Positions 1 through 56,495 of a stretch of 56,495 nt of DNA are shown one piece after another. The DNA is from Isoptericola luteus (lineage in GTDB: Bacteria > Actinomycetota > Actinomycetes > Actinomycetales > Cellulomonadaceae). The notes beneath the pieces are model-generated. The model worked only from the letters and a program-made list of their open reading frames with translations, did no database searches and was not told the origin of the DNA. Made by a program: the position numbers and the translations under genes. The stretch's first letter is position 1. Each line of letters starts with the position of its first letter. Where the stretch lies: assembly GCF_020297055.1 (NCBI RefSeq), contig NZ_JAIXCQ010000003.1:370327-426821 (forward strand), given 5' to 3'.

Positions 1-34
1 CCCCCTGGTCTTGAGCCCCCCCGGCCGCCCCGCC

Positions 35-51
35 GGGGGGGGCGCCCCCCC
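35..51 (-). terminator. Possible G/C-rich hairpin downstream of groL
   Basis: Seven or eight G residues are followed by CG and seven C residues, which could form a compact stem beyond the groL stop. There is no T-tract and the loop would be minimal, so this is a weak terminator candidate. Confidence 0.25.
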
Positions 52-55
52 TCTT

Positions 56-87
56 CTCTATCTCAGCGAGGGGCCTCTATCTCGGCG
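56..87 (-). repeat. Two copies of the CTCTATCTCGGCG intergenic repeat at the 3' end of groL
   Basis: Copy one (56-68) reads CTCTATCTCAGCG and copy two (75-87) reads CTCTATCTCGGCG on the plus strand. The nearer copy lies 6 bp beyond the groL TGA. Read in the direction of groL the core is CGAGATAGAG, the same orientation relative to the gene as at ispF and nadB. The function is unknown. Confidence 0.75.
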
Positions 88-93
88 AACCGA

Positions 94-1851
<1,758 letters not shown>

Positions 1852-1876
1852 TCACGACCGCCGCACCGGGGCGCGG

Positions 1877-1903
1877 CTGTCACTCGACCATCGAGAGTGC
1901 TAA
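1877..1903 (-). promoter_or_regulatory. CIRCE operator, proximal copy (HrcA site) for groL
   Basis: On the minus strand TTAGCACTC is followed by a 9-nt spacer and GAGTGACAG. This matches the CIRCE consensus TTAGCACTC-N9-GAGTGCTAA in the left arm and in the first five bases of the right arm. It overlaps the predicted transcription start. The rest of the groL leader (1720-1876) shows nothing except the ribosome site. Confidence 0.8.
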
Positions 1904-1906
1904 GCC

Positions 1907-1936
1907 ATTATTGGCACTCTCGGCAGGAGAGTGCAA
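1907..1936 (-). promoter_or_regulatory. Probable groL core promoter between the CIRCE sites
   Basis: On the minus strand a -35 like TTGCAC (1936-1931) and a -10 like AATAAT (1912-1907) are separated by 18 bp. The -35 lies inside the distal CIRCE element, and the start point would fall near 1900 inside the proximal one. Either bound repressor would block polymerase. The hexamers are imperfect, so this is inferred from position. Confidence 0.6.
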
Positions 1937-1937
1937 G
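1911..1937 (-). promoter_or_regulatory. CIRCE operator, distal copy (HrcA site) for groL
   Basis: The plus strand carries TTGGCACTC, a 9-nt spacer, then GAGTGCAAG, a nearly complete CIRCE inverted repeat with the canonical spacing. It lies 34 bp from the proximal copy, about three helical turns, so HrcA dimers on both could sit on the same face of the DNA. Confidence 0.85.
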
Positions 1938-2008
1938 ACGTTCGCCCAGGGCGTGGAGGGCCTCCCCCACCGGGCACGTCGATCTCGCCACGGGTGCGGG
2001 CACGACGA

Positions 2009-2053
2009 AGGCCGGCACCCTCGTCGCGTCGACGCGACGCCGGGTGCCGGCCT
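2009..2053 (-). terminator. Hairpin terminator downstream of the cold-shock gene
   Basis: AGGCCGGCACCC and GGGTGCCGGCCT form a 12-bp perfect stem. The interior holds a further perfect palindrome, GTCGCGTCGACGCGAC. It lies 15 bp beyond the cold-shock stop codon. There is no T-tract, as is common for actinobacterial terminators. Confidence 0.7.
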
Positions 2054-2067
2054 GGGGTGCCGCCGCC

Positions 2068-2271
2068 TCAGGCGGGGCGCACCTGCTCGGCCTGCGGACC
2101 CTTCTGGCCCTGCCCGACCTCGAACTCCACCGGCTGCCCCTCCTCGAGGGTGCGGTAGCCGTCGGACTGGATGGCGCTGTAGTGGACGAACAGGTCCTGC
2201 CCGCCGGCGGCCGGGGTGATGAACCCGAACCCCTTCTCCGCGTTGAACCACTTGACGGTGCCCTGGGCCAT
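2068..2271 (-). CDS. Cold-shock domain protein (CspA family)
   Basis: A 67-residue protein, the standard length of a single cold-shock domain. It starts [18 protein letters not shown] and carries the RNP1 (GFGFI) and RNP2 (LFVHY) nucleic-acid-binding motifs. It binds single-stranded RNA and DNA as an RNA chaperone in the cytoplasm. It stands alone, with a hairpin terminator behind it and about 150 bp of non-coding leader in front. Whether it is cold-induced or constitutive cannot be told from sequence; actinobacteria usually have several paralogues. Confidence 0.96.
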
Positions 2272-2326
2272 GGACTTCTCCTTGTGCTTCGCTCAGGCCA
2301 CGGGACCGGCGCCCCGTGGTGACGCG

Positions 2327-2332
2327 AGCCTA
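2327..2332 (-). promoter_or_regulatory. Possible -10 box of the cold-shock gene
   Basis: TAGGCT on the minus strand fits the actinobacterial TANNNT -10 pattern and would give a leader of roughly 50 nt. No convincing -35 is seen. The remaining bases up to 2427 show only an ATGTCGACAT palindrome of unknown relevance. Confidence 0.35.
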
Positions 2333-2427
2333 GTAGCGCACCTCACGACGAGGGAAGCGCCGATGTCCGGTATGTCGACATCCGAGACGAGCGCCCTGTG
2401 CCGTGCGGCGACGGCGTGACCAGGACG

Positions 2428-3123
2428 TCAGCCGACGGCTTCGGTCAGCACGACCCACACGGCGTTCGACGGGTGGTTCGTCACGTTGTCGGACTGGATG
2501 ACGTTCTCCGGCGAGACGCCGAGCGCCTCGGCGACGGCCGTCGCCGTGTCGGCCCGGTCCGCTCCGTAGAGCACGGTGTTCGCGGAGTACGTGCCACCGA
2601 GGCCCTGCGGGGCCTCCGCGTCGGTCGTGTTGCCCGCGGCGACCTCGGAGAAGCCGGCCTCGTCCTGGAGCGTCGCCTGCGCGGTGCCCGCCGAGCCGCC
2701 GGGGGCGGAGTCGTTGAACACGGCCACGCTCGCGGCCAGGTTCGCCTTGGACGCGTCGCCCGGCATCTCGCCGGCCGGCTCCTCTTCTTCACCCTCGGAC
2801 TCGCCGTCCGCCGGGTCCTCCTCGCCCTCGGTGGCCTCGGACTCGCCGTCCGTCGGCTCCTCTTCCGAGGCACCGTCACCGGACTCCCCCTCGGCACCCG
2901 CGTCCGCGGACTGCTCGGCGACCGGGGTCGACGGGGGGCCGTCGTCCTGGGAGAGGAAGGAGACCGCGCCGACGGCGATCCCGCCGCACACCACCGCGAC
3001 CAGCAGGAACGGCCACACCGAGCTCCACCCGCTCCGCGGCTCCCGGTGGACGCCGACCGGCGCGTCCTCCGGGCCCCGGACGTCGAACTCGTCGGGCGGG
3101 TAGGAGTAATGGCTCTTGCTCAC
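2428..3123 (-). CDS. LytR C-terminal domain membrane protein
   Basis: A 231-residue single-pass membrane protein. Residues 1-32 are a cytoplasmic N-terminus, about 33-57 a membrane segment, about 60-125 a strongly acidic Glu/Asp/Ser/Gly-rich stretch, and the last 90 residues resemble the LytR C-terminal (LytR_C) domain, with VAVFNDSAPGGSAGTAQ and a late NVTNHPSNAVWVVL. In actinobacteria this domain occurs outside the membrane, on or near LytR-CpsA-Psr cell-wall glycopolymer transferases. No LCP catalytic domain is present, so this is a standalone accessory protein. It follows the DUF3263 gene on the same strand with a 139-bp gap. The exact role is unknown. Confidence 0.8.
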   Translation of the reverse strand: MSKSHYSYPPDEFDVRGPEDAPVGVHREPRSGWSSVWPFLLVAVVCGGIAVGAVSFLSQDDGPPSTPVAEQSADAGAEGESGDGASEEEPTDGESEATEGEEDPADGESEGEEEEPAGEMPGDASKANLAASVAVFNDSAPGGSAGTAQATLQDEAGFSEVAAGNTTDAEAPQGLGGTYSANTVLYGADRADTATAVAEALGVSPENVIQSDNVTNHPSNAVWVVLTEAVG

Positions 3124-3262
3124 GCCGGACAGGGTAGCCGCTCAACATGGCACGGCGTCCAGCCGCTCGCCACCGGGGGCCCGGAATCGCCGTCGTGGCG
3201 CGGATTCGCCGGGACTCGCCGCGCGAGGACCGGCGTCCGCTGGCCGGTCCCGCGGCGGCCTC

Positions 3263-3607
3263 TCAGGACCGGTCGTCGGACAGCCGGCGGGCCGACCGGG
3301 CCCGCTGGCGGGTCGACCGCATCCGGCGCAGCCGCTTGACCAGCATGGGGTCGTGCTCGAGCGCCGCCGGGGAGTCGATGAGCGCGTTGAGCACCTGGTA
3401 GTACCGCGTCGCCGACATGTCGAAGAGCTCGCGCACCGCCTGCTCCTTGGCGCCCGCGTACTTCCACCACTGCCGCTCGAAGGCGAGGATCTCGCGCTCC
3501 CGGTCCGTGAGCGCGACCTCGGGCGCGTCCGCCCGCTCGCCTGCCGTCGTGCTCGACGACGTCGCCTCAGGGTCCGGTTGGACCTCCTGGACCAGCATCT
3601 CGCTCAT
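3263..3607 (-). CDS. DUF3263 domain protein
   Basis: A 114-residue protein whose C-terminal 80 residues match the actinobacterial DUF3263 family: LTDREREILAFERQWWKY, then a helix-turn-helix-like stretch (ATRYYQVLNALIDSP) and a basic tail (RRMRSTRQRARSARRL). The length and basic end suggest DNA binding, but no function is established. The ATG at 3607 is preferred over an upstream start that would add a non-conserved Arg/Gly-rich leader. Two 42-bp palindromes lie between it and the divergent ung gene and may control one or both. Confidence 0.85.
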   Translation of the reverse strand: MSEMLVQEVQPDPEATSSSTTAGERADAPEVALTDREREILAFERQWWKYAGAKEQAVRELFDMSATRYYQVLNALIDSPAALEHDPMLVKRLRRMRSTRQRARSARRLSDDRS

Positions 3608-3677
3608 GGGCACCCAGTATGGCCGCCCCGGGGCCGCTCCCCGCCCAGGAGCCCCCGCGCGTCGCACCCCCACGAGC

Positions 3678-3780
3678 TGTCAGGGCCACGTACACGTTCC
3701 CGTGCACGTGAGCCTGACACGTCGGACGTGCGTGGAGCTGTCAGGTTCACGTGCACGTTCCGGCGCACGTGGACCTGACA
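3678..3780. repeat. Tandem pair of 42-bp palindromes between the DUF3263 gene and ung
   Basis: Unit one (3678-3719) and unit two (3739-3780) each begin TGTCAGG, contain CACGT-CACG, have a TTCC centre and end CCTGACA. Each is a 19-bp arm, 4-nt loop, 19-bp arm inverted repeat with a few mismatches. The units repeat every 61 bp. They fill the divergent intergenic region, so they could be twin operators or a small palindromic repeat element. Confidence 0.8.
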
Positions 3781-3806
3781 GGTCTCGGGTGCGCTAGCGT
3801 CGCGGC

Positions 3807-4505
3807 GTGGACACCCCGGCGACGACGAGCACCCGCCCGCCTCTCGAGGACGTCATGGCGCCCGACTGGGCCGCCGCGCTGGCCCACGTCGAGCCTCAGA
3901 TCCACGCCATGGGCGACTTCCTGCGCGCGGAGGTCGCCGCCGGCCGCACCTACCTGCCCGACGGCGCCCACGTCTTCGCCGCGTTCCGCCGGCCCCTCGC
4001 CGAGGTCCGCGTCCTCGTCGTCGGGCAGGACCCGTACCCCACGCCCGGTCACCCGATGGGGCTGTCCTTCTCCGTGCAGCCCGACGTGCGGCCCGTCCCG
4101 AGGTCGCTGGTGAACATCTACACCGAGCTGTCGTCCGACGTCGGTGCCCCGCCGCCGCCGAACGGGGACCTGCGTCCCTGGGCCGACCAGGGCGTCATGC
4201 TGCTCAACCGGGTCCTCACGGTGCGGCCGGGCACCCCCGCGTCGCACCGCGGCAAGGGCTGGGAGCAGGTCACCGAGGCCGCCATCAAGGCGCTCGTGGC
4301 CCGCGGCGGCCCGCTCGTCGCCATCCTGTGGGGTCGTGACGCGGCGTCCCTCAGGCCGTGGCTCGGCGACGTGCCCGCCGTCGAGAGCGCGCACCCCAGC
4401 CCGCTGTCCGCGTACCGGGGGTTCTTCGGGTCCAGGCCGTTCTCGCGCGTCAACGCGCTCCTCGAGGCGCAGGGGGCGGCCCCGGTCGACTGGCGCCTCG
4501 TCTGA
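3807..4505 (+). CDS. ung: Uracil-DNA glycosylase, family 1
   Basis: A 232-residue enzyme that removes uracil from DNA and starts base-excision repair. The catalytic water-activating loop is seen as [13 protein letters not shown] and the DNA-intercalation/catalytic His loop as [13 protein letters not shown] near the C-terminus, with a uracil-binding LLNRVLTV segment between. The length is normal. The first in-frame ATG is at 3807; a later ATG 15 residues on ([10 protein letters not shown]) is also possible because no strong ribosome site decides. It reads away from the DUF3263 gene across the palindrome pair. Confidence 0.96.
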
Positions 4506-4598
4506 GGCCCGGCCCGGCAGGGCCGTCAGGCCGTGCTGGATCCGCAGGGCTCGCGGATTCCAGGAGACCGCGTGGGTGGCCGGAGGCAGAATGGCCCG

Positions 4599-5465
4599 GT
4601 GACGACGACCGAGACCTCCCCGACCCCGTCCGAGCCCACCACCCCCCGCTGGACCCGCTACGTCGCCGTCGGCGACTCGTTCACCGAGGGCCTGTGGGAC
4701 CCGTACCCGTTCGACGACGGCACCCCCGCTCCCGCCGGCACCGAGTCGACGGCGAAGCAGCGCGGCTGGGCCGACCGGCTCGCCGACGAGCTCTCGGCCC
4801 GCCGCGCGGCGGGGGGTGAGCGGCAGCTCGAGTACGCGAACCTCGCCATCCGCGGCCGGCTGGTGCGCCACATCCTCGCCGAGCAGGTCGACGTCGCGCT
4901 CGAGGCCGAGCCCGACCTGGTCTCGCTCGTCGGCGGGGGCAACGACATCCTGCGCCCCCAGGCCGACATCGACATGATCTCCGCCCAGCTCGAGCAGGCG
5001 GTGGCGAAGATCCGGGCCACCGGCGCCGACGTGCTCCTGGGCACCGGGTTCCGCGCCGGCGGCGCGCTGAGCTTTACGCGCGGGCGCACGGGGCAGTACA
5101 ACGCCAACATCTGGTCGATCGCGCGGCGCCACGGGGCGCACGTCCTGGACCTGTGGGGCATGGACTCGCTGTTCGACCTGCGCGTGTGGTCGGACGACCG
5201 CATCCACCTCACCCCGGAGGGCCACCGCCGCGTCGCGGACGCCGCGCTCGTCGGGCTGGGCCTGGAGCCGGTCGACCCCGACTTCGACGGGGTGCTGGAC
5301 CCGCTGCCCCCGACGGACCTCGTCGCCCGCGCACGGGCCAACGCCCAGTGGGCACGGACGCACGTGGTGCCGTGGGTGCAGCGCCGGATCAAGCACACGT
5401 CCAGCGGCGACGGACGCCAGCCGAAGTGGCCCGCGCCGGGCACCTCCTGGCCGCCGACGGACTGA
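4599..5465 (+). CDS. SGNH/GDSL-family hydrolase
   Basis: A 288-residue esterase-like protein with the family blocks in order: GDSFTEG (nucleophile Ser) near residue 30, a conserved Gly region, GGGND (oxyanion Asn), and SDDRIHL with the catalytic Asp-x-x-His near residue 210. It belongs to the actinobacterial SGNH group without a signal peptide, so it is likely cytoplasmic. The substrate is unknown; lipases, acetylesterases and acyl-carrier thioesterases all use this fold. The GTG at 4599 is chosen because GGAGG lies 12 bases upstream; the longer frame from 4533 has no conserved sequence. It follows ung on the same strand by 93 bp. Confidence 0.88.
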   Translation: MTTTETSPTPSEPTTPRWTRYVAVGDSFTEGLWDPYPFDDGTPAPAGTESTAKQRGWADRLADELSARRAAGGERQLEYANLAIRGRLVRHILAEQVDVALEAEPDLVSLVGGGNDILRPQADIDMISAQLEQAVAKIRATGADVLLGTGFRAGGALSFTRGRTGQYNANIWSIARRHGAHVLDLWGMDSLFDLRVWSDDRIHLTPEGHRRVADAALVGLGLEPVDPDFDGVLDPLPPTDLVARARANAQWARTHVVPWVQRRIKHTSSGDGRQPKWPAPGTSWPPTD

Positions 5466-5506
5466 GCGGGTCCGGCCGAGGGCGGGTCGGGCGAACCGGT
5501 GGATGG

Positions 5507-5579
5507 AGCCGCCTGTCGGATTCGAACCGACGACCTTCCGTTTACAAGACGGGAGCTCTACCAGCTGAGCTAAGGCGGC
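5507..5579 (-). tRNA. tRNA-Thr (anticodon TGT)
   Basis: A 73-nt tRNA on the minus strand. The acceptor stem is GCCGCCT with AGGCGGC, the D-arm TAGCTCAGCTGGTAGAGC, the anticodon loop CTTGTAA (anticodon TGT, reading ACA) and the T-arm GTCGG-TTCGAAT-CCGAC. CCA is not encoded. It faces the SGNH hydrolase gene and lies downstream of the DsbA-like gene on the same strand. Confidence 0.97.
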
Positions 5580-5643
5580 GCAGGCGCGGCACAGCCTACC
5601 GGGCGTTCCCGGGGCCGTGCCGCGCCGCAGGGGTCGGGGCAGG

Positions 5644-6459
5644 TCAGCCCGCGGCGGCCTCGACGGCGGCCGTCAGCGCGGCCGGGTCGTTCCAGTTCGG
5701 CACGACCTCGCCGTCGACCAGCACGTACGGGGTGCCGGTGAAGTCCGGGTCCTCCCCGATGGCCTGGGTCGCGGAGAACACGTACTGCCCGAAGGTCTCG
5801 CGTGCCGTGCCGTCGGCGACGGCCGTGACGACGTCGGCGGGGGCGCCGGCCTGCTCCGCGAACACCGAGAGCTCCTCGTCGCTCAGGCCCTCGGTGCCCT
5901 CGGAGGGCTGGTTGGTGAACAGCGCCGCGTGGTACGCGGGGAACGCCTCGGGCGCCTTGTCGGCGACGTACGCCGCCGCGGACGCGGAGCGCGTCGAGTA
6001 GTCGGTGCCCTGCGACTGCGCGTCCAGGATGGAGATCGGGTGGTAGACCACCGTCGCGTCGCCGGCGGCAACCATCTCGTCGACGCTCGCGGCGTTGACC
6101 TGCTCGAACTGGCCGCAGACCGGGCACATGTAGTCGAGGTACACCTGGATCTCGGGGGCGCCCTCGTTAGCGGTCCCGGCGGCACCGTCGGCACCGACGG
6201 TGATGCCGCCGTCCGCCCGCGCCGTCGAGGGCATCGTCACCTCGGACAGCGGCACGTCGTCGACGGACTTCTTCTGGCCCTCGGCCAGGATCATCCACAC
6301 CACGACGCCGAGCGCCACCAGGGCGACGGCCAGCACGCCCAGCGTGATCGCACGGTTGCGCTTGTCGCGCTGGAGCTCCTTCTCGCGCAGGGCGAGGGCC
6401 TCGGCACGCGCCGCGTCGCGACGCTCGGCCTTGGTCATGTTCGGGTTCTTGGTCGACAT
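5644..6459 (-). CDS. Membrane-anchored DsbA-family thiol oxidoreductase
   Basis: A 271-residue protein. A charged cytoplasmic N-terminus (residues 1-37) is followed by one membrane segment (about 38-58) and an extracytoplasmic thioredoxin-fold domain. The active site is C112-P-V-C115 and a cis-Pro loop (FTGTPYVLV) is visible near the end, as in the DsbA/thioredoxin_4 group. It probably makes or isomerises disulfides in secreted proteins. The ATG at 6459 gives the usual MSTKNPNMTKAERR start; the upstream ATG at 6489 adds only ten residues. It is transcribed from the kinase side with an 91-bp gap. Confidence 0.9.
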   Translation of the reverse strand: MSTKNPNMTKAERRDAARAEALALREKELQRDKRNRAITLGVLAVALVALGVVVWMILAEGQKKSVDDVPLSEVTMPSTARADGGITVGADGAAGTANEGAPEIQVYLDYMCPVCGQFEQVNAASVDEMVAAGDATVVYHPISILDAQSQGTDYSTRSASAAAYVADKAPEAFPAYHAALFTNQPSEGTEGLSDEELSVFAEQAGAPADVVTAVADGTARETFGQYVFSATQAIGEDPDFTGTPYVLVDGEVVPNWNDPAALTAAVEAAAG

Positions 6460-6550
6460 CGTGGTCTCGGGGATCCCTTCGGAGGGCACGACGTCGGCCG
6501 CCCGGCCGCGTCGATCGAGAAATGGGACGCGACCAAGCCTACCCGCGCGC

Positions 6551-8461
6551 TCAGGGCAGGGCCGGGGGCCCCGTCATCGGCCACCAGTCGATCACCGGCG
6601 AGTCGACGAACAGCGGCTGGGCCAGCAGCACGGCCGCCACGAGCGACAGGACGACGACCGCCGCCGCCCCCCACGGGCCCGGCGCGAGCCGGTTCAGGAC
6701 GGCCCGCCCGCCCTCGCGCGCAGTCCGCCCTGCCGGCCCGAACCACGTGGCCACGAGCGCGATCACCATCGCCGCGGCGAGCACGAGGTTGAAGACGACG
6801 TCCTCGTTCATGCCGCCGACGGACCGGGCGGCGACGTCGACCCGCGGCATGACGATGAGGTGCCCGGCACCGAACAGCCACCAGCCGGCGACGACGGCGA
6901 GCACCCCGGCGCACGCCCCGACGAGCGCGGCGGGGATCGCCCCGAGCGCGCCGACGAGCGCGTGCCACGGGAAGGCCAGGGCCGCGACGACGCCGTCGGA
7001 GCCCCGCACTCCCCTGCGCTCGCGCCGGCGGTGCAGCGCGTCGGACGACGTCGCGACCATGCGGCAGAGCACGACGAGCACCAGCAGCGCCCCGAACCCG
7101 ATCAGCGGGCGGGTCGCGGCCAGGACCACGAGGGGCACCGCGAGCGCCAGCGCGGAACCCGTCCGGCGGGGGTGCACCGGGCGCGCGTAGGGCTGCGGCG
7201 GCTCCGGCTCCGTGGGCAGGTCCTGGACGAGCTCGTCGTAGTCGCGGTAGCGCGCGTCACCGACGGGGATGGCCTGCGTGCCGCCGTCCTGCGCCCCCAG
7301 GCGGTCACGCTCGAGCGCCGTCATCGTCTGGGTGGGGTCGCCCGGGTCGGGCTCGACGGCGCTCGTCCGGGCGGGCGCCACGCTCGGCGGGGGCGGCGGA
7401 GGCGGCGTGGGCTCGATGCCGGGTGCGGTCACCGTGCCGACGGCCAGCGGGGCCACGACCTGGGTGGGCAGCGCGACATGCTCCGTCTCGAAGCCCTGCA
7501 CGATGCGCTGCGTCGCGTCCGGGGCCAGCTGCTCCGCCGCGCCGGCCGCGGCGAGGGCGTCGTCCAGGTCGCGGCGCAGGGCGCGCGCCACCTCGGTGGG
7601 CCCCCAGCGCAGCGCCGGGTCGGCCTGGAGCGCGCCGCCGAGCGCTCGTGCGGTCCGCGGCGACAGTCCCACCAGGTCGGCGCGCCCCTCGCGGGAGCGG
7701 CGGAGCACCAGCTCGGTGGGCCGCACGCCGAACGGTGAGCGACCCGTGGCGGCGAAGGCCAGCAGCGCGGCCCAGCTCCACCAGTCGGTCTCGTTCCCGG
7801 GTGCGCCGCCGTCGAGCAGCTCGGGTGCGATGTACCCCGGCGTGCCCATGACGAACCCGGTGGACGTGGTGCGGGCGTCGCCGGGACCCTGCGCGATGCC
7901 GAAGTCGATGAGCACCGGGCCGTCGGCCGTGACCATGACGTTGGACGGCTTGAGGTCACGGTGCACGACGCCGGCGTCGTGCACGGCCTCGAGCGCGTCC
8001 GCGAGCTGGTCCGCCAGGGAGAACAGGTCGCCGGCGTCGAGCGGCCCGCGCGTGTCGACCTCGTCCTCGAGGGTGACGCCGTCGACGAGCTCCGTCACGA
8101 CGAACGCGTACGGCCCCTCGAGCTCGGCGTCCTGCACCTGCGCGACCGCCGGGTGTCGCAGCCGCTGGAGCGCCGCGGCCTCGCGGCGCAGCCGCTCGCG
8201 GCCCGCGGGGTCGGCGTCGACGTGCGCGTGCAGCACCTTGAGCGCGACACGGTTGTCCCCGCCGTCGAGCGCCTCGTACACCGCGCCCATCGCGCCCCGC
8301 CCGAGCTGCCGGACGACGGTGTAGCCGCCGACCTCGGTGCCCGCGGGCAGCCCACGGTCCCGGCTCTCGCCGGACTTCTCCTGGCTCCCCGCCTCGCGCG
8401 TGGCGGCAGCGCCCGCCGGGCGACCCTGACCCGGGAGCTCCACCGCGTCGACCTCACCCAT
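6551..8461 (-). CDS. Membrane Ser/Thr protein kinase (PknB-like catalytic domain)
   Basis: A 636-residue Hanks-type kinase. The catalytic domain runs from about residue 45 to 300 with Gly loop GRGAMG (54-59), Lys75 in VALK, the HRDLKPSN loop (167-174), DFG (186-188) and APE (212-214), so it should be active. A Pro-rich linker (about 350-430) follows, then about five hydrophobic segments (435-470, 500-535, 556-574, 597-614). There are no PASTA or other extracellular sensor domains; the polytopic C-terminus is unusual. The ATG at 8461 (MGEVDAVELP) is preferred to the longer Arg-rich frame. It is divergent from otsA. Confidence 0.92.
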   Translation of the reverse strand: MGEVDAVELPGQGRPAGAAATREAGSQEKSGESRDRGLPAGTEVGGYTVVRQLGRGAMGAVYEALDGGDNRVALKVLHAHVDADPAGRERLRREAAALQRLRHPAVAQVQDAELEGPYAFVVTELVDGVTLEDEVDTRGPLDAGDLFSLADQLADALEAVHDAGVVHRDLKPSNVMVTADGPVLIDFGIAQGPGDARTTSTGFVMGTPGYIAPELLDGGAPGNETDWWSWAALLAFAATGRSPFGVRPTELVLRRSREGRADLVGLSPRTARALGGALQADPALRWGPTEVARALRRDLDDALAAAGAAEQLAPDATQRIVQGFETEHVALPTQVVAPLAVGTVTAPGIEPTPPPPPPPSVAPARTSAVEPDPGDPTQTMTALERDRLGAQDGGTQAIPVGDARYRDYDELVQDLPTEPEPPQPYARPVHPRRTGSALALAVPLVVLAATRPLIGFGALLVLVVLCRMVATSSDALHRRRERRGVRGSDGVVAALAFPWHALVGALGAIPAALVGACAGVLAVVAGWWLFGAGHLIVMPRVDVAARSVGGMNEDVVFNLVLAAAMVIALVATWFGPAGRTAREGGRAVLNRLAPGPWGAAAVVVLSLVAAVLLAQPLFVDSPVIDWWPMTGPPALP

Positions 8462-8600
8462 GCGCACACCGTAGCGGGAGGCAGGCGCCCAGGCCCGTCG
8501 TGCCCGCCCCCGCGTCGCGCAGGGTGACGGGCCCGCCGACAGGGTGCGTCGGCGAGGACGTCGATACCCTGTGCGAGCAGGGCGTCGTCCAACAGCGCTT

Positions 8601-8607
8601 GGGGAGA
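8601..8607 (+). promoter_or_regulatory. Ribosome-binding site fixing the TTG start of otsA
   Basis: GGGGAGA lies 6 bases before TTG at 8614. No ATG or GTG in frame nearby has a comparable site, so this decides the otsA start. Upstream at 8539-8572 an ACAGGGT/ACCCTGT inverted repeat with a 20-bp spacer overlaps a possible -10 (TACCCT). Confidence 0.7.
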
Positions 8608-8613
8608 TCTCCG

Positions 8614-10090
<1,477 letters not shown>

Positions 10091-10098
<8 letters not shown>

Positions 10099-10963
10099 GC
10101 CGCCCGCCCCCACCCCGTCGGTGCTCGCGGCCCTCACGGCGTTCGCCCGGCCGGCCGGCCCCGGCGAGGGCTCCGCGGAGGACCCCGCGCTGCTCGTGGC
10201 CCTCGACTTCGACGGCACGCTCGCCCCGCTCGTGGACGACCCGACGACGTCGCGTATGACGGACCCTGCCCGGGCCGCCGTCGAGCGCCTGGCGGAGCTC
10301 GCCGGGCGCACGCGAGTACGGCTCGCCCTCGTCTCGGGGCGCGACCTGGCCGACCTCGCCGACCTCGGCGGGCCGCCGGAGGGCACCTACCTCGTCGGCA
10401 GCCACGGCGCCGAGACGGGGCACGTCGTGGGCGGACGCCTGGAGTCGGTGGCCCTCGAGCTGGACGGCGGGCAGCGCGCCGCGCTGCGCGACGTGGCCGC
10501 CACGCTCGACGAGGCGGCCACCGGGCATCCGGGCATCTGGGTGCAGCACAAGCCGAGCGCCGCCGTCCTGCACACCCGGCTCGCCGACGACGCCGCCGCC
10601 GTGGACGCCGCCGTGCTGGCCGCGGACGGGGTCGCCGACCGGCTGGGCCTGCACGCGCTGCACGGCAAGGACGTGGTCGAGATCGCCGTCGTGACGACGT
10701 CCAAGGGCGAGGCCGTGGAGCGCCTGCGGGGCGTGGTGGCCGACGCCGTCGGCGCCCCCTCGGCCCGGGTGCTGTACGCGGGGGACGACACGACGGACGA
10801 GCGCGCCTTCGCCGTCCTGCACGACGAGGACCTGGCGCTCAAGGTCGGCCCGGGACCGACGGTGGCGCCGTACCGGGTGGCCGACGCCGACGCGCTGGCC
10901 GGGCTGCTCGAGCGGCTGGCGGACGCCCTCGAGCGCGGGTCGTCGCCGCCCGACGGGTCCTGA
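10091..10963 (+). CDS. otsB: Trehalose-6-phosphate phosphatase
   Basis: A 290-residue HAD-superfamily phosphatase that releases trehalose from trehalose-6-phosphate. The four HAD motifs are visible: DFDGTLAPLV (nucleophile and acid Asp), LVSGRDL, the Lys in HGKDVVEI, and YAGDDTTDERAF near residue 232. The start overlaps the end of otsA, giving an obvious two-gene operon. The C-terminus is complete. The following gene begins 215 bp later and probably has its own promoter. Confidence 0.96.
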
Positions 10964-10990
10964 CCAGCACCGATCGGCCCGTCACGGAAG

Positions 10991-11006
10991 GTGTGTCCAG
11001 ACACAC
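10991..11006. promoter_or_regulatory. Perfect 7+7 inverted repeat upstream of the sugar ABC ATPase
   Basis: GTGTGTC-CA-GACACAC is a perfect palindrome 28 bp after otsB and 172 bp before the ATPase start. It could be an operator. The remaining 11007-11178 leader shows no clear promoter hexamers to me. Confidence 0.5.
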
Positions 11007-11178
11007 ACCCGCGGCATGTACGATCGATCCGCACGACCGTCCCGGCACCGCTGATGGAGCCGGTCGGGCGCGCGACAACTACATCTGTGTCACCGCCGAC
11101 ACGCTCGACGTGGAAGCGCAGGCGACACCCACCCACAACGGATCGTCCGGCACGTACCTGCCGGTGGAGGGAAGCATC

Positions 11179-12291
11179 ATGGCAACGGTCACCTTCGACC
11201 ACGCGACGCGCATCTACCCGGGGACCGAGCGCCCGGCCGTCGACCAGCTCAACCTGCACATCGAGGACGGCGAGTTCCTCGTCCTCGTCGGCCCCTCGGG
11301 CTGTGGCAAGTCCACCTCGCTGCGCATGCTGGCGGGCCTCGAGGACGTCAACGGCGGCAGCATCTTCATCGGCGACCGCGACGTCACGGACGTCCAGCCG
11401 AAGGACCGCGACATCGCGATGGTGTTCCAGAACTACGCGCTGTACCCGCACATGTCGGTGGCCGACAACATGGGCTTCGCCCTGAAGATCGCGGGCAAGC
11501 CGAAGGCCGAGATCCGTGAGCGCGTCGAGGAGGCAGCCAAGATCCTCGACCTCACCGAGTACCTGGACCGCAAGCCGAAGGCGCTCTCCGGTGGTCAGCG
11601 TCAGCGTGTCGCCATGGGCCGCGCGATCGTGCGTCAGCCGCAGGTGTTCCTCATGGACGAGCCGCTGTCGAACCTCGACGCCAAGCTCCGTGTCCAGACG
11701 CGTACGCAGATCGCGTCGCTGCAGCGTCGTCTCGGCGTCACGACCGTCTACGTGACCCACGACCAGACCGAGGCCCTCACCATGGGCGACCGCATCGCGG
11801 TCCTCGAGGGCGGTCTGCTGCAGCAGGTCGGCACCCCGCGCGAGATGTACGACACCCCGCAGAACGTGTTCGTCGCGGGCTTCATCGGCTCCCCCGCCAT
11901 GAACCTCGGCACCTTCGAGATCAAGGACGGCGCCGCGCAGCTCGGTGCCGCGAGCGTCCCGATCGAGCGCTCGGTCATCGACGGCCTCACCGAGGCCGAC
12001 AACAACCGGATCACGGTCGGCTTCCGCCCCGAGGCGCTCGACGTCGTCGGCGCGGGCTCGCAGGGTGCCTTCGACGTGAAGGTCAACCTCGTCGAGGAGC
12101 TCGGCTCCGACGCGTTCGTCTACGGCGACCTGCAGAGCAGCACCGCCGACCTGCACTCCGGCTCCTCGGACCAGGTCATCGTGCGCATCGACCCGCGTGA
12201 GGTCCCCATGAAGGGCGACACCATCCACGTGGCGATCAAGCCGGGCAAGGCGCACCTGTTCTCGGCAGCCACGGGCAACCGCCTGAGCTGA
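11179..12291 (+). CDS. Multiple-sugar ABC transporter ATPase (MsiK/UgpC-like)
   Basis: A 370-residue ATPase of the MalK/MsiK type: Walker [10 protein letters not shown] near residue 38, signature LSGGQRQRV, Walker B VFLMDEPLSNLDA, His-loop VTHDQTEA, then a C-terminal TOBE/OB regulatory region. No permease or binding protein is adjacent, which fits the actinobacterial pattern in which one orphan MsiK energises several sugar importers. GGAGGG a few bases before the ATG at 11179 fixes the start. The upstream 16-bp palindrome may be an operator, and a strong hairpin terminator follows. Which sugars are served cannot be told here. Confidence 0.9.
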   Translation: MATVTFDHATRIYPGTERPAVDQLNLHIEDGEFLVLVGPSGCGKSTSLRMLAGLEDVNGGSIFIGDRDVTDVQPKDRDIAMVFQNYALYPHMSVADNMGFALKIAGKPKAEIRERVEEAAKILDLTEYLDRKPKALSGGQRQRVAMGRAIVRQPQVFLMDEPLSNLDAKLRVQTRTQIASLQRRLGVTTVYVTHDQTEALTMGDRIAVLEGGLLQQVGTPREMYDTPQNVFVAGFIGSPAMNLGTFEIKDGAAQLGAASVPIERSVIDGLTEADNNRITVGFRPEALDVVGAGSQGAFDVKVNLVEELGSDAFVYGDLQSSTADLHSGSSDQVIVRIDPREVPMKGDTIHVAIKPGKAHLFSAATGNRLS

Positions 12292-12309
12292 CGCTCGCAC
12301 AGCGCTCCA

Positions 12310-12356
12310 GCGACGACGGGCGGGTCCGGCACACAGCCGGGCCCGCCCGTCGTCGC
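12310..12356 (+). terminator. Strong hairpin terminator after the sugar ABC ATPase
   Basis: Two 21-nt arms (12310-12330 and 12336-12356) pair with one mismatch around an ACACA loop, 18 bp after the stop codon. It should isolate the ATPase transcript from the next gene. Confidence 0.85.
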
Positions 12357-12394
12357 ACATCTCGCGTACCCTGGCGACCGCGCCACGCCACCGC

Positions 12395-12452
12395 TGTGAG
12401 CGCGAGAACGGCCCACTCCAGGGGCCGGAAGTGGGCCATCTGCACGCTCACA
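12395..12452 (+). promoter_or_regulatory. Nested symmetric hairpin in the leader of the DUF4032 gene
   Basis: Outer arms TGTGAGCG (12395-12402) and CGCTCACA (12445-12452) are perfect. Inside, separated by 7 nt on each side, arms GGCCCACT (12410-12417) and AGTGGGCC (12430-12437) are perfect around a 12-nt loop. The structure ends 8 bases before the GGAGG ribosome site. It could be a structured RNA leader or a protein operator. Confidence 0.6.
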
Positions 12453-12469
12453 ACACTTCAGGAGGCGCC

Positions 12470-13768
12470 GTGGACCAGCTGCAGATCACGTCTGCCACCC
12501 CGAACTCCGCCTTGCTCGACCTGCCGTGGCGGCTGCCCCTGGCCGAGTGGCCGGACGAAGTGCTCGCCGCGCTCCCCCGAGGCATCTCGCGGCACGTGGT
12601 GCGGTTCGTGCGCCTCGACGGCCGGGTCCTCGCGATCAAGGAGATCAGCGAGCACGTCGCGTTCCGCGAGTTCGGGCTGCTGCGGCAGCTGAACAAGCTG
12701 GAGATCCCCGGCGTGGTGCCCGTCGGGGTCGTCACCGGACGGCGGGACGACGCCGGCGAGCCCCTCGAGGCGGCGCTCGTCACCGAGCACCTCGCGTTCT
12801 CCCTGCCGTACCGCGCCGTGTTCAGCCAGTCGCTGCGGCCGGACACGGCCACCCGCCTCATCGACGCCCTCGCCGTGCTGCTCGTGCGCCTCCACCTCGT
12901 GGGCTTCTACTGGGGCGACGTCTCGCTGTCGAACACGCTGTTCCGCCGCGACGCGCACCAGTTCGCGGCCTACCTGGTGGACGCCGAGACGGGCGCCCTG
13001 CACCGCGAGCTGTCGCCGAAGCAGCGCGAATACGACCTCGACCTGGCCCGCACCAACATCATCGGCGAGCTCATGGACCTCGCCGCGGGCGAGCTCCTCG
13101 ACGACGAGGTCGACGAGATCGGCATCGGCGACGCCCTCGTCTCCCGGTACGCCGAGCTGTGGGAGGCCCTCACCGGCGTCGAGTCGTTCGACGTCGACGA
13201 GCGGTGGCGGGTGGAAGCACGCATCGCGCGGCTCAACCAGCTCGGCTTCGACGTCGGCGAGCTGTCCATCACCACGGACATCGACGGCACGACGGTGCGC
13301 ATCCGGCCGCAGGTCGTGGACGCCGGGCACCACTCGCGCCGGCTGTTCCGGCTCACCGGCCTGGACGTCCAGGACAACCAGGCCCGGCGCCTGCTCAACG
13401 ACCTCGACTCCTACCGGGCCGCCACCGACCGGCAGGACGAGGACGAGCCGCTCGTCGCGCACGACTGGCTGCAGAACGTCTTCCACCCCACGATCCGAGC
13501 CGTCCCGCGCGACCTGCGGCGCAAGCTCGAGCCCGCCCAGCTCTACCACGAGATCCTCGACCACCGGTGGTTCATCTCCGAGCAGGCCGGACGCGACGTG
13601 CCGATGCCGGAGACCGTGGCGTCGTACGTGGACAACGTGCTGCGGCACCGGCCGGACGAGAAGGCGATCCTGGGCCTCGCGCCCGGCGAGAAGGACCCCG
13701 AGCTGGACGACGATGACGTCGCCGACGAGGGCGCACCCGAGGACGACCACTTCCACCTGTCGACCTGA
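12470..13768 (+). CDS. DUF4032 protein with kinase-like (Kdo/WaaP-type) N-terminal fold
   Basis: A 432-residue protein typical of actinobacteria. The N-terminal 200 residues resemble a lipopolysaccharide-kinase fold: VLAIKEI (candidate ATP Lys), HLVGFYWGDVSLSNTLF (candidate catalytic loop, GD in place of RD) and YLVDAETG. The DUF4032 domain fills much of the C-terminal half, ending in an acidic tail. The substrate is unknown; this organism lacks LPS, so the kinase target must be something else. GTG at 12470 is chosen because GGAGG precedes it by 4 to 5 bases. A nested hairpin precedes it and a long perfect hairpin terminator follows. Confidence 0.8.
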   Translation: MDQLQITSATPNSALLDLPWRLPLAEWPDEVLAALPRGISRHVVRFVRLDGRVLAIKEISEHVAFREFGLLRQLNKLEIPGVVPVGVVTGRRDDAGEPLEAALVTEHLAFSLPYRAVFSQSLRPDTATRLIDALAVLLVRLHLVGFYWGDVSLSNTLFRRDAHQFAAYLVDAETGALHRELSPKQREYDLDLARTNIIGELMDLAAGELLDDEVDEIGIGDALVSRYAELWEALTGVESFDVDERWRVEARIARLNQLGFDVGELSITTDIDGTTVRIRPQVVDAGHHSRRLFRLTGLDVQDNQARRLLNDLDSYRAATDRQDEDEPLVAHDWLQNVFHPTIRAVPRDLRRKLEPAQLYHEILDHRWFISEQAGRDVPMPETVASYVDNVLRHRPDEKAILGLAPGEKDPELDDDDVADEGAPEDDHFHLST

Positions 13769-13776
13769 GCCCCGCG

Positions 13777-13823
13777 AGACAGAGAACCCCGGGCCGCCTC
13801 TCGCGGCCCGGGGTTCTCTGTCT
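13777..13823. terminator. Bidirectional terminator between the DUF4032 gene and rlmB
   Basis: Perfect 21-bp arms (13777-13797 and 13803-13823) surround a CTCTC loop between two convergent genes. The outer ends hold CGAGACAGAG (13775-13784) and CTCTGTCTCG (13822-13831). These are single-base variants of the CGAGATAGAG repeat core found at other gene ends in this window. Confidence 0.9.
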
Positions 13824-13845
13824 CTGTCTCGGGATGCGGGGTGCC

Positions 13846-14838
13846 CTAGCTCGCGGACGCGCGGCGCGCCTCAGCGACCTCGTACAGGGTGATGCCCGCG
13901 GCGACGCCGGCGTTGAGGGACTCGACGGCGGAGGAGATCGGGATGGACGCGATGGCGTCGCACGTCTCGCGCACGAGCCGCGACAGCCCCTTGCCCTCGG
14001 ACCCGATGACGAGCACCAGCGGGTCGTTCGAGAACGGCAGGCTGCGCACGTCGGTGTCACCGCCCGCGTCGAGACCGACGACGAACACCCCCGACTTCTT
14101 CAGGTCGGCCAGCGTGCGCGCCAAGTTCGTCACCTTGGCCACGGGGACGCGGGCGGCCGCGCCGGCGGACACCTTCCACGCCGACGCCGTCACCGTGGCG
14201 GACCGACGCTGCGGCACCAGCACGCCGTGCGCGCCGAACGCCCCGGCGGAACGCAGCACGGCCCCGAGGTTGCGCGGGTCGGTCACGCCGTCGAGCGCGA
14301 CGATCAGGGGTGCCGTGTCCGCCTCCGCGGCGGCGTCCAGCAGGTCCTCGGCGTCCGCGTACTCGTACGGCGGCACCTGGGCGACGACGCCCTGGTGCAC
14401 GGCGCCCTCGGTGAGGGTGTCCAGCTGGCTGCGGCTGCCCTCGAGCAGCGTGACGCCCTGGACGGACGCCAGCTCGAGGATCTCGCGCGTGCGGTCGTCG
14501 TGGTCGATGCGCGTCGCCACGTGGATCGCCGTCATCGGCAGCTCGGAACGCAGCGCCTCCAGCACGGCGTTGCGCCCCGCCACGACCTCGGCGCCACCGG
14601 TGGGGCGGCGCGTCCCGCGGGCCACGCCCTTCGCCGCGCCGCGCTGGCCGTCGACAGTCCGGCGCTTCTCGGCCTCGACCTTGCGCTGGTGGGCCGGGTG
14701 GTAGGTGCGGTCCTCCGCCTTCGGCGTGGGCCCCTTACCCTCCAGCGCCTTGCGGCTGTGGCCGCCGGTGCCGACGCGGGGCCCCTTCTTGCTGCCGGTG
14801 TTGCGGACGGCGCCGGGGCGCTTCGCCTTGCCTGCCAT
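13846..14838 (-). CDS. rlmB: 23S rRNA 2'-O-methyltransferase, TrmH/RlmB family
   Basis: A 330-residue SPOUT methyltransferase. Residues 1-80 are a basic, Gly/Lys-rich extension common in actinobacterial members. The substrate-binding domain follows from about residue 83 (VAGRNAVLEAL). The knotted catalytic domain carries DGVTDPRNLGAVLRSA, IGSEGKGLS and SLNAGVAAGITLYE, the three SPOUT motifs. The usual product is 2'-O-methyl-guanosine in 23S rRNA. The ATG at 14838 has an upstream GAGAAGAG-like site. It is 59 bp downstream of cysS, a conserved neighbourhood. Confidence 0.93.
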   Translation of the reverse strand: MAGKAKRPGAVRNTGSKKGPRVGTGGHSRKALEGKGPTPKAEDRTYHPAHQRKVEAEKRRTVDGQRGAAKGVARGTRRPTGGAEVVAGRNAVLEALRSELPMTAIHVATRIDHDDRTREILELASVQGVTLLEGSRSQLDTLTEGAVHQGVVAQVPPYEYADAEDLLDAAAEADTAPLIVALDGVTDPRNLGAVLRSAGAFGAHGVLVPQRRSATVTASAWKVSAGAAARVPVAKVTNLARTLADLKKSGVFVVGLDAGGDTDVRSLPFSNDPLVLVIGSEGKGLSRLVRETCDAIASIPISSAVESLNAGVAAGITLYEVAEARRASAS

Positions 14839-14897
14839 GGTGTCTCTTCTCTCGGCCGGGAGCCGTGGGTCAGTAGTTCGCGGCCGCAGCCTGCACG

Positions 14898-16370
14898 TCA
14901 GTCGGTGGTCGGGCCGGAGCCGGTGCCGGCGTCCTGTCCGTTCGCGAGCGTCCAGCGCACGCCGTCGGAGGAGTCCTGCACGACGACGCCCGCCCGGGCG
15001 AGGCGATCGCGGATCGCGTCGCTCGTGGCCCAGTCCTTCGCGGCCCGCGCCTCGGCGCGGGCCTCCAGCTCGCAGGCGACGAGGGCGTCGAGCGCGGCCC
15101 GGGTCCTCGAGCTCCCCTGGTCCGCTCCGCCGGCCCACGTCGCGTCGCCCGGGTCGAGCCCGAGCACCCCCAGCATCCCACGCAGCGAGACCAGCTCGGC
15201 GCGGGCGGCCTCGTCGTCCTTGGCCGCGAGCGCCGAGTTGCCGGCCCGCAGGTGCTCGTGCACGACGGCGAGCGCCGCCGGCACGTTGAGGTCGTCGTCC
15301 ATCGCGGCCGCGAAGTCGGCGGGCAGCTCGGCCTTGGCGACCTCGTCGGCCGGGACCGCGCCGACACGCTCGGTGGCGCGGTCCACGAACCCGGAGAGCC
15401 GCTCCCACGTGGTGCGCGCCTCGTCGAGCGTGTCCGGCGACCACTCGAGCATCGAGCGGTACTGCACGGCCGCGAGCGCGTAGCGCACCACGGGCGCGGG
15501 CGCCTGCGACAACAGCTCGGAGACGAGCAGCCCGTTGCCCAGGGACTTGCTCATCTTCACGCCGGACTGGGTGACCCACGCGGAGTGCATCCAGCGCTGC
15601 GCGAACCCGTACCCGGCGGCGCGGGACTGCGCCTGCTCGTTCTCGTGGTGCGGGAAGCGCAGGTCCAGGCCGCCGCCATGGATGTCGAACTCGGCACCCA
15701 GGTAGCGCTGGGCCATCGCCGAGCACTCGAGGTGCCAGCCCGGGCGGCCCCGCCCGAAGGGCGTGTCCCAGGACGCCGTCACCGGCTCCGTGGGCTTCGC
15801 GGACTTCCACAGGGCGAAGTCGTGCGGGTCCCTCTTGGCCGACGCCGCGGCGTCGGGGGCGTCCGTCGGCTCCGGGTTGAGGTCCTCGAGCCGCTGACGC
15901 GTCAGCTCGCCGTACGACGACCACGAGCGCACGTCGAACCAGACGTCGCCCGGCGCCGTCGTGTACGCGTGCCCGCGCTCCACGAGCCGCTCCATGAGAC
16001 CGATCATGTCGGTCACGTGGCCGGTGGCCCGGGGCTCATAGGTGGGCGGCAGCACGCCGAGGGCGTCGTACGCGCGGGTGAACTCGCGCTCGTAGCGTGC
16101 GGCGTGCGCCCACCACTCGACCCCGGCGGCCGCCGCCTTGGCCAGGATCTTGTCCTCGATGTCGGTGACGTTGCGCACCAGCGTCACGCGCAGGCCCGAC
16201 CGCTCGAGCCAGCGGCGCAGCACGTCGAACGCGACCGCCGGCCGCAGGTGCCCCACGTGCGGTGCGGACTGGACGGTGGCCCCACACAGGTAGATCCCGA
16301 CCTCGCCCGGGTTGATAGGGACGAAGTCGCGCACGTCGCGCGTCGCGGTGTCATACAGGCGCAGGGTCAC
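14898..16370 (-). CDS. cysS: Cysteinyl-tRNA synthetase
   Basis: A 490-residue class I synthetase. The zinc/cysteine site includes the Cys in YLCGATV, HLECS and HHENE. The HIGH-type motif is PHVGH and the KMSKS motif is VKMSKSLGN. The [10 protein letters not shown] segment distinguishes CysRS from the mycothiol ligase MshC, so this is the tRNA charging enzyme. A GTG start at 16370 gives the standard MTLRLYDT beginning. It is in a run with rlmB downstream, and the deaminase-like gene lies upstream in sequence as a separate unit ending at 16421-16423, which reads toward it on the same strand. Confidence 0.97.
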
Positions 16371-16382
16371 GCCGCCAGCCTA

Positions 16383-16413
16383 CCGGCCACCCCTGCGGCC
16401 GGCCGGTGGCCGG
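16383..16413 (-). terminator. Possible hairpin between the deaminase gene and cysS
   Basis: CCGGCCAC and GTGGCCGG pair around a 15-nt GC-rich loop in the 50-bp gap. It could be a terminator of the PLP gene or an attenuator for cysS. Confidence 0.4.
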
Positions 16414-16420
16414 CCGACGG

Positions 16421-17608
16421 TCAGCCGAAGGTCTGCCCCTCGCCGCGGTAGGTGGGGACCACGTCGACGACCTCGTCCCCGCGCACCAGGTGCACGGCGT
16501 CGAAACGCTCCATGAGCTCGCCGGCCTTCGCGTGCCGCATCCAGACGCGGTCGCCGATGCGCAGCGGACGAGCCTTGGACGAGCGTCGCCGCAGCGGCGT
16601 CATCACCTCGCCCGCGCCCTCGGTGCCGGTCAGCGCCCAGCCGGACGTCGCGACGCGCGGCAGCCGGGACCGCCCGGCCGGCCCGGACGCGACGTAGCCG
16701 CCGCCGAACGCGGTAGCCCAGCCGGGGGCGGGCACGCGCACGACGTCGAGCCCGAAGAACGCCGACGGGCGCGGCCGGAACGACCGGTACCCGTCGAACA
16801 GCCCGGGCACGAACAGGCCGGAACCGGCCGTGACCTCCGTGACCGCCGGCGCGGCGGACGACGTCTCCAGCGAGCCCGTGCCGCCCGAGTTCACCAGCGC
16901 CAGCTCGCGCCCGACGGCGGCGGAGGCCGCGGCCAGCACGTCGCCGCGCCGGTCGTCGACGTCGGCCACGGACAGCCGCTTGGCGACCCGCACGGCGGGG
17001 CTCGCGTCAGGGAGCCCCGCGACCTGGGCCTCGTAGAACATCAGCCCGCGCACGCGGATCCCCGCGACCGCCTCGGCGCGGGCGGCCAGCGTCGCGACGT
17101 CGTGCGGGGTCCGCAGCGGCGAACGGCGCGTCCCGAGATGCACCTGCAACGGCCCCACGCCGAGCCGCAGGGAGGCGTCGACGTCGAGGCACACCTGTAC
17201 CGGGGTGCCGCCCCCGCCAGACTCCTCCAGGGCGCGACGCAGCGGGACCGTCTGGGCGACGTCGTCGATCATCAGCGTGATCTCGCGACGTGCGGTCTCG
17301 TCGCGCACGAGCCGGGACAGCGCGTGGACGTCCATGCTCGGGTAGCCGACCAGCACGTCGCGCACCCCCGTGCCCACCAGCCACAGGGCCTCCGCGACGG
17401 AGAAGGCCATCACGCCCGAGAAGCCGGAGTCGAGCGCGCGGCCGACGAGGGAGCGCACCCGCACCGACTTGGTCGCCAGCCGCACCGGCATGCCGCCCGC
17501 GCGGCGACGCAGGTCGGCGGCGTTCGCGTCGAAGGCGTCGAGGTCGACGACCGCGACGGGGGCGCTGAGGTGCGCCGTCGCACGCCCCAACCGGTCGGTG
17601 AGACTCAT
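16421..17608 (-). CDS. PLP fold-III amino-acid deaminase/aldolase-like protein
   Basis: A 395-residue protein with an alanine-racemase-type N-terminal barrel. Lys47 in LATKSVRV is the likely PLP lysine. HxGTRRSPLRTP, GLMFYEAQV and ELALVNSGGTGSLE follow, then a C-terminal beta domain (RIGDRVWMRHAKAGELMERF). It resembles D-threonine aldolase and D-serine deaminase type enzymes, commonly annotated amino acid deaminase/aldolase. The substrate is unknown. It is divergent, with an 85-bp gap, from a lactone oxidase gene; this shared promoter region suggests related roles but does not prove it. Confidence 0.82.
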   Translation of the reverse strand: MSLTDRLGRATAHLSAPVAVVDLDAFDANAADLRRRAGGMPVRLATKSVRVRSLVGRALDSGFSGVMAFSVAEALWLVGTGVRDVLVGYPSMDVHALSRLVRDETARREITLMIDDVAQTVPLRRALEESGGGGTPVQVCLDVDASLRLGVGPLQVHLGTRRSPLRTPHDVATLAARAEAVAGIRVRGLMFYEAQVAGLPDASPAVRVAKRLSVADVDDRRGDVLAAASAAVGRELALVNSGGTGSLETSSAAPAVTEVTAGSGLFVPGLFDGYRSFRPRPSAFFGLDVVRVPAPGWATAFGGGYVASGPAGRSRLPRVATSGWALTGTEGAGEVMTPLRRRSSKARPLRIGDRVWMRHAKAGELMERFDAVHLVRGDEVVDVVPTYRGEGQTFG

Positions 17609-17693
17609 GGCCGCACGCTACCCGACGGCGCTGCCTGCCGGGGAACGTCGCCGGCGGGGCTGGGACCCGCCCGGGCGTGGCAGAGTGTGCGCC

Positions 17694-19118
17694 GTGAGCC
17701 AGAGCATCGCTGCCAGCACACCGTCGTCGCCCGCCGCCCGCAGCAGGGAACCCCTGCGCACCTGGGGGCGCACCGTGACGTGGCAGCCGGACCGCCGCGC
17801 CACCCCGCGCGACGAGGCGGAGCTCGCCGCCCTGGTCGCCGACGCCGCGGCCGCGGGCCAGCACGTGCGCGCGATCGGCGCCGGTCACTCGTTCACACCC
17901 GCCGCCGTGACCGACGGGCTGCACCTCGGCCTCGACCACCTCTCCGGGATCGAGGCCGTGCTGCCGCAGGCGGACGGCACCGCGCTCGTCACCGTCCGCG
18001 CCGGCACGCGCCTGTACCAGCTCAACCGGCTGCTCGCCTCGCTCGGGCTCGCGATGCGCAACCTCGGCGACATCGACCGGCAGTCGATCGCGGGCGCGAT
18101 CTCCACGGGCACGCACGGGACGGGGGCCACCCTGGGCGGGCTCGCCACCCAGGTGCGGGGCGTGCGGGTCGTCGACGCCGAGGGCACCGTGCGCACCGCG
18201 ACCGCCGCCGCCGCACCGGGAAGCCCGGAGCGCGAGCTGTTCGAGGTGGCGCGCCTCGGCCTCGGCACCGTGGGCATCCTGTCCGCCGTGACCCTCGAGG
18301 TGGTGCCCGCGTTCTGGCTGCGCGCGCAGGAGGAGCCGTGGCCGCTGGACCGCGTGCTCGACGGGCTCGACGAGTACGTCGACGGCAACGACCACGCCGA
18401 GCTCTACTGGTTCCCCGGCACCCGCCGCGCGCTCACGTTGCGGAACAACCGCGCGACGCCGGACGAGGTCGCCTCGTGGACCGCCGCCCGTACCGGAGCC
18501 CTCGGGGCGCTGCGCGGGGCCGGGACCCGGGCACGCAGCCTGCTCGACGACGAGGTGCTGTCCAACGGCGCGTTCGAGGTGGTCAACCGGCTCGCGTTCG
18601 CCGCCCCGGGCCTGGTGCCGCGGCTCAACGCCGTGAGCGCCCGAGCGCTGGGCGCCCGGTCGTACGTGGCGCCCTCGCACGAGGTGTTCGTGCACCGGCG
18701 CCGGGTGCGGTTCGCAGAGATGGAGTACGCACTGCCACGCGCCGAGCTGCGGGATGTCCTCGCCGAGCTGGACGGCTGGCTGCGCCGGTCCTCCGAGCCG
18801 GTGCCGTTCCCGGTGGAGGTCCGCTTCGCCGCTGCGGACGACGTCTGGCTGTCCACCGCCCGGGGGCGCGAGACGGCCTACGTGGCGGTCCACCAGTACG
18901 CGCCCATGCCGCACCGCCGGTACTTCGACGCCGCGGAGCAGATCTTCACCGCCGTCGGCGGGCGCCCGCACTGGGGCAAGCTGCACCGTCGCACCGCCGC
19001 GGACCTGGCGCTCCACTACCCGCTGGACGACGTCGCCCGCGTGCGCGCCGCCGTCGACCCGCGCGGCACGTTCCGCAACGACTACACCGACACGGTGCTC
19101 GGCCCCACCGCGAGATAG
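17694..19118 (+). CDS. D-arabinono-1,4-lactone oxidase family FAD enzyme
   Basis: A 474-residue flavoprotein. The FAD-binding PCMH domain fills the first 200 residues; His65 in GAGHSFTP is at the position covalently linked to FAD in relatives, and SIAGAISTGTHGTG is conserved. The C-terminal ALO domain ends with the PHWGK motif and RGTFRNDYTDTVLG. Homologues oxidise sugar lactones or alditols; the substrate here is not determined. GTG at 17694 gives a normal N-terminus, while the longer frame is non-conserved. Its last Arg codon and stop (AGA TAG, 19113-19118) lie inside the first intergenic repeat copy. Confidence 0.88.
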   Translation: MSQSIAASTPSSPAARSREPLRTWGRTVTWQPDRRATPRDEAELAALVADAAAAGQHVRAIGAGHSFTPAAVTDGLHLGLDHLSGIEAVLPQADGTALVTVRAGTRLYQLNRLLASLGLAMRNLGDIDRQSIAGAISTGTHGTGATLGGLATQVRGVRVVDAEGTVRTATAAAAPGSPERELFEVARLGLGTVGILSAVTLEVVPAFWLRAQEEPWPLDRVLDGLDEYVDGNDHAELYWFPGTRRALTLRNNRATPDEVASWTAARTGALGALRGAGTRARSLLDDEVLSNGAFEVVNRLAFAAPGLVPRLNAVSARALGARSYVAPSHEVFVHRRRVRFAEMEYALPRAELRDVLAELDGWLRRSSEPVPFPVEVRFAAADDVWLSTARGRETAYVAVHQYAPMPHRRYFDAAEQIFTAVGGRPHWGKLHRRTAADLALHYPLDDVARVRAAVDPRGTFRNDYTDTVLGPTAR

Positions 19119-19320
19119 AGACCCCCTCGCGCGAGATAGAGAGCTCGCCCCGCCGAGATAGAGAGGCCCCCCGCGGTCGGCGCCGATCCAGCCCCTCGCA
19201 CGGACGGGGTCTCCATCTCGGCGGGGTGGGGTCTCCATCTCGGCGGGGCGAGCTCTCTATCTCGGCGGGGCGAGCTCTCTATCTCGGCGGGGTGGGGTCT
19301 CTATCTCGGCGGGGTGGGGA
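19111..19320. repeat. Eight-copy 22-bp repeat array between convergent genes
   Basis: Three copies of CGAGATAGAG begin at 19111, 19132 and 19154, pointing with the oxidase gene. Five copies of CTCYATCTCGGCGGGG begin at 19211, 19233, 19255, 19277 and 19299, pointing with ispF. Spacing is 21-22 bp throughout. The last 6 bases of a unit alternate between TGGGGT and CGAGCT. The two blocks are inverted about a 47-bp centre, so a long imperfect hairpin is possible. The array contains the stop codons of both flanking genes. Confidence 0.9.
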
Positions 19321-19810
19321 CGACGAGGGCAGTGGCGATGGCGGCGACGCCCTCGCCGCGGCCGGTGAGCCCGAGCCCGTCCGTGGTGGTGGCACTGAGC
19401 GAGACGGGCGCGCCCGCGGCCTCGGAGAGCACGGCCTCCGCCTCGGCGCGGCGCGTGCCGACCCTGGGGCGGTTGCCGATCACCTGGACGGCGACGTTGC
19501 CCACCTCGAACCCGGCGGCCCGGACGCGCCGCGCGGCCTCCGCCAGCAGCGCCGCCCCTGCGGCACCGGCCCACTGCGGCTCGCTGGTGCCGAAGTTGCT
19601 CCCCAGGTCGCCGATGCCCGCGGCGGAGAACAACGCGTCGGCGGCGGCGTGCGCCGCGACGTCGGCGTCGGAGTGCCCGGCGAGGCCCCGCTCCCCCGGC
19701 CAGTGCAGCCCGCCGAGCCACATCTCACGGCCGGAGCCCTCGGGAGCGAAGGCGTGCACGTCGACACCGGTCCCGGTCCGTGGCAGCGGGTACGGGGTGG
19801 GTGCGCTCAC
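19301..19810 (-). CDS. ispF: 2-C-methyl-D-erythritol 2,4-cyclodiphosphate synthase
   Basis: A 169-residue enzyme of the MEP isoprenoid pathway that cyclises the CDP-methylerythritol phosphate intermediate to MEcPP and CMP. The metal-binding DVHAF (Asp, His) and [16 protein letters not shown] (with His) motifs are intact, and [10 protein letters not shown] follows. The GTG start overlaps the ispD stop by 4 bp. The C-terminal PPR and the TAG stop are encoded by the last intergenic repeat copy, so the reading frame ends on a rare AGA codon. Confidence 0.96.
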
Positions 19811-20535
19811 GACGCCTCCTCGGCCAGGAGACCGGCGACGAGCAGGTCCCGCTCGGTGGTGATCTTCATGGCGGCGTCCGCGCCGGGGACGACGTGCACC
19901 GGCAGCCCGAGCGCCTCGACCAGGCCGGCGTCGTCGGTGGCGGCGAGGTGCTCCGCCGCCGCGCGGGCCCGCCCCTCGGCGTGCGCCCGGTCCAGGACGG
20001 CGCGCTCGAAGCCCTGGGGCGTCTGCACGACGCGCAGCAGCGACCGGTCCGGCGTCTCGACGACCTTCTCGGCGCCGCCCGCGTCGTCGGGAGCCCGTGG
20101 CGCGACGCGCTTGACGGTGTCCACGACGGGGAGGCCTGGCACCACGGCCGCGTGCCCCGCGCGCACCGCCGTGACGACGCGGCGCACGAGCTCGGGCGGC
20201 GCCAGCGGCCGGGCGGCGTCGTGCACGAGGACGACGTCATCGTCGGGCCCTGCGAGCCGCAGGCCGGCCGCCACGGACGCCTGGCGCGTCGCCCCGCCCT
20301 CGACCACGCGCGTCGGCAGACCGAGCTCCGGATCGCCTGCCAGGATCTCGCCCACGACGTCGGCCAGACCGGCCGGGCACGTCACGACGAGACGGTCGAC
20401 CATCCCGGACGCCGCGAGGCGGCGCGCGGCATGCAGCACGAGCGGGAAGCCCCCGAGGTCGACGAGCGCCTTCGGCACGTCGCGGCCGAGCCGCGTGCCG
20501 GACCCGGCGGCGGTGAGGATCGCGAGCGTCGTCAT
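19807..20535 (-). CDS. ispD: 2-C-methyl-D-erythritol 4-phosphate cytidylyltransferase
   Basis: A 242-residue nucleotidyltransferase that attaches CMP to methylerythritol phosphate. The N-terminal [18 protein letters not shown] loop binds [14 protein letters not shown] is the central motif, and VDTVKR and [11 protein letters not shown] are conserved. The ATG at 20535 gives the usual MTTLAIL start. It overlaps ispF by 4 bp, and carD lies upstream on the same strand, the standard actinobacterial carD-ispD-ispF order. Confidence 0.97.
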
Positions 20536-20616
20536 CGGGCGGTGACCTTCATCGGCGGGGACCTCCGGGCGTCGTGAGGGGCTCGGGGTGTCGTGGGGAT
20601 CCCCGGTGCACACGAG

Positions 20617-20650
20617 TGTCGCCGCGCACCAGGCTCGGTGCGCGGCGACA
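20617..20650 (-). terminator. Hairpin downstream of carD
   Basis: TGTCGCCGCGCACC and GGTGCGCGGCGACA form a perfect 14-bp stem with a 6-nt loop in the carD-ispD gap. It may terminate or attenuate carD transcripts before ispD. Confidence 0.65.
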
Positions 20651-20676
20651 GTCGTTCGTTCGGTGTGACGGGCGCG

Positions 20677-21159
20677 TCAGGAGGCGAGGACCTCGTCGAT
20701 GATCGCGCCGGCCTTCTCCTCGTCGACGCCCTCGGCGAGCGCGACCTCGGACTCGAGGATCTGGCGCGCCTTGGCCAGCATGCGCTTCTCGCCGGCGGAC
20801 AGACCACGGTCCGCGTCCCGCCGCGAGAGGTCGCGCACGACCTCGCCGACCTTGATCACGTCGCCCGATGCGAGCTTCTCGAGGTTCGCCTTGTAGCGGC
20901 GCGACCAGTTGGTGGGCTCCTCGGTGTACGGTGCGCGCAGCACCTCGAAGACCCGGTCGAGTCCCTGCTGGTCGACCACGTCGCGCACGCCGACGAGGTC
21001 GACGTTCTCTGCCGGGACCTCGATGGTCAGGTCACCCTGGGCGACCTTGAGCTTGAGGTACATCTTCTCTTCGCCACGGATCTTGCGCGTCTTGATCTCC
21101 TCGATCAGCGCGGCCCCGTGATGCGGGTAGACAACCGTCTCGCCTACTGTGAACGTCAT
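20677..21159 (-). CDS. carD: CarD family RNA polymerase-binding regulator
   Basis: A 160-residue essential-type transcription factor. The N-terminal CarD/TRCF Tudor-like domain ([20 protein letters not shown] through about residue 55) contacts the RNA polymerase beta lobe, and the helical C-terminal domain stabilises open promoter complexes, notably at rRNA promoters. Length matches mycobacterial CarD. The ATG at 21159 follows an AAAGGGG-like ribosome site. It is divergent from a lipoprotein gene and precedes ispD-ispF. Confidence 0.96.
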
Positions 21160-21187
21160 CTGCAGATGTCCCCTTTCCCAGTCGCCA

Positions 21188-21210
21188 ATCTTAGCACGTG
21201 GGACTGTCAA
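21188..21210 (-). promoter_or_regulatory. Possible carD promoter (extended -10)
   Basis: On the minus strand TGCTAAGAT (21196-21188) resembles an extended -10. A TTGACA (21210-21205) lies only 11 bp away, too close for a standard -35, so these may belong to overlapping signals. The leader would be about 22 nt. Confidence 0.4.
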
Positions 21211-21408
21211 CCCCCTGTGCCCGGACTCGCTCCGACCACCCGTGTCGACCATGTTTTCGCAGGTCACAGGCCTATGGTCTCGTCCTGGTCGGGTCGCACG
21301 CGGAGCATCGGTAGGATGTGCCGGGGCCCTCTGCGGCTCCGACCTCGACTGTCCCGTGTGCGCGCTGTGAAGCCCCCGCGCCCGGTCACGCCTCGCGAAG
21401 GAGAGCAC

Positions 21409-21885
21409 GTGTCCCGCTCCACCCGTCCCGCACGTACCGCCGTCGCCGCCGCGAGCCTCGCGGCGGGCGCCCTGCTGCTGGCCGCCTGCGCTCCCGTGAC
21501 GACGACCCTGCCGTACTCCCCCTCCGACGGCGCGCGGGTGAACCTGAACGACGCCGTCCGGGGCCTCAACCTCATGGTCGTGTCCGAGGGCGACGGCGCC
21601 CCGGGCACCGTCTACGGTGCGCTCTCCAACGGCTCTGCCGAGGTCGTCGACTTCGTCCTGACGGCGGAGGGCGCCGCGCCGCTGTCCGTGTCCGTCCCCG
21701 CCGGCGGGACCGTCTACCTGGGCGAGGACGAGGCCGTCGACTCCACGATCGACGCCGTCGACGCCATGGCGGGCGAGAGCGTGGAGTCGACGCTGTCCGG
21801 CGCGGGCATCGTGGAGTCGTTCTCCATGCAGGTCTTCGACGGGACGCTGCCCGAGTACGCCACGGCTGGTCCCACCGGGTCCTGA
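21409..21885 (+). CDS. Small lipoprotein of unknown function
   Basis: A 158-residue secreted lipoprotein. The signal peptide has an Arg-rich n-region, an Ala/Leu h-region and lipobox LLAAC near residue 25. The mature part is beta-rich, with an [17 protein letters not shown] start and [13 protein letters not shown], reminiscent of the fold of periplasmic copper-chaperone-like proteins, but the Met/His copper motif is not evident. AAGGAG 6-11 bases before GTG 21409 decides the start. A possible -10 (TAGGAT) lies at 21312-21317. Function unknown. Confidence 0.82.
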
Positions 21886-21951
21886 CGCCGGCGGGCCGGG
21901 TCCCGAATCCCCGACGCCCGCGCGCACCACGACCGCGCCGAGCGCGTACCA

Positions 21952-21988
21952 CGAGAGGACGGACCGCCCTCGGCGGTCCGTCCTCTCG
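21952..21988. terminator. Bidirectional terminator between the lipoprotein gene and pstB
   Basis: Perfect 17-bp arms (21952-21968 and 21972-21988) with a 3-nt CTC loop lie between two converging genes. Confidence 0.85.
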
Positions 21989-22016
21989 CACTCCCGCTGG
22001 GCTCCCCAGCCCGACG

Positions 22017-22796
22017 TCACCCGAAGCGGCCGGAGACGTAGTCCTCCGTCGACTTCTGGGCGGGCGAGGAGAAGATCGTCGAGGTCTCGTCCATCTCGAT
22101 GAGGCGCCCGGGCTTGCCCGTGCCTGCGATGTTGAAGAACGCCGTCCGGTCGCTCACCCGCGCCGCCTGCTGCATGTTGTGCGTGACGATGACGATCGTG
22201 TAGTCCTGCTTGAGCTCCCCGATGAGGTCCTCGATGGCGAGGGTGGAAATCGGGTCGAGCGCCGAGCAGGGCTCGTCCATGAGCAGGACCTGCGGCTTGA
22301 CCGCGATCGCGCGGGCGATGCAGAGCCGCTGCTGCTGGCCGCCCGAGAGCCCGGAGCCCGGCTTGTCGAGCCGGTCCTTGACCTCGTTCCACAGGTTCGC
22401 CCCGCGCAGCGAGCCCTCCACCAGCTCCTCGGCGTCCGACCGGCTGATCCGCCGGTTGTTGAGCTTGACCCCGGCGAGCACGTTGTCGCGGATCGACATC
22501 GTGGGGAACGGGTTCGGCCGCTGGAACACCATGCCGACGTTCCGGCGCACCGCGACCGGGTCGACGTCGGGGCCGTACAGGTCGACGCCCTCCATCTCGA
22601 CCGTGCCCTCGACGGCCGCGCCGGGGATCACCTCGTGCATCCGGTTGAGGGTGCGCAGGAACGTCGACTTGCCGCAGCCGGACGGGCCGATGAACGCCGT
22701 CACCGACTGCGGGTCGATCGTCATCGTCACGTCCTGCACGGCGAGGAAGTCGCCGTAGTAGATGTTGAGGTCCTTCACGTCGATGCGCTGAGCCAT
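22017..22796 (-). CDS. pstB: Phosphate ABC transporter ATPase
   Basis: A 259-residue ATPase energising high-affinity phosphate import. Walker A is GPSGCGKST (near residue 37), Q-loop [10 protein letters not shown], signature LSGGQQQRL, Walker [14 protein letters not shown], His loop IVTHNMQQA, all intact. The PNPFP insertion and RTLNRMHEV are typical of PstB. It is the last gene of the pstSCAB run; 46 bp separate it from pstA. Confidence 0.98.
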
Positions 22797-22842
22797 CTTT
22801 GTTCCTTCGTTCGAGCTGCGGGTGGCGAGGCGGGTCTGCGCG

Positions 22843-23802
22843 TCAGCGCAGCTTCGGGGAGAACCAGCGGTTCACGAGCCGGCCGGCCAGGTTCAGGACG
22901 AGCACGATCACGATGAGCACGAGCGCCGCGCCCCACCCGTTCTGGATCGCGATGTCAGGGACGCAGGTGGCTGACTCGCCGCCGGGGCAGGTCGCCAGGC
23001 CCTGGCTGTACTGCCGGTAGGCGAAGACCGGCAGCGTCATCATCCGGCCCTCGAACGGGTCGAAGTTGATCGAGTCGGTGACGCCCACGGTGACGAGCAG
23101 CGGCGCCGTCTCGCCGATCACGCGGGCGACGGCGAGCAGGATGCCCGTCGTCAGGCCCGCCACCGACGTGCGCAGCACGACCTTGACGATCGTCAGCCAC
23201 TTGGGCACGCCCAGGGCGTACGACGCCTCGCGCAGCTCGTTGGGCACGAGCTTGAGCATCTCCTCGCAGGAGCGCACCACGACCGGGATCATGAGCACCG
23301 AGAGCGCCACCGCGCCGATGAGCCCGATGCGCACCCCCGGCCCGAGGATCAGCGTGAACAGCGCGACGGCGAACAGGCCGGCGACGATCGACGGGATGCC
23401 CGTCATGACGTCGACGAAGAACGTCACCGCCCGCGCCAGCGCGCCCCTGCCGTACTCCACGAGGTAGATGGCGGTCAGCAGGCCGATCGGCACGGAGATC
23501 ACGGTGGCGAGCGCCGTGATGACCAGCGTGCCGGCGATGGCGTGGTAGATGCCGCCGCTCGGGTCGCCGCCGAAGATGTTGCGCATGGACAACGTGAGGA
23601 AGTCCAGGCTGATGCGCCCGAAGCCGCTGCTCAGCACCGTCCACACCAGCGAGACCAGGGGCACCATGGCGACGGCGAAGGCACCCCAGATCAGGATCCG
23701 CATCGTGCGGTCGACCCGCCGGCGCCTCGGGTCCGCGGCGGTCAGCAGGGCCCGGGTCAGCTCGGTGGCGTCGGCCGAGGCGGCTGCGGTGGTCGTGGTC
23801 AT
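22843..23802 (-). CDS. pstA: Phosphate ABC transporter permease A
   Basis: A 319-residue inner-membrane permease with six predicted membrane helices. The EAA cytoplasmic loop is seen as [22 protein letters not shown] and a [10 protein letters not shown] segment is characteristic of PstA/PstC. Its start ATG shares one base with the pstC stop (TGATG), so the two are translationally coupled. An extracytoplasmic insertion near the C-terminus (CPGGESATC) has two Cys that could form a disulfide. Confidence 0.96.
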
Positions 23803-24794
23803 CAGTTGGCCCCCGAGAATTCCTTGCGCCGCGCCACGATCGCGCGCGCGCCCATGTTGACGGCCAGCGTGATGACGAACAGCACGAGGCCGGTGGCCAC
23901 CAGCGTGTTCACCGCGAGTCCGCTGGCCTCCGGGAAGTCGGCGGCGATGTACGCGGCGATCGTCTGGTGCTGGGCGCTGGTCAGGATCTTGAACGAGTAG
24001 AGGAACCCGGGCGAGAGGATCATCAGCACGGCCATCGTCTCGCCGAGCGCGCGGCCCAGGCCGAGCATCGCCGCCGAGATGACGCCCGAGCGCCCGAACG
24101 GCAGCACCGCGGTCCGCACGACCTCCCAGCGGGTCGCCCCGAGGGCGAGCGCCGCCTCCTCGTGGAGCTTCGGCGTCTGGAGGAACACCTCGCGGGACAC
24201 CGCGGTGATGATCGGCAGGATCATCACCGCGAGCACCACCGAGACCGTGGCGAGCACGCGCGACGTCGGCGAGACGGTCCCTGCGAACAGCGGGAACCAG
24301 CCGAGCACCTGGCCCAGCCACTCCCACACCGGCAGGACCGCCGGGCCTAGCACGAAGATGCCCCACAGGCCGTAGATGACCGAGGGGACCGCGGCCAGCA
24401 GGTCCACCAGGTAGCCGAGCACCTGGGCCAGCTTCGGGGGCGCGTAGTGCGAGATGAACAGCGCGATCCCCATCGCGACCGGCGTGGCCAGGGCGAGGGC
24501 GAGCGCCGCGGCGAGCAGCGTGCCGAACACCAGCGGGCCGACGTAGGCCAGCAGCGACGTGTCGGCCGGGTAGCGCGGCACGGAGGCGGCGAGGTCGTCC
24601 TCGCTCGCCGTCAGCGCCGGCCACGCCTGCACCAGCAAGAACAGCGCGACGGCCGCGAGCACCGCCAGCATCAGTACGCCGGACCCGACGGCGATCCATC
24701 GGAACGCACGGTTGAAGCCCCGGTCGGTCGTCCGACGACGGGTGCGTCGTCGCGCCGGAGCCTGGACAGGCGGCCCGCTGGCGGTGGTGGTCAC
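23802..24794 (-). CDS. pstC: Phosphate ABC transporter permease C
   Basis: A 330-residue permease partner of PstA. A basic N-terminal cytoplasmic segment is followed by six hydrophobic helices. AVPSVIYGLWGIFVLGP and the EAA loop HEEAALALGATRWEVVRTAVL are conserved. GTG at 24794 is chosen because GAGGAGC lies a few bases upstream; the longer frame is Pro/Ser-rich and non-conserved. Between it and pstS is a 129-bp gap. Confidence 0.95.
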   Translation of the reverse strand: MTTTASGPPVQAPARRRTRRRTTDRGFNRAFRWIAVGSGVLMLAVLAAVALFLLVQAWPALTASEDDLAASVPRYPADTSLLAYVGPLVFGTLLAAALALALATPVAMGIALFISHYAPPKLAQVLGYLVDLLAAVPSVIYGLWGIFVLGPAVLPVWEWLGQVLGWFPLFAGTVSPTSRVLATVSVVLAVMILPIITAVSREVFLQTPKLHEEAALALGATRWEVVRTAVLPFGRSGVISAAMLGLGRALGETMAVLMILSPGFLYSFKILTSAQHQTIAAYIAADFPEASGLAVNTLVATGLVLFVITLAVNMGARAIVARRKEFSGAN

Positions 24795-24923
24795 TCGTGC
24801 TCCTCGTTGCTCGTCACGTAGGTGGTGCCGGGCCGGGCCCGACGGCGGCGCCGGTGACCGGCCGCTGCCCGTGGGCAGCGCGTCGGCCACCGGCGCCATG
24901 CCCGGTACTGTCCGGTGCTCCGG

Positions 24924-26036
24924 TCAGCCGGCGGCGATCGCCTCGATGGAGGGCATCACCGCGTCGCGGATGTCCGCGGACAGCGGGGCCGAGCCCGCGG
25001 CGTCGGCGGCGGCCTGCTGGCCCTCCTCGCTGGCGAGGTAGGTCATGAAGCCCTTGACCAGCTCGGCCGTGGCCTCGTCGGCGTAGGTACCGCAGGCGAG
25101 GGAGTAGGAGACCAGCACGATCGGGTACGTGCCGGCGATGTCGCGCTGCAGGTCGATCGCGTAGACGCCCTCGGAGGTGCCCTCGACGCGCGGCGACTGG
25201 GCCACGACCTCGGCAGCGGCCTCGGCGCTGTACGGCACGAAGTCGTCACCCACACCCACGGCGACCGTGCCCAGGCCGCTGACCTGGGAGGCGTCGGCGT
25301 AGGTGATGGCGCCCTCGCCGGACTGCGCGGCGCCGATGACGCCGGACGTACCCTGCGCGGACTCCTGGCCCTTGATCGGCCACACGCCCTCGGGCTCGTG
25401 CGGCCACTCGTCGGGAGCCACCGCGGACAGGTACTCCTGGAAGTTCTCGGTGGTGCCCGAGTCGTCCGAGCGGTGCACCACGGTGATGGCCGTCTGGGGC
25501 AGGTCGACGTCCGGGTTGTCGGCCGCGATCGCCTTGTCGTCCCAGGAGGTGATCGTGCCGTTGAAGATGTCGGCGATCACCTGGGGCTTGAGGTTGAGGG
25601 AGTCGACGCCCGGCAGGTTGAAGGCCACGGCGATCGGGCTCACGTAGCCGGGGAACTCGATGATGCCGCCCGGGCCGCACTGGGCCTCGGCCGCGGCCAG
25701 GTCCTCCTCCTCGAGCGCGGCGTCGGAACCGGCGAAGGCGTAGGTGCCGTCACCGAAGCCGGTGCGACCGCCGCCCGAACCGACCGGGTCGTAGTTGACG
25801 GTGACGTCGGGGTTCGCGCTCTGGAAGCCGGCACGCCAGGCCTCCATGGCGGACTCCTGCGACGAGGCTCCGCCACCGTTGAGCTCGCCGGACAGGGTCG
25901 ACCCGTCGGCCGCGTCCGTCGAGCCGGTGCCCTCGGCGCCGGCGGGCTCCGGGTCGGAACCGCACGCGGCGAGCGAGAGAGCGAGAGCGCCGACCGCGAC
26001 GGCAGATCCAGCACGGGTGAATCGGCTGAGCTTCAC
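24924..26036 (-). CDS. pstS: Phosphate-binding lipoprotein
   Basis: A 370-residue extracytoplasmic receptor. The signal peptide ends with lipobox SLAAC (Cys25). Phosphate-contact segments typical of PstS appear: GGGASSQ, FAGSDAALE, HRSDDSGTTENFQEYL and TSGVIGAAQ. The start is ambiguous: GTG 26036 (used here, conserved MKLSR-like start, GGAA upstream) or ATG 26048, four residues longer. A PHO-box-like repeat lies about 100 bp upstream, so induction under phosphate limitation by the adjacent RegX3/PhoP-type regulator is expected. Confidence 0.95.
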   Translation of the reverse strand: MKLSRFTRAGSAVAVGALALSLAACGSDPEPAGAEGTGSTDAADGSTLSGELNGGGASSQESAMEAWRAGFQSANPDVTVNYDPVGSGGGRTGFGDGTYAFAGSDAALEEEDLAAAEAQCGPGGIIEFPGYVSPIAVAFNLPGVDSLNLKPQVIADIFNGTITSWDDKAIAADNPDVDLPQTAITVVHRSDDSGTTENFQEYLSAVAPDEWPHEPEGVWPIKGQESAQGTSGVIGAAQSGEGAITYADASQVSGLGTVAVGVGDDFVPYSAEAAAEVVAQSPRVEGTSEGVYAIDLQRDIAGTYPIVLVSYSLACGTYADEATAELVKGFMTYLASEEGQQAAADAAGSAPLSADIRDAVMPSIEAIAAG

Positions 26037-26131
26037 GTGTCGTTCCATCCTGTTCACACGTTGGGTAACCCGGCGGCTGCCGGCTTCGTCTCGCACGCTA
26101 GGAGCCGAAGGTGGCCCGGCACCCAGGAGCA

Positions 26132-26149
26132 GGTGAACGACGAGTGAAC
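26132..26149 (-). promoter_or_regulatory. PHO box upstream of pstS
   Basis: On the minus strand GTTCACT-CGTC-GTTCACC forms two direct repeats with the 11-bp periodicity of actinobacterial PHO boxes (GTTCACC-type). It sits 96-113 bp before the pstS start. Confidence 0.8.
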
Positions 26150-26192
26150 AGTGGTCGGCGGCTGGTCACCTGGTGTCACGGTCAGATCACGA

Positions 26193-26235
26193 GAGCGTCC
26201 CTCGACCGGCCCGTCGGGCCGGTCGAGGGACGCTC
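26193..26235 (-). terminator. Strong terminator between regX3 and pstS
   Basis: Perfect 20-bp arms (26193-26212, 26216-26235) with a 3-nt loop lie 31 bp after the regX3 stop. It separates the two-component genes from the pst operon. Confidence 0.88.
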
Positions 26236-26266
26236 CCGTGCGAGTGCCGCCGTGAGACGGGGCGGG

Positions 26267-26986
26267 TCAGGCCTCGTCGTCCGCCAGCTTGTAGCCGAGG
26301 CCACGCACCGTCAGGAGCAGCTGCGGCGCCCCCGGGTCGGCCTCGATCTTCGACCGGATCCGCTTCACGTGAACGTCGAGCGTCTTGGTGTCGCCCACGT
26401 AGTCGGCACCCCAGACGCGGTCGATGAGCTGCCCCCGCGTGAGCACCCGGCCGGCGTTGCGCAGCAGCAGCTCGAGCAGGTCGAACTCCTTCAGCGGCAG
26501 GGACACCGGCTCCCCGCCGACGGCGACCGTGTGCCGCTCCACGTCCATCCGGACCGGGCCCACCTCCAGGACGGGCTCGCCGTCGTCGTCGTGCCGGGTC
26601 GCGGCACCGTCCCCGCCGGCCGACGGCCCGCGGCGCCGCATGACCGCCCGCATCCGCGCCAGCAGCTCACGGAACGAGTAGGGCTTGGTCACGTAGTCGT
26701 CGGCACCGAGCTCGAGGCCCACGACCTTGTCGATCTCCGAGTCCTTGGCGGTGAGCATGATGACGGGCACGTCGCCGCGCTGCCGCAGCTCGCGGCAGAC
26801 CTCCGTGCCGCTGAGGCCCGGGAGCATCAGGTCGAGGAGCACGAGGTCTGCCCCGCCGTCGTCGTACGCCGCCAGCGCGTCCACCCCGTTCGAGGCCTCC
26901 ACGACCTCGAAGCCCTCCCGGGTGAGCTGGTACGTCAGCGGGTCTCGGTACGACTCCTCGTCCTCGACCACCAGGATGCGCGTCAC
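26267..26986 (-). CDS. regX3: Phosphate response regulator (RegX3/PhoP type)
   Basis: A 239-residue OmpR-family regulator. The receiver domain carries the acidic pocket VVEDEE, phosphoacceptor Asp52 (LLDLMLPG), LTAKDSE and Lys in TKPYSF. The winged-helix C-terminus has ELLLRNAGRVLTRGQLI and DVHVKRIRSKIE, ending with RGLGYKL. GTG at 26986 has GAGGAGGT upstream and overlaps the sensor kinase stop by 4 bp (GTGA). Neighbours (pstSCAB, phoU) and PHO boxes support a phosphate-starvation role. The symbol could equally be phoP in Streptomyces usage. Confidence 0.93.
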   Translation of the reverse strand: MTRILVVEDEESYRDPLTYQLTREGFEVVEASNGVDALAAYDDGGADLVLLDLMLPGLSGTEVCRELRQRGDVPVIMLTAKDSEIDKVVGLELGADDYVTKPYSFRELLARMRAVMRRRGPSAGGDGAATRHDDDGEPVLEVGPVRMDVERHTVAVGGEPVSLPLKEFDLLELLLRNAGRVLTRGQLIDRVWGADYVGDTKTLDVHVKRIRSKIEADPGAPQLLLTVRGLGYKLADDEA

Positions 26987-28275
26987 GCGCCTACCTCCTC
27001 GTCGCTCGTGCTGCTGTGGTTCGTGCTGTGGGTGGTGCCGTCCTGGGCCGAGCCGTGCTGGGCCGAGCCGTCCTCGCGGGTGCCGGGCGCCGGTGCTGCC
27101 GGCGCCGCCGCGTCCGGCTCGGCCGGCAGGTCGTCCTCGTGCGACAGGTCCGCCGCCGGCAGGCGCAGGGTGAAGGTCGAGCCCTTGCCGGGCTCCGACC
27201 ACATCTGCACGTCCCCGCCGTGGTCCGCGGCGACGTGCTTCACGATGCTCAGCCCCAGCCCCGTGCCGCCGGTGTCGCGCGAGCGCGCCGGGTCGACGCG
27301 GTAGAAGCGCTCGAAGACACGGTCCTGCTCGTCCTCGGCGATCCCGATCCCCTGGTCCACGACGTCGATCTCGACGAGGCCGTCGCGCTCGCGCACCCCG
27401 ACGCCCACGCCCGTGTTCTCCGGCGAGTAGCTCACCGCGTTGTCGAGCAGGTTGCGGACGGCGGTGACGAGCAGGTTGTGGTCGCCGTACACGACGCAGT
27501 CCGCCCCGCCCCCGACGGCGATCGTGATGTTCTTCGCCTGCGCCGTCGTGCGCGCACGGTCGACCGCCTCGTCGACGACGGTCCGCACGTCGACCGCCGT
27601 CACCTGCTGCAGCGCCCCGGCGACCTGGAGCCGCGAGAGCTCGATGATCTCCTGGACGAGGGCCGAGAGGCGGGTCGCCTCGGCCTGCATCCGCTGCGTG
27701 AACCGGCGGACCGCGACGGGGTCGTCCGCGGCGTCCTGCACCGTCTCCGCGAGCAGCGCCAGCGCTCCGACGGGCGTCTTGAGCTCGTGCGACACGTTCA
27801 CCACGAAGTCACGCCGGATCGCCTCGACCCGGCGGGCCTCGGTGCGGTCCTCCGCGAGGACCAGCAGCATGTCCGGCCCCACCGTCGCGACCCGGACCTG
27901 CAGCAGGACCGTCCCGGACCCGATGGGGCCACGGGGCAGCTCCAGCTCCTCCTCGCGGATCACGCCGTCGCGGCGCACCAGACGCACCATGTCGATGATC
28001 GCGGGATGGACCAGGGCGTCGTTGCGCACCACGCCCAGCGCGTACGCCGGCGGCGACGCCCGCACCACCTCGTCGTCGGCGGCGAGCACGACCGCGGCCG
28101 AGCGCAGCACCGCGAGCACGCGCACCAGCCCCTCGTCCAGCTCGGGGGCCGGCGTCTCGGGTCTGCTGCGCAGCGCATGCTCGGAATAGCGGAAGGCCAG
28201 TGTCGCCACCACGCCCACCACGATGCCGAGGATGCCCGCGACGACCGCGGTGACGCCCGGGATGATTCCTTCCAC
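26983..28275 (-). CDS. senX3: Phosphate sensor histidine kinase (SenX3/PhoR type)
   Basis: A 430-residue kinase. One membrane helix (about 7-29) has almost no extracellular part, followed by a PAS-like region (50-150), HisKA with phospho-His163 in NVSHELKTP, and an HATPase domain with LLDNAVSYSP, DQGIGI and GTGLGLSIVKH. An Ala/Pro/Ser/His-rich tail of about 60 residues follows. Like SenX3/PhoR it probably senses phosphate through PhoU and the Pst transporter rather than directly. It is divergent from phoU and coupled to regX3 by a GTGA overlap. Confidence 0.94.
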   Translation of the reverse strand: MEGIIPGVTAVVAGILGIVVGVVATLAFRYSEHALRSRPETPAPELDEGLVRVLAVLRSAAVVLAADDEVVRASPPAYALGVVRNDALVHPAIIDMVRLVRRDGVIREEELELPRGPIGSGTVLLQVRVATVGPDMLLVLAEDRTEARRVEAIRRDFVVNVSHELKTPVGALALLAETVQDAADDPVAVRRFTQRMQAEATRLSALVQEIIELSRLQVAGALQQVTAVDVRTVVDEAVDRARTTAQAKNITIAVGGGADCVVYGDHNLLVTAVRNLLDNAVSYSPENTGVGVGVRERDGLVEIDVVDQGIGIAEDEQDRVFERFYRVDPARSRDTGGTGLGLSIVKHVAADHGGDVQMWSEPGKGSTFTLRLPAADLSHEDDLPAEPDAAAPAAPAPGTREDGSAQHGSAQDGTTHSTNHSSTSDEEVGA

Positions 28276-28346
28276 ACCTCAGGGTAGGCGGACGCCGGCG
28301 CCCGAACCGACGGGAACCCGAACTGCTCAGCGACCCGTCGCCGACT

Positions 28347-28375
28347 GTTCATCTGCGGGGTCCACGGAGTTCACC
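28347..28375 (+). promoter_or_regulatory. PHO-box-like repeats upstream of phoU
   Basis: GTTCATC (28347-28353) and GTTCACC (28369-28375) are direct repeats 22 bp apart, twice the 11-bp PHO-box period. Two further GTCCA half-matches at about 11-bp steps follow. It lies in the senX3-phoU divergent region and could serve either gene. Confidence 0.55.
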
Positions 28376-28444
28376 TGGGCGTCCATCCGCCGTCCACGGC
28401 ACGTGGGAGCGTGCGAAGGACCCACTTCCCCGAGAGGAACATCC

Positions 28445-29110
28445 ATGCGAGAGATCTTCGAGGCCGAGCTGCAGCAGGTCGGTGACGACCTCATCGAGAT
28501 GAGCCGGCTCGTCGAGGCCGCGATCACCAAGGCCGGCACCGCCCTGCTCGAGTCCGACCACCAGCTCGCGCAGACGGTGATCGAGGCCGACCACGCCATC
28601 GACCGGCTGGAGAGCGAGCTCGACGAGCGGTGCGTGCACCTGCTGGCCCAGCAGGCCCCGGTCGCGACCGACCTGCGCGTCGTCATCAGCGCGCTGCGCA
28701 TCTCCGCGACGCTGGAGCGGATGGGCGACCTCGCCCGGCACGTCGCCCAGGTCGCGCGCGGCCGCTACCCGAACCAGGCCGTGCCCGGCCCTGCGCGGGA
28801 GACGTTCGTGAAGATGAACGACGCCGCCGTGCACGTGGCCCAGCAGGTGACCGCGCTGCTCGCGACACGTGACGTCGCGCTGGCCGCCGAGGTCGAGCAG
28901 GACGACGACCTGCTCGACGCCCTGCACCAGGACACGTTCGCCGCGATGCTGACGCCGGGCTGGCCCGGCACGCCGCAGCAGACCATCGACGTCACCCTGC
29001 TCGGTCGGTACTACGAGCGCTTCGGCGACCACGGCGTCTCCGTCGCCCGCCGCATCACGTTCCTGGTCACGGGCGACTTCGAGCCGGAGCACGTCCGCTC
29101 CGGCGCCTGA
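28445..29110 (+). CDS. phoU: Phosphate signalling protein PhoU
   Basis: A 221-residue protein made of two PhoU three-helix repeats, each with the E/D-rich metal-binding pattern (IEADHAIDRLESELDERC and the second-half QDDDLLDALHQ). It links the Pst transporter to the histidine kinase, holding the Pho response off when phosphate is plentiful. The ATG at 28445 follows GAGAGGAA; upstream in-frame sequence is non-conserved. It is on the opposite strand from senX3 with a PHO-box-like array between them. Confidence 0.95.
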   Translation: MREIFEAELQQVGDDLIEMSRLVEAAITKAGTALLESDHQLAQTVIEADHAIDRLESELDERCVHLLAQQAPVATDLRVVISALRISATLERMGDLARHVAQVARGRYPNQAVPGPARETFVKMNDAAVHVAQQVTALLATRDVALAAEVEQDDDLLDALHQDTFAAMLTPGWPGTPQQTIDVTLLGRYYERFGDHGVSVARRITFLVTGDFEPEHVRSGA

Positions 29111-29114
29111 GCTC

Positions 29115-29955
29115 CAGAGCCGCTCTCGCCGACGCGCGGGCAGCCCGACGGCGCGCTGCCGCTCGTGCAGCGCGTCGCAGGCGTCGCCGAGGGCGGCGTC
29201 CCGCTCCTGCCACGTGGCGGCCGCGAGCGCCCGCTCGAGGTGCGGGCCCGCGGTCGCCGCGGCGAGGGTGCGGTCGAACGTCGTCCCGAGCCACTTCGGG
29301 TAGGGCGGCCACCGGCGCTCAAGCAGCAGCCCCAGCCGCATCAGCGCGCCGGTCATCCGGGCGGCGAGGACGCGGGAGCCGAGGTCGTCGCCCCGTGAGC
29401 CGGTGCGGCCGACGAACGGCAGCTCCTGCCCGACGCGCTCCCACTCGGCGGCGAGCACGTGGAGCCACAGGTGGTCGGGGTACCAGCGGAGGCCGTCCCG
29501 GATCGCGGTGAGCTCGCCGACGCCGTCGTGGAAGACAGGCCCGGCGGTCACCTCCAGCACGGACTGCCCGGTCAGCGCGAGCCAGCCGGCGTCGTCGAGC
29601 GCGGTCGGGTCCGGCCCGAGCCGCGAGCGGGCGAAGCCTCGCGGGGTCGCCACCTCGACCCGCTGGCGCACCACAGGGTTCCAGGTGGTCGCGAACCGGG
29701 TGGGCAGCGCGGCGTACGTCTCCGGGAGCGCCCGCTCGAGGTACGCGTCGACGGGCTCCACGTCGTCGGCGGCGACGAGCAGCGTGAGCCGCAGCCCCAG
29801 TCGTGGTCCCGCGACGTCGCGTCGTCGAGCCCGAGCACGTCCGAGCCGCTGCCGAGGCGTGCCGCCGCGTGCGGCAGCCCGGGCCGCCACGCCTCGAGCA
29901 GGGGGCGGACGACGTCGTCGTAGTAGGCCCGCGCCAGTCCGTTGCCGGAGTGCAC
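29115..29955 (-). pseudogene. Broken DUF4037 nucleotidyltransferase-like gene
   Basis: The minus strand starts with GTG at 29955 (VHSGNGLARAYYDDVV) and reads GSGSDVLGLDDATSRDHDWG, the nucleotidyltransferase-like start of DUF4037 proteins. The matching continuation (LRLTLLVAADDVEPVDAYLE through EERWPPYPKWLGTTF-type sequence) is in another frame. One base is missing in the CCCC run near 29794-29798. After ERQRAVGLPARR the expected C-terminal end is not found and the frame runs antisense into phoU without a natural stop. Loss of function is likely, though a single sequencing error could explain the frameshift alone. Confidence 0.75.
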
Positions 29956-29975
29956 GCCGCCATGCTGCCATCCGC

Positions 29976-30051
29976 CGAGATAGAGACGCCCCCGCGCCGA
30001 GATAGAGAGGCTTCCCCAGCGAGATAGAGAGGCGCCCGCGCCGAGAGAGAC
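29976..30051 (+). repeat. Four 22-bp intergenic repeats (three good, one degenerate)
   Basis: CGAGATAGAG begins at 29976, 29998 and 30020, each 22 bp apart, and a degenerate CGAGAGAGAC follows at 30042. They lie between the gpmA terminator and the start of the broken DUF4037 gene. Unlike the other loci, they point against both neighbouring genes. Confidence 0.85.
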
Positions 30052-30053
30052 GG

Positions 30054-30088
30054 AGGGCACGGTCCGCAGCAGCCGCGGACCGTGCCCT
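30054..30088 (-). terminator. gpmA terminator hairpin
   Basis: AGGGCACGGTCCGC and GCGGACCGTGCCCT make a perfect 14-bp stem with a 7-nt loop, 26 bp beyond the gpmA stop. The degenerate repeat copy at 30042 lies just outside it. Confidence 0.85.
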
Positions 30089-30114
30089 TCTGGCCGTGGT
30101 GCCTTCTCGGCGGT

Positions 30115-30855
30115 CTACTTGCCCTGGTTGGCGACAGCGGCGATGGCGTCCTTCGCGGCCTCCGGGTCGAGGTACGTGCCGCCCGGGTTCGTGGGCTCCA
30201 GCGTCTCCTCGTCCAGCTCGTACACCAGCGGGATGCCGGTGGGGATGTTGAGGCCCGCGATGGTCTGGTCGTCGACGCCGTCGAGATGCTTGACGATGGC
30301 GCGCAGCGAGTTGCCGTGCGCCGCCACCAGGACGGTCTTGCCGGCCTTCAGGTCGGGGACGATCTCGCCGTCCCAGTACGGCAGCGCCCGCTCGAGCACC
30401 TGCTTGAGGGCCTCCGCGCGGGGGATCGGCTCACCGGCGTAGCGCACGTCGGCGTCCTGGGAGAACTCGGAGCCCAGCTCGATCTCCGGCGGCGGCACGT
30501 CGTAGGAGCGGCGCCAGAGCATGAACTGCTCCTCGCCGTACTGGTCACGCACCTGCTTCTTGTCCTTGCCCTGCAGGTCGCCGTAGTGGCGCTCGTTGAG
30601 GCGCCAGCTCCGCTTGACCGGGATCCAGTGCAGGTCAGCGGAGTCGAGCGCCAGGTTCGCCGTGTTGATGGCGCGGCGCAGCAGCGACGTGTGCACGACG
30701 TCGGGGGCGACGCCGGCTTCCTTCAGCAGGACGCCACCGCGCGAGGCCTCCGCGGTGCCCTTCTCGGACAGCGGCACGTCCACCCAGCCGGTGAAGAGGT
30801 TCTTCGCGTTCCACTCGCTCTCGCCGTGGCGGAGCAGCACGAGGGTGTAGGTCAT
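30115..30855 (-). CDS. gpmA: 2,3-bisphosphoglycerate-dependent phosphoglycerate mutase
   Basis: A 246-residue glycolytic enzyme that interconverts 3- and 2-phosphoglycerate. The phosphohistidine motif LRHGESEWN is at the N-terminus, with [14 protein letters not shown], and the second His in [16 protein letters not shown]. The ATG at 30855 begins the standard [11 protein letters not shown]. It stands alone on the minus strand with its own terminator. The acid and arginine residues of the cofactor-dependent class are all present. Confidence 0.97.
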
Positions 30856-30957
30856 GGGTCCATCCTGCCTTCTGCACCGAGCCTGTCGCACCGTGGGCCG
30901 GATCACGGACGCGGCCGCCCCCTGCCGGCCCCATTCCCTGCCCGAGCGACCGCGGGG

Positions 30958-31398
30958 TCAGGAGGCGACGCGCTCCAGGACGAACACGGGAATCTGCCGC
31001 TCCGTCCTGGCCTGGTAGTCCGCGTAGGGCGGGTACGCCGCCACGCACCGCTCCCACCAGATCGCCTTCTCGTCCCCGGTCACCTCGCGTGCCACGTACT
31101 CGTGCTTCTCCGGGCCGTCCTGCAGCTCGACGTCCGAGTCGGCGCGCACGTTGTAGTACCAGACCGGGTGCTTCGGGGCGCCTCCCAAGGAGGCCACGGC
31201 GGCGTACGCGCCGTCGTGCTCGACCCGCATCAGCGGCGTCTTGCGGACCTTGCCCGTCTTCGCCCCCACGGTGGTGAGGATGACGACGGGCCTGCCACCC
31301 AACGTCGTGCCCTTCGTCCCCCCGGACGACTCGTAGAGCTCCACCTGCTTGGCGGCACGGGCGGACGGGCTCGGGGCATAGGTTCCGGAGATCGGCAT
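30958..31398 (-). CDS. F420-type nitroreductase family (Ddn/DUF385) protein
   Basis: A 146-residue split-barrel protein. [31 protein letters not shown] is the family fingerprint region (seen at about residues 20-50), followed by [13 protein letters not shown] and a late [15 protein letters not shown]. Members use deazaflavin F420 to reduce nitroimidazoles or quinones; the natural substrate here is unknown. ATG 31398 is used. No good ribosome site is present except GGTG inside a predicted pseudoknot. An alternative GTG start at 31413 would add five residues. Confidence 0.85.
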
Positions 31399-31405
31399 GC
31401 TGGGT

Positions 31406-31487
31406 GCAATCACCCGGCCCGGTCGCGCATTCCCGTCCGCGCAGGTCGCCGACCAGGTGATTGCTCCGCGTCGGACATGCGGACGGG
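31406..31487 (-). promoter_or_regulatory. Possible pseudoknot leader upstream of the nitroreductase gene
   Basis: Two perfect 9-bp inverted repeats interleave. Read on the minus strand the order is CCCGTCCGC (31487-31479), GCAATCACC (31464-31456), GCGGACGGG (31440-31432), GGTGATTGC (31414-31406), with loops of 14, 15 and 17 nt. This is an H-type pseudoknot topology. The last arm holds the only Shine-Dalgarno-like GGTG and ends 7 bases before the ATG, so folding could hide the ribosome site. Confidence 0.45.
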
Positions 31488-31559
31488 CGGGATCGGTCCC
31501 TCGAATCCGGGGTCAACCCCCTGTCTCGGCAGGCGGGCCGAGCGCGGAGGGCGGGGCGG

Positions 31560-32948
31560 TCAGCGGCGGCGGGCGGCGTGGGCCTTCGCCGCCTGGGCGT
31601 AGACGTCGAGCATGCCGGCAGCGGCCGAGTCCCACGAGAACCGCTCGCTCGCGCGGCGGGCACCGGCCGCGAGGTGCCGCAGCCGCGCGTCGTCGGCGAG
31701 CAGGTCGCCCAGAACCCGCGCCCACGTCCACGGGCTGTGGTCGGGCACCAGGATCCCGGAGACGCCGTCGAGCACCACCGTCTGGAGCCCGCCGACGGCG
31801 GCCGCGACGACGGGGGTCCCCGACGCCTGCGCCTCCGCGGCGACGAGGCCGAACGACTCGCTGTGCGACGGCACGGCGACGACGTCGGCGGCGCGGAAGT
31901 ACTCGACGAGAGTCTCGCGCGGGGCCGCAGGGCGGACGATCAGGTGGTCGGTCACACCCATCTGGTGCGCGAGGGCCTCCAGCTCGCGCACGGCGGTCGG
32001 CCGGCCGCTGGCTCCCCCGAGCACGACGAGCGTCGGGACCCGCGAGCCACCGCCGTCCCGCCAGCAGTCCACCGGAGCGGCGGGCAGCGGGCCCTGGCTG
32101 GCGTGGTCGGCGAGAACGCCGAGCGCCCGCACCAGCACGTCCGGCCCCTTGAGGAGCTGCACGCGGCCGGCGAACAGCACCACCGGGCGGTCCACGGGCA
32201 GCCCGAGACGCTCGCGCAGCGCACGCTTCGCGGCGTCGTGCGTCGCGGGGTCGTGCGTCGCGGGGTCGTGCGCGCCCTCGCGGACGGTGACGAGCGGGGT
32301 GAACGTGTCCAGGTCGACGCCCGGCGCGACGACGTGCACGCGGTCCGGGTCGGCGTGGTACTCGCGCACCAGCTCGGCGGCCTCCTCGCGCGTCGAGGCG
32401 ACCAGCGCGTCCGACTCGGCGACGACCTGCTCCTCCCCCACGACCCGCCCGACCGGCTCCGGGGTGTCGCCGGGCGCGAGCGCCGCGTTCTTGACCCGCG
32501 CCATCGTGTGCATCGTGTGCACCAGCGGCACGTCGAACCGCTCGCCCGCTAGCCAGCCCACCTGGCCCGACAGCCAGTAGTGGCTGTGCACCACGTCGTA
32601 CCAGTGGGCCGGGCGGTGCGCCTCGGCCCGCAGCACCCCGGCGGCGAAGGCGCAGAGCTGGCCCGGCAGGTCGTTCTTGTCCAGCCCCTCGAAGGGTCCC
32701 GCGGGGACGTGGACCACCCGGATGCCGGGCTCGACGTCGACCCACCGCGGCTGCGTGGACGACGTCGCCCGCGTGAAGATCTCGACCTCCGCCCCGCGCC
32801 GCGCCAGCGCGCGGGACAGCTCCAGGACGTAGACGTTCATCCCGCCCGCGTCACCGGTGCCCGGCTGGTCGAGCGGCGACGTGTGCACCGAGAGCATCGC
32901 GACGCGCGGCCCGGGACGGCCACGACCCGTGGCGTGCGCGTCGGACAT
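31560..32948 (-). CDS. mshA: D-inositol-3-phosphate glycosyltransferase (mycothiol synthesis)
   Basis: A 462-residue GT-B glycosyltransferase that transfers GlcNAc from UDP-GlcNAc to inositol-3-phosphate, the first step to mycothiol. Features include [20 protein letters not shown] (N-terminal loop), [12 protein letters not shown], the phosphate-binding [17 protein letters not shown] and the C-terminal [13 protein letters not shown] nucleotide-sugar motif. ATG 32948 shares a base with the stop of the lactonase gene upstream (TGATG). A 15-bp tandem repeat around 32235-32273 encodes [13 protein letters not shown], an insertion not expected in the family. Confidence 0.94.
32235..32273 (-). repeat. 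15-bp in-frame tandem repeat inside mshA
   Basis: GTCGTGCGTCGCGGG occurs twice in tandem plus a partial third copy, encoding DPATH repeats in MshA. The repeat length keeps the reading frame. Confidence 0.8.
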
Positions 32949-34120
32949 CACGACTCCAGCACGCAGGCGGGTGGGGTCGGCATCGGGGACCGCGCGACGA
33001 CCTCGCCCGTGCCGGCCGGCACGTCGAGGCGGACGCTCACCAGCTCCGACGTGCCCTGCAGCGCGACGACGACGAGTTCCACCGCGGGGGACCAGCCGCC
33101 GGCGCCCACGGCGTGATCCACCGCCGGGTCCGCCGCGGGGTCCGCCGCGGGGTCCGCCGCGGGGTCCGCCGCGGGGTGGACGACGGCGTGGTGGCGCGGC
33201 CAGGCGCCGTCGCCCAGGGGGACGTCGGCGACGTGCTCGAGCGTCGGCGGGCCGCCGTCGCCCGCGTGCACCCGGTGCACGGCGAGCACGTCCGACCCGC
33301 GCACGCCGACGTGCAGGCGCGTGCCGTCGTCGCTCAGGGTCACGTGGGCGGGGAAGTCCGTCCCTGCCTGCGCTCCCGCGCAGACCGGGGTCGACGACGA
33401 CGGCACCCACCCGGCGCCGTCCCGCGTCAGGACGTGGATCCTGGCGTCCAGCTCCCCCACCACGGCCAGCGAGCCGTCGGGCAGCGCCACCAGGTGCCGC
33501 GGCCCGGTGCCGGGCGGGAGGTGGGCCGCGACGCCGTCGCCGGGTGCCTCGGGCTCGGTCACCTCGGGCTCAGAGCCGGCGGGGTAGCGACGCAGCAGGT
33601 CGGCACCGAGGTCGCTGACCAGCACCGTGTCCGCGACGACGGCGACGAAGTGCGCGTGCGGACCGGCCTGCCGGTCGGCGACGGGCCCGTCGCCCGCACC
33701 GGGACGGGTGGTGACGCCGTCGGCAGCCAGGTCGCCGGTGGTCGGGTCGACGGCGACGGAGGCGGCGACGCCGTCGCCGTAGTTCGCCACCCACACCGCG
33801 GTCTTTCCCGCCAGCACGTGGCACGGGTCGTCGCCCCCGGACGCCAGGGAACCGGAGACGGTCAGGGAGGCGCCGTCGTCGTGCCCGGCCTGGAACGCCG
33901 TGAGGGAGCCCGCGGCGGTCTCCGAGACGGCGTAGAGGGTGCGGCCCGAGGGGTGCAGCGCGAGGAACGACGGCGCCGCCGCGGTGACGACGAGCCGGGC
34001 GGGGCCGAGGCGTCCGTCGGCGTCGATCGGCACGTCCCAGATGCCCTCGCCGCTACCGGGAGCCGTGCCGGCCGCGGGATACGTGCCGACCCACAGGGAC
34101 GAAGAGGTGGATGCCGTCAT
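32948..34120 (-). CDS. YbhE-type lactonase family beta-propeller (6-phosphogluconolactonase-like)
   Basis: A 390-residue protein of the seven-bladed lactonase family: [12 protein letters not shown] at the N-terminus, [52 protein letters not shown] and [11 protein letters not shown]. Family members hydrolyse 6-phosphogluconolactone, but several have no proven activity. It overlaps mshA by one base (TGATG), so it is co-translated with a mycothiol gene; a functional link is unproven. A 12-bp tandem repeat encodes (AADP) units near residue 320, in a region where relatives have a short loop. Confidence 0.82.
33128..33175 (-). repeat. 12-bp tandem repeat encoding (AADP)n in the lactonase gene
   Basis: Four perfect copies of GTCCGCCGCGGG (33128, 33140, 33152, 33164) lie inside the lactonase reading frame. 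The copy number could vary between strains. Confidence 0.9.
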
Positions 34121-34134
34121 GCCCTCAGCCTAGG

Positions 34135-34172
34135 ACGACGCCCCGGCCGGGAGGACCCGGCCGGGGCGTCGT
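34135..34172 (-). terminator. lsr2 terminator hairpin
   Basis: Perfect 17-bp arms (34135-34151 and 34156-34172) around an AGGA loop, 45 bp after the lsr2 stop and before the lactonase gene. Confidence 0.85.
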
Positions 34173-34216
34173 CGGTGGCGCAGGGCGACCTGCGCTCGTC
34201 AGAATGCGTCAGCGGC

Positions 34217-34549
34217 TCAGTGCGCGGCCTCGAACGCGGCGAGGACCGAGCTCGGGATGCGGCCGCGGTCGCTGACCTTGTGACCGTTCTCGCGGGCCCA
34301 CTCGCGGATCTTCGCGAGCTGGGCGCGGTCGGCGGTCGTGCGGCGACCCGTGGACCGGCTGGGGCCCGTCGAACGGGAGGTCTTGCGGCCGTGCCCGATC
34401 CACGTGGCGAAGGCGTCGCGCAGCTCAGCAGCGTGGGCGGAGGTGACGTCGATCTCGTACGTGACGCCATCGAGCGCGAAAGTCACGGTCTCGTCGGCAT
34501 CGCTACCGTCGATGTCGTCGATCAGGACGATCTGCTGCTTCTGGACCAC
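34217..34549 (-). CDS. lsr2: Lsr2-type nucleoid protein
   Basis: A 110-residue xenogeneic silencer. The N-terminal dimerisation domain ([37 protein letters not shown]) is followed by a basic linker and the C-terminal AT-hook-like DNA-binding domain, [19 protein letters not shown] with the RGR minor-groove motif. GTG 34549 is chosen from a GGGAG site 8 bases upstream. It normally bridges AT-rich DNA. The gene lies downstream of lysS and a small membrane-protein gene; a TTGACA at 34622-34617 could be its own -35. Confidence 0.95.
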
Positions 34550-34657
34550 TCTGGTCTCCCTGTGGTTGTGGAATACATCCGGTCGTGGGGAAACAGTGCC
34601 CTTCATTGCATGAACTTGTCAACACAACCACGCCGTACCGACAAAGCAAACGCAGTT

Positions 34658-34825
34658 TCAGGCGTGCCGGTCCTCGGACTTTTCACGCGCCTGTGCCTCG
34701 TGCTGCTCGAGCGCGAGCCGCTCGTTCCGGTCGGCATGCATGATCTTGCGCATGGCGAGCCAGAAGAGAAGCCCGACCCCGATGGACGGGATCAGCGCGG
34801 CGAGTGCGGCAAGAAGTGTATCCAT
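34658..34825 (-). CDS. Small membrane protein (55 residues) between lysS and lsr2
   Basis: ATG at 34825 opens a 55-codon frame starting MDTLLAALAALIPSIGVGLL, a single membrane helix (about residues 4-24), then a Lys/Arg patch and a charged C-terminus ending EKSEDRHA. It begins 18 bp after the lysS stop, with a GGGA upstream, so it is probably read with lysS. The codon pattern is typical of coding DNA for this GC range (third position mostly G/C). The function is unknown; it is too short for many ORF callers. Confidence 0.7.
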   Translation of the reverse strand: MDTLLAALAALIPSIGVGLLFWLAMRKIMHADRNERLALEQHEAQAREKSEDRHA

Positions 34826-34843
34826 GATTTCCCGTGATCCCGT

Positions 34844-36388
34844 TCAGAGGGCCGGCTTGACGAGCGGAAAGAGAATGGTCTCACGAACGCCGTAACCGGT
34901 GAGCGCCATGAGGAGGCGGTCGACGCCCATTCCCATTCCACCCGTGGGGGGCATGGCGTACTCCATCGCGACGAGGAAGTCCTCGTCGAGGGCCATCGCC
35001 TCGTCGTCGCCGGCGGCGGCCAGGAGCGCCTGGGCCTCGAACCGCTGCCGCTGGACCACCGGGTCCACCAGCTCGGAGTACCCCGTGCCCAGCTCGAAGC
35101 CGCGGACGTAGAGGTCCCACTTCTCGACCTGCCCCGGCACGGTGCGGTGGGAACGCACCAGCGGCGACGTCTCGACGGGGAAGTCGCGCACGAACGTCGG
35201 CGCGTACAGGTCGTTCCCGACGTGGTGCTCCCACAGCTCCTCGACGAGCTTGCCGTGGTTGGACTTCTTCGGGTCGATCTCGATCTCCGCCTTGGCCGCG
35301 AGCGCGTCCAGCTGCTCCATGGACGTCTCGGGCGTGATCTCCTCGCCGAGCGCCTCGGACAACGACCCGTACATCGTGATCTGCGCCCATTCCCCGCCCA
35401 GGTCGTACTCCTCCCCGCTCGGAAGGGTCACGACAGTGGTGCCGAGAGCGTCCGTCGCGGCGGTCTGCACGAGACTCTGCGTGAGGTCGCCGATCGTGTT
35501 GTAGTCGCCGTACGCCTCGTAGGCCTCGACCATCGCGAACTCCGGGGAATGCGTGGAGTCCGCACCCTCGTTGCGGAAGTTCCGATTGATCTCGAAGACC
35601 TTCTCGACTCCGCCGACGACGGCACGCTTGAGGAACAGCTCGGGAGCGATGCGCAGGAAGAGCTCGATGTCATAGGCGTTCATGTGGGTCGAGAACGGAC
35701 GCGCAGAGGCGCCGGACGCCACGGTCTGGAGCATCGGCGTCTCGACCTCGAGAAAGCCGCGGCCGTGAAAGTTCTCTCGCAGGGACCGCGTCACGGCCGA
35801 GCGCAGGCGGACCATGTCCCGCGCCGCCGGGCGCGCGATGAGGTCCACGTACCGCTGGCGGACGCGGGCCTCCTCGGAAAGCTCCTTGTGCAGCACCGGC
35901 AGCGGGCGCAGCGCCTTGGCCGCCAGCTGCCACGAGTCGGCGAAGACGCTCAGCTCTCCGCGACGGGAGGCGCCCACGCGCCCGTGCACGAACAGGTGGT
36001 CGCCCAGGTCGACGTCGGACTTGAAGTCGGCGAGCGACTCCTCGCCCACCTCCTTGAGGCTGAGCATGGCCTGCAGCCGGTTCCCCTCGCCGTCCTGCAG
36101 CGTGACGAAGCACAGCTTGCCCGTGTTGCGCAGGAAGACGACGCGGCCGGCGACGCCGGCGAGGTCGTCGGTCTCCTCACCCGCCTCCAGGTGCCCGTAC
36201 GCGTCACGCACCGCGACGATGCTGTGCGTGACCGGCAGGTTCACCGGGTACGGCTCGACGCCCCGCTCGAGCAGGCGGTCGCGCTTCTCGCGCCGGACGC
36301 GAAGCTGCTCGGGAAGGTCGTCGACGACGAGCTCCTGCTCGGCCGGTTCTGCGGGCACGGCGGACGCGGGATTCTGCGGGGAGGTCAC
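34844..36388 (-). CDS. lysS: Lysyl-tRNA synthetase, class II
   Basis: A 514-residue class IIb enzyme. The anticodon-binding OB-fold spans about residues 65-170, and the catalytic domain carries motif 1 ([12 protein letters not shown]), motif 2 ([14 protein letters not shown]) and motif 3 ([13 protein letters not shown]). A 25-residue Ala/Pro/Glu-rich N-terminus precedes. The GTG start at 36388 lies 7 bases from a TAGAAT -10, suggesting a leaderless transcript. Divergent nadC starts at 36488. Confidence 0.97.
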
Positions 36389-36394
36389 CCGTCG

Positions 36395-36400
36395 ATTCTA
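36395..36400 (-). promoter_or_regulatory. Probable -10 box giving a leaderless lysS mRNA
   Basis: TAGAAT on the minus strand is an excellent TANNNT -10. A start point 6-7 bases on would fall on the first base of the lysS GTG. No clear -35 is visible. No ribosome site precedes lysS, which agrees. Confidence 0.55.
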
Positions 36401-36487
36401 CGGGCGGCGTGTACCACACCCGCTCACGGCCTCCCGACGGCGACCCGCCGGCACCCCCGGGGCCGGACACGGGTAACGTGGCTCGCC

Positions 36488-37435
36488 GTGAGCGTGACTC
36501 CTGACCGGCCCGGCCGACCCGTCCTCGCCCAGCCGTCCGCCGTCGAGCCCGGGCTCGACGCGGGCTGGATCGCCCGCACCGTCGCCGCGGCGCTCGACGA
36601 GGACCTCGGTGCCGCCCCCGGCCGCGACGTCACGACGCAGGCGACGATCCCGGCGTCGAGCACGGGGACCGCGGCCCTGGTCGCCCGTGCGCCGGGCACG
36701 CTCGCTGGGCTCGTCGTGGTGGCGGAGACCCTGCACCAGGTGGCGGCGCGGCTCGGCCTGCCCGATCCCGAGGCGACCTTCCACGCCCAGGACGGCGACG
36801 CCGTCGAGCGGGGGCAGGTGCTGGCGTCGCTGACAGGGCCGGTCCAGGTGCTGCTCGTCGCGGAGCGGACGCTGCTCAACCTCGCATCGCGCGCGTCGGG
36901 CGTCGCGACGGCGACGGCGGCGTGGGCGCGCGAGCTGGCCGGGACCGGGGCTCAGGTGCTCGACACCCGCAAGACCACTCCCGGCCTGCGGGCCCTGGAG
37001 AAGTACGCCGTGCGCGCCGGCGGGGGCACGAACAAGCGCATGGGCCTGCACGACGTCGCCATGATCAAGGACAACCACGTGGTGGCCGCGGGCTCCGTGG
37101 GCGCGGCGGTCCGGGCCGTGCGCGCCACGTTCCCCGACGTCGCGATCCAGGTGGAGGCCGACACCACCGCCCAGGCGCTGGAGGCCCTCGACGCGGGTGC
37201 CGACTTCCTGCTGCTCGACAACATGCCGACGCCGGTGCTGGCCGAGACCGTGGCGGCGGTGCGTGCACGGCAGGGACGGGACGGCATCCCGGCGCACGTC
37301 GAGCTCGAGGCCACCGGGAACCTCACGCTCGACCGCGCCCGAGAGGTCGCCGCGGCGGGCGTCGACTACCTGTCCGTCGGCGCGCTGACGCACTCCGCGC
37401 CCATCCTCGACCTGGCGCTCGACCTGGTGCCGTAG
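36488..37435 (+). CDS. nadC: Nicotinate-nucleotide diphosphorylase (quinolinate phosphoribosyltransferase)
   Basis: A 315-residue enzyme joining quinolinate and PRPP to make nicotinate mononucleotide. Conserved: DEDLGAAPGRDVTT, LTGPVQVLLVAERTLLN, DTRKTTPGLRALEKYAVRAGGG, IKDNHVVAAG and VEADTTAQALEAL. The GTG at 36488 is the likely start; no strong ribosome site is seen. It converges on nadB (L-aspartate oxidase), the first step of the same pathway; nadA is not in the window. Confidence 0.95.
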   Translation: MSVTPDRPGRPVLAQPSAVEPGLDAGWIARTVAAALDEDLGAAPGRDVTTQATIPASSTGTAALVARAPGTLAGLVVVAETLHQVAARLGLPDPEATFHAQDGDAVERGQVLASLTGPVQVLLVAERTLLNLASRASGVATATAAWARELAGTGAQVLDTRKTTPGLRALEKYAVRAGGGTNKRMGLHDVAMIKDNHVVAAGSVGAAVRAVRATFPDVAIQVEADTTAQALEALDAGADFLLLDNMPTPVLAETVAAVRARQGRDGIPAHVELEATGNLTLDRAREVAAAGVDYLSVGALTHSAPILDLALDLVP

Positions 37436-37442
37436 GGCACCC

Positions 37443-37489
37443 CGCGAGACGGGAGCCTCTCTATCTCGGCGGGAGGGCTCTCTATCTCG
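37443..37489 (-). repeat. Intergenic repeat copies between nadC and nadB
   Basis: CTCTATCTCG begins at 37459 and 37480 (21 bp apart), pointing with nadB; a degenerate CGAGACGGGA (37444) points with nadC. The nadB stop TAG (37484-37482) and its preceding AGA codon are part of the second copy. Confidence 0.85.
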
Positions 37490-39158
37490 CGACGAGGGTG
37501 CCGTCGTCGGAGAGGGAGACGGTGACCCGGCGCTGCCAGGTCGCGTCGAGCCCGGGGAAGTCGGTACGGAAGTGCCCGCCCCGGGACTCGGTGCGCAGGC
37601 CCGCGGCGTGCACCAGCGCGGACGCCACCTGGTGCACGTTGGTGGTCTCCCACTCGGCGGTCTGCGGGATCGCGACGACGTCGGCCGCCAGGTGCGCGTC
37701 CGTCCGGACGCGGGCCAGGGCGGCAGCGGCACGTGCGAGCGACGCCGCCGAGCGCACGGGGCCCGCGCCGTCGGACGTCGCCTGCTGCACCCGTGACCGG
37801 GCGGCCGCGGCGACCAGCGCGGGAGCGCCGGGACGCGCCGCGGGCTCCGGGGCGCGGGACAGCTCGCCCGCGTCCCAGCGCCGCGCGACGTCCTGGGCCG
37901 CACGGTGCGCGAACACGAGCCCCTCGAGCAGCGAGTTCGACGCCAGCCGGTTCGCACCGTGCACGCCGGTGCACGCGACCTCGCCCACGGCGTACAGCCC
38001 GGGCACCGAGGTACGCCCGCGGACGTCGGTCACGACGCCGCCGGAGTGGTAGTGCTGCGCCGGCGCCACGGGCACGGGCTCCTCGGTCCAGTCGATGCCG
38101 TGGGCGGTCAGCCGGGCGGTGATGCTCGGGAAACGCTCGCGCAGGAACGCCGCCCCGAGGTGCCGGGCGTCGAGCAGCACGTGGTCGGCGGAGGTCGCCG
38201 CCATCTGCCGCACGATGGCGTGCGCGACGACGTCCCGCGGTGCCAGCTCCGCCAGCTCGTGCTCGCCGGGCATGAACCGGTGGCCGTCGACGTCGAGCAG
38301 CAGCGCGCCCTCGCCGCGCACGGCCTCGCTGATGAGCGGCTGCTGGCCCTTGGCCCCCAGGCCGAGCCACAGCACGGTGGGGTGGAACTGCACGAACTCG
38401 AGGTCCGCGACGTCCGCGCCGGCGCGCAGGGCGGCGGCGATGCCGTCCCCGGTCGCGCCGGGCGGGTTGGTCGACGAGCGGAACACCTGCCCGATGCCGC
38501 CCGTCGCCAGGACGACGACCGGCGCCAGGGCGGCCCCCACACCGTCCCGGCTGCCCGCGCCCCGCACGTGCAGGGTGACGCCCGCGACCGGGCGCCGGCC
38601 GCCGGCGTCGGGCGCACCGGTGAGCACGTCCAGCACCAGGGCGTTCTCCACCACCTCGATGCCCGGGTCGTCCCGCACGGCCTCGATCTGCGCCACCAGG
38701 GCCCGGGAGATCTCCGCGCCCGTGGCGTCTCCGCCGGCGTGCGCGATCCGGTCCGCGCGGTGCCCGCCCTCGCGCGTGAGGGCGATGCCGCCGTCCGGCC
38801 CGACGTCGAAGGTGGTGCCCCGCGCGACCAGCTCACGGACCCGGTCCGGGCCCTCGGTCACGAGGACGCGCACGGCGTCCACCTCGCTCAGGCCGCCGCC
38901 GGCGGCGAGCGTGTCGGTCAGGTGCGCCTCCGGGGTGTCGTCCGGGTGCAGCGCGGCGGCAATGCCGCCCTGCGCCCACACCGTCGAGCCGGAGGACAGC
39001 GAACCCTTGGTCACCAGCAGGACCCGGGGCACCCGCGTGCGCAGCTCCAGGGCCGCGGTGAGCCCGGCGACGCCCGAACCCACGACGACGGCATCGGCAG
39101 ACGTCGTCCATCCCGGCGCCGGGGCAGCGAGCGCGCGCGCCAGGCGCGGCGGGGTCAA
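37482..39158 (-). CDS. nadB: L-aspartate oxidase
   Basis: A 558-residue FAD enzyme that oxidises aspartate to iminoaspartate in NAD synthesis. The FAD-binding [16 protein letters not shown] is near the N-terminus, the substrate loop [23 protein letters not shown]-type and [16 protein letters not shown] (covered as [10 protein letters not shown]) are present, and a fumarate-reductase-like C-terminus follows. The TTG start at 39158 overlaps the panD TGA (TTGA); there is no good ribosome site, so a later start is possible. The final LVAR and TAG stop are supplied by an intergenic repeat copy. Confidence 0.94.
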
Positions 39159-39652
39159 CGGACGGCGGCGAACGGCAGGCCGCTGGCCTGCAGCCCGTAC
39201 CCGTCGGGGACCTGGCCCGGGTCGCTGTCGAGCTCGACGATCCGGTTGTCGGAGTCCACGAAGACGACCGCCGGGTCGAAGGTGCGCGCGTCCGCGTCGG
39301 ACATGGTCCCGTACGCGATGATGATGACGACGTCGCCCGGGTGCACCAGGTGCGCGGCGGCCCCGTTGATGCTGATCTGCCCGCTGCCCGGCTCGCCCGG
39401 GATGACGTACGTGGTCAGCCGGGCGCCGTTGGTGACGTCCACGATGTCGACCTGCTGGCCCGGGACGAGGTCGGCCGCGGTGAGCAGGTCGGCGTCGATC
39501 GTGACCGATCCCACATAGTGCAGGTCGGCCTGCGTGACGGTCGCCCGGTGGATCTTGCCGATCATCATCGGCCGCTGGAGCGACGCCGGACGACGGCGCG
39601 GGGCGTCGCCGGCGGGCCCGGGCACGCCGGGCGTCGAGGTCAGGTCAGTCAC
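39155..39652 (-). CDS. panD: Aspartate 1-decarboxylase with an N-terminal extension
   Basis: A 165-residue pyruvoyl-dependent enzyme that makes beta-alanine. The conserved core [18 protein letters not shown] is followed by the self-cleaving Gly-Ser (YVGSVTID) that generates the pyruvoyl group, then [17 protein letters not shown]. The GTG at 39652, 7 bases after AGGAGG, adds about 27 Pro/Arg-rich residues ahead of the usual start; family members usually begin at or near MMIG. It follows panC by 2 bp and overlaps the nadB start. Confidence 0.93.
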
Positions 39653-39654
39653 GG

Positions 39655-40593
39655 TTACGCCTCCTGGCCAGCGGTGTCGTCGTCGTGGCCCGCCCCTGCG
39701 GGGGCGGCGACGACGTCCACGGCCTGGTTGTCGATCAGTCGGGTGGTGCCCACGCGTGCCGCCACCAGGAGGAGGGCGGGACCGCGGTGGTCCGCGGGTA
39801 CCGCGCCCACGGTAGCGGGGTCGACGAGCGCCAGATAATCCACCACAACGCCGGAGGCCTCGTTGAGGATTCCCGACGCCGCCTGCCGCACCGCCGCGGA
39901 GCCCCGCCCGGCGTCCGCCGCGGCCTTGCCCCCGGCCAGCGCCCGGGACAGGGCGAGGGCCAGCGTGCGCTCCTCGTCGGAGAGGTAGGCGTTGCGCGAC
40001 GACATCGCCAGCCCGTCCGCCTCGCGCACGGTCGGGACGCCGACCACGGCGACCTCGAGATCCAGGTCCGCCACCATGCGTCGGACGGCGAGGAGCTGTT
40101 GCGCGTCCTTCTCGCCGAACAGCGCGACGTCGGGCCGCGTCAGGTGCATCAGCTTGAGCACCACGGTGAGCACGCCGTCCAGGTGCCCCGGACGGTGCTC
40201 GCCCTCCAGGACCTCGCCGATCCGGCCCGCGGACACGCGGACGACCGGGTCGCCGCCGGGGTACACGACGTCCGGGGTGGGGGCGAACACCACGTCGGCG
40301 CCCACGCTCGCGAGCTTCGCGACGTCGCCGTCCAGGTCGCGCGGGTACGCGTCGAGGTCCTCGCCGGCGCCGAACTGCAGCGGGTTGACGAAGATCGTCA
40401 CCACGACCTGACCTGTGGCGCCGGCCTCCTCGCGCGCGCGGCGCACGAGCTGGAGATGCCCGTCGTGGAGCGCACCCATGGTCATGACGACCGCCCGGCG
40501 GTCGGTCGGCTCCGGGCCGGTGAGTGCCCAGGACGTGAGTGCTTCGCGCAGCTCCTCGCGCGTGCGCACGACGGCGGGGGCGGGGTGGTTCAT
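39655..40593 (-). CDS. panC: Pantothenate synthetase
   Basis: A 312-residue ligase joining pantoate and beta-alanine with ATP. The HIGH-type [43 protein letters not shown] and FGEKDAQQL motifs are intact, as is MSSRNAYLS. Its product partner PanD is the next gene. The ATG at 40593 overlaps the stop of the DUF2520 gene by 4 bases (ATGA-type junction 40590-40593). Confidence 0.96.
39660..39665 (-). promoter_or_regulatory. Ribosome-binding site deciding the panD start
   Basis: AGGAGG inside the end of panC is 7 bases before GTG 39652. It supports translation of the extended PanD rather than an internal start at MMIGKIH. Confidence 0.8.
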
Positions 40594-41651
40594 GGTCGTT
40601 CCTCGGGGTCGTCGGTGCGGGCGGGCGCGTCGGGGGACGTGCCGTCCGGCGTCTCTGACGGGTCGGCGGGCGGGTCGGCGGGCGGGTCGGCGGGCGTGTC
40701 CGCCGACGCGGGGGTGGACAGGGCATCGAGCAGGTCCCGGGCCGACCGGTCGTCGATCCGGTGCGCGGCAAGGGCCCGGCGCGTCGCCGCCCGCGAGAGC
40801 TGAGCATACGAGTCGACGACGTCGGTGGCGCCCGTCCGGGTCGCCAGCGCACCCAGCACCTCCAGGTGGGTGCGTACCGTCCCGACGTCACCGCGCGCGA
40901 CCGGCCCCGTGAGCGCCGCGACGGCCCCCGGCCCGACGCCGTCGCGCACGTCCGCGGCACGGACGGAGCCGTCGAGCGCCGCCGACAGCAGCGGCGCGAG
41001 CACCCGGCCGGGGTGCTCGACGCCGGCCGCCTCCAGCGCCTGCGCGGCCTGCGCGACGAGCACCACCAGGTGGTTCGCCCCGTGCGCGAGGGCCGCGTGG
41101 TACAGCCCGCGCGCCTCCTCCGCCACGACGACGGGCTCTCCCCCGACCTCGACGACGAGCGCTTGGCCGATGGGCTGCACCGTGGCGGGGGCCGTGACGG
41201 CGAACGTGCACCCGTTGAGCCTCTGGAGGTCGAGCGACGTGCCGGTGAACGTCATCGCCGGGTGGACGGCGAGCGGGATGGCCCCCGCCCCGCGGGCCGG
41301 GTCCAGCACCGCCGTGCCGTACCGCCCCGACGTGTGCACCACGAGCTGGCCCGGCTGCCAGGCGCCGAGCGCCGCAAGGCCCGCCACGACGTCCGCGAGT
41401 GCGTCGTCGGGCACCGCCAGCAGGACCAGCTCGGAGCGCTCCACGACCTCGGGGACGTCCAGGTGCGGGACGCCGGGCAGCAGCGTCGCGATCCGCTCCC
41501 GGGACTCCTCGCTCACCCCGCTGGCCCCGACGACCGCGTGCCCGGTGGCGCGCAGCGCGCTCCCCAGGACGGCACCGACGCGTCCCGCGCCGACGATCCC
41601 CACCCCGAGCCGACCCGGCTTCGTACCGCCGGGGCGCGCCGGGACGCTCAC
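40590..41651 (-). CDS. Rossmann-like DUF2520 protein
   Basis: A 353-residue NAD(P)-binding protein. [15 protein letters not shown] is a dinucleotide loop, [10 protein letters not shown] and HPAMTFTG follow, and the C-terminal helical domain matches DUF2520. The family sits beside panC in many actinobacteria and has been considered a ketopantoate-reductase-like enzyme; that is not shown here. The last 40 residues are Pro/Asp-rich with a tandem ADPP repeat (40661-40696). GTG 41651 has GGAGGGG upstream and overlaps the PH-domain gene stop (GTGA). Confidence 0.85.
40661..40696 (-). repeat. 12-bp tandem repeat encoding ADPP units at the end of the DUF2520 gene
   Basis: Three perfect copies of GGTCGGCGGGCG (40661, 40673, 40685) keep the reading frame and give a Pro/Asp-rich tail. 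Confidence 0.85.
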
Positions 41652-43282
41652 CGGGGCCCCTCCATCCAGCGCTCGGGCGTCGTGTGGGCCCGGGCCTCTC
41701 GCGCGCGCACCGACTGCTCGCCGAGCAGCCGGGCCGCCTCCGCGGCCTCGAGGTGGTGCACGGCCGGAGCCACCGGGCCGGGCGTCGTGTGCAGGACGAC
41801 GGACGCCAGCCCGCGACGACGCTGCCACGGCCCCTGGGCGAGCCCGAGCGACTGCGTGCGCTCGTGCGGGACGACGTCGAGCCGGCGCACGAAGCGACCG
41901 GTGCGGGCGAACAGCGCGCGGCCGGTCAGCGCGTAGCCGTTGCGGCGCCAGCTCCACGGGTCGAGCAGGCGGGCACTGCGCGGGCTCGTCACGAACCAGC
42001 GGTCGCTGCGCCCGTCCCCGCTCAGGGCCTCGTCCAGCAGGGCGAGCGTCTCGTCCGGGTCGCCCGCCTCGAGGTCCGGCAGCACGAGCCACAGCGCCGT
42101 GAGCGCCTCCTCGCGGGGCCCGACGGGGAGCAGCACGCTCTGCCGCTCGGCGTCGGCCCCCTCGCCCCCTCCGTAGCCGGCCACGTTGACCCGCACGCGC
42201 CACCAGTCAGGGCCGCGCCACCACGGGCCCTGGGTGATCGAGACGGCCTGCACCCGGCCGGGCGGGATCGTCTGGGCGCGCGTCTCCAGCAGACCGTGCC
42301 GCAGGCGGATGCCGTCCGGGGACAGCGCGGCGCGGAAGCCGAACTCGCCCGCGAACCGGTTGAACAGGTAGCCGCCGATGCCGAGGATCGCCGGCAGCGC
42401 CGACACGAGGATGCTGGTCTGGCGTGTCATCAGCACCGCGACGCCCACGCCGGCCAGCACCAGGACCCCGAGCCACACCCCGGGCATCCGCAGCAGCGAG
42501 ATCAGCAGCCGTGGTGCGGGGACCTCGTAGACGGGACGCTCCGGGGCCTCCGGGGCGACGTCGTCCGGTGCGTCCACCGCGCCGGCCTCCTCGACGGGGG
42601 CCCCGACGGGTGCCTCCGGTGCCGGGGTACCGGTGGCGGGGTCGCCGGGAGCCGACGGCGCCGGCGTCCCGGCGGGCTCGACCGGCGAGGTGTCCCGTCG
42701 CGCCGCCTTGACCCCCGCGGCGCGCGCGAGCAGGTCGGCACGCAACCGCTGGGCGTCGGACTCCTTGAGCATGCCGATCGCCACGGCGGAGTCCGCGCCG
42801 CCCGCGACCTCGAGGCGCAGCTCGGCGAGCCCGAACGGACGCGCGAGGAGCGGCTGGCGCACGTCGACGGCCTGCAGGCGGTCGAGCCGGGCGTGCCGCT
42901 GCTGGCGGAACAGGATGCCCTTGCGCAGGTGCGCGGCGTCGTCGTCGACCGCGTACGCCGTCATCTTCCACGCGAGCGCCGCGTACCCGAAGACGACCGC
43001 CAGCACGAGGACGACCCCGACGATCACCATCCACCACAGCCCGCCGATCTCGTCGGCGAGCCGCAGCGCGCCCGAGACGTTCTCGAGCACCTGCTGGCCG
43101 CCGATGACGGCGACGACGCCGATCGCCGCCCAGCCGCGCACGAACGGCGTCACCGGGTGGACCCGGTGCCAGCGCAGGTCCGTGCGCACGCCGGTGCCCT
43201 CCGGCGTCGACGGCGAGGGTGAGCCGTCCGACGGGACCGGCCCCGGGGAGGGCGGGAGCAACGGGTCCGACGACTCGCTCAC
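41648..43282 (-). CDS. Large PH-domain (bPH_2, YdbT-like) membrane protein
   Basis: A 544-residue membrane protein. Two membrane helices near residues 45-105 are followed by a bPH_2 domain, a Pro/Ala/Glu-rich cytoplasmic stretch (about 200-265), two further helices and two more bPH_2 repeats (AALSPDGIRLRHGLLETRAQ... and ALFARTGRFVRRLDVVPHERTQS). This is the YdbT partner of YdbS; the pair is widespread and of unknown function, possibly in envelope stress. GTG 43282 overlaps the preceding gene stop. Confidence 0.85.
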   Translation of the reverse strand: MSESSDPLLPPSPGPVPSDGSPSPSTPEGTGVRTDLRWHRVHPVTPFVRGWAAIGVVAVIGGQQVLENVSGALRLADEIGGLWWMVIVGVVLVLAVVFGYAALAWKMTAYAVDDDAAHLRKGILFRQQRHARLDRLQAVDVRQPLLARPFGLAELRLEVAGGADSAVAIGMLKESDAQRLRADLLARAAGVKAARRDTSPVEPAGTPAPSAPGDPATGTPAPEAPVGAPVEEAGAVDAPDDVAPEAPERPVYEVPAPRLLISLLRMPGVWLGVLVLAGVGVAVLMTRQTSILVSALPAILGIGGYLFNRFAGEFGFRAALSPDGIRLRHGLLETRAQTIPPGRVQAVSITQGPWWRGPDWWRVRVNVAGYGGGEGADAERQSVLLPVGPREEALTALWLVLPDLEAGDPDETLALLDEALSGDGRSDRWFVTSPRSARLLDPWSWRRNGYALTGRALFARTGRFVRRLDVVPHERTQSLGLAQGPWQRRRGLASVVLHTTPGPVAPAVHHLEAAEAARLLGEQSVRAREARAHTTPERWMEGPR

Positions 43283-43803
43283 AGGCCCGCCAGCCTCGCC
43301 TCGCCGCGCGCCGTCAGCCGGTCGCGCAGGCGCTCCGCCTCGTCGGGCACCAGGCCCGGGATGACGGCGTCCGTCCCGGCCGACGCCGTGTGCAGCTGCA
43401 CCTTCGCGATGCCCAGCTTCCGGTCGAGCGGCCCGGCCTCGACGTCCACGTACTGCATCCGGCCGTAGGGCACGACGACGAGCGAGCGGAACAGGATCCC
43501 CTTGCGGATCAGCAGGTCGTCGTCGCGCTCCGCGTACCCGATCGCGCGCACCTGCCGGGGCACGAGGAGCGCCGTCCACACGAGCAGGACCGCCGGGACC
43601 CCCACGAGCAGCCAGAACCACGGCGAGACGAGCACCGCGAGCACGGCGCCCGCGACGACCGGCACGCCGAAGGTCAGCGCGCTCGGGATCAGCCTGGCCT
43701 GGACCAGGCGCGGCGACACGCCCTGCCAGGTGACTCCCGGCGGGTCGAAGGGTCCCGCCGGCGGCGCGACAGAGGGGTCGGAGCCCTCGGGGATGCTGGT
43801 CAT
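43279..43803 (-). CDS. Small PH-domain (bPH_2, YdbS-like) membrane protein
   Basis: A 174-residue protein with two membrane helices (about 45-80) and one bPH_2 domain (LLIRKGILFRSLVVVPYGRMQYVDVEAGPLDRKLGIAKVQ region, shown as short motifs RKGILFRS and PYGRMQYVDV). It precedes the larger PH-domain gene and overlaps it by 4 bp, so the two likely form a complex. The start ATG 43803 follows a GGATGG-like site. Confidence 0.85.
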   Translation of the reverse strand: MTSIPEGSDPSVAPPAGPFDPPGVTWQGVSPRLVQARLIPSALTFGVPVVAGAVLAVLVSPWFWLLVGVPAVLLVWTALLVPRQVRAIGYAERDDDLLIRKGILFRSLVVVPYGRMQYVDVEAGPLDRKLGIAKVQLHTASAGTDAVIPGLVPDEAERLRDRLTARGEARLAGL

Positions 43804-43828
43804 GGGGCCATCCTTCCATCCGTGCCGG

Positions 43829-44308
43829 TCACGAGGGCAGCGGCTCGGCGTCCTTCTTGCCGTCGGTGTCGTCAGGGGGCGGCAGCTCGCAGAACCGCTC
43901 GACGACGAGCCCGACCACGGCCAGGACGACCGCGCACCCGGCGGCGATCCCGGCCGCGACCGCCTGGTCCCGTCGCGCCTCGATCTCGAGCTGCTCCAGC
44001 ACCACGAGCACCGTCGCCAGGTACCGCCCCGCCAGGAGCGCGCCCGTGAAGGCCCCTGCCTTGGCCAGCACGAACGTGCGCGCGGCCCGCAGCGGGTCCA
44101 GCCCCGGCCGGTCACCCTTCTGGTAGGCGCGCACGGCCCAGCCCATCCAGAAGATGCCCGCCGCGATACCCAGCAGGGCGATGTCCTCGACCCACGCGAC
44201 GATCGGCAGGTAGATGCCGCGCGACTCGAGCAGGCGCAGCACGACCGCCCCGACGACGGCCGTCACGGCCGTGATCAGGCCGAGCGTGGCCACGGAGGTG
44301 CGGCGCAT
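43829..44308 (-). CDS. DUF3180 membrane protein
   Basis: A 159-residue protein with four predicted membrane helices (about 8-25, 37-58, 78-100 and 115-138), matching the actinobacterial DUF3180 family that follows folK. A short acidic C-terminus follows. It starts 1 bp after the folBK stop, so it is almost certainly co-translated. Function unknown. Confidence 0.85.
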   Translation of the reverse strand: MRRTSVATLGLITAVTAVVGAVVLRLLESRGIYLPIVAWVEDIALLGIAAGIFWMGWAVRAYQKGDRPGLDPLRAARTFVLAKAGAFTGALLAGRYLATVLVVLEQLEIEARRDQAVAAGIAAGCAVVLAVVGLVVERFCELPPPDDTDGKKDAEPLPS

Positions 44309-44309
44309 G

Positions 44310-46397
44310 TCAGCGGTCGCGCTCGGTGGGGTCGTACCCCGCCTCCGGCACCTCCGGGTGAGCCGCGGTGGGGTGCTGGGCCGAGGTGCCGAAGGGGTCG
44401 GCCGGCGCGGGCGGGCCCCACACCGCGTACGCGTCGTCGCGGGCGGGCTCGCCGAAAGCCGGGTAGACCTGCTGCTCCGGCGGCGCCGGCATCGCGGGCG
44501 GCTGGTACGCCTGCGGCTGGTCCGGAACCTCGTACGACGGCTCCGCCGGCGGCTGGTACGCCTGCGGCGCCGGCTCGTAGGCGGGCTGCTGCGCGGGCGG
44601 GTCGTACGGCAGGGGCAGCTCGTACGACGACGCGGGCGGCTCCGCAGGTACCTGCGAGGTCGAGGGTGCCGGCGGCACGGGGGCGTGCGGCGTGGCGGTC
44701 ACGGGCGGCGCGGGCGGCTGCGGGGCCGAGGGAACCTCGAAGATCGGGACGAGAGGTGCCTGCGGGGTGCTCGACGTCGACACCTCCGGCACGTAGGCCC
44801 GGGGCGTCTCGGGCGCGTACCCCTGCGGGGCCTCGGGCGCGTAGTCCCGAGGCCCTTCGGGCGCATACCCCTGCGGGGCCTCGGGGGCGTACCCCTGCGA
44901 CGGCTGGGGCGAGTACGCCCGGGGCGCCTCGGGCGCGTAGTCCCGCGGGCCCTCGGGGGCATACCCCTGCGGCGCCTCGGACGCATACCCGTGGGGCGGG
45001 GTCGGCGGCGCCTGCGGCGTCTCCGGCTCGGACGACCGGGCATCCGGGGCAACGGCGGGCGCGCGCTCGACGGACACACTCTGCACGGGCGCCGACGGCG
45101 CGGGGCCGCCGTCCGTCGCCACCTGGCCGGTGGACTGCGTGGGACCGGTGAGCCAGTCCAGCGCGAGCCACCGGATCCCCGCACGGTCCGGTGCGGTCAC
45201 CGCGAGCTGGGAGACGGGGCCGCCGCCGAGCCCGCCGAGCACGGCGTCGGGCGCTACCTCGGCCCAGGGCACCAGGACGAACGCGCGCTCGTGCGCGCGG
45301 GGGTGCGGCAGCTCGAGGTCGTCGGACGTCGTCGTCAGCGTGTCGTACTGCACGATGTCGACGTCGAGCGTCCGCGGGCCCCACCGCTCCTCGCGCACCC
45401 GGCCGTGCAGCTCCTCGACCTGCTGCACCGCACGCAGCAGGTCGCGCGGCGAGAGCGTGGTCTTGACGATGAGCACCGCGTTGAGGAAGTCCGGCTGGTC
45501 CGGCCCGCCGACGGCCGCCGTGCGGGCCAGCGGCGAGACGTCGGTGACCTGGATGCCCGGGACCCGGTCGATGTCGGTCACGGCGTCACGCAGCGTGACC
45601 TGGGCGTCCCCGAGGTTCGCCCCGAGGGCCAGCACCGCCCCGATGGGCCGGGCCGGCGCCGCGTCGAGCGGGTCGAGGTAGGGGGCGACGTCCGCCTCGG
45701 CGGGCTCCGCCGTCTCGGGCGCCTCGGCCGCCCCGGCCGGCTCCGTGCCGAAAGCCTCCGCGCCGAAAGCCTCCGCGCCGAAGGACTCAGCGCCGAAGGG
45801 CTCCGCGCCCACGGGCTCGTCAGCCAGGGCGTCGGCCATGGTGGGCGCGACGACCGCCGGACCGTACGACGGCTCGGCCGCGGCCGCGCCGGCGAGCCCC
45901 AGGCTCGGCGAGGCCTCGGCGCGCTGGTCACCAGCCACCTCGGACGCCGTCCGCGGCTCGGCGCCGGACACGGCGGGCGTGGCCACCACCGGCGCGTGCT
46001 CGCGGTCCCGGCGGATGACGATCGACACGTCGTCGAACGGCACCTCGATGGGCGCCTGCGGCTTGTGGACGCGGACGTCGACGGCGTGCACGGCGGGACG
46101 GTCCAGCACCACCGCCGCGATGCGCTCGGCCACCGTCTCCACGAGGTCCGCGGGCGAGCCCGCGAGCACGTCGTGGACGTCCTGGGCGACGTCGGCGTAG
46201 CTCACCGTCGCGGCCAGGTCGTCCGACGTGGCGGCGGCCCGGGTGTCCAGGTGCAGCACCACGTCGGCGCGGAACACCTGGCCCTCGACCCGCTCGTGCG
46301 GCAGCACCCCGTGGTGACCCGTCGCGGACACCCCTTCGAGGCAGATCCGGTCCAACGGTCGTCCGTGGGGGCCGGTCACGGCTTCGGCGAACGTCAC
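44310..46397 (-). CDS. FolB-FolK fusion with long Pro/Tyr-rich tail
   Basis: A 695-residue fusion. Residues 1-130 are dihydroneopterin aldolase (GHHGVLPHER, Lys112 in HKPQAP). A linker (130-250) has GAEPFG/GAEAFG repeats. Residues 250-415 are HPPK (ALGANLGD, WGPRTLDVDIV with the Asp pair, LPHPRAHERAFVLVPWAE). Residues 416-695 are a disordered tail with at least eight near-repeats such as YAPEAPQG and YAPEGPRD (about 469-536) and then many Pro, Gln and Tyr. The aldolase and pyrophosphokinase steps are consecutive in folate synthesis. The tail is unrelated to known folate enzymes. GTG 46397 overlaps folP. Confidence 0.9.
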   Translation of the reverse strand: MTFAEAVTGPHGRPLDRICLEGVSATGHHGVLPHERVEGQVFRADVVLHLDTRAAATSDDLAATVSYADVAQDVHDVLAGSPADLVETVAERIAAVVLDRPAVHAVDVRVHKPQAPIEVPFDDVSIVIRRDREHAPVVATPAVSGAEPRTASEVAGDQRAEASPSLGLAGAAAAEPSYGPAVVAPTMADALADEPVGAEPFGAESFGAEAFGAEAFGTEPAGAAEAPETAEPAEADVAPYLDPLDAAPARPIGAVLALGANLGDAQVTLRDAVTDIDRVPGIQVTDVSPLARTAAVGGPDQPDFLNAVLIVKTTLSPRDLLRAVQQVEELHGRVREERWGPRTLDVDIVQYDTLTTTSDDLELPHPRAHERAFVLVPWAEVAPDAVLGGLGGGPVSQLAVTAPDRAGIRWLALDWLTGPTQSTGQVATDGGPAPSAPVQSVSVERAPAVAPDARSSEPETPQAPPTPPHGYASEAPQGYAPEGPRDYAPEAPRAYSPQPSQGYAPEAPQGYAPEGPRDYAPEAPQGYAPETPRAYVPEVSTSSTPQAPLVPIFEVPSAPQPPAPPVTATPHAPVPPAPSTSQVPAEPPASSYELPLPYDPPAQQPAYEPAPQAYQPPAEPSYEVPDQPQAYQPPAMPAPPEQQVYPAFGEPARDDAYAVWGPPAPADPFGTSAQHPTAAHPEVPEAGYDPTERDR
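44790..44993 (-). repeat. Coding repeat block in the folBK tail
   Basis: Imperfect 21-24 bp units encode YAPEAPQG/YAPEGPRD-type octapeptides. Changes between units are often at third bases and conservative positions, which suggests selection on the protein sequence. Confidence 0.8.
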
Positions 46398-47368
46398 GGG
46401 GTGCCCTCCCTGTCGACGGCGGTGGGTCCGCCGATCATCGTGCCGGCCTCGGGGCCGGCGGCCGCGGCGAGCACCACGGCATCATTCCTGTCGTCCCGGG
46501 CCGCCGTCCAGGCGGCCGCGACGTGCACGGCGTCGGCGCTGGCCCGGACCGCGTGCACGCGCACGGCCCACGCCCCGGCCGCCGCCGAGAGCGCGGACAG
46601 CGCGGCGGTCGCGTCGTCACGGGCGAGCGGCGGTGCCGGTTCGTCGTCCGCCAGAGAGTGCGCCCCCGTGAGCAGGTGCCCGAGGAAGCGCTTGCGCGAC
46701 GCCCCGACGAGGACCGGGCGGCCCAGCGCGTGCAGCGCGTCGAGGTGCGCGAGCAGCGGCCAGTTGAGGGCGCCGGCCTTCGAGAAGCCGAGCCCGGGGT
46801 CGAGCACCACCTGTTCCGGGGCGACGCCCACCGCGACCAGGGCGTCCAGCCGCGCGGCCAGCTCGTCGCGCACCTCGGCCACGACGTCGTCGTACACCTC
46901 GAGGCTGTCCATGACGTCCGCGTGACCGCGCCAGTGCATCGCGACGTACGTGACGCCCGCGTCCGCCACGACGTGGCCCATGCGCGGGTCGGCGAGGCCG
47001 CCGGACACGTCGTTGACGATGCGGGCCCCCGCAGCGACCGCCCGTTCGGCGACGGTGGCGCGCGTGGTGTCGACCGAGACGACGGCTCCGGCGGCGGCGA
47101 GCCGCGAGATGACGGGCAGCACCCGGCGCAGCTCCTCCGCCTCGGTGACCCGCGCCGAGCCGGGACGGGTGGACTCGCCGCCGACGTCGAGGACGTCGGC
47201 ACCCTCGGCGAGCAGGTCGAGACCGTGCTGGACGCCGTCCTCCGGCTCGAACCACTCCCCGCCGTCGGAGAAGGAGTCAGGCGTGATGTTCACGACGCCC
47301 ATCACCAGGCAGCGTCCGGTGCCCGAGAGCTCCGGCAGCCCGGCGACGACGGAGTCCCGCGGGTGCAC
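46394..47368 (-). CDS. folP: Dihydropteroate synthase
   Basis: A 324-residue TIM-barrel enzyme joining dihydropterin pyrophosphate and p-aminobenzoate. VMGVVNITPDSFSDGG, DVGGESTRPGS, IVNDVSGG, LDPGLGFSK and GASRKRFLG are intact, so sulfonamide sensitivity would be expected. GTG 47368 begins 4 bp after the folE stop. The C-terminus is slightly longer than in E. coli, ending GGPTAVDREGTP. Confidence 0.96.
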   Translation of the reverse strand: MHPRDSVVAGLPELSGTGRCLVMGVVNITPDSFSDGGEWFEPEDGVQHGLDLLAEGADVLDVGGESTRPGSARVTEAEELRRVLPVISRLAAAGAVVSVDTTRATVAERAVAAGARIVNDVSGGLADPRMGHVVADAGVTYVAMHWRGHADVMDSLEVYDDVVAEVRDELAARLDALVAVGVAPEQVVLDPGLGFSKAGALNWPLLAHLDALHALGRPVLVGASRKRFLGHLLTGAHSLADDEPAPPLARDDATAALSALSAAAGAWAVRVHAVRASADAVHVAAAWTAARDDRNDAVVLAAAAGPEAGTMIGGPTAVDREGTP

Positions 47369-47372
47369 GCGC

Positions 47373-47977
47373 CTACTTCCCCAGGACGAGGCTCATCGCC
47401 TCGGCGCGGGTCGCCGCGTTCTGCATCACGCCGCGCACCGCCGACGTCACCGTGCGGGAGCCGGGCTTGCGCACGCCGCGCATCGACATGCACAGGTGCT
47501 CGCACTCGACCACGACGAGCACGCCGCGCGGCTCGAGGATCCTCACCAGGGCGTCCGCGACCTGCGTCGTCAGGCGCTCCTGCACCTGCGGCCGGCGTGC
47601 GTACACGTCCACGAGCCGCGCCAGCTTGGACAGCCCCGTGATGCGCCCGTCGACGCTGGGGATGTAGCCCACGTGCGCCACCCCGTGGAACGGCACCAGA
47701 TGGTGCTCACAGGTGGAGTACACCTCGATGTCCTTGACCAGCACCATCTCTTCGTGGCCGATGTCGAACGTCGTGGTCAGCACGTCCTCCGGCTCCTGGC
47801 GCAGCCCCGCGAAGATCTCGCGGTAGGCACGCGCCACGCGGGCGGGCGTGTCCTTGAGGCCCTCGCGGTCCGGGTCCTCGCCGACGGCGAGCAGCAGCTC
47901 GCGCACGGCGGCCTGCGCCCGTTCCGCGTCGTACGGGGGCACGTCCGCGGCCCGGCGCACCCCGATCCGCGCCTCCG

Positions 47978-47981
<4 letters not shown>
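47373..47981 (-). CDS. folE: GTP cyclohydrolase I
   Basis: A 202-residue enzyme making dihydroneopterin triphosphate, the first folate step. Zinc ligands are seen in [13 protein letters not shown] (Cys and His) and [11 protein letters not shown] (Cys). [10 protein letters not shown] and RPQVQERLT are conserved. The GTG start at 47981 overlaps the ftsH stop by 4 bp. Folate genes folE-folP-folBK are in pathway order. Confidence 0.97.
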
Positions 47982-50044
<2,063 letters not shown>

Positions 50045-50179
50045 CGGCGACGGGGACGGCTCCCCGCTTCCCTTCCTTCGGGCAATGTGTGACGACGACG
50101 CTACACGTCCCCTGTGGACGAACGGTGAGTGTTCGCCCAGGGCGGGACGCCCCGCGTCAGCGGGCCGGCGCCGGGTACG

Positions 50180-50731
50180 TCAGCTGTAGACGTGCGGCGC
50201 GAGCGTCCCGACGAACGGCAGGTTGCGGTACTTCTCGGCGTAGTCCAGGCCGTACCCGACGACGAACTCGTTCGGGATGTCGAAGCCCACGTACCGCACG
50301 TCCACCTCGACCTTCGCGGCGTCCGGCTTGCGCAGCATGGTCGCGATCTCGACCGACGCCGGGCCCCGCGAGCGCAGGTTCGCCACGAGCCACGAGAGCG
50401 TGAGGCCGGAGTCGATGATGTCCTCGACGATGAGCACGTTGCGGCCCGTGAGGTCCGCGTCGAGGTCCTTGAGGATGCGCACGACGCCGGACGACTTGGT
50501 GCCCGACCCGTAGGACGAGACCGCCATCCAGTCCATCTGCACGGGGTGGTGCAGGCGGCGCGCCAGGTCGGCCATGGCCATGACGGCACCCTTGAGCACG
50601 CCGACGAGGAGCAGGTCCTGACCCGCGTAGTCCGCGTCGATCTTCGCGGCCAGCTCGTCGAGCTTGGCGCTGATCTCCTCCTCGGTGAGCAGGATGTTGG
50701 CGAGATCGCCTGCGACGTCCGACTGGTCCAC
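50180..50731 (-). CDS. hpt: Hypoxanthine phosphoribosyltransferase
   Basis: A 183-residue purine salvage enzyme making IMP or GMP from hypoxanthine or guanine and PRPP. The PRPP loop is [14 protein letters not shown], with [16 protein letters not shown] near the N-terminus and a final [11 protein letters not shown] 50731 lies 3 bp after the tilS stop. The hpt-tilS-ftsH order is conserved from Firmicutes to actinobacteria. Confidence 0.96.
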
Positions 50732-50734
50732 GGG

Positions 50735-51988
50735 TCACTCCTCGGTGGGGCGGGTGGGGGGCTGGGGGGCTGCGTCCGGCGGGGGCGTGTGAGTGCGGTC
50801 TGGGGACGGACGCAGGAAAAGCCTGCCACACGCTCGCACCGCCCGGGCGCCGCCCGGCAGGTGGGCGGCCCCCTGCCCCCGCCAGGAGACCACGAGCGCG
50901 TCGAGCGCGTCGACGTGCCGGGCGCCCGTCGCCCCAGGTGCGCAGCCCACGGCGGCGGCCGCCGACCGCAGTGCACGACGGCGCAGCGCCGCCGGTGCCC
51001 CGGCCAGCACGACGGCGTCCAGCACCAGCCCGCCGGCGTCAGGCGCCCGCCCGCCGCTGCGGCCGGCCGGGCTGGCGGTCCCGCCCGGCCCGGTCGGCCC
51101 GGCCGGCACACAGGGCTCGGCCGGTTCGGCCGGCACCGTCGCCTGCGCCAGCAGGTCCGCCGCGAGCCTGTCCAGCAGGTCGGCGTCGTCGCGCAGCTGG
51201 TCCGCCGTCCGGCCGAGCGCCGCGACCACGCCCGGACCGAGGACGTCCTCGAGCACGGGCACGACGGCGTGACGCACCCGCGTACGTGCCGGGGCACCGT
51301 CGTCCCTGTCCGTCGCCTTCCCTGCCCCGGACGGCGACGGACAGGGACGGACGTCGGGCAGCAGGTTGGTGGGGTCGGTCCAGAAGTCGATGCCGAGCGC
51401 GGCGCACACCGCCTCGGTCTGCGTGCGGCGCAGGTCCAGGAACGGTCGGCGGTACCGCCCGCGGCGTCGCGGCATCCCGGCGAGCGAGCGCGCCCCGCTG
51501 CCGCGTGCCAGCCCGAGCAGCACGGACTCGGCCTGGTCGTCCAGGGTGTGGCCCAGCAGCACCGCGACGGCGTCGAGCTCGGCCGCCGTCTCCGCCAGCG
51601 CCCCGTACCGCGCGTCCCGGGCTGCCGCCTCGGTCCCGCCGGCACCCGGGCCGGCCGCCACGTGCACCCGCCGGACGACGACGGGGTCGAGGCCCAGCGC
51701 CCGGCACTGCTCGGCCGCCCGCACGGCGACGTCGTCCGACCCGGGCTGCAGGCCGTGGTCCACGACCACCGCGCCCACGCGGACGGCGTGGCCCCGCGAA
51801 CGCACCGACCGCCCCACCCGTCGGCCCTCGACGGCGGTCACCGCCGCCAGCGCCAGGCTGTCCGCGCCGCCGGAGCACGCGACCAGCACGAGCCCGCCCG
51901 GCACCAGCCCGCCGTCGGCGGCCAGCCTCGCCAGCTCGGCGCGGACGGCGCCGCGCGCCGCCGCGAGCGCCGGGTCGACGCGTGCCAT
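50735..51988 (-). CDS. tilS: tRNA(Ile)-lysidine synthase
   Basis: A 417-residue N-type ATP pyrophosphatase that modifies the AUA-reading tRNA(Ile) anticodon with lysine. The PP-loop SGGADS is at residues 39-44, [22 protein letters not shown] and [12 protein letters not shown] follow. Between the TDPTN motif and [11 protein letters not shown] is an extra stretch of about 20 residues ([17 protein letters not shown]...) encoded by a 49-bp perfect inverted repeat. The C-terminal substrate-binding part is degenerate, as often in actinobacteria. ATG 51988. Confidence 0.9.
51301..51349. repeat. 49-bp in-frame palindrome inside tilS
   Basis: A 17-bp perfect inverted repeat (51301-51317 and 51333-51349; arm GTCCCTGTCCGTCGCC) with a 15-nt loop sits in the coding sequence and preserves the frame. 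It falls in a surface-loop position of TilS. Confidence 0.8.
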
Positions 51989-52003
51989 GTCGGTCGCGGA
52001 CCG

Positions 52004-53113
52004 TCAGCCGTGGACCCGGCGCACCCACGCACGGGCGTCGGAGATCTCGCGGGCCGAGGGCAGGTGCTCGGGCGCGGCCCACACCGCGTTGAGCCCCTGG
52101 CGCCCCACGATCTCCTCGACCTCGCGCACGAACGCCGCCCCGTCGCGGTACTGGGCGAGCTTGGCGTCCAGGCCGAGGACGCGGCGCAGCAGCAGGTCGA
52201 GAGCGGGCGCCGCATCGCCGTCGCGCCGCTTCTCGAAGCGCGCCCGGATGGTCTTCACCGAGCGCACGGCGCGCGGCCCGACGGCGTCCATCATCACGTC
52301 CGCGTGCCCCTCCAGCAGGGCCATGACGGCGGTGATCTCCTCGAGCTCGCGCCGCTGCTCCGGGCCGAGGATGCCGTCCAGGGGCGTCACGAGCTCGCCG
52401 CGGACGGCCCGCAGCACGGTGTCCGCGACGACCGCCAGCTTGCGCCGCAGCGGCGCCTTCGCCAGCGCCGCCGACGAGCTGGTGACGTCGCCGAGCAGCC
52501 CTTCGACGCGCCCCCGCAGGTGGTCGGCGAGCCAGGGCGCGGTGGCGAACTGCAGCGCGTGCGTCTGCTCGTGCAGGCACACCCACAGCCGGAAGTCCTG
52601 GGGACGCAGGTTCAGCGCCCGCTCGACGGCGAGGACGTTCGGCGCGACCAGCAGCAGCCGGCCACGTTCCTGCCCGTACGGGTCGAACTGGCCGAGCACC
52701 CGGCCCGAGAGCAGCGCGAGCAGGCCACCCACCTCGGCGGCGCCCGCGAGCCGGGCGGCAGCCGACGTGGGCGACCCCTGGGCGCCGAGCTCCGCGGCCA
52801 CCGGGTCCGTCATCGCGCGCATGGACTGCATGTTGGCCCGGGCCCAGGTGGCGCGGTCGACGACGTGCACGTCACCGAGGTCCACCTGGCCGCCCGCCAG
52901 GTCCGCCGTACCCGCCGGGACCATGCGCGTGACCGTGAGCACGTGGTCCACGGCCCGCCCCGCGGCGTCCCGCAGCCCGCCGACGAGGTTGTCCAGCTCC
53001 GCCCGGGGCGCCATCGGGCCCGGGCGGGCGAGGCGGCCCGCCACCTGGGCGGCGGCGGTCCAGTCCAGCAGGGGCTCCGGTGCCACGCGAGGCGACACGG
53101 CGGGGGAAGTCAC
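52004..53113 (-). CDS. Zinc-dependent metalloprotease-like (DUF2342) protein
   Basis: A 369-residue actinobacterial protein. H181-E-Q-T-H185 is an HExxH zinc motif and E268-G-H270 may supply a further ligand. The family is often labelled zinc-dependent metalloprotease or F420-biosynthesis-associated protein, but neither activity is established for it to my knowledge. It is cytoplasmic by sequence (no signal). GTG 53113 gives the conserved start. It lies between dacB and tilS on the same strand, a conserved actinobacterial order. Confidence 0.85.
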   Translation of the reverse strand: MTSPAVSPRVAPEPLLDWTAAAQVAGRLARPGPMAPRAELDNLVGGLRDAAGRAVDHVLTVTRMVPAGTADLAGGQVDLGDVHVVDRATWARANMQSMRAMTDPVAAELGAQGSPTSAAARLAGAAEVGGLLALLSGRVLGQFDPYGQERGRLLLVAPNVLAVERALNLRPQDFRLWVCLHEQTHALQFATAPWLADHLRGRVEGLLGDVTSSSAALAKAPLRRKLAVVADTVLRAVRGELVTPLDGILGPEQRRELEEITAVMALLEGHADVMMDAVGPRAVRSVKTIRARFEKRRDGDAAPALDLLLRRVLGLDAKLAQYRDGAAFVREVEEIVGRQGLNAVWAAPEHLPSAREISDARAWVRRVHG

Positions 53114-53237
53114 GGGACCACCGTAACCGCGCGCCGGCTCCGACAGTCGAGCGGGTTCGGGCAGGCCCCGGCCTGCCATGCCTGCCGACGCCTGCCATGC
53201 CTGCCGAGGCCCGGCGTCGCCGCGGCACCCCGGCGGC

Positions 53238-54650
53238 TCAGCCGGTGGACGTGCAGCCGCAGGTGGCGAGGTCCCCGGCGAAGTCGTCGAAGACCTCGGT
53301 CGCCATCCACGTGTCCTTGATCTTGTCCGCGAGCGTGACGAAGACGAGCTGGCGGTCGTCGGCCGTGACGACGGTGCCCGCGAGCCCGCGCACGCCCGGC
53401 AGGCTGCCCGTCTTGCCGGTCACGTACCCGCGGCCCGGGTCCTCGTCGTCGAACCGCCCGGAGAGCGTGCCCGACAGGCCGCCGACGGGCAGCCCGCGGG
53501 CGACGTCGCGCAGCGTGGGGTGCTCGGGGTCGACCGTGAGCTCGAGGACGTGGGCGAGCTGACGCGGCGTGAGCAGCGAGCCCTTGCCCAGCCCGGACAG
53601 GTCGACGAGCCTCGCGCCCTCGAGGTCGACGCCGAGGGCCTCGACCTTGGCGGTCACCGCCTGCCGGGCGGCGTCCAGGGAACCCGGCAGCCCGGCGTCG
53701 ATCGCGACGACCCGCCCGACCACCTCGGTGATCGTGTTGTCCGAGTACTGCAGCAGGTAGGTCACGACGTCGCGCAGCGGCGCCGACTCGACCCTGCCGA
53801 GCTCGCGGGCCGACGACGGCGCCTTCTCGCGGACGACCTTGCCGCGGACGGTGATCCCACGGTCCTCCAGCGCGGCAGCGAACGTGCGGGCGGCCGCCAG
53901 GGCGGGGTCCTTCTGGCGCTCGGCGTACTCGTCGTCGGTGAGGCGCCCGACGTCGACGGCGAGCGCCGAGACCGGGGCGATGTAGCCCTTGATCCAGCTC
54001 GACGGGATGGCCGGGGCGACGGTGGGGCCGGTGAAGATCGTGTCGTCCAGCCCGAGGGTCACGGTGTCGGCCCCGCTGAGCCCGACCTGACCGGCGACCT
54101 GGTCCGCGAGGTCGCCGAGGCCGGCGTGGCCGTTCGTCGCGTCGTCGTCGCCGGCACCCTCGGCAAGCATCATGTCGCCCCCGCCCACGAGGACGAGGTG
54201 GCCGTCGCCGTCGAGCACGACCGACGTCGGCAGCGTCGTGTCCCCGCCCGGTCCCGCCAGGGCCGCGACCGCCGTCAGCACCTTCTGGGTCGACGCCGGG
54301 ACCATGGGCCGGTCCGGCCCGGCGGAGCCGAGCACGTCGCCCGTGAGCGGGTCCGTGACGATGACGCCGACCCGCTTGCCGAGCTGCTTGTCGCCCGTGA
54401 CGTCGGAGACGAGGTCGGACACGTCCGACGTCGAGGGCACCGGTGCGTCGTCGGGCAGGACCGGCAGGACGGGCTCGAGCTCCGGACCGGTCGTGGCGCC
54501 GGGCGCCGAGGGGAACGGCGCCGGGGGCGCCGGGGCGGGGGACGTCGTGACCATGCCGGGCACGACGTCGTACGCGTCGGCCACGAGGTACCCGCCGAAG
54601 AGCACGACCACGACAGTGACGGTGGCACCGAAGCCGCCACGCCACCCCAT
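53238..54650 (-). CDS. dacB: D-alanyl-D-alanine carboxypeptidase/endopeptidase, PBP4 (S13)
   Basis: A 470-residue penicillin-binding protein. A signal anchor (about 8-28) is followed by a Pro-rich linker and the S13 domain with S120-T-Q-K123 (SxxK), S303-D-N305 (SxN) and K413-T-G (KTG), the three active-site motifs. It trims or cleaves peptidoglycan cross-links outside the membrane. ATG 54650 is preceded by GAGGAGGG. Two Cys near the end (TCGCTSTG) could pair. It is divergent from ppa. Confidence 0.94.
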
Positions 54651-54842
54651 GCGGCCCTCCTCGTGTCGGTGAGCATCGTCACAGACCGGGTCCCGTGCCG
54701 TGCTCAGTGCGTATCATCCCACGTCCGGGCGCGGCACGGAGCCAGGCCGCGACCCGTTTCGCGGGTCACCTCGTGGCACACTTTGACAGGGCGTCTGCAC
54801 GGAGCATGCCCGCCACCGAGCATGGACGAGCATGGAGGAACA

Positions 54843-55343
54843 GTGGAGTTCGACGTCACGATCGAGATCCCGAAGGGCCAGCGGAACAAGTACGAGGTCG
54901 ACCACGAGACCGGTCGCATCCGTCTTGACCGCATGCTCTTCACGTCGACCCGCTACCCGGACGACTACGGGTTCATCGAGGGCACCCTGGGCGAGGACGG
55001 CGACCCGCTGGACGCGCTGGTGCTGCTCGAGGAGCCGACGTTCCCCGGCTGCCTCATCAAGTGCCGCGCGCTCGGCATGTTCCGCATGCGTGACGAGGCC
55101 GGCGGCGACGACAAGGTGCTGTGCGTGCCGATGGGCGACCAGCGGGCCGCCTGGCGTCAGGACATCGACGACGTCTCCGACTTCCACCGCCTGGAGATCC
55201 AGCACTTCTTCGAGGTCTACAAGGACCTCGAGCCCGGCAAGTCCGTCGAGGGCGCGCACTGGGTGGGCCGGTCCGAGGCCGAGGCCGAGATCGAGCGCTC
55301 GTTCCAGCGCGCGAAGGACACCGGCTACTACGACGGGCACTGA
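54843..55343 (+). CDS. ppa: Inorganic pyrophosphatase (family I)
   Basis: A 166-residue cytoplasmic enzyme hydrolysing pyrophosphate. The signature [11 protein letters not shown] carries the metal-binding Asp residues; [15 protein letters not shown] and [12 protein letters not shown] frame it. GTG 54843 is preceded by GGAGGAA at the right distance. It is divergent from dacB, as in many actinobacteria, with 192 bp between them that show no clear promoter to me. Confidence 0.97.
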
Positions 55344-55376
55344 CGCCGGCGCGTCTGCGGTGTCTACTGTGGGCGC

Positions 55377-56438
55377 ATGCTTGCTGCCGTCATCCACGAC
55401 GCCCGTGACGTCCGCGCCGAAGAGCGCCCGCACCCGAAGATCCTCACCCCCGGCGACGCGGTCGTCCGCGTCGTCGCGGCGTGCGTGTGCGGGTCCGACC
55501 TGTGGCCCTACCGCGGTGTGACCCCGGTGAAGCGACCGCGGCCCATCGGCCACGAGCTCGTGGGCGTCGTCGAGGAGCTGGGCTCCGAGGTGACGTCCGC
55601 GCGGGTGGGCGACTTCGTCGTCCTCCCGTTCACCATGAGCTGCGGCGTCTGCCAGTCGTGCCGGGCCGGCTACCCGGCGGCGTGCGACCTGGTGACCGGC
55701 TTCGGCTCCACCGACCGTGGCGGCCACCCCGTCGACGGCGCCCAGGGCGAGCGTGTGCGCATCCCGCTCGCGCAGCACTCGCTGTTCCCCGTGGGACGCT
55801 CGGAGGCCGAGCTCGAGGCCGCCGGTCTCGTGCCGCACCTGCTCGCCCTCGCGGACGTCATGTCGACGGGCTACCACGCCGCGTCCTCCGCCCGGGTCTC
55901 GACGGGCGACACGGTCGTCGTGGTGGGCGACGGCGCGGTCGGCCTGTGCGGCGTGATCGCCGCGCGGCTGCTCGGCGCGGAGCGGGTGATCGCCATGAGC
56001 CGGCACGAGGACCGCGCAGCCCTCGCGCGCGAGCTCGGCGCGACCGACGTCGTGGCCGAGCGCGGCCAGGAGGGCGTGGCCGCCGTCCGCGACCTGCTGG
56101 GCGGCGACCTCGCCGACGCCGCCCTCGAGTGCGTCGGCACCAAGCAGTCGATGGACACCGCGCTCGACGTCGTCCGCGGCGGTGGGCGCGTCGGGTTCGT
56201 CGGCGTCCCCCACGGCGGGCCCGAGCTGAGCGTGCGCCGGCTCTTCGAGCGCAACATCACGATCGGCGGCGGGATGGCGTCCGCGCGCCGGTACATGGAG
56301 ACCCTGCTGCCGTCGGTGCTGGCGGGCGAGATCCTGCCCGGCAAGGTCTTCGACCTCGAGCTGCCGCTGTCCGACGTCGCCCAGGCGTACGCCGCGATGG
56401 ACGAGCGGCGCGCCACGAAGGTGCTGCTGCGCCCCTGA
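55377..56438 (+). CDS. Zinc-dependent alcohol dehydrogenase (MDR family)
   Basis: A 353-residue medium-chain dehydrogenase. The catalytic zinc site is CGSD (Cys) with GHELVG (His, Glu), and the structural zinc motif CGVCQSCRAGYPAAC has the four Cys. The NAD(P) loop GDGAVGLCG follows, with SRHED suggesting NADP or NAD choice cannot be told. It is close to the group annotated as IMP-dehydrogenase-like or threonine/alcohol dehydrogenases; the substrate is unknown. It begins 33 bp after ppa and probably is a separate unit. Confidence 0.9.
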   Translation: MLAAVIHDARDVRAEERPHPKILTPGDAVVRVVAACVCGSDLWPYRGVTPVKRPRPIGHELVGVVEELGSEVTSARVGDFVVLPFTMSCGVCQSCRAGYPAACDLVTGFGSTDRGGHPVDGAQGERVRIPLAQHSLFPVGRSEAELEAAGLVPHLLALADVMSTGYHAASSARVSTGDTVVVVGDGAVGLCGVIAARLLGAERVIAMSRHEDRAALARELGATDVVAERGQEGVAAVRDLLGGDLADAALECVGTKQSMDTALDVVRGGGRVGFVGVPHGGPELSVRRLFERNITIGGGMASARRYMETLLPSVLAGEILPGKVFDLELPLSDVAQAYAAMDERRATKVLLRP

Positions 56439-56471
56439 CCGACCCGACCCCTGACCGACCCCTGACCGACC
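56432..56471 (+). repeat. Short tandem repeats at the end of the alcohol dehydrogenase gene
   Basis: CCCCTGACCGACC occurs three times (56432, 56448, 56459). The first copy contains the dehydrogenase stop codon. Nothing else is visible in the last 57 bases of the window. Confidence 0.6.
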
Positions 56472-56495
56472 CAGCCCCTGAGTGTTGTGTGCGGG

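What the first reader, a model, noticed from the sequence alone, without database searches (positions are those of the whole stretch)
19111..19320. Array of 22-bp repeats filling a convergent intergenic gap
Eight copies in two opposed blocks (three then five) share the core CGAGATAGAG / CTCYATCTCGGCGGGG at 21-22 bp steps, two helical turns. It is not a CRISPR: units are contiguous with no spacers and there is no cas gene. The strict phasing looks like a protein-binding array or a self-folding RNA at the ends of two genes. I know of no described element of this kind, though I cannot search.
Basis: partly seen in the sequence, partly recalled or inferred. Interest (0 to 1): 0.8.

Follow-up and report, generated by a model that had tools for sequence, protein, structure and literature searches.

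The report
Species-dialect repeat arrays at gene ends
At the tail ends of genes, mostly where two genes run towards each other, these actinobacteria carry mirror-image arrays of a short DNA word whose spelling is uniform within a species but changes between species, which suggests an undescribed, cell-read signal for ending genes.

Summary
At 19111-19308, three forward then five reverse units of CGAGATAGAGA, 21-22 bp apart, fill the gap between two convergent genes (an ALO-type oxidoreductase and ispF); both stop codons lie inside the outermost units. The motif occurs 135 times in the 3.97-Mb genome (reversed control 0), in clusters at gene 3' ends, mostly in convergent gaps; none of the clusters examined in this genome and its nearest relatives lay in a divergent gap or inside a gene. 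Relatives carry arrays of the same build (period 19-22 bp, mirror-image blocks, stop codon often inside the first unit) but with a species-specific spelling of a shared core CGAG-N-Y-AG: CGAGATAGAGA, CGAGGTAGGCA, CGAGGTAGCGC, CGAGTCAGCGC. Several orthologous gene pairs carry different spellings in different species. In dialect A, spacers of the two arms usually mirror each other, even where species differ. I read this as a bidirectional gene-end hairpin (termination or 3'-end protection) whose stem carries phased sites for an unidentified trans-acting factor; termination and factor are inferred. It resembles REP/BIME elements but lacks their unit, and RAYT transposases are absent from nearly all carriers searched. 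My literature searches found no description. New variant of a known kind, possibly more.

The parts
19111..19164 (+). left block: three sense units CGAGATAGAGA (19111, 19132, 19154)
   Evidence: first unit contains the TAG stop of the left gene
19165..19209 (.). centre between the blocks, no unit; lies inside the predicted long hairpin
19210..19308 (-). right block: five units on the - strand (19210 and 19232 with CGAGATGGAGA; 19254, 19276, 19298 exact)
   Evidence: last unit contains the TAG stop of ispF
17775..19118 (+). left flanking gene, D-arabinono-1,4-lactone oxidase family (ALO + FAD_binding_4), ends ...GPTAR* inside the first unit
19301..19810 (-). right flanking gene, ispF (Pfam YgbB), ends ...TPPR* inside the last unit
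29976..30030 (+). second array of the window, three sense units, followed by a GC inverted repeat at 30055-30087 (read by eye)
37458..37489 (-). third array, two units, outer one holding the stop of the leftward gene that ends at 37482
13775..13831 (.). variant single-unit hairpin CGAGACAGAGA...TCTCTGTCTCTGTCTCG in a convergent gap; its stem end has a T-rich tail that the terminator scan reports at 13799-13813
55..84 (-). two one-mismatch units just after a leftward gene ending at 94 (groEL by eye)

Best explanation
It is a bidirectional gene-end element. Each flanking gene ends in one to several sense-oriented units that start at or just after its stop codon; in convergent pairs the two blocks meet as mirror images and form a long GC-rich hairpin that serves both transcripts as a terminator or 3'-end barrier against running into the opposite gene. 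The unit core CGAG-N-Y-AG plus a species-specific suffix, repeated about every two helical turns, is read by a trans-acting factor (most likely a DNA- or RNA-binding protein) that holds one spelling uniform within a genome and lets it shift between species. Shown: location, block order, period, dialects, positional sharing, mirrored arms in dialect A. Inferred: termination, the factor, and its co-evolution with the motif.
For: Gene-end location: of 29 own-genome clusters with both neighbours called, 22 convergent, 7 tandem, 0 divergent, 0 inside genes; over six dialect-A genomes 72 convergent, 19 tandem, 0 divergent, 0 inside among 91 distinct clusters; 16/13/0/0 of 29 in dialect C; 7/6/0/0 of 13 in an unselected 400-kb stretch of G001 whose intergenic DNA is 34% divergent. 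Block order: + then - in 93 of 93 clusters holding both strands. Stop codon in the first unit (distance -7): 58 of 187 gene ends, 51 of 167 after removing repeats, with 1 deeper; 7 of 40 in dialect C; 8 of 18 in G001. Period: almost only 21-22 in A and 20 (or 40, 60) in C; 20 in 47 of 47 in G001. Different dialects at the same gene pair; array-bearing convergent pairs of dialect-C genomes match both flanks of a dialect-A array in 5 of 15 against 1 of 81 pairs without array, p 2.7e-4. Inner spacers of the two arms match 82% against 45% shuffled, 0 of 2000 shuffles (44 arrays); in five comparable orthologous pairs 21 spacer positions changed in both arms (19 keep the pair) against 7 in one arm; icd hairpin of three genomes, 4 pairs with change on both sides, none on one side only, 5 of 500 shuffles as high. 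RNA fold z -10.8 (any such inverted repeat would score).
Against: No transcript-end data. No U-tract at the window array. The 27 compact elements tested in g21 show no spacer pairing beyond chance (p 0.73), though their variable core bases agree slightly (p 0.003), so a perfect stem is not general; several of the 10 orthologous pairs set aside also have unmatched inner spacers (for example G000 L161 and L184, 4D3 L063). Mirrored changes can arise by quasipalindrome repair without selection (recalled). Lone blocks are sense-only at about 13 independent tandem loci but antisense-only at 4, two of these with a weak partner: a bias, not a law. Two of 22 compact elements in other genera fell in divergent gaps, by a gene caller not trained on them. 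Three of 18 genomes of the genus have 0-1 hits of the core pattern, so it is not essential. The array at the ispF pair itself is not shared.
Confidence: 0.45

Rival explanations
1. A REP/BIME-like repeat family spread by copying or gene conversion that survives at convergent gene ends because these are safe havens; any terminator effect is incidental.
For: Repeats lie downstream of genes as REPs do. In G361 five of the six copies read are very similar over their 67 bp. Other hairpin families, such as GTTGTGGGCRTGA, occupy the same kind of gap in relatives.
Against: RAYT/Y1_Tnp in 0 of 16 and 2 of 27 genomes searched. In dialect A the core is fixed while spacers differ between loci, unlike copied elements. 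Positions are shared between species and dialects more than by chance. No match of the window array in plasmid or phage collections.
Confidence: 0.25
2. A purely DNA-level protein array: phased sites bound by a polar roadblock, nucleoid or topology factor (compare TTF-I Sal boxes or gyrase at BIMEs, recalled); the hairpin is irrelevant.
For: Period near two helical turns in the genomes measured; compact 2+2 form with steps 19, 21-22, 19 in four genera of three families; no spacer pairing in 27 g21 elements.
Against: Arms in dialect A are mirrored far above chance. The step between the two blocks varies from 13 to 73 in dialect A.
Confidence: 0.15
3. Neutral expansion: slippage and quasipalindrome repair enlarge terminator hairpins; no recognised motif.
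For: Tandem units, mirrored arms and fast spacer turnover.
Against: One 11-mer shared by unlinked loci, a fixed period across unrelated arrays, and a core shared by many genera do not follow from local slippage.
Confidence: 0.1
4. DNA-uptake-type signal: a dialect motif kept by transformation bias, parked at gene ends as inverted pairs like Neisseria DUS.
For: Dialects with a shared core and inverted pairs at terminators are described for DUS (passages of PMC3630211).
Against: 135 copies in a few dozen clusters against 2245-5918 per genome for the DUS dialects quoted in those passages; tandem arrays and the stop-codon overlap are unexplained.
Confidence: 0.05

Closest known systems
REP/BIME elements (GTAG-REPs)
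   Same: many copies per genome, intergenic, downstream of genes, convergent gaps favoured, inverted arrangement; several dialects end the core in GTAG
   Different: unit is not itself a small palindrome with GTAG at its foot; direct 19-22 bp tandem units; stop codon inside the unit; RAYT absent from nearly all carriers searched; spelling differs by species at the same site
DNA uptake sequences of Neisseriaceae
   Same: short motif, species dialects with a constant core, inverted pairs at terminators
   Different: far fewer copies, clustered in tandem arrays; no uptake evidence
Bidirectional intrinsic terminators between convergent genes (recalled)
   Same: GC hairpin shared by two transcripts
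   Different: no U-tract at the window array; stem carries a genome-wide fixed motif with a period
Mycobacterial MIRU repeats (recalled)
   Same: intergenic tandem repeats whose ends overlap stop codons of neighbours
   Different: unit length, dyad arrangement and convergent-gap preference differ; not compared here
Sal-box / TTF-I terminator arrays (recalled)
   Same: oriented repeated sites downstream of a gene
   Different: eukaryotic Pol I system; no homologue sought

Membership tests
REP/BIME | many intergenic copies downstream of genes | tested here: met
   135 exact copies; none of the clusters examined in divergent gaps or genes
REP/BIME | small palindromic unit tagged by GTAG (or CGTC) at one end | tested here: not met
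   unit CGAGATAGAGA+spacer is asymmetric; palindromy is between blocks
REP/BIME | associated RAYT (Y1 transposase) | tested here: not met
   PF01797 in 0 of 16 and 2 of 27 genomes, two genomes in both searches
Intrinsic terminator | stable hairpin just after the stop codon | tested here: met
   (predicted folds)
Intrinsic terminator | U-tract after the stem | tested here: not met
   none at the array in the scan of 12000-31000; the variant hairpin at 13775-13831 does have a T-rich tail
Intrinsic terminator | transcripts end there | not testable with these tools
   needs Term-seq
DNA uptake sequence | hundreds to thousands of copies | tested here: not met
   135 copies
DNA uptake sequence | promotes uptake by a receptor | not testable with these tools
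   experiment needed
CRISPR | repeats separated by unique spacers of constant size acquired from mobile DNA | tested here: not met
   10-11 nt between motifs, mirrored blocks; no phage or plasmid match of the array
CRISPR | cas genes nearby | not tested
   no cas search was run
Transposon with multi-repeat ends (Tn7-like MITE) | transposase between the repeat blocks | tested here: inconclusive
   blocks mostly lie within about 75 bp of each other; at the pepN-malQ site a 333-aa gene lies between them in several species, no Pfam or NCBIfam match; target duplications not tested

The most novel reading that the evidence does not exclude
A previously undescribed gene-end code of Actinobacteria: a phased, directional motif with a constant core and species-specific suffix, read by a dedicated co-evolving factor that ends transcription from both sides, its first unit often also supplying the stop codon.
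Probability: 0.33. Interest if true: 0.87.

Novelty: new variant of a known kind. Interest (0 to 1): 0.72.

Why it matters
High-GC actinobacteria often lack U-tract terminators (recalled), and how convergent genes are kept apart there is poorly known.

Tried and rejected
Rfam: no match at gathering score for six loci; two weak miRNA-family matches below their gathering scores on the array look like chance hairpin matches. RAYT mobilisation: not supported for nearly all carriers searched. Tn7-like ends: suggested by + and - blocks about 1.1 kb apart; the gene between has no family match and sits at one shared place (pepN-malQ), so not pursued. I had thought of DUF559 from memory; no call supports that. 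Stops in all three frames as purpose: units of 20 or 22 nt would do it, but Puerhibacterium and I. variabilis JZ7 use 21, so rejected. Strict sense-only rule: weakened, see the Against line; six of the sense-only cases are one orthologous site (pepN-malQ), counted once, and 37458, called tandem by my gene caller, follows the end of a rightward gene at 37435 (by eye) and was dropped. Compensatory pairing as a general rule: fails in g21. Rows set aside: 10 of 54 arrays and 10 of 15 orthologous pairs, for unequal spacer lengths. One search lists 129 clusters, 115 distinct. One search listed 100 of 135 places, so single copies on the last contigs may be missing from the clusters. My gene caller is home-made and missed some genes.

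Literature: searches showed no paper on this element among the listed results; the library holds open papers only, and (the letters CGAGGTAG) hit 626 papers of which 10 were listed. PMC3630211, PMC8355165, PMC3733652 and PMC12306157 were seen as passages (PMC3733652 also abstract and outline); all others only as search listings.

Names pepN, malQ, rsmI, pncA, icd and groEL are by eye from translations, not from a call.

Full report
What is there. Between the stop codon of an ALO-family oxidoreductase (17775-19118, +) and that of ispF (19301-19810, -) lie three units of CGAGATAGAGA on the + strand and five on the - strand, spaced 21-22 bp. Both stop codons are TAG inside the outermost units (C GAGA TAG AGA). 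Folding gives one long hairpin, -172 kcal/mol, z -10.8, as any such inverted repeat would.

Not a local oddity. The 11-mer occurs 135 times in the 3.97-Mb genome, 73 + and 62 -, against 0 for the reversed pattern (100 of the 135 places are listed); 81 tandem pairs 20-23 bp apart, again 0 in control. In the loci I fetched for these places there are 35 distinct clusters; 29 have both neighbours called: 22 convergent, 7 tandem, none divergent, none inside a gene; the other 6 lie at contig ends. Over six dialect-A genomes 129 clusters, 115 distinct, gave among the 91 distinct ones with both neighbours 72 convergent, 19 tandem, none divergent or intragenic. Dialect C: 16 convergent and 13 tandem of 29. 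An unselected 400-kb stretch of G001 agrees: 7 convergent, 6 tandem of 13. In 93 of 93 clusters holding both strands the + units come first, so each reads the same from both sides. Against this, 2 of 22 compact elements in other genera fell in divergent gaps, by a caller not trained on those genomes.

The stop codon. Measured from stop codon to unit, the commonest distance is -7, the TAG inside the first unit: 58 of 187 gene ends in dialect A (51 of 167 without repeats), with only one array reaching deeper; 7 of 40 in dialect C, none deeper; 8 of 18 in G001. If an array overlapped the gene in a random frame, two of three would run deeper.

Dialects. Besides the own genome, the exact 11-mer is abundant (94-124 copies) in 4 of 97 relatives, with 8 copies in G004 and 0-3 in the rest. 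Others carry other spellings: CGAGGTAGGCA in G016 (166 copies) and G017 (215), 0-8 in the other 96 genomes; CGAGGTAGCGC in 75 of 76 array cores of the G001 sample; CGAGTCAGCGC in G012. Reading the rsmI and icd sites in 28 and 19 relatives shows several of these, and further spellings, at the same place; other species there have a plain GC hairpin or nothing of the kind. A pattern for the core alone (CGAGDYAG twice, 19-23 bp apart) scores at least 10 hits in 56 of 221 genomes of the family, including 15 of 18 in the genus and 17 of 17 in g8; in these 56 the reversed control is 0-9 except G255 (77), and one genome without hits has 11 control hits. G003, with one hit, still shows a degenerate array at icd. 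Outside the family 3 of 361 genomes of the order reach 10 hits. In four genera of three families I saw a compact form with steps 19, 21-22, 19.

Shared positions. Array-bearing convergent pairs in dialect-C genomes match both flanks of a dialect-A array in 5 of 15, against 1 of 81 pairs without array (Fisher p 2.7e-4); in the G010 sample 4 of 5 against 0 of 45 (the G016 loci were chosen for their arrays). So either the place is old and the spelling changed, or the same places are hit again; the data do not decide. At the ispF pair itself none of 30 relatives showed this array; four carry a different hairpin family there.

Arms. In 44 of 54 dialect-A arrays with comparable inner spacers the two arms match at 82% against 45% shuffled (0 of 2000 shuffles). 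In five orthologous pairs of equal spacer length (10 of 15 set aside, some with unmatched arms), 21 spacer positions changed in both arms, 19 keeping the pair, against 7 in one arm. The icd hairpin in three genomes has 4 pairs changed on both sides and none on one side only, including one inside the core. In 27 compact g21 elements spacers show no such link (p 0.73), the variable core bases a slight one (p 0.003). Selection for a stem and quasipalindrome repair both predict the dialect-A pattern.

Direction. In tandem contexts, blocks of one orientation only are sense-oriented at about 13 independent loci and antisense at 4, two of which have a weak partner at two mismatches (six sense cases are one orthologous site, counted once, and 37458 was dropped as really convergent). 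Several sense-only blocks lie between the stop codon and a predicted GC hairpin, for example L183, L078, L191, L369, L376, L382.

How it most likely works. See Best explanation. The tight period and constant core argue for a reader; the mirrored arms argue for a hairpin in at least one lineage.

Known kinds. Closest are REP/BIME elements, which also lie downstream of and between convergent genes (passages and abstract of PMC3733652), but the unit differs and RAYT genes are missing from 16 of 16 and 25 of 27 genomes searched. The dialect behaviour resembles DUS (passages of PMC3630211) without its numbers. No description appeared in the searches listed under Tried and rejected.

Names.

Counts were recounted: 4 not 5 relatives rich in the 11-mer, 0-8 background copies of CGAGGTAGGCA, G003 not array-free, distinct-cluster numbers added. 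None of these moved the odds.

Noticed in passing
relatives G001, G002, G008, G011, G013, G016, G017: A second, unrelated family of gene-end hairpins, GTTGTGGGCRTGA...TCAYGCCCACAAC, start to start 47-60 nt apart, 71 matches in G017 and 0 in the dialect-A genomes.
   Followed up: partly
L157 2244-3242 (pepN-malQ site): A 333-aa gene without Pfam or NCBIfam match lies between a + block and a - block at the same place in several species; in G004 (L191) it appears split into two frames.
   Followed up: partly
G000:C1:37181-52577 and G000:C3:64625-79960: Two arrays with matching flanks recur about 15.3 kb apart on two contigs: a large duplication or an assembly artefact.
   Followed up: no
ends of G000 contigs C6, C7, C8, C9, C15, C26; also L168, L171: Contigs break, or turn into runs of G/C, inside arrays, as if the hairpins defeat sequencing or assembly; array counts in draft genomes may be too low.
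   Followed up: no
window 21885-22017 and 30055-30087: Other gene-end gaps carry GC hairpins with a shared core (GGACGGACCGC, GGGCACGGTCCGC), similar to hairpins at the centre of several arrays.
   Followed up: no
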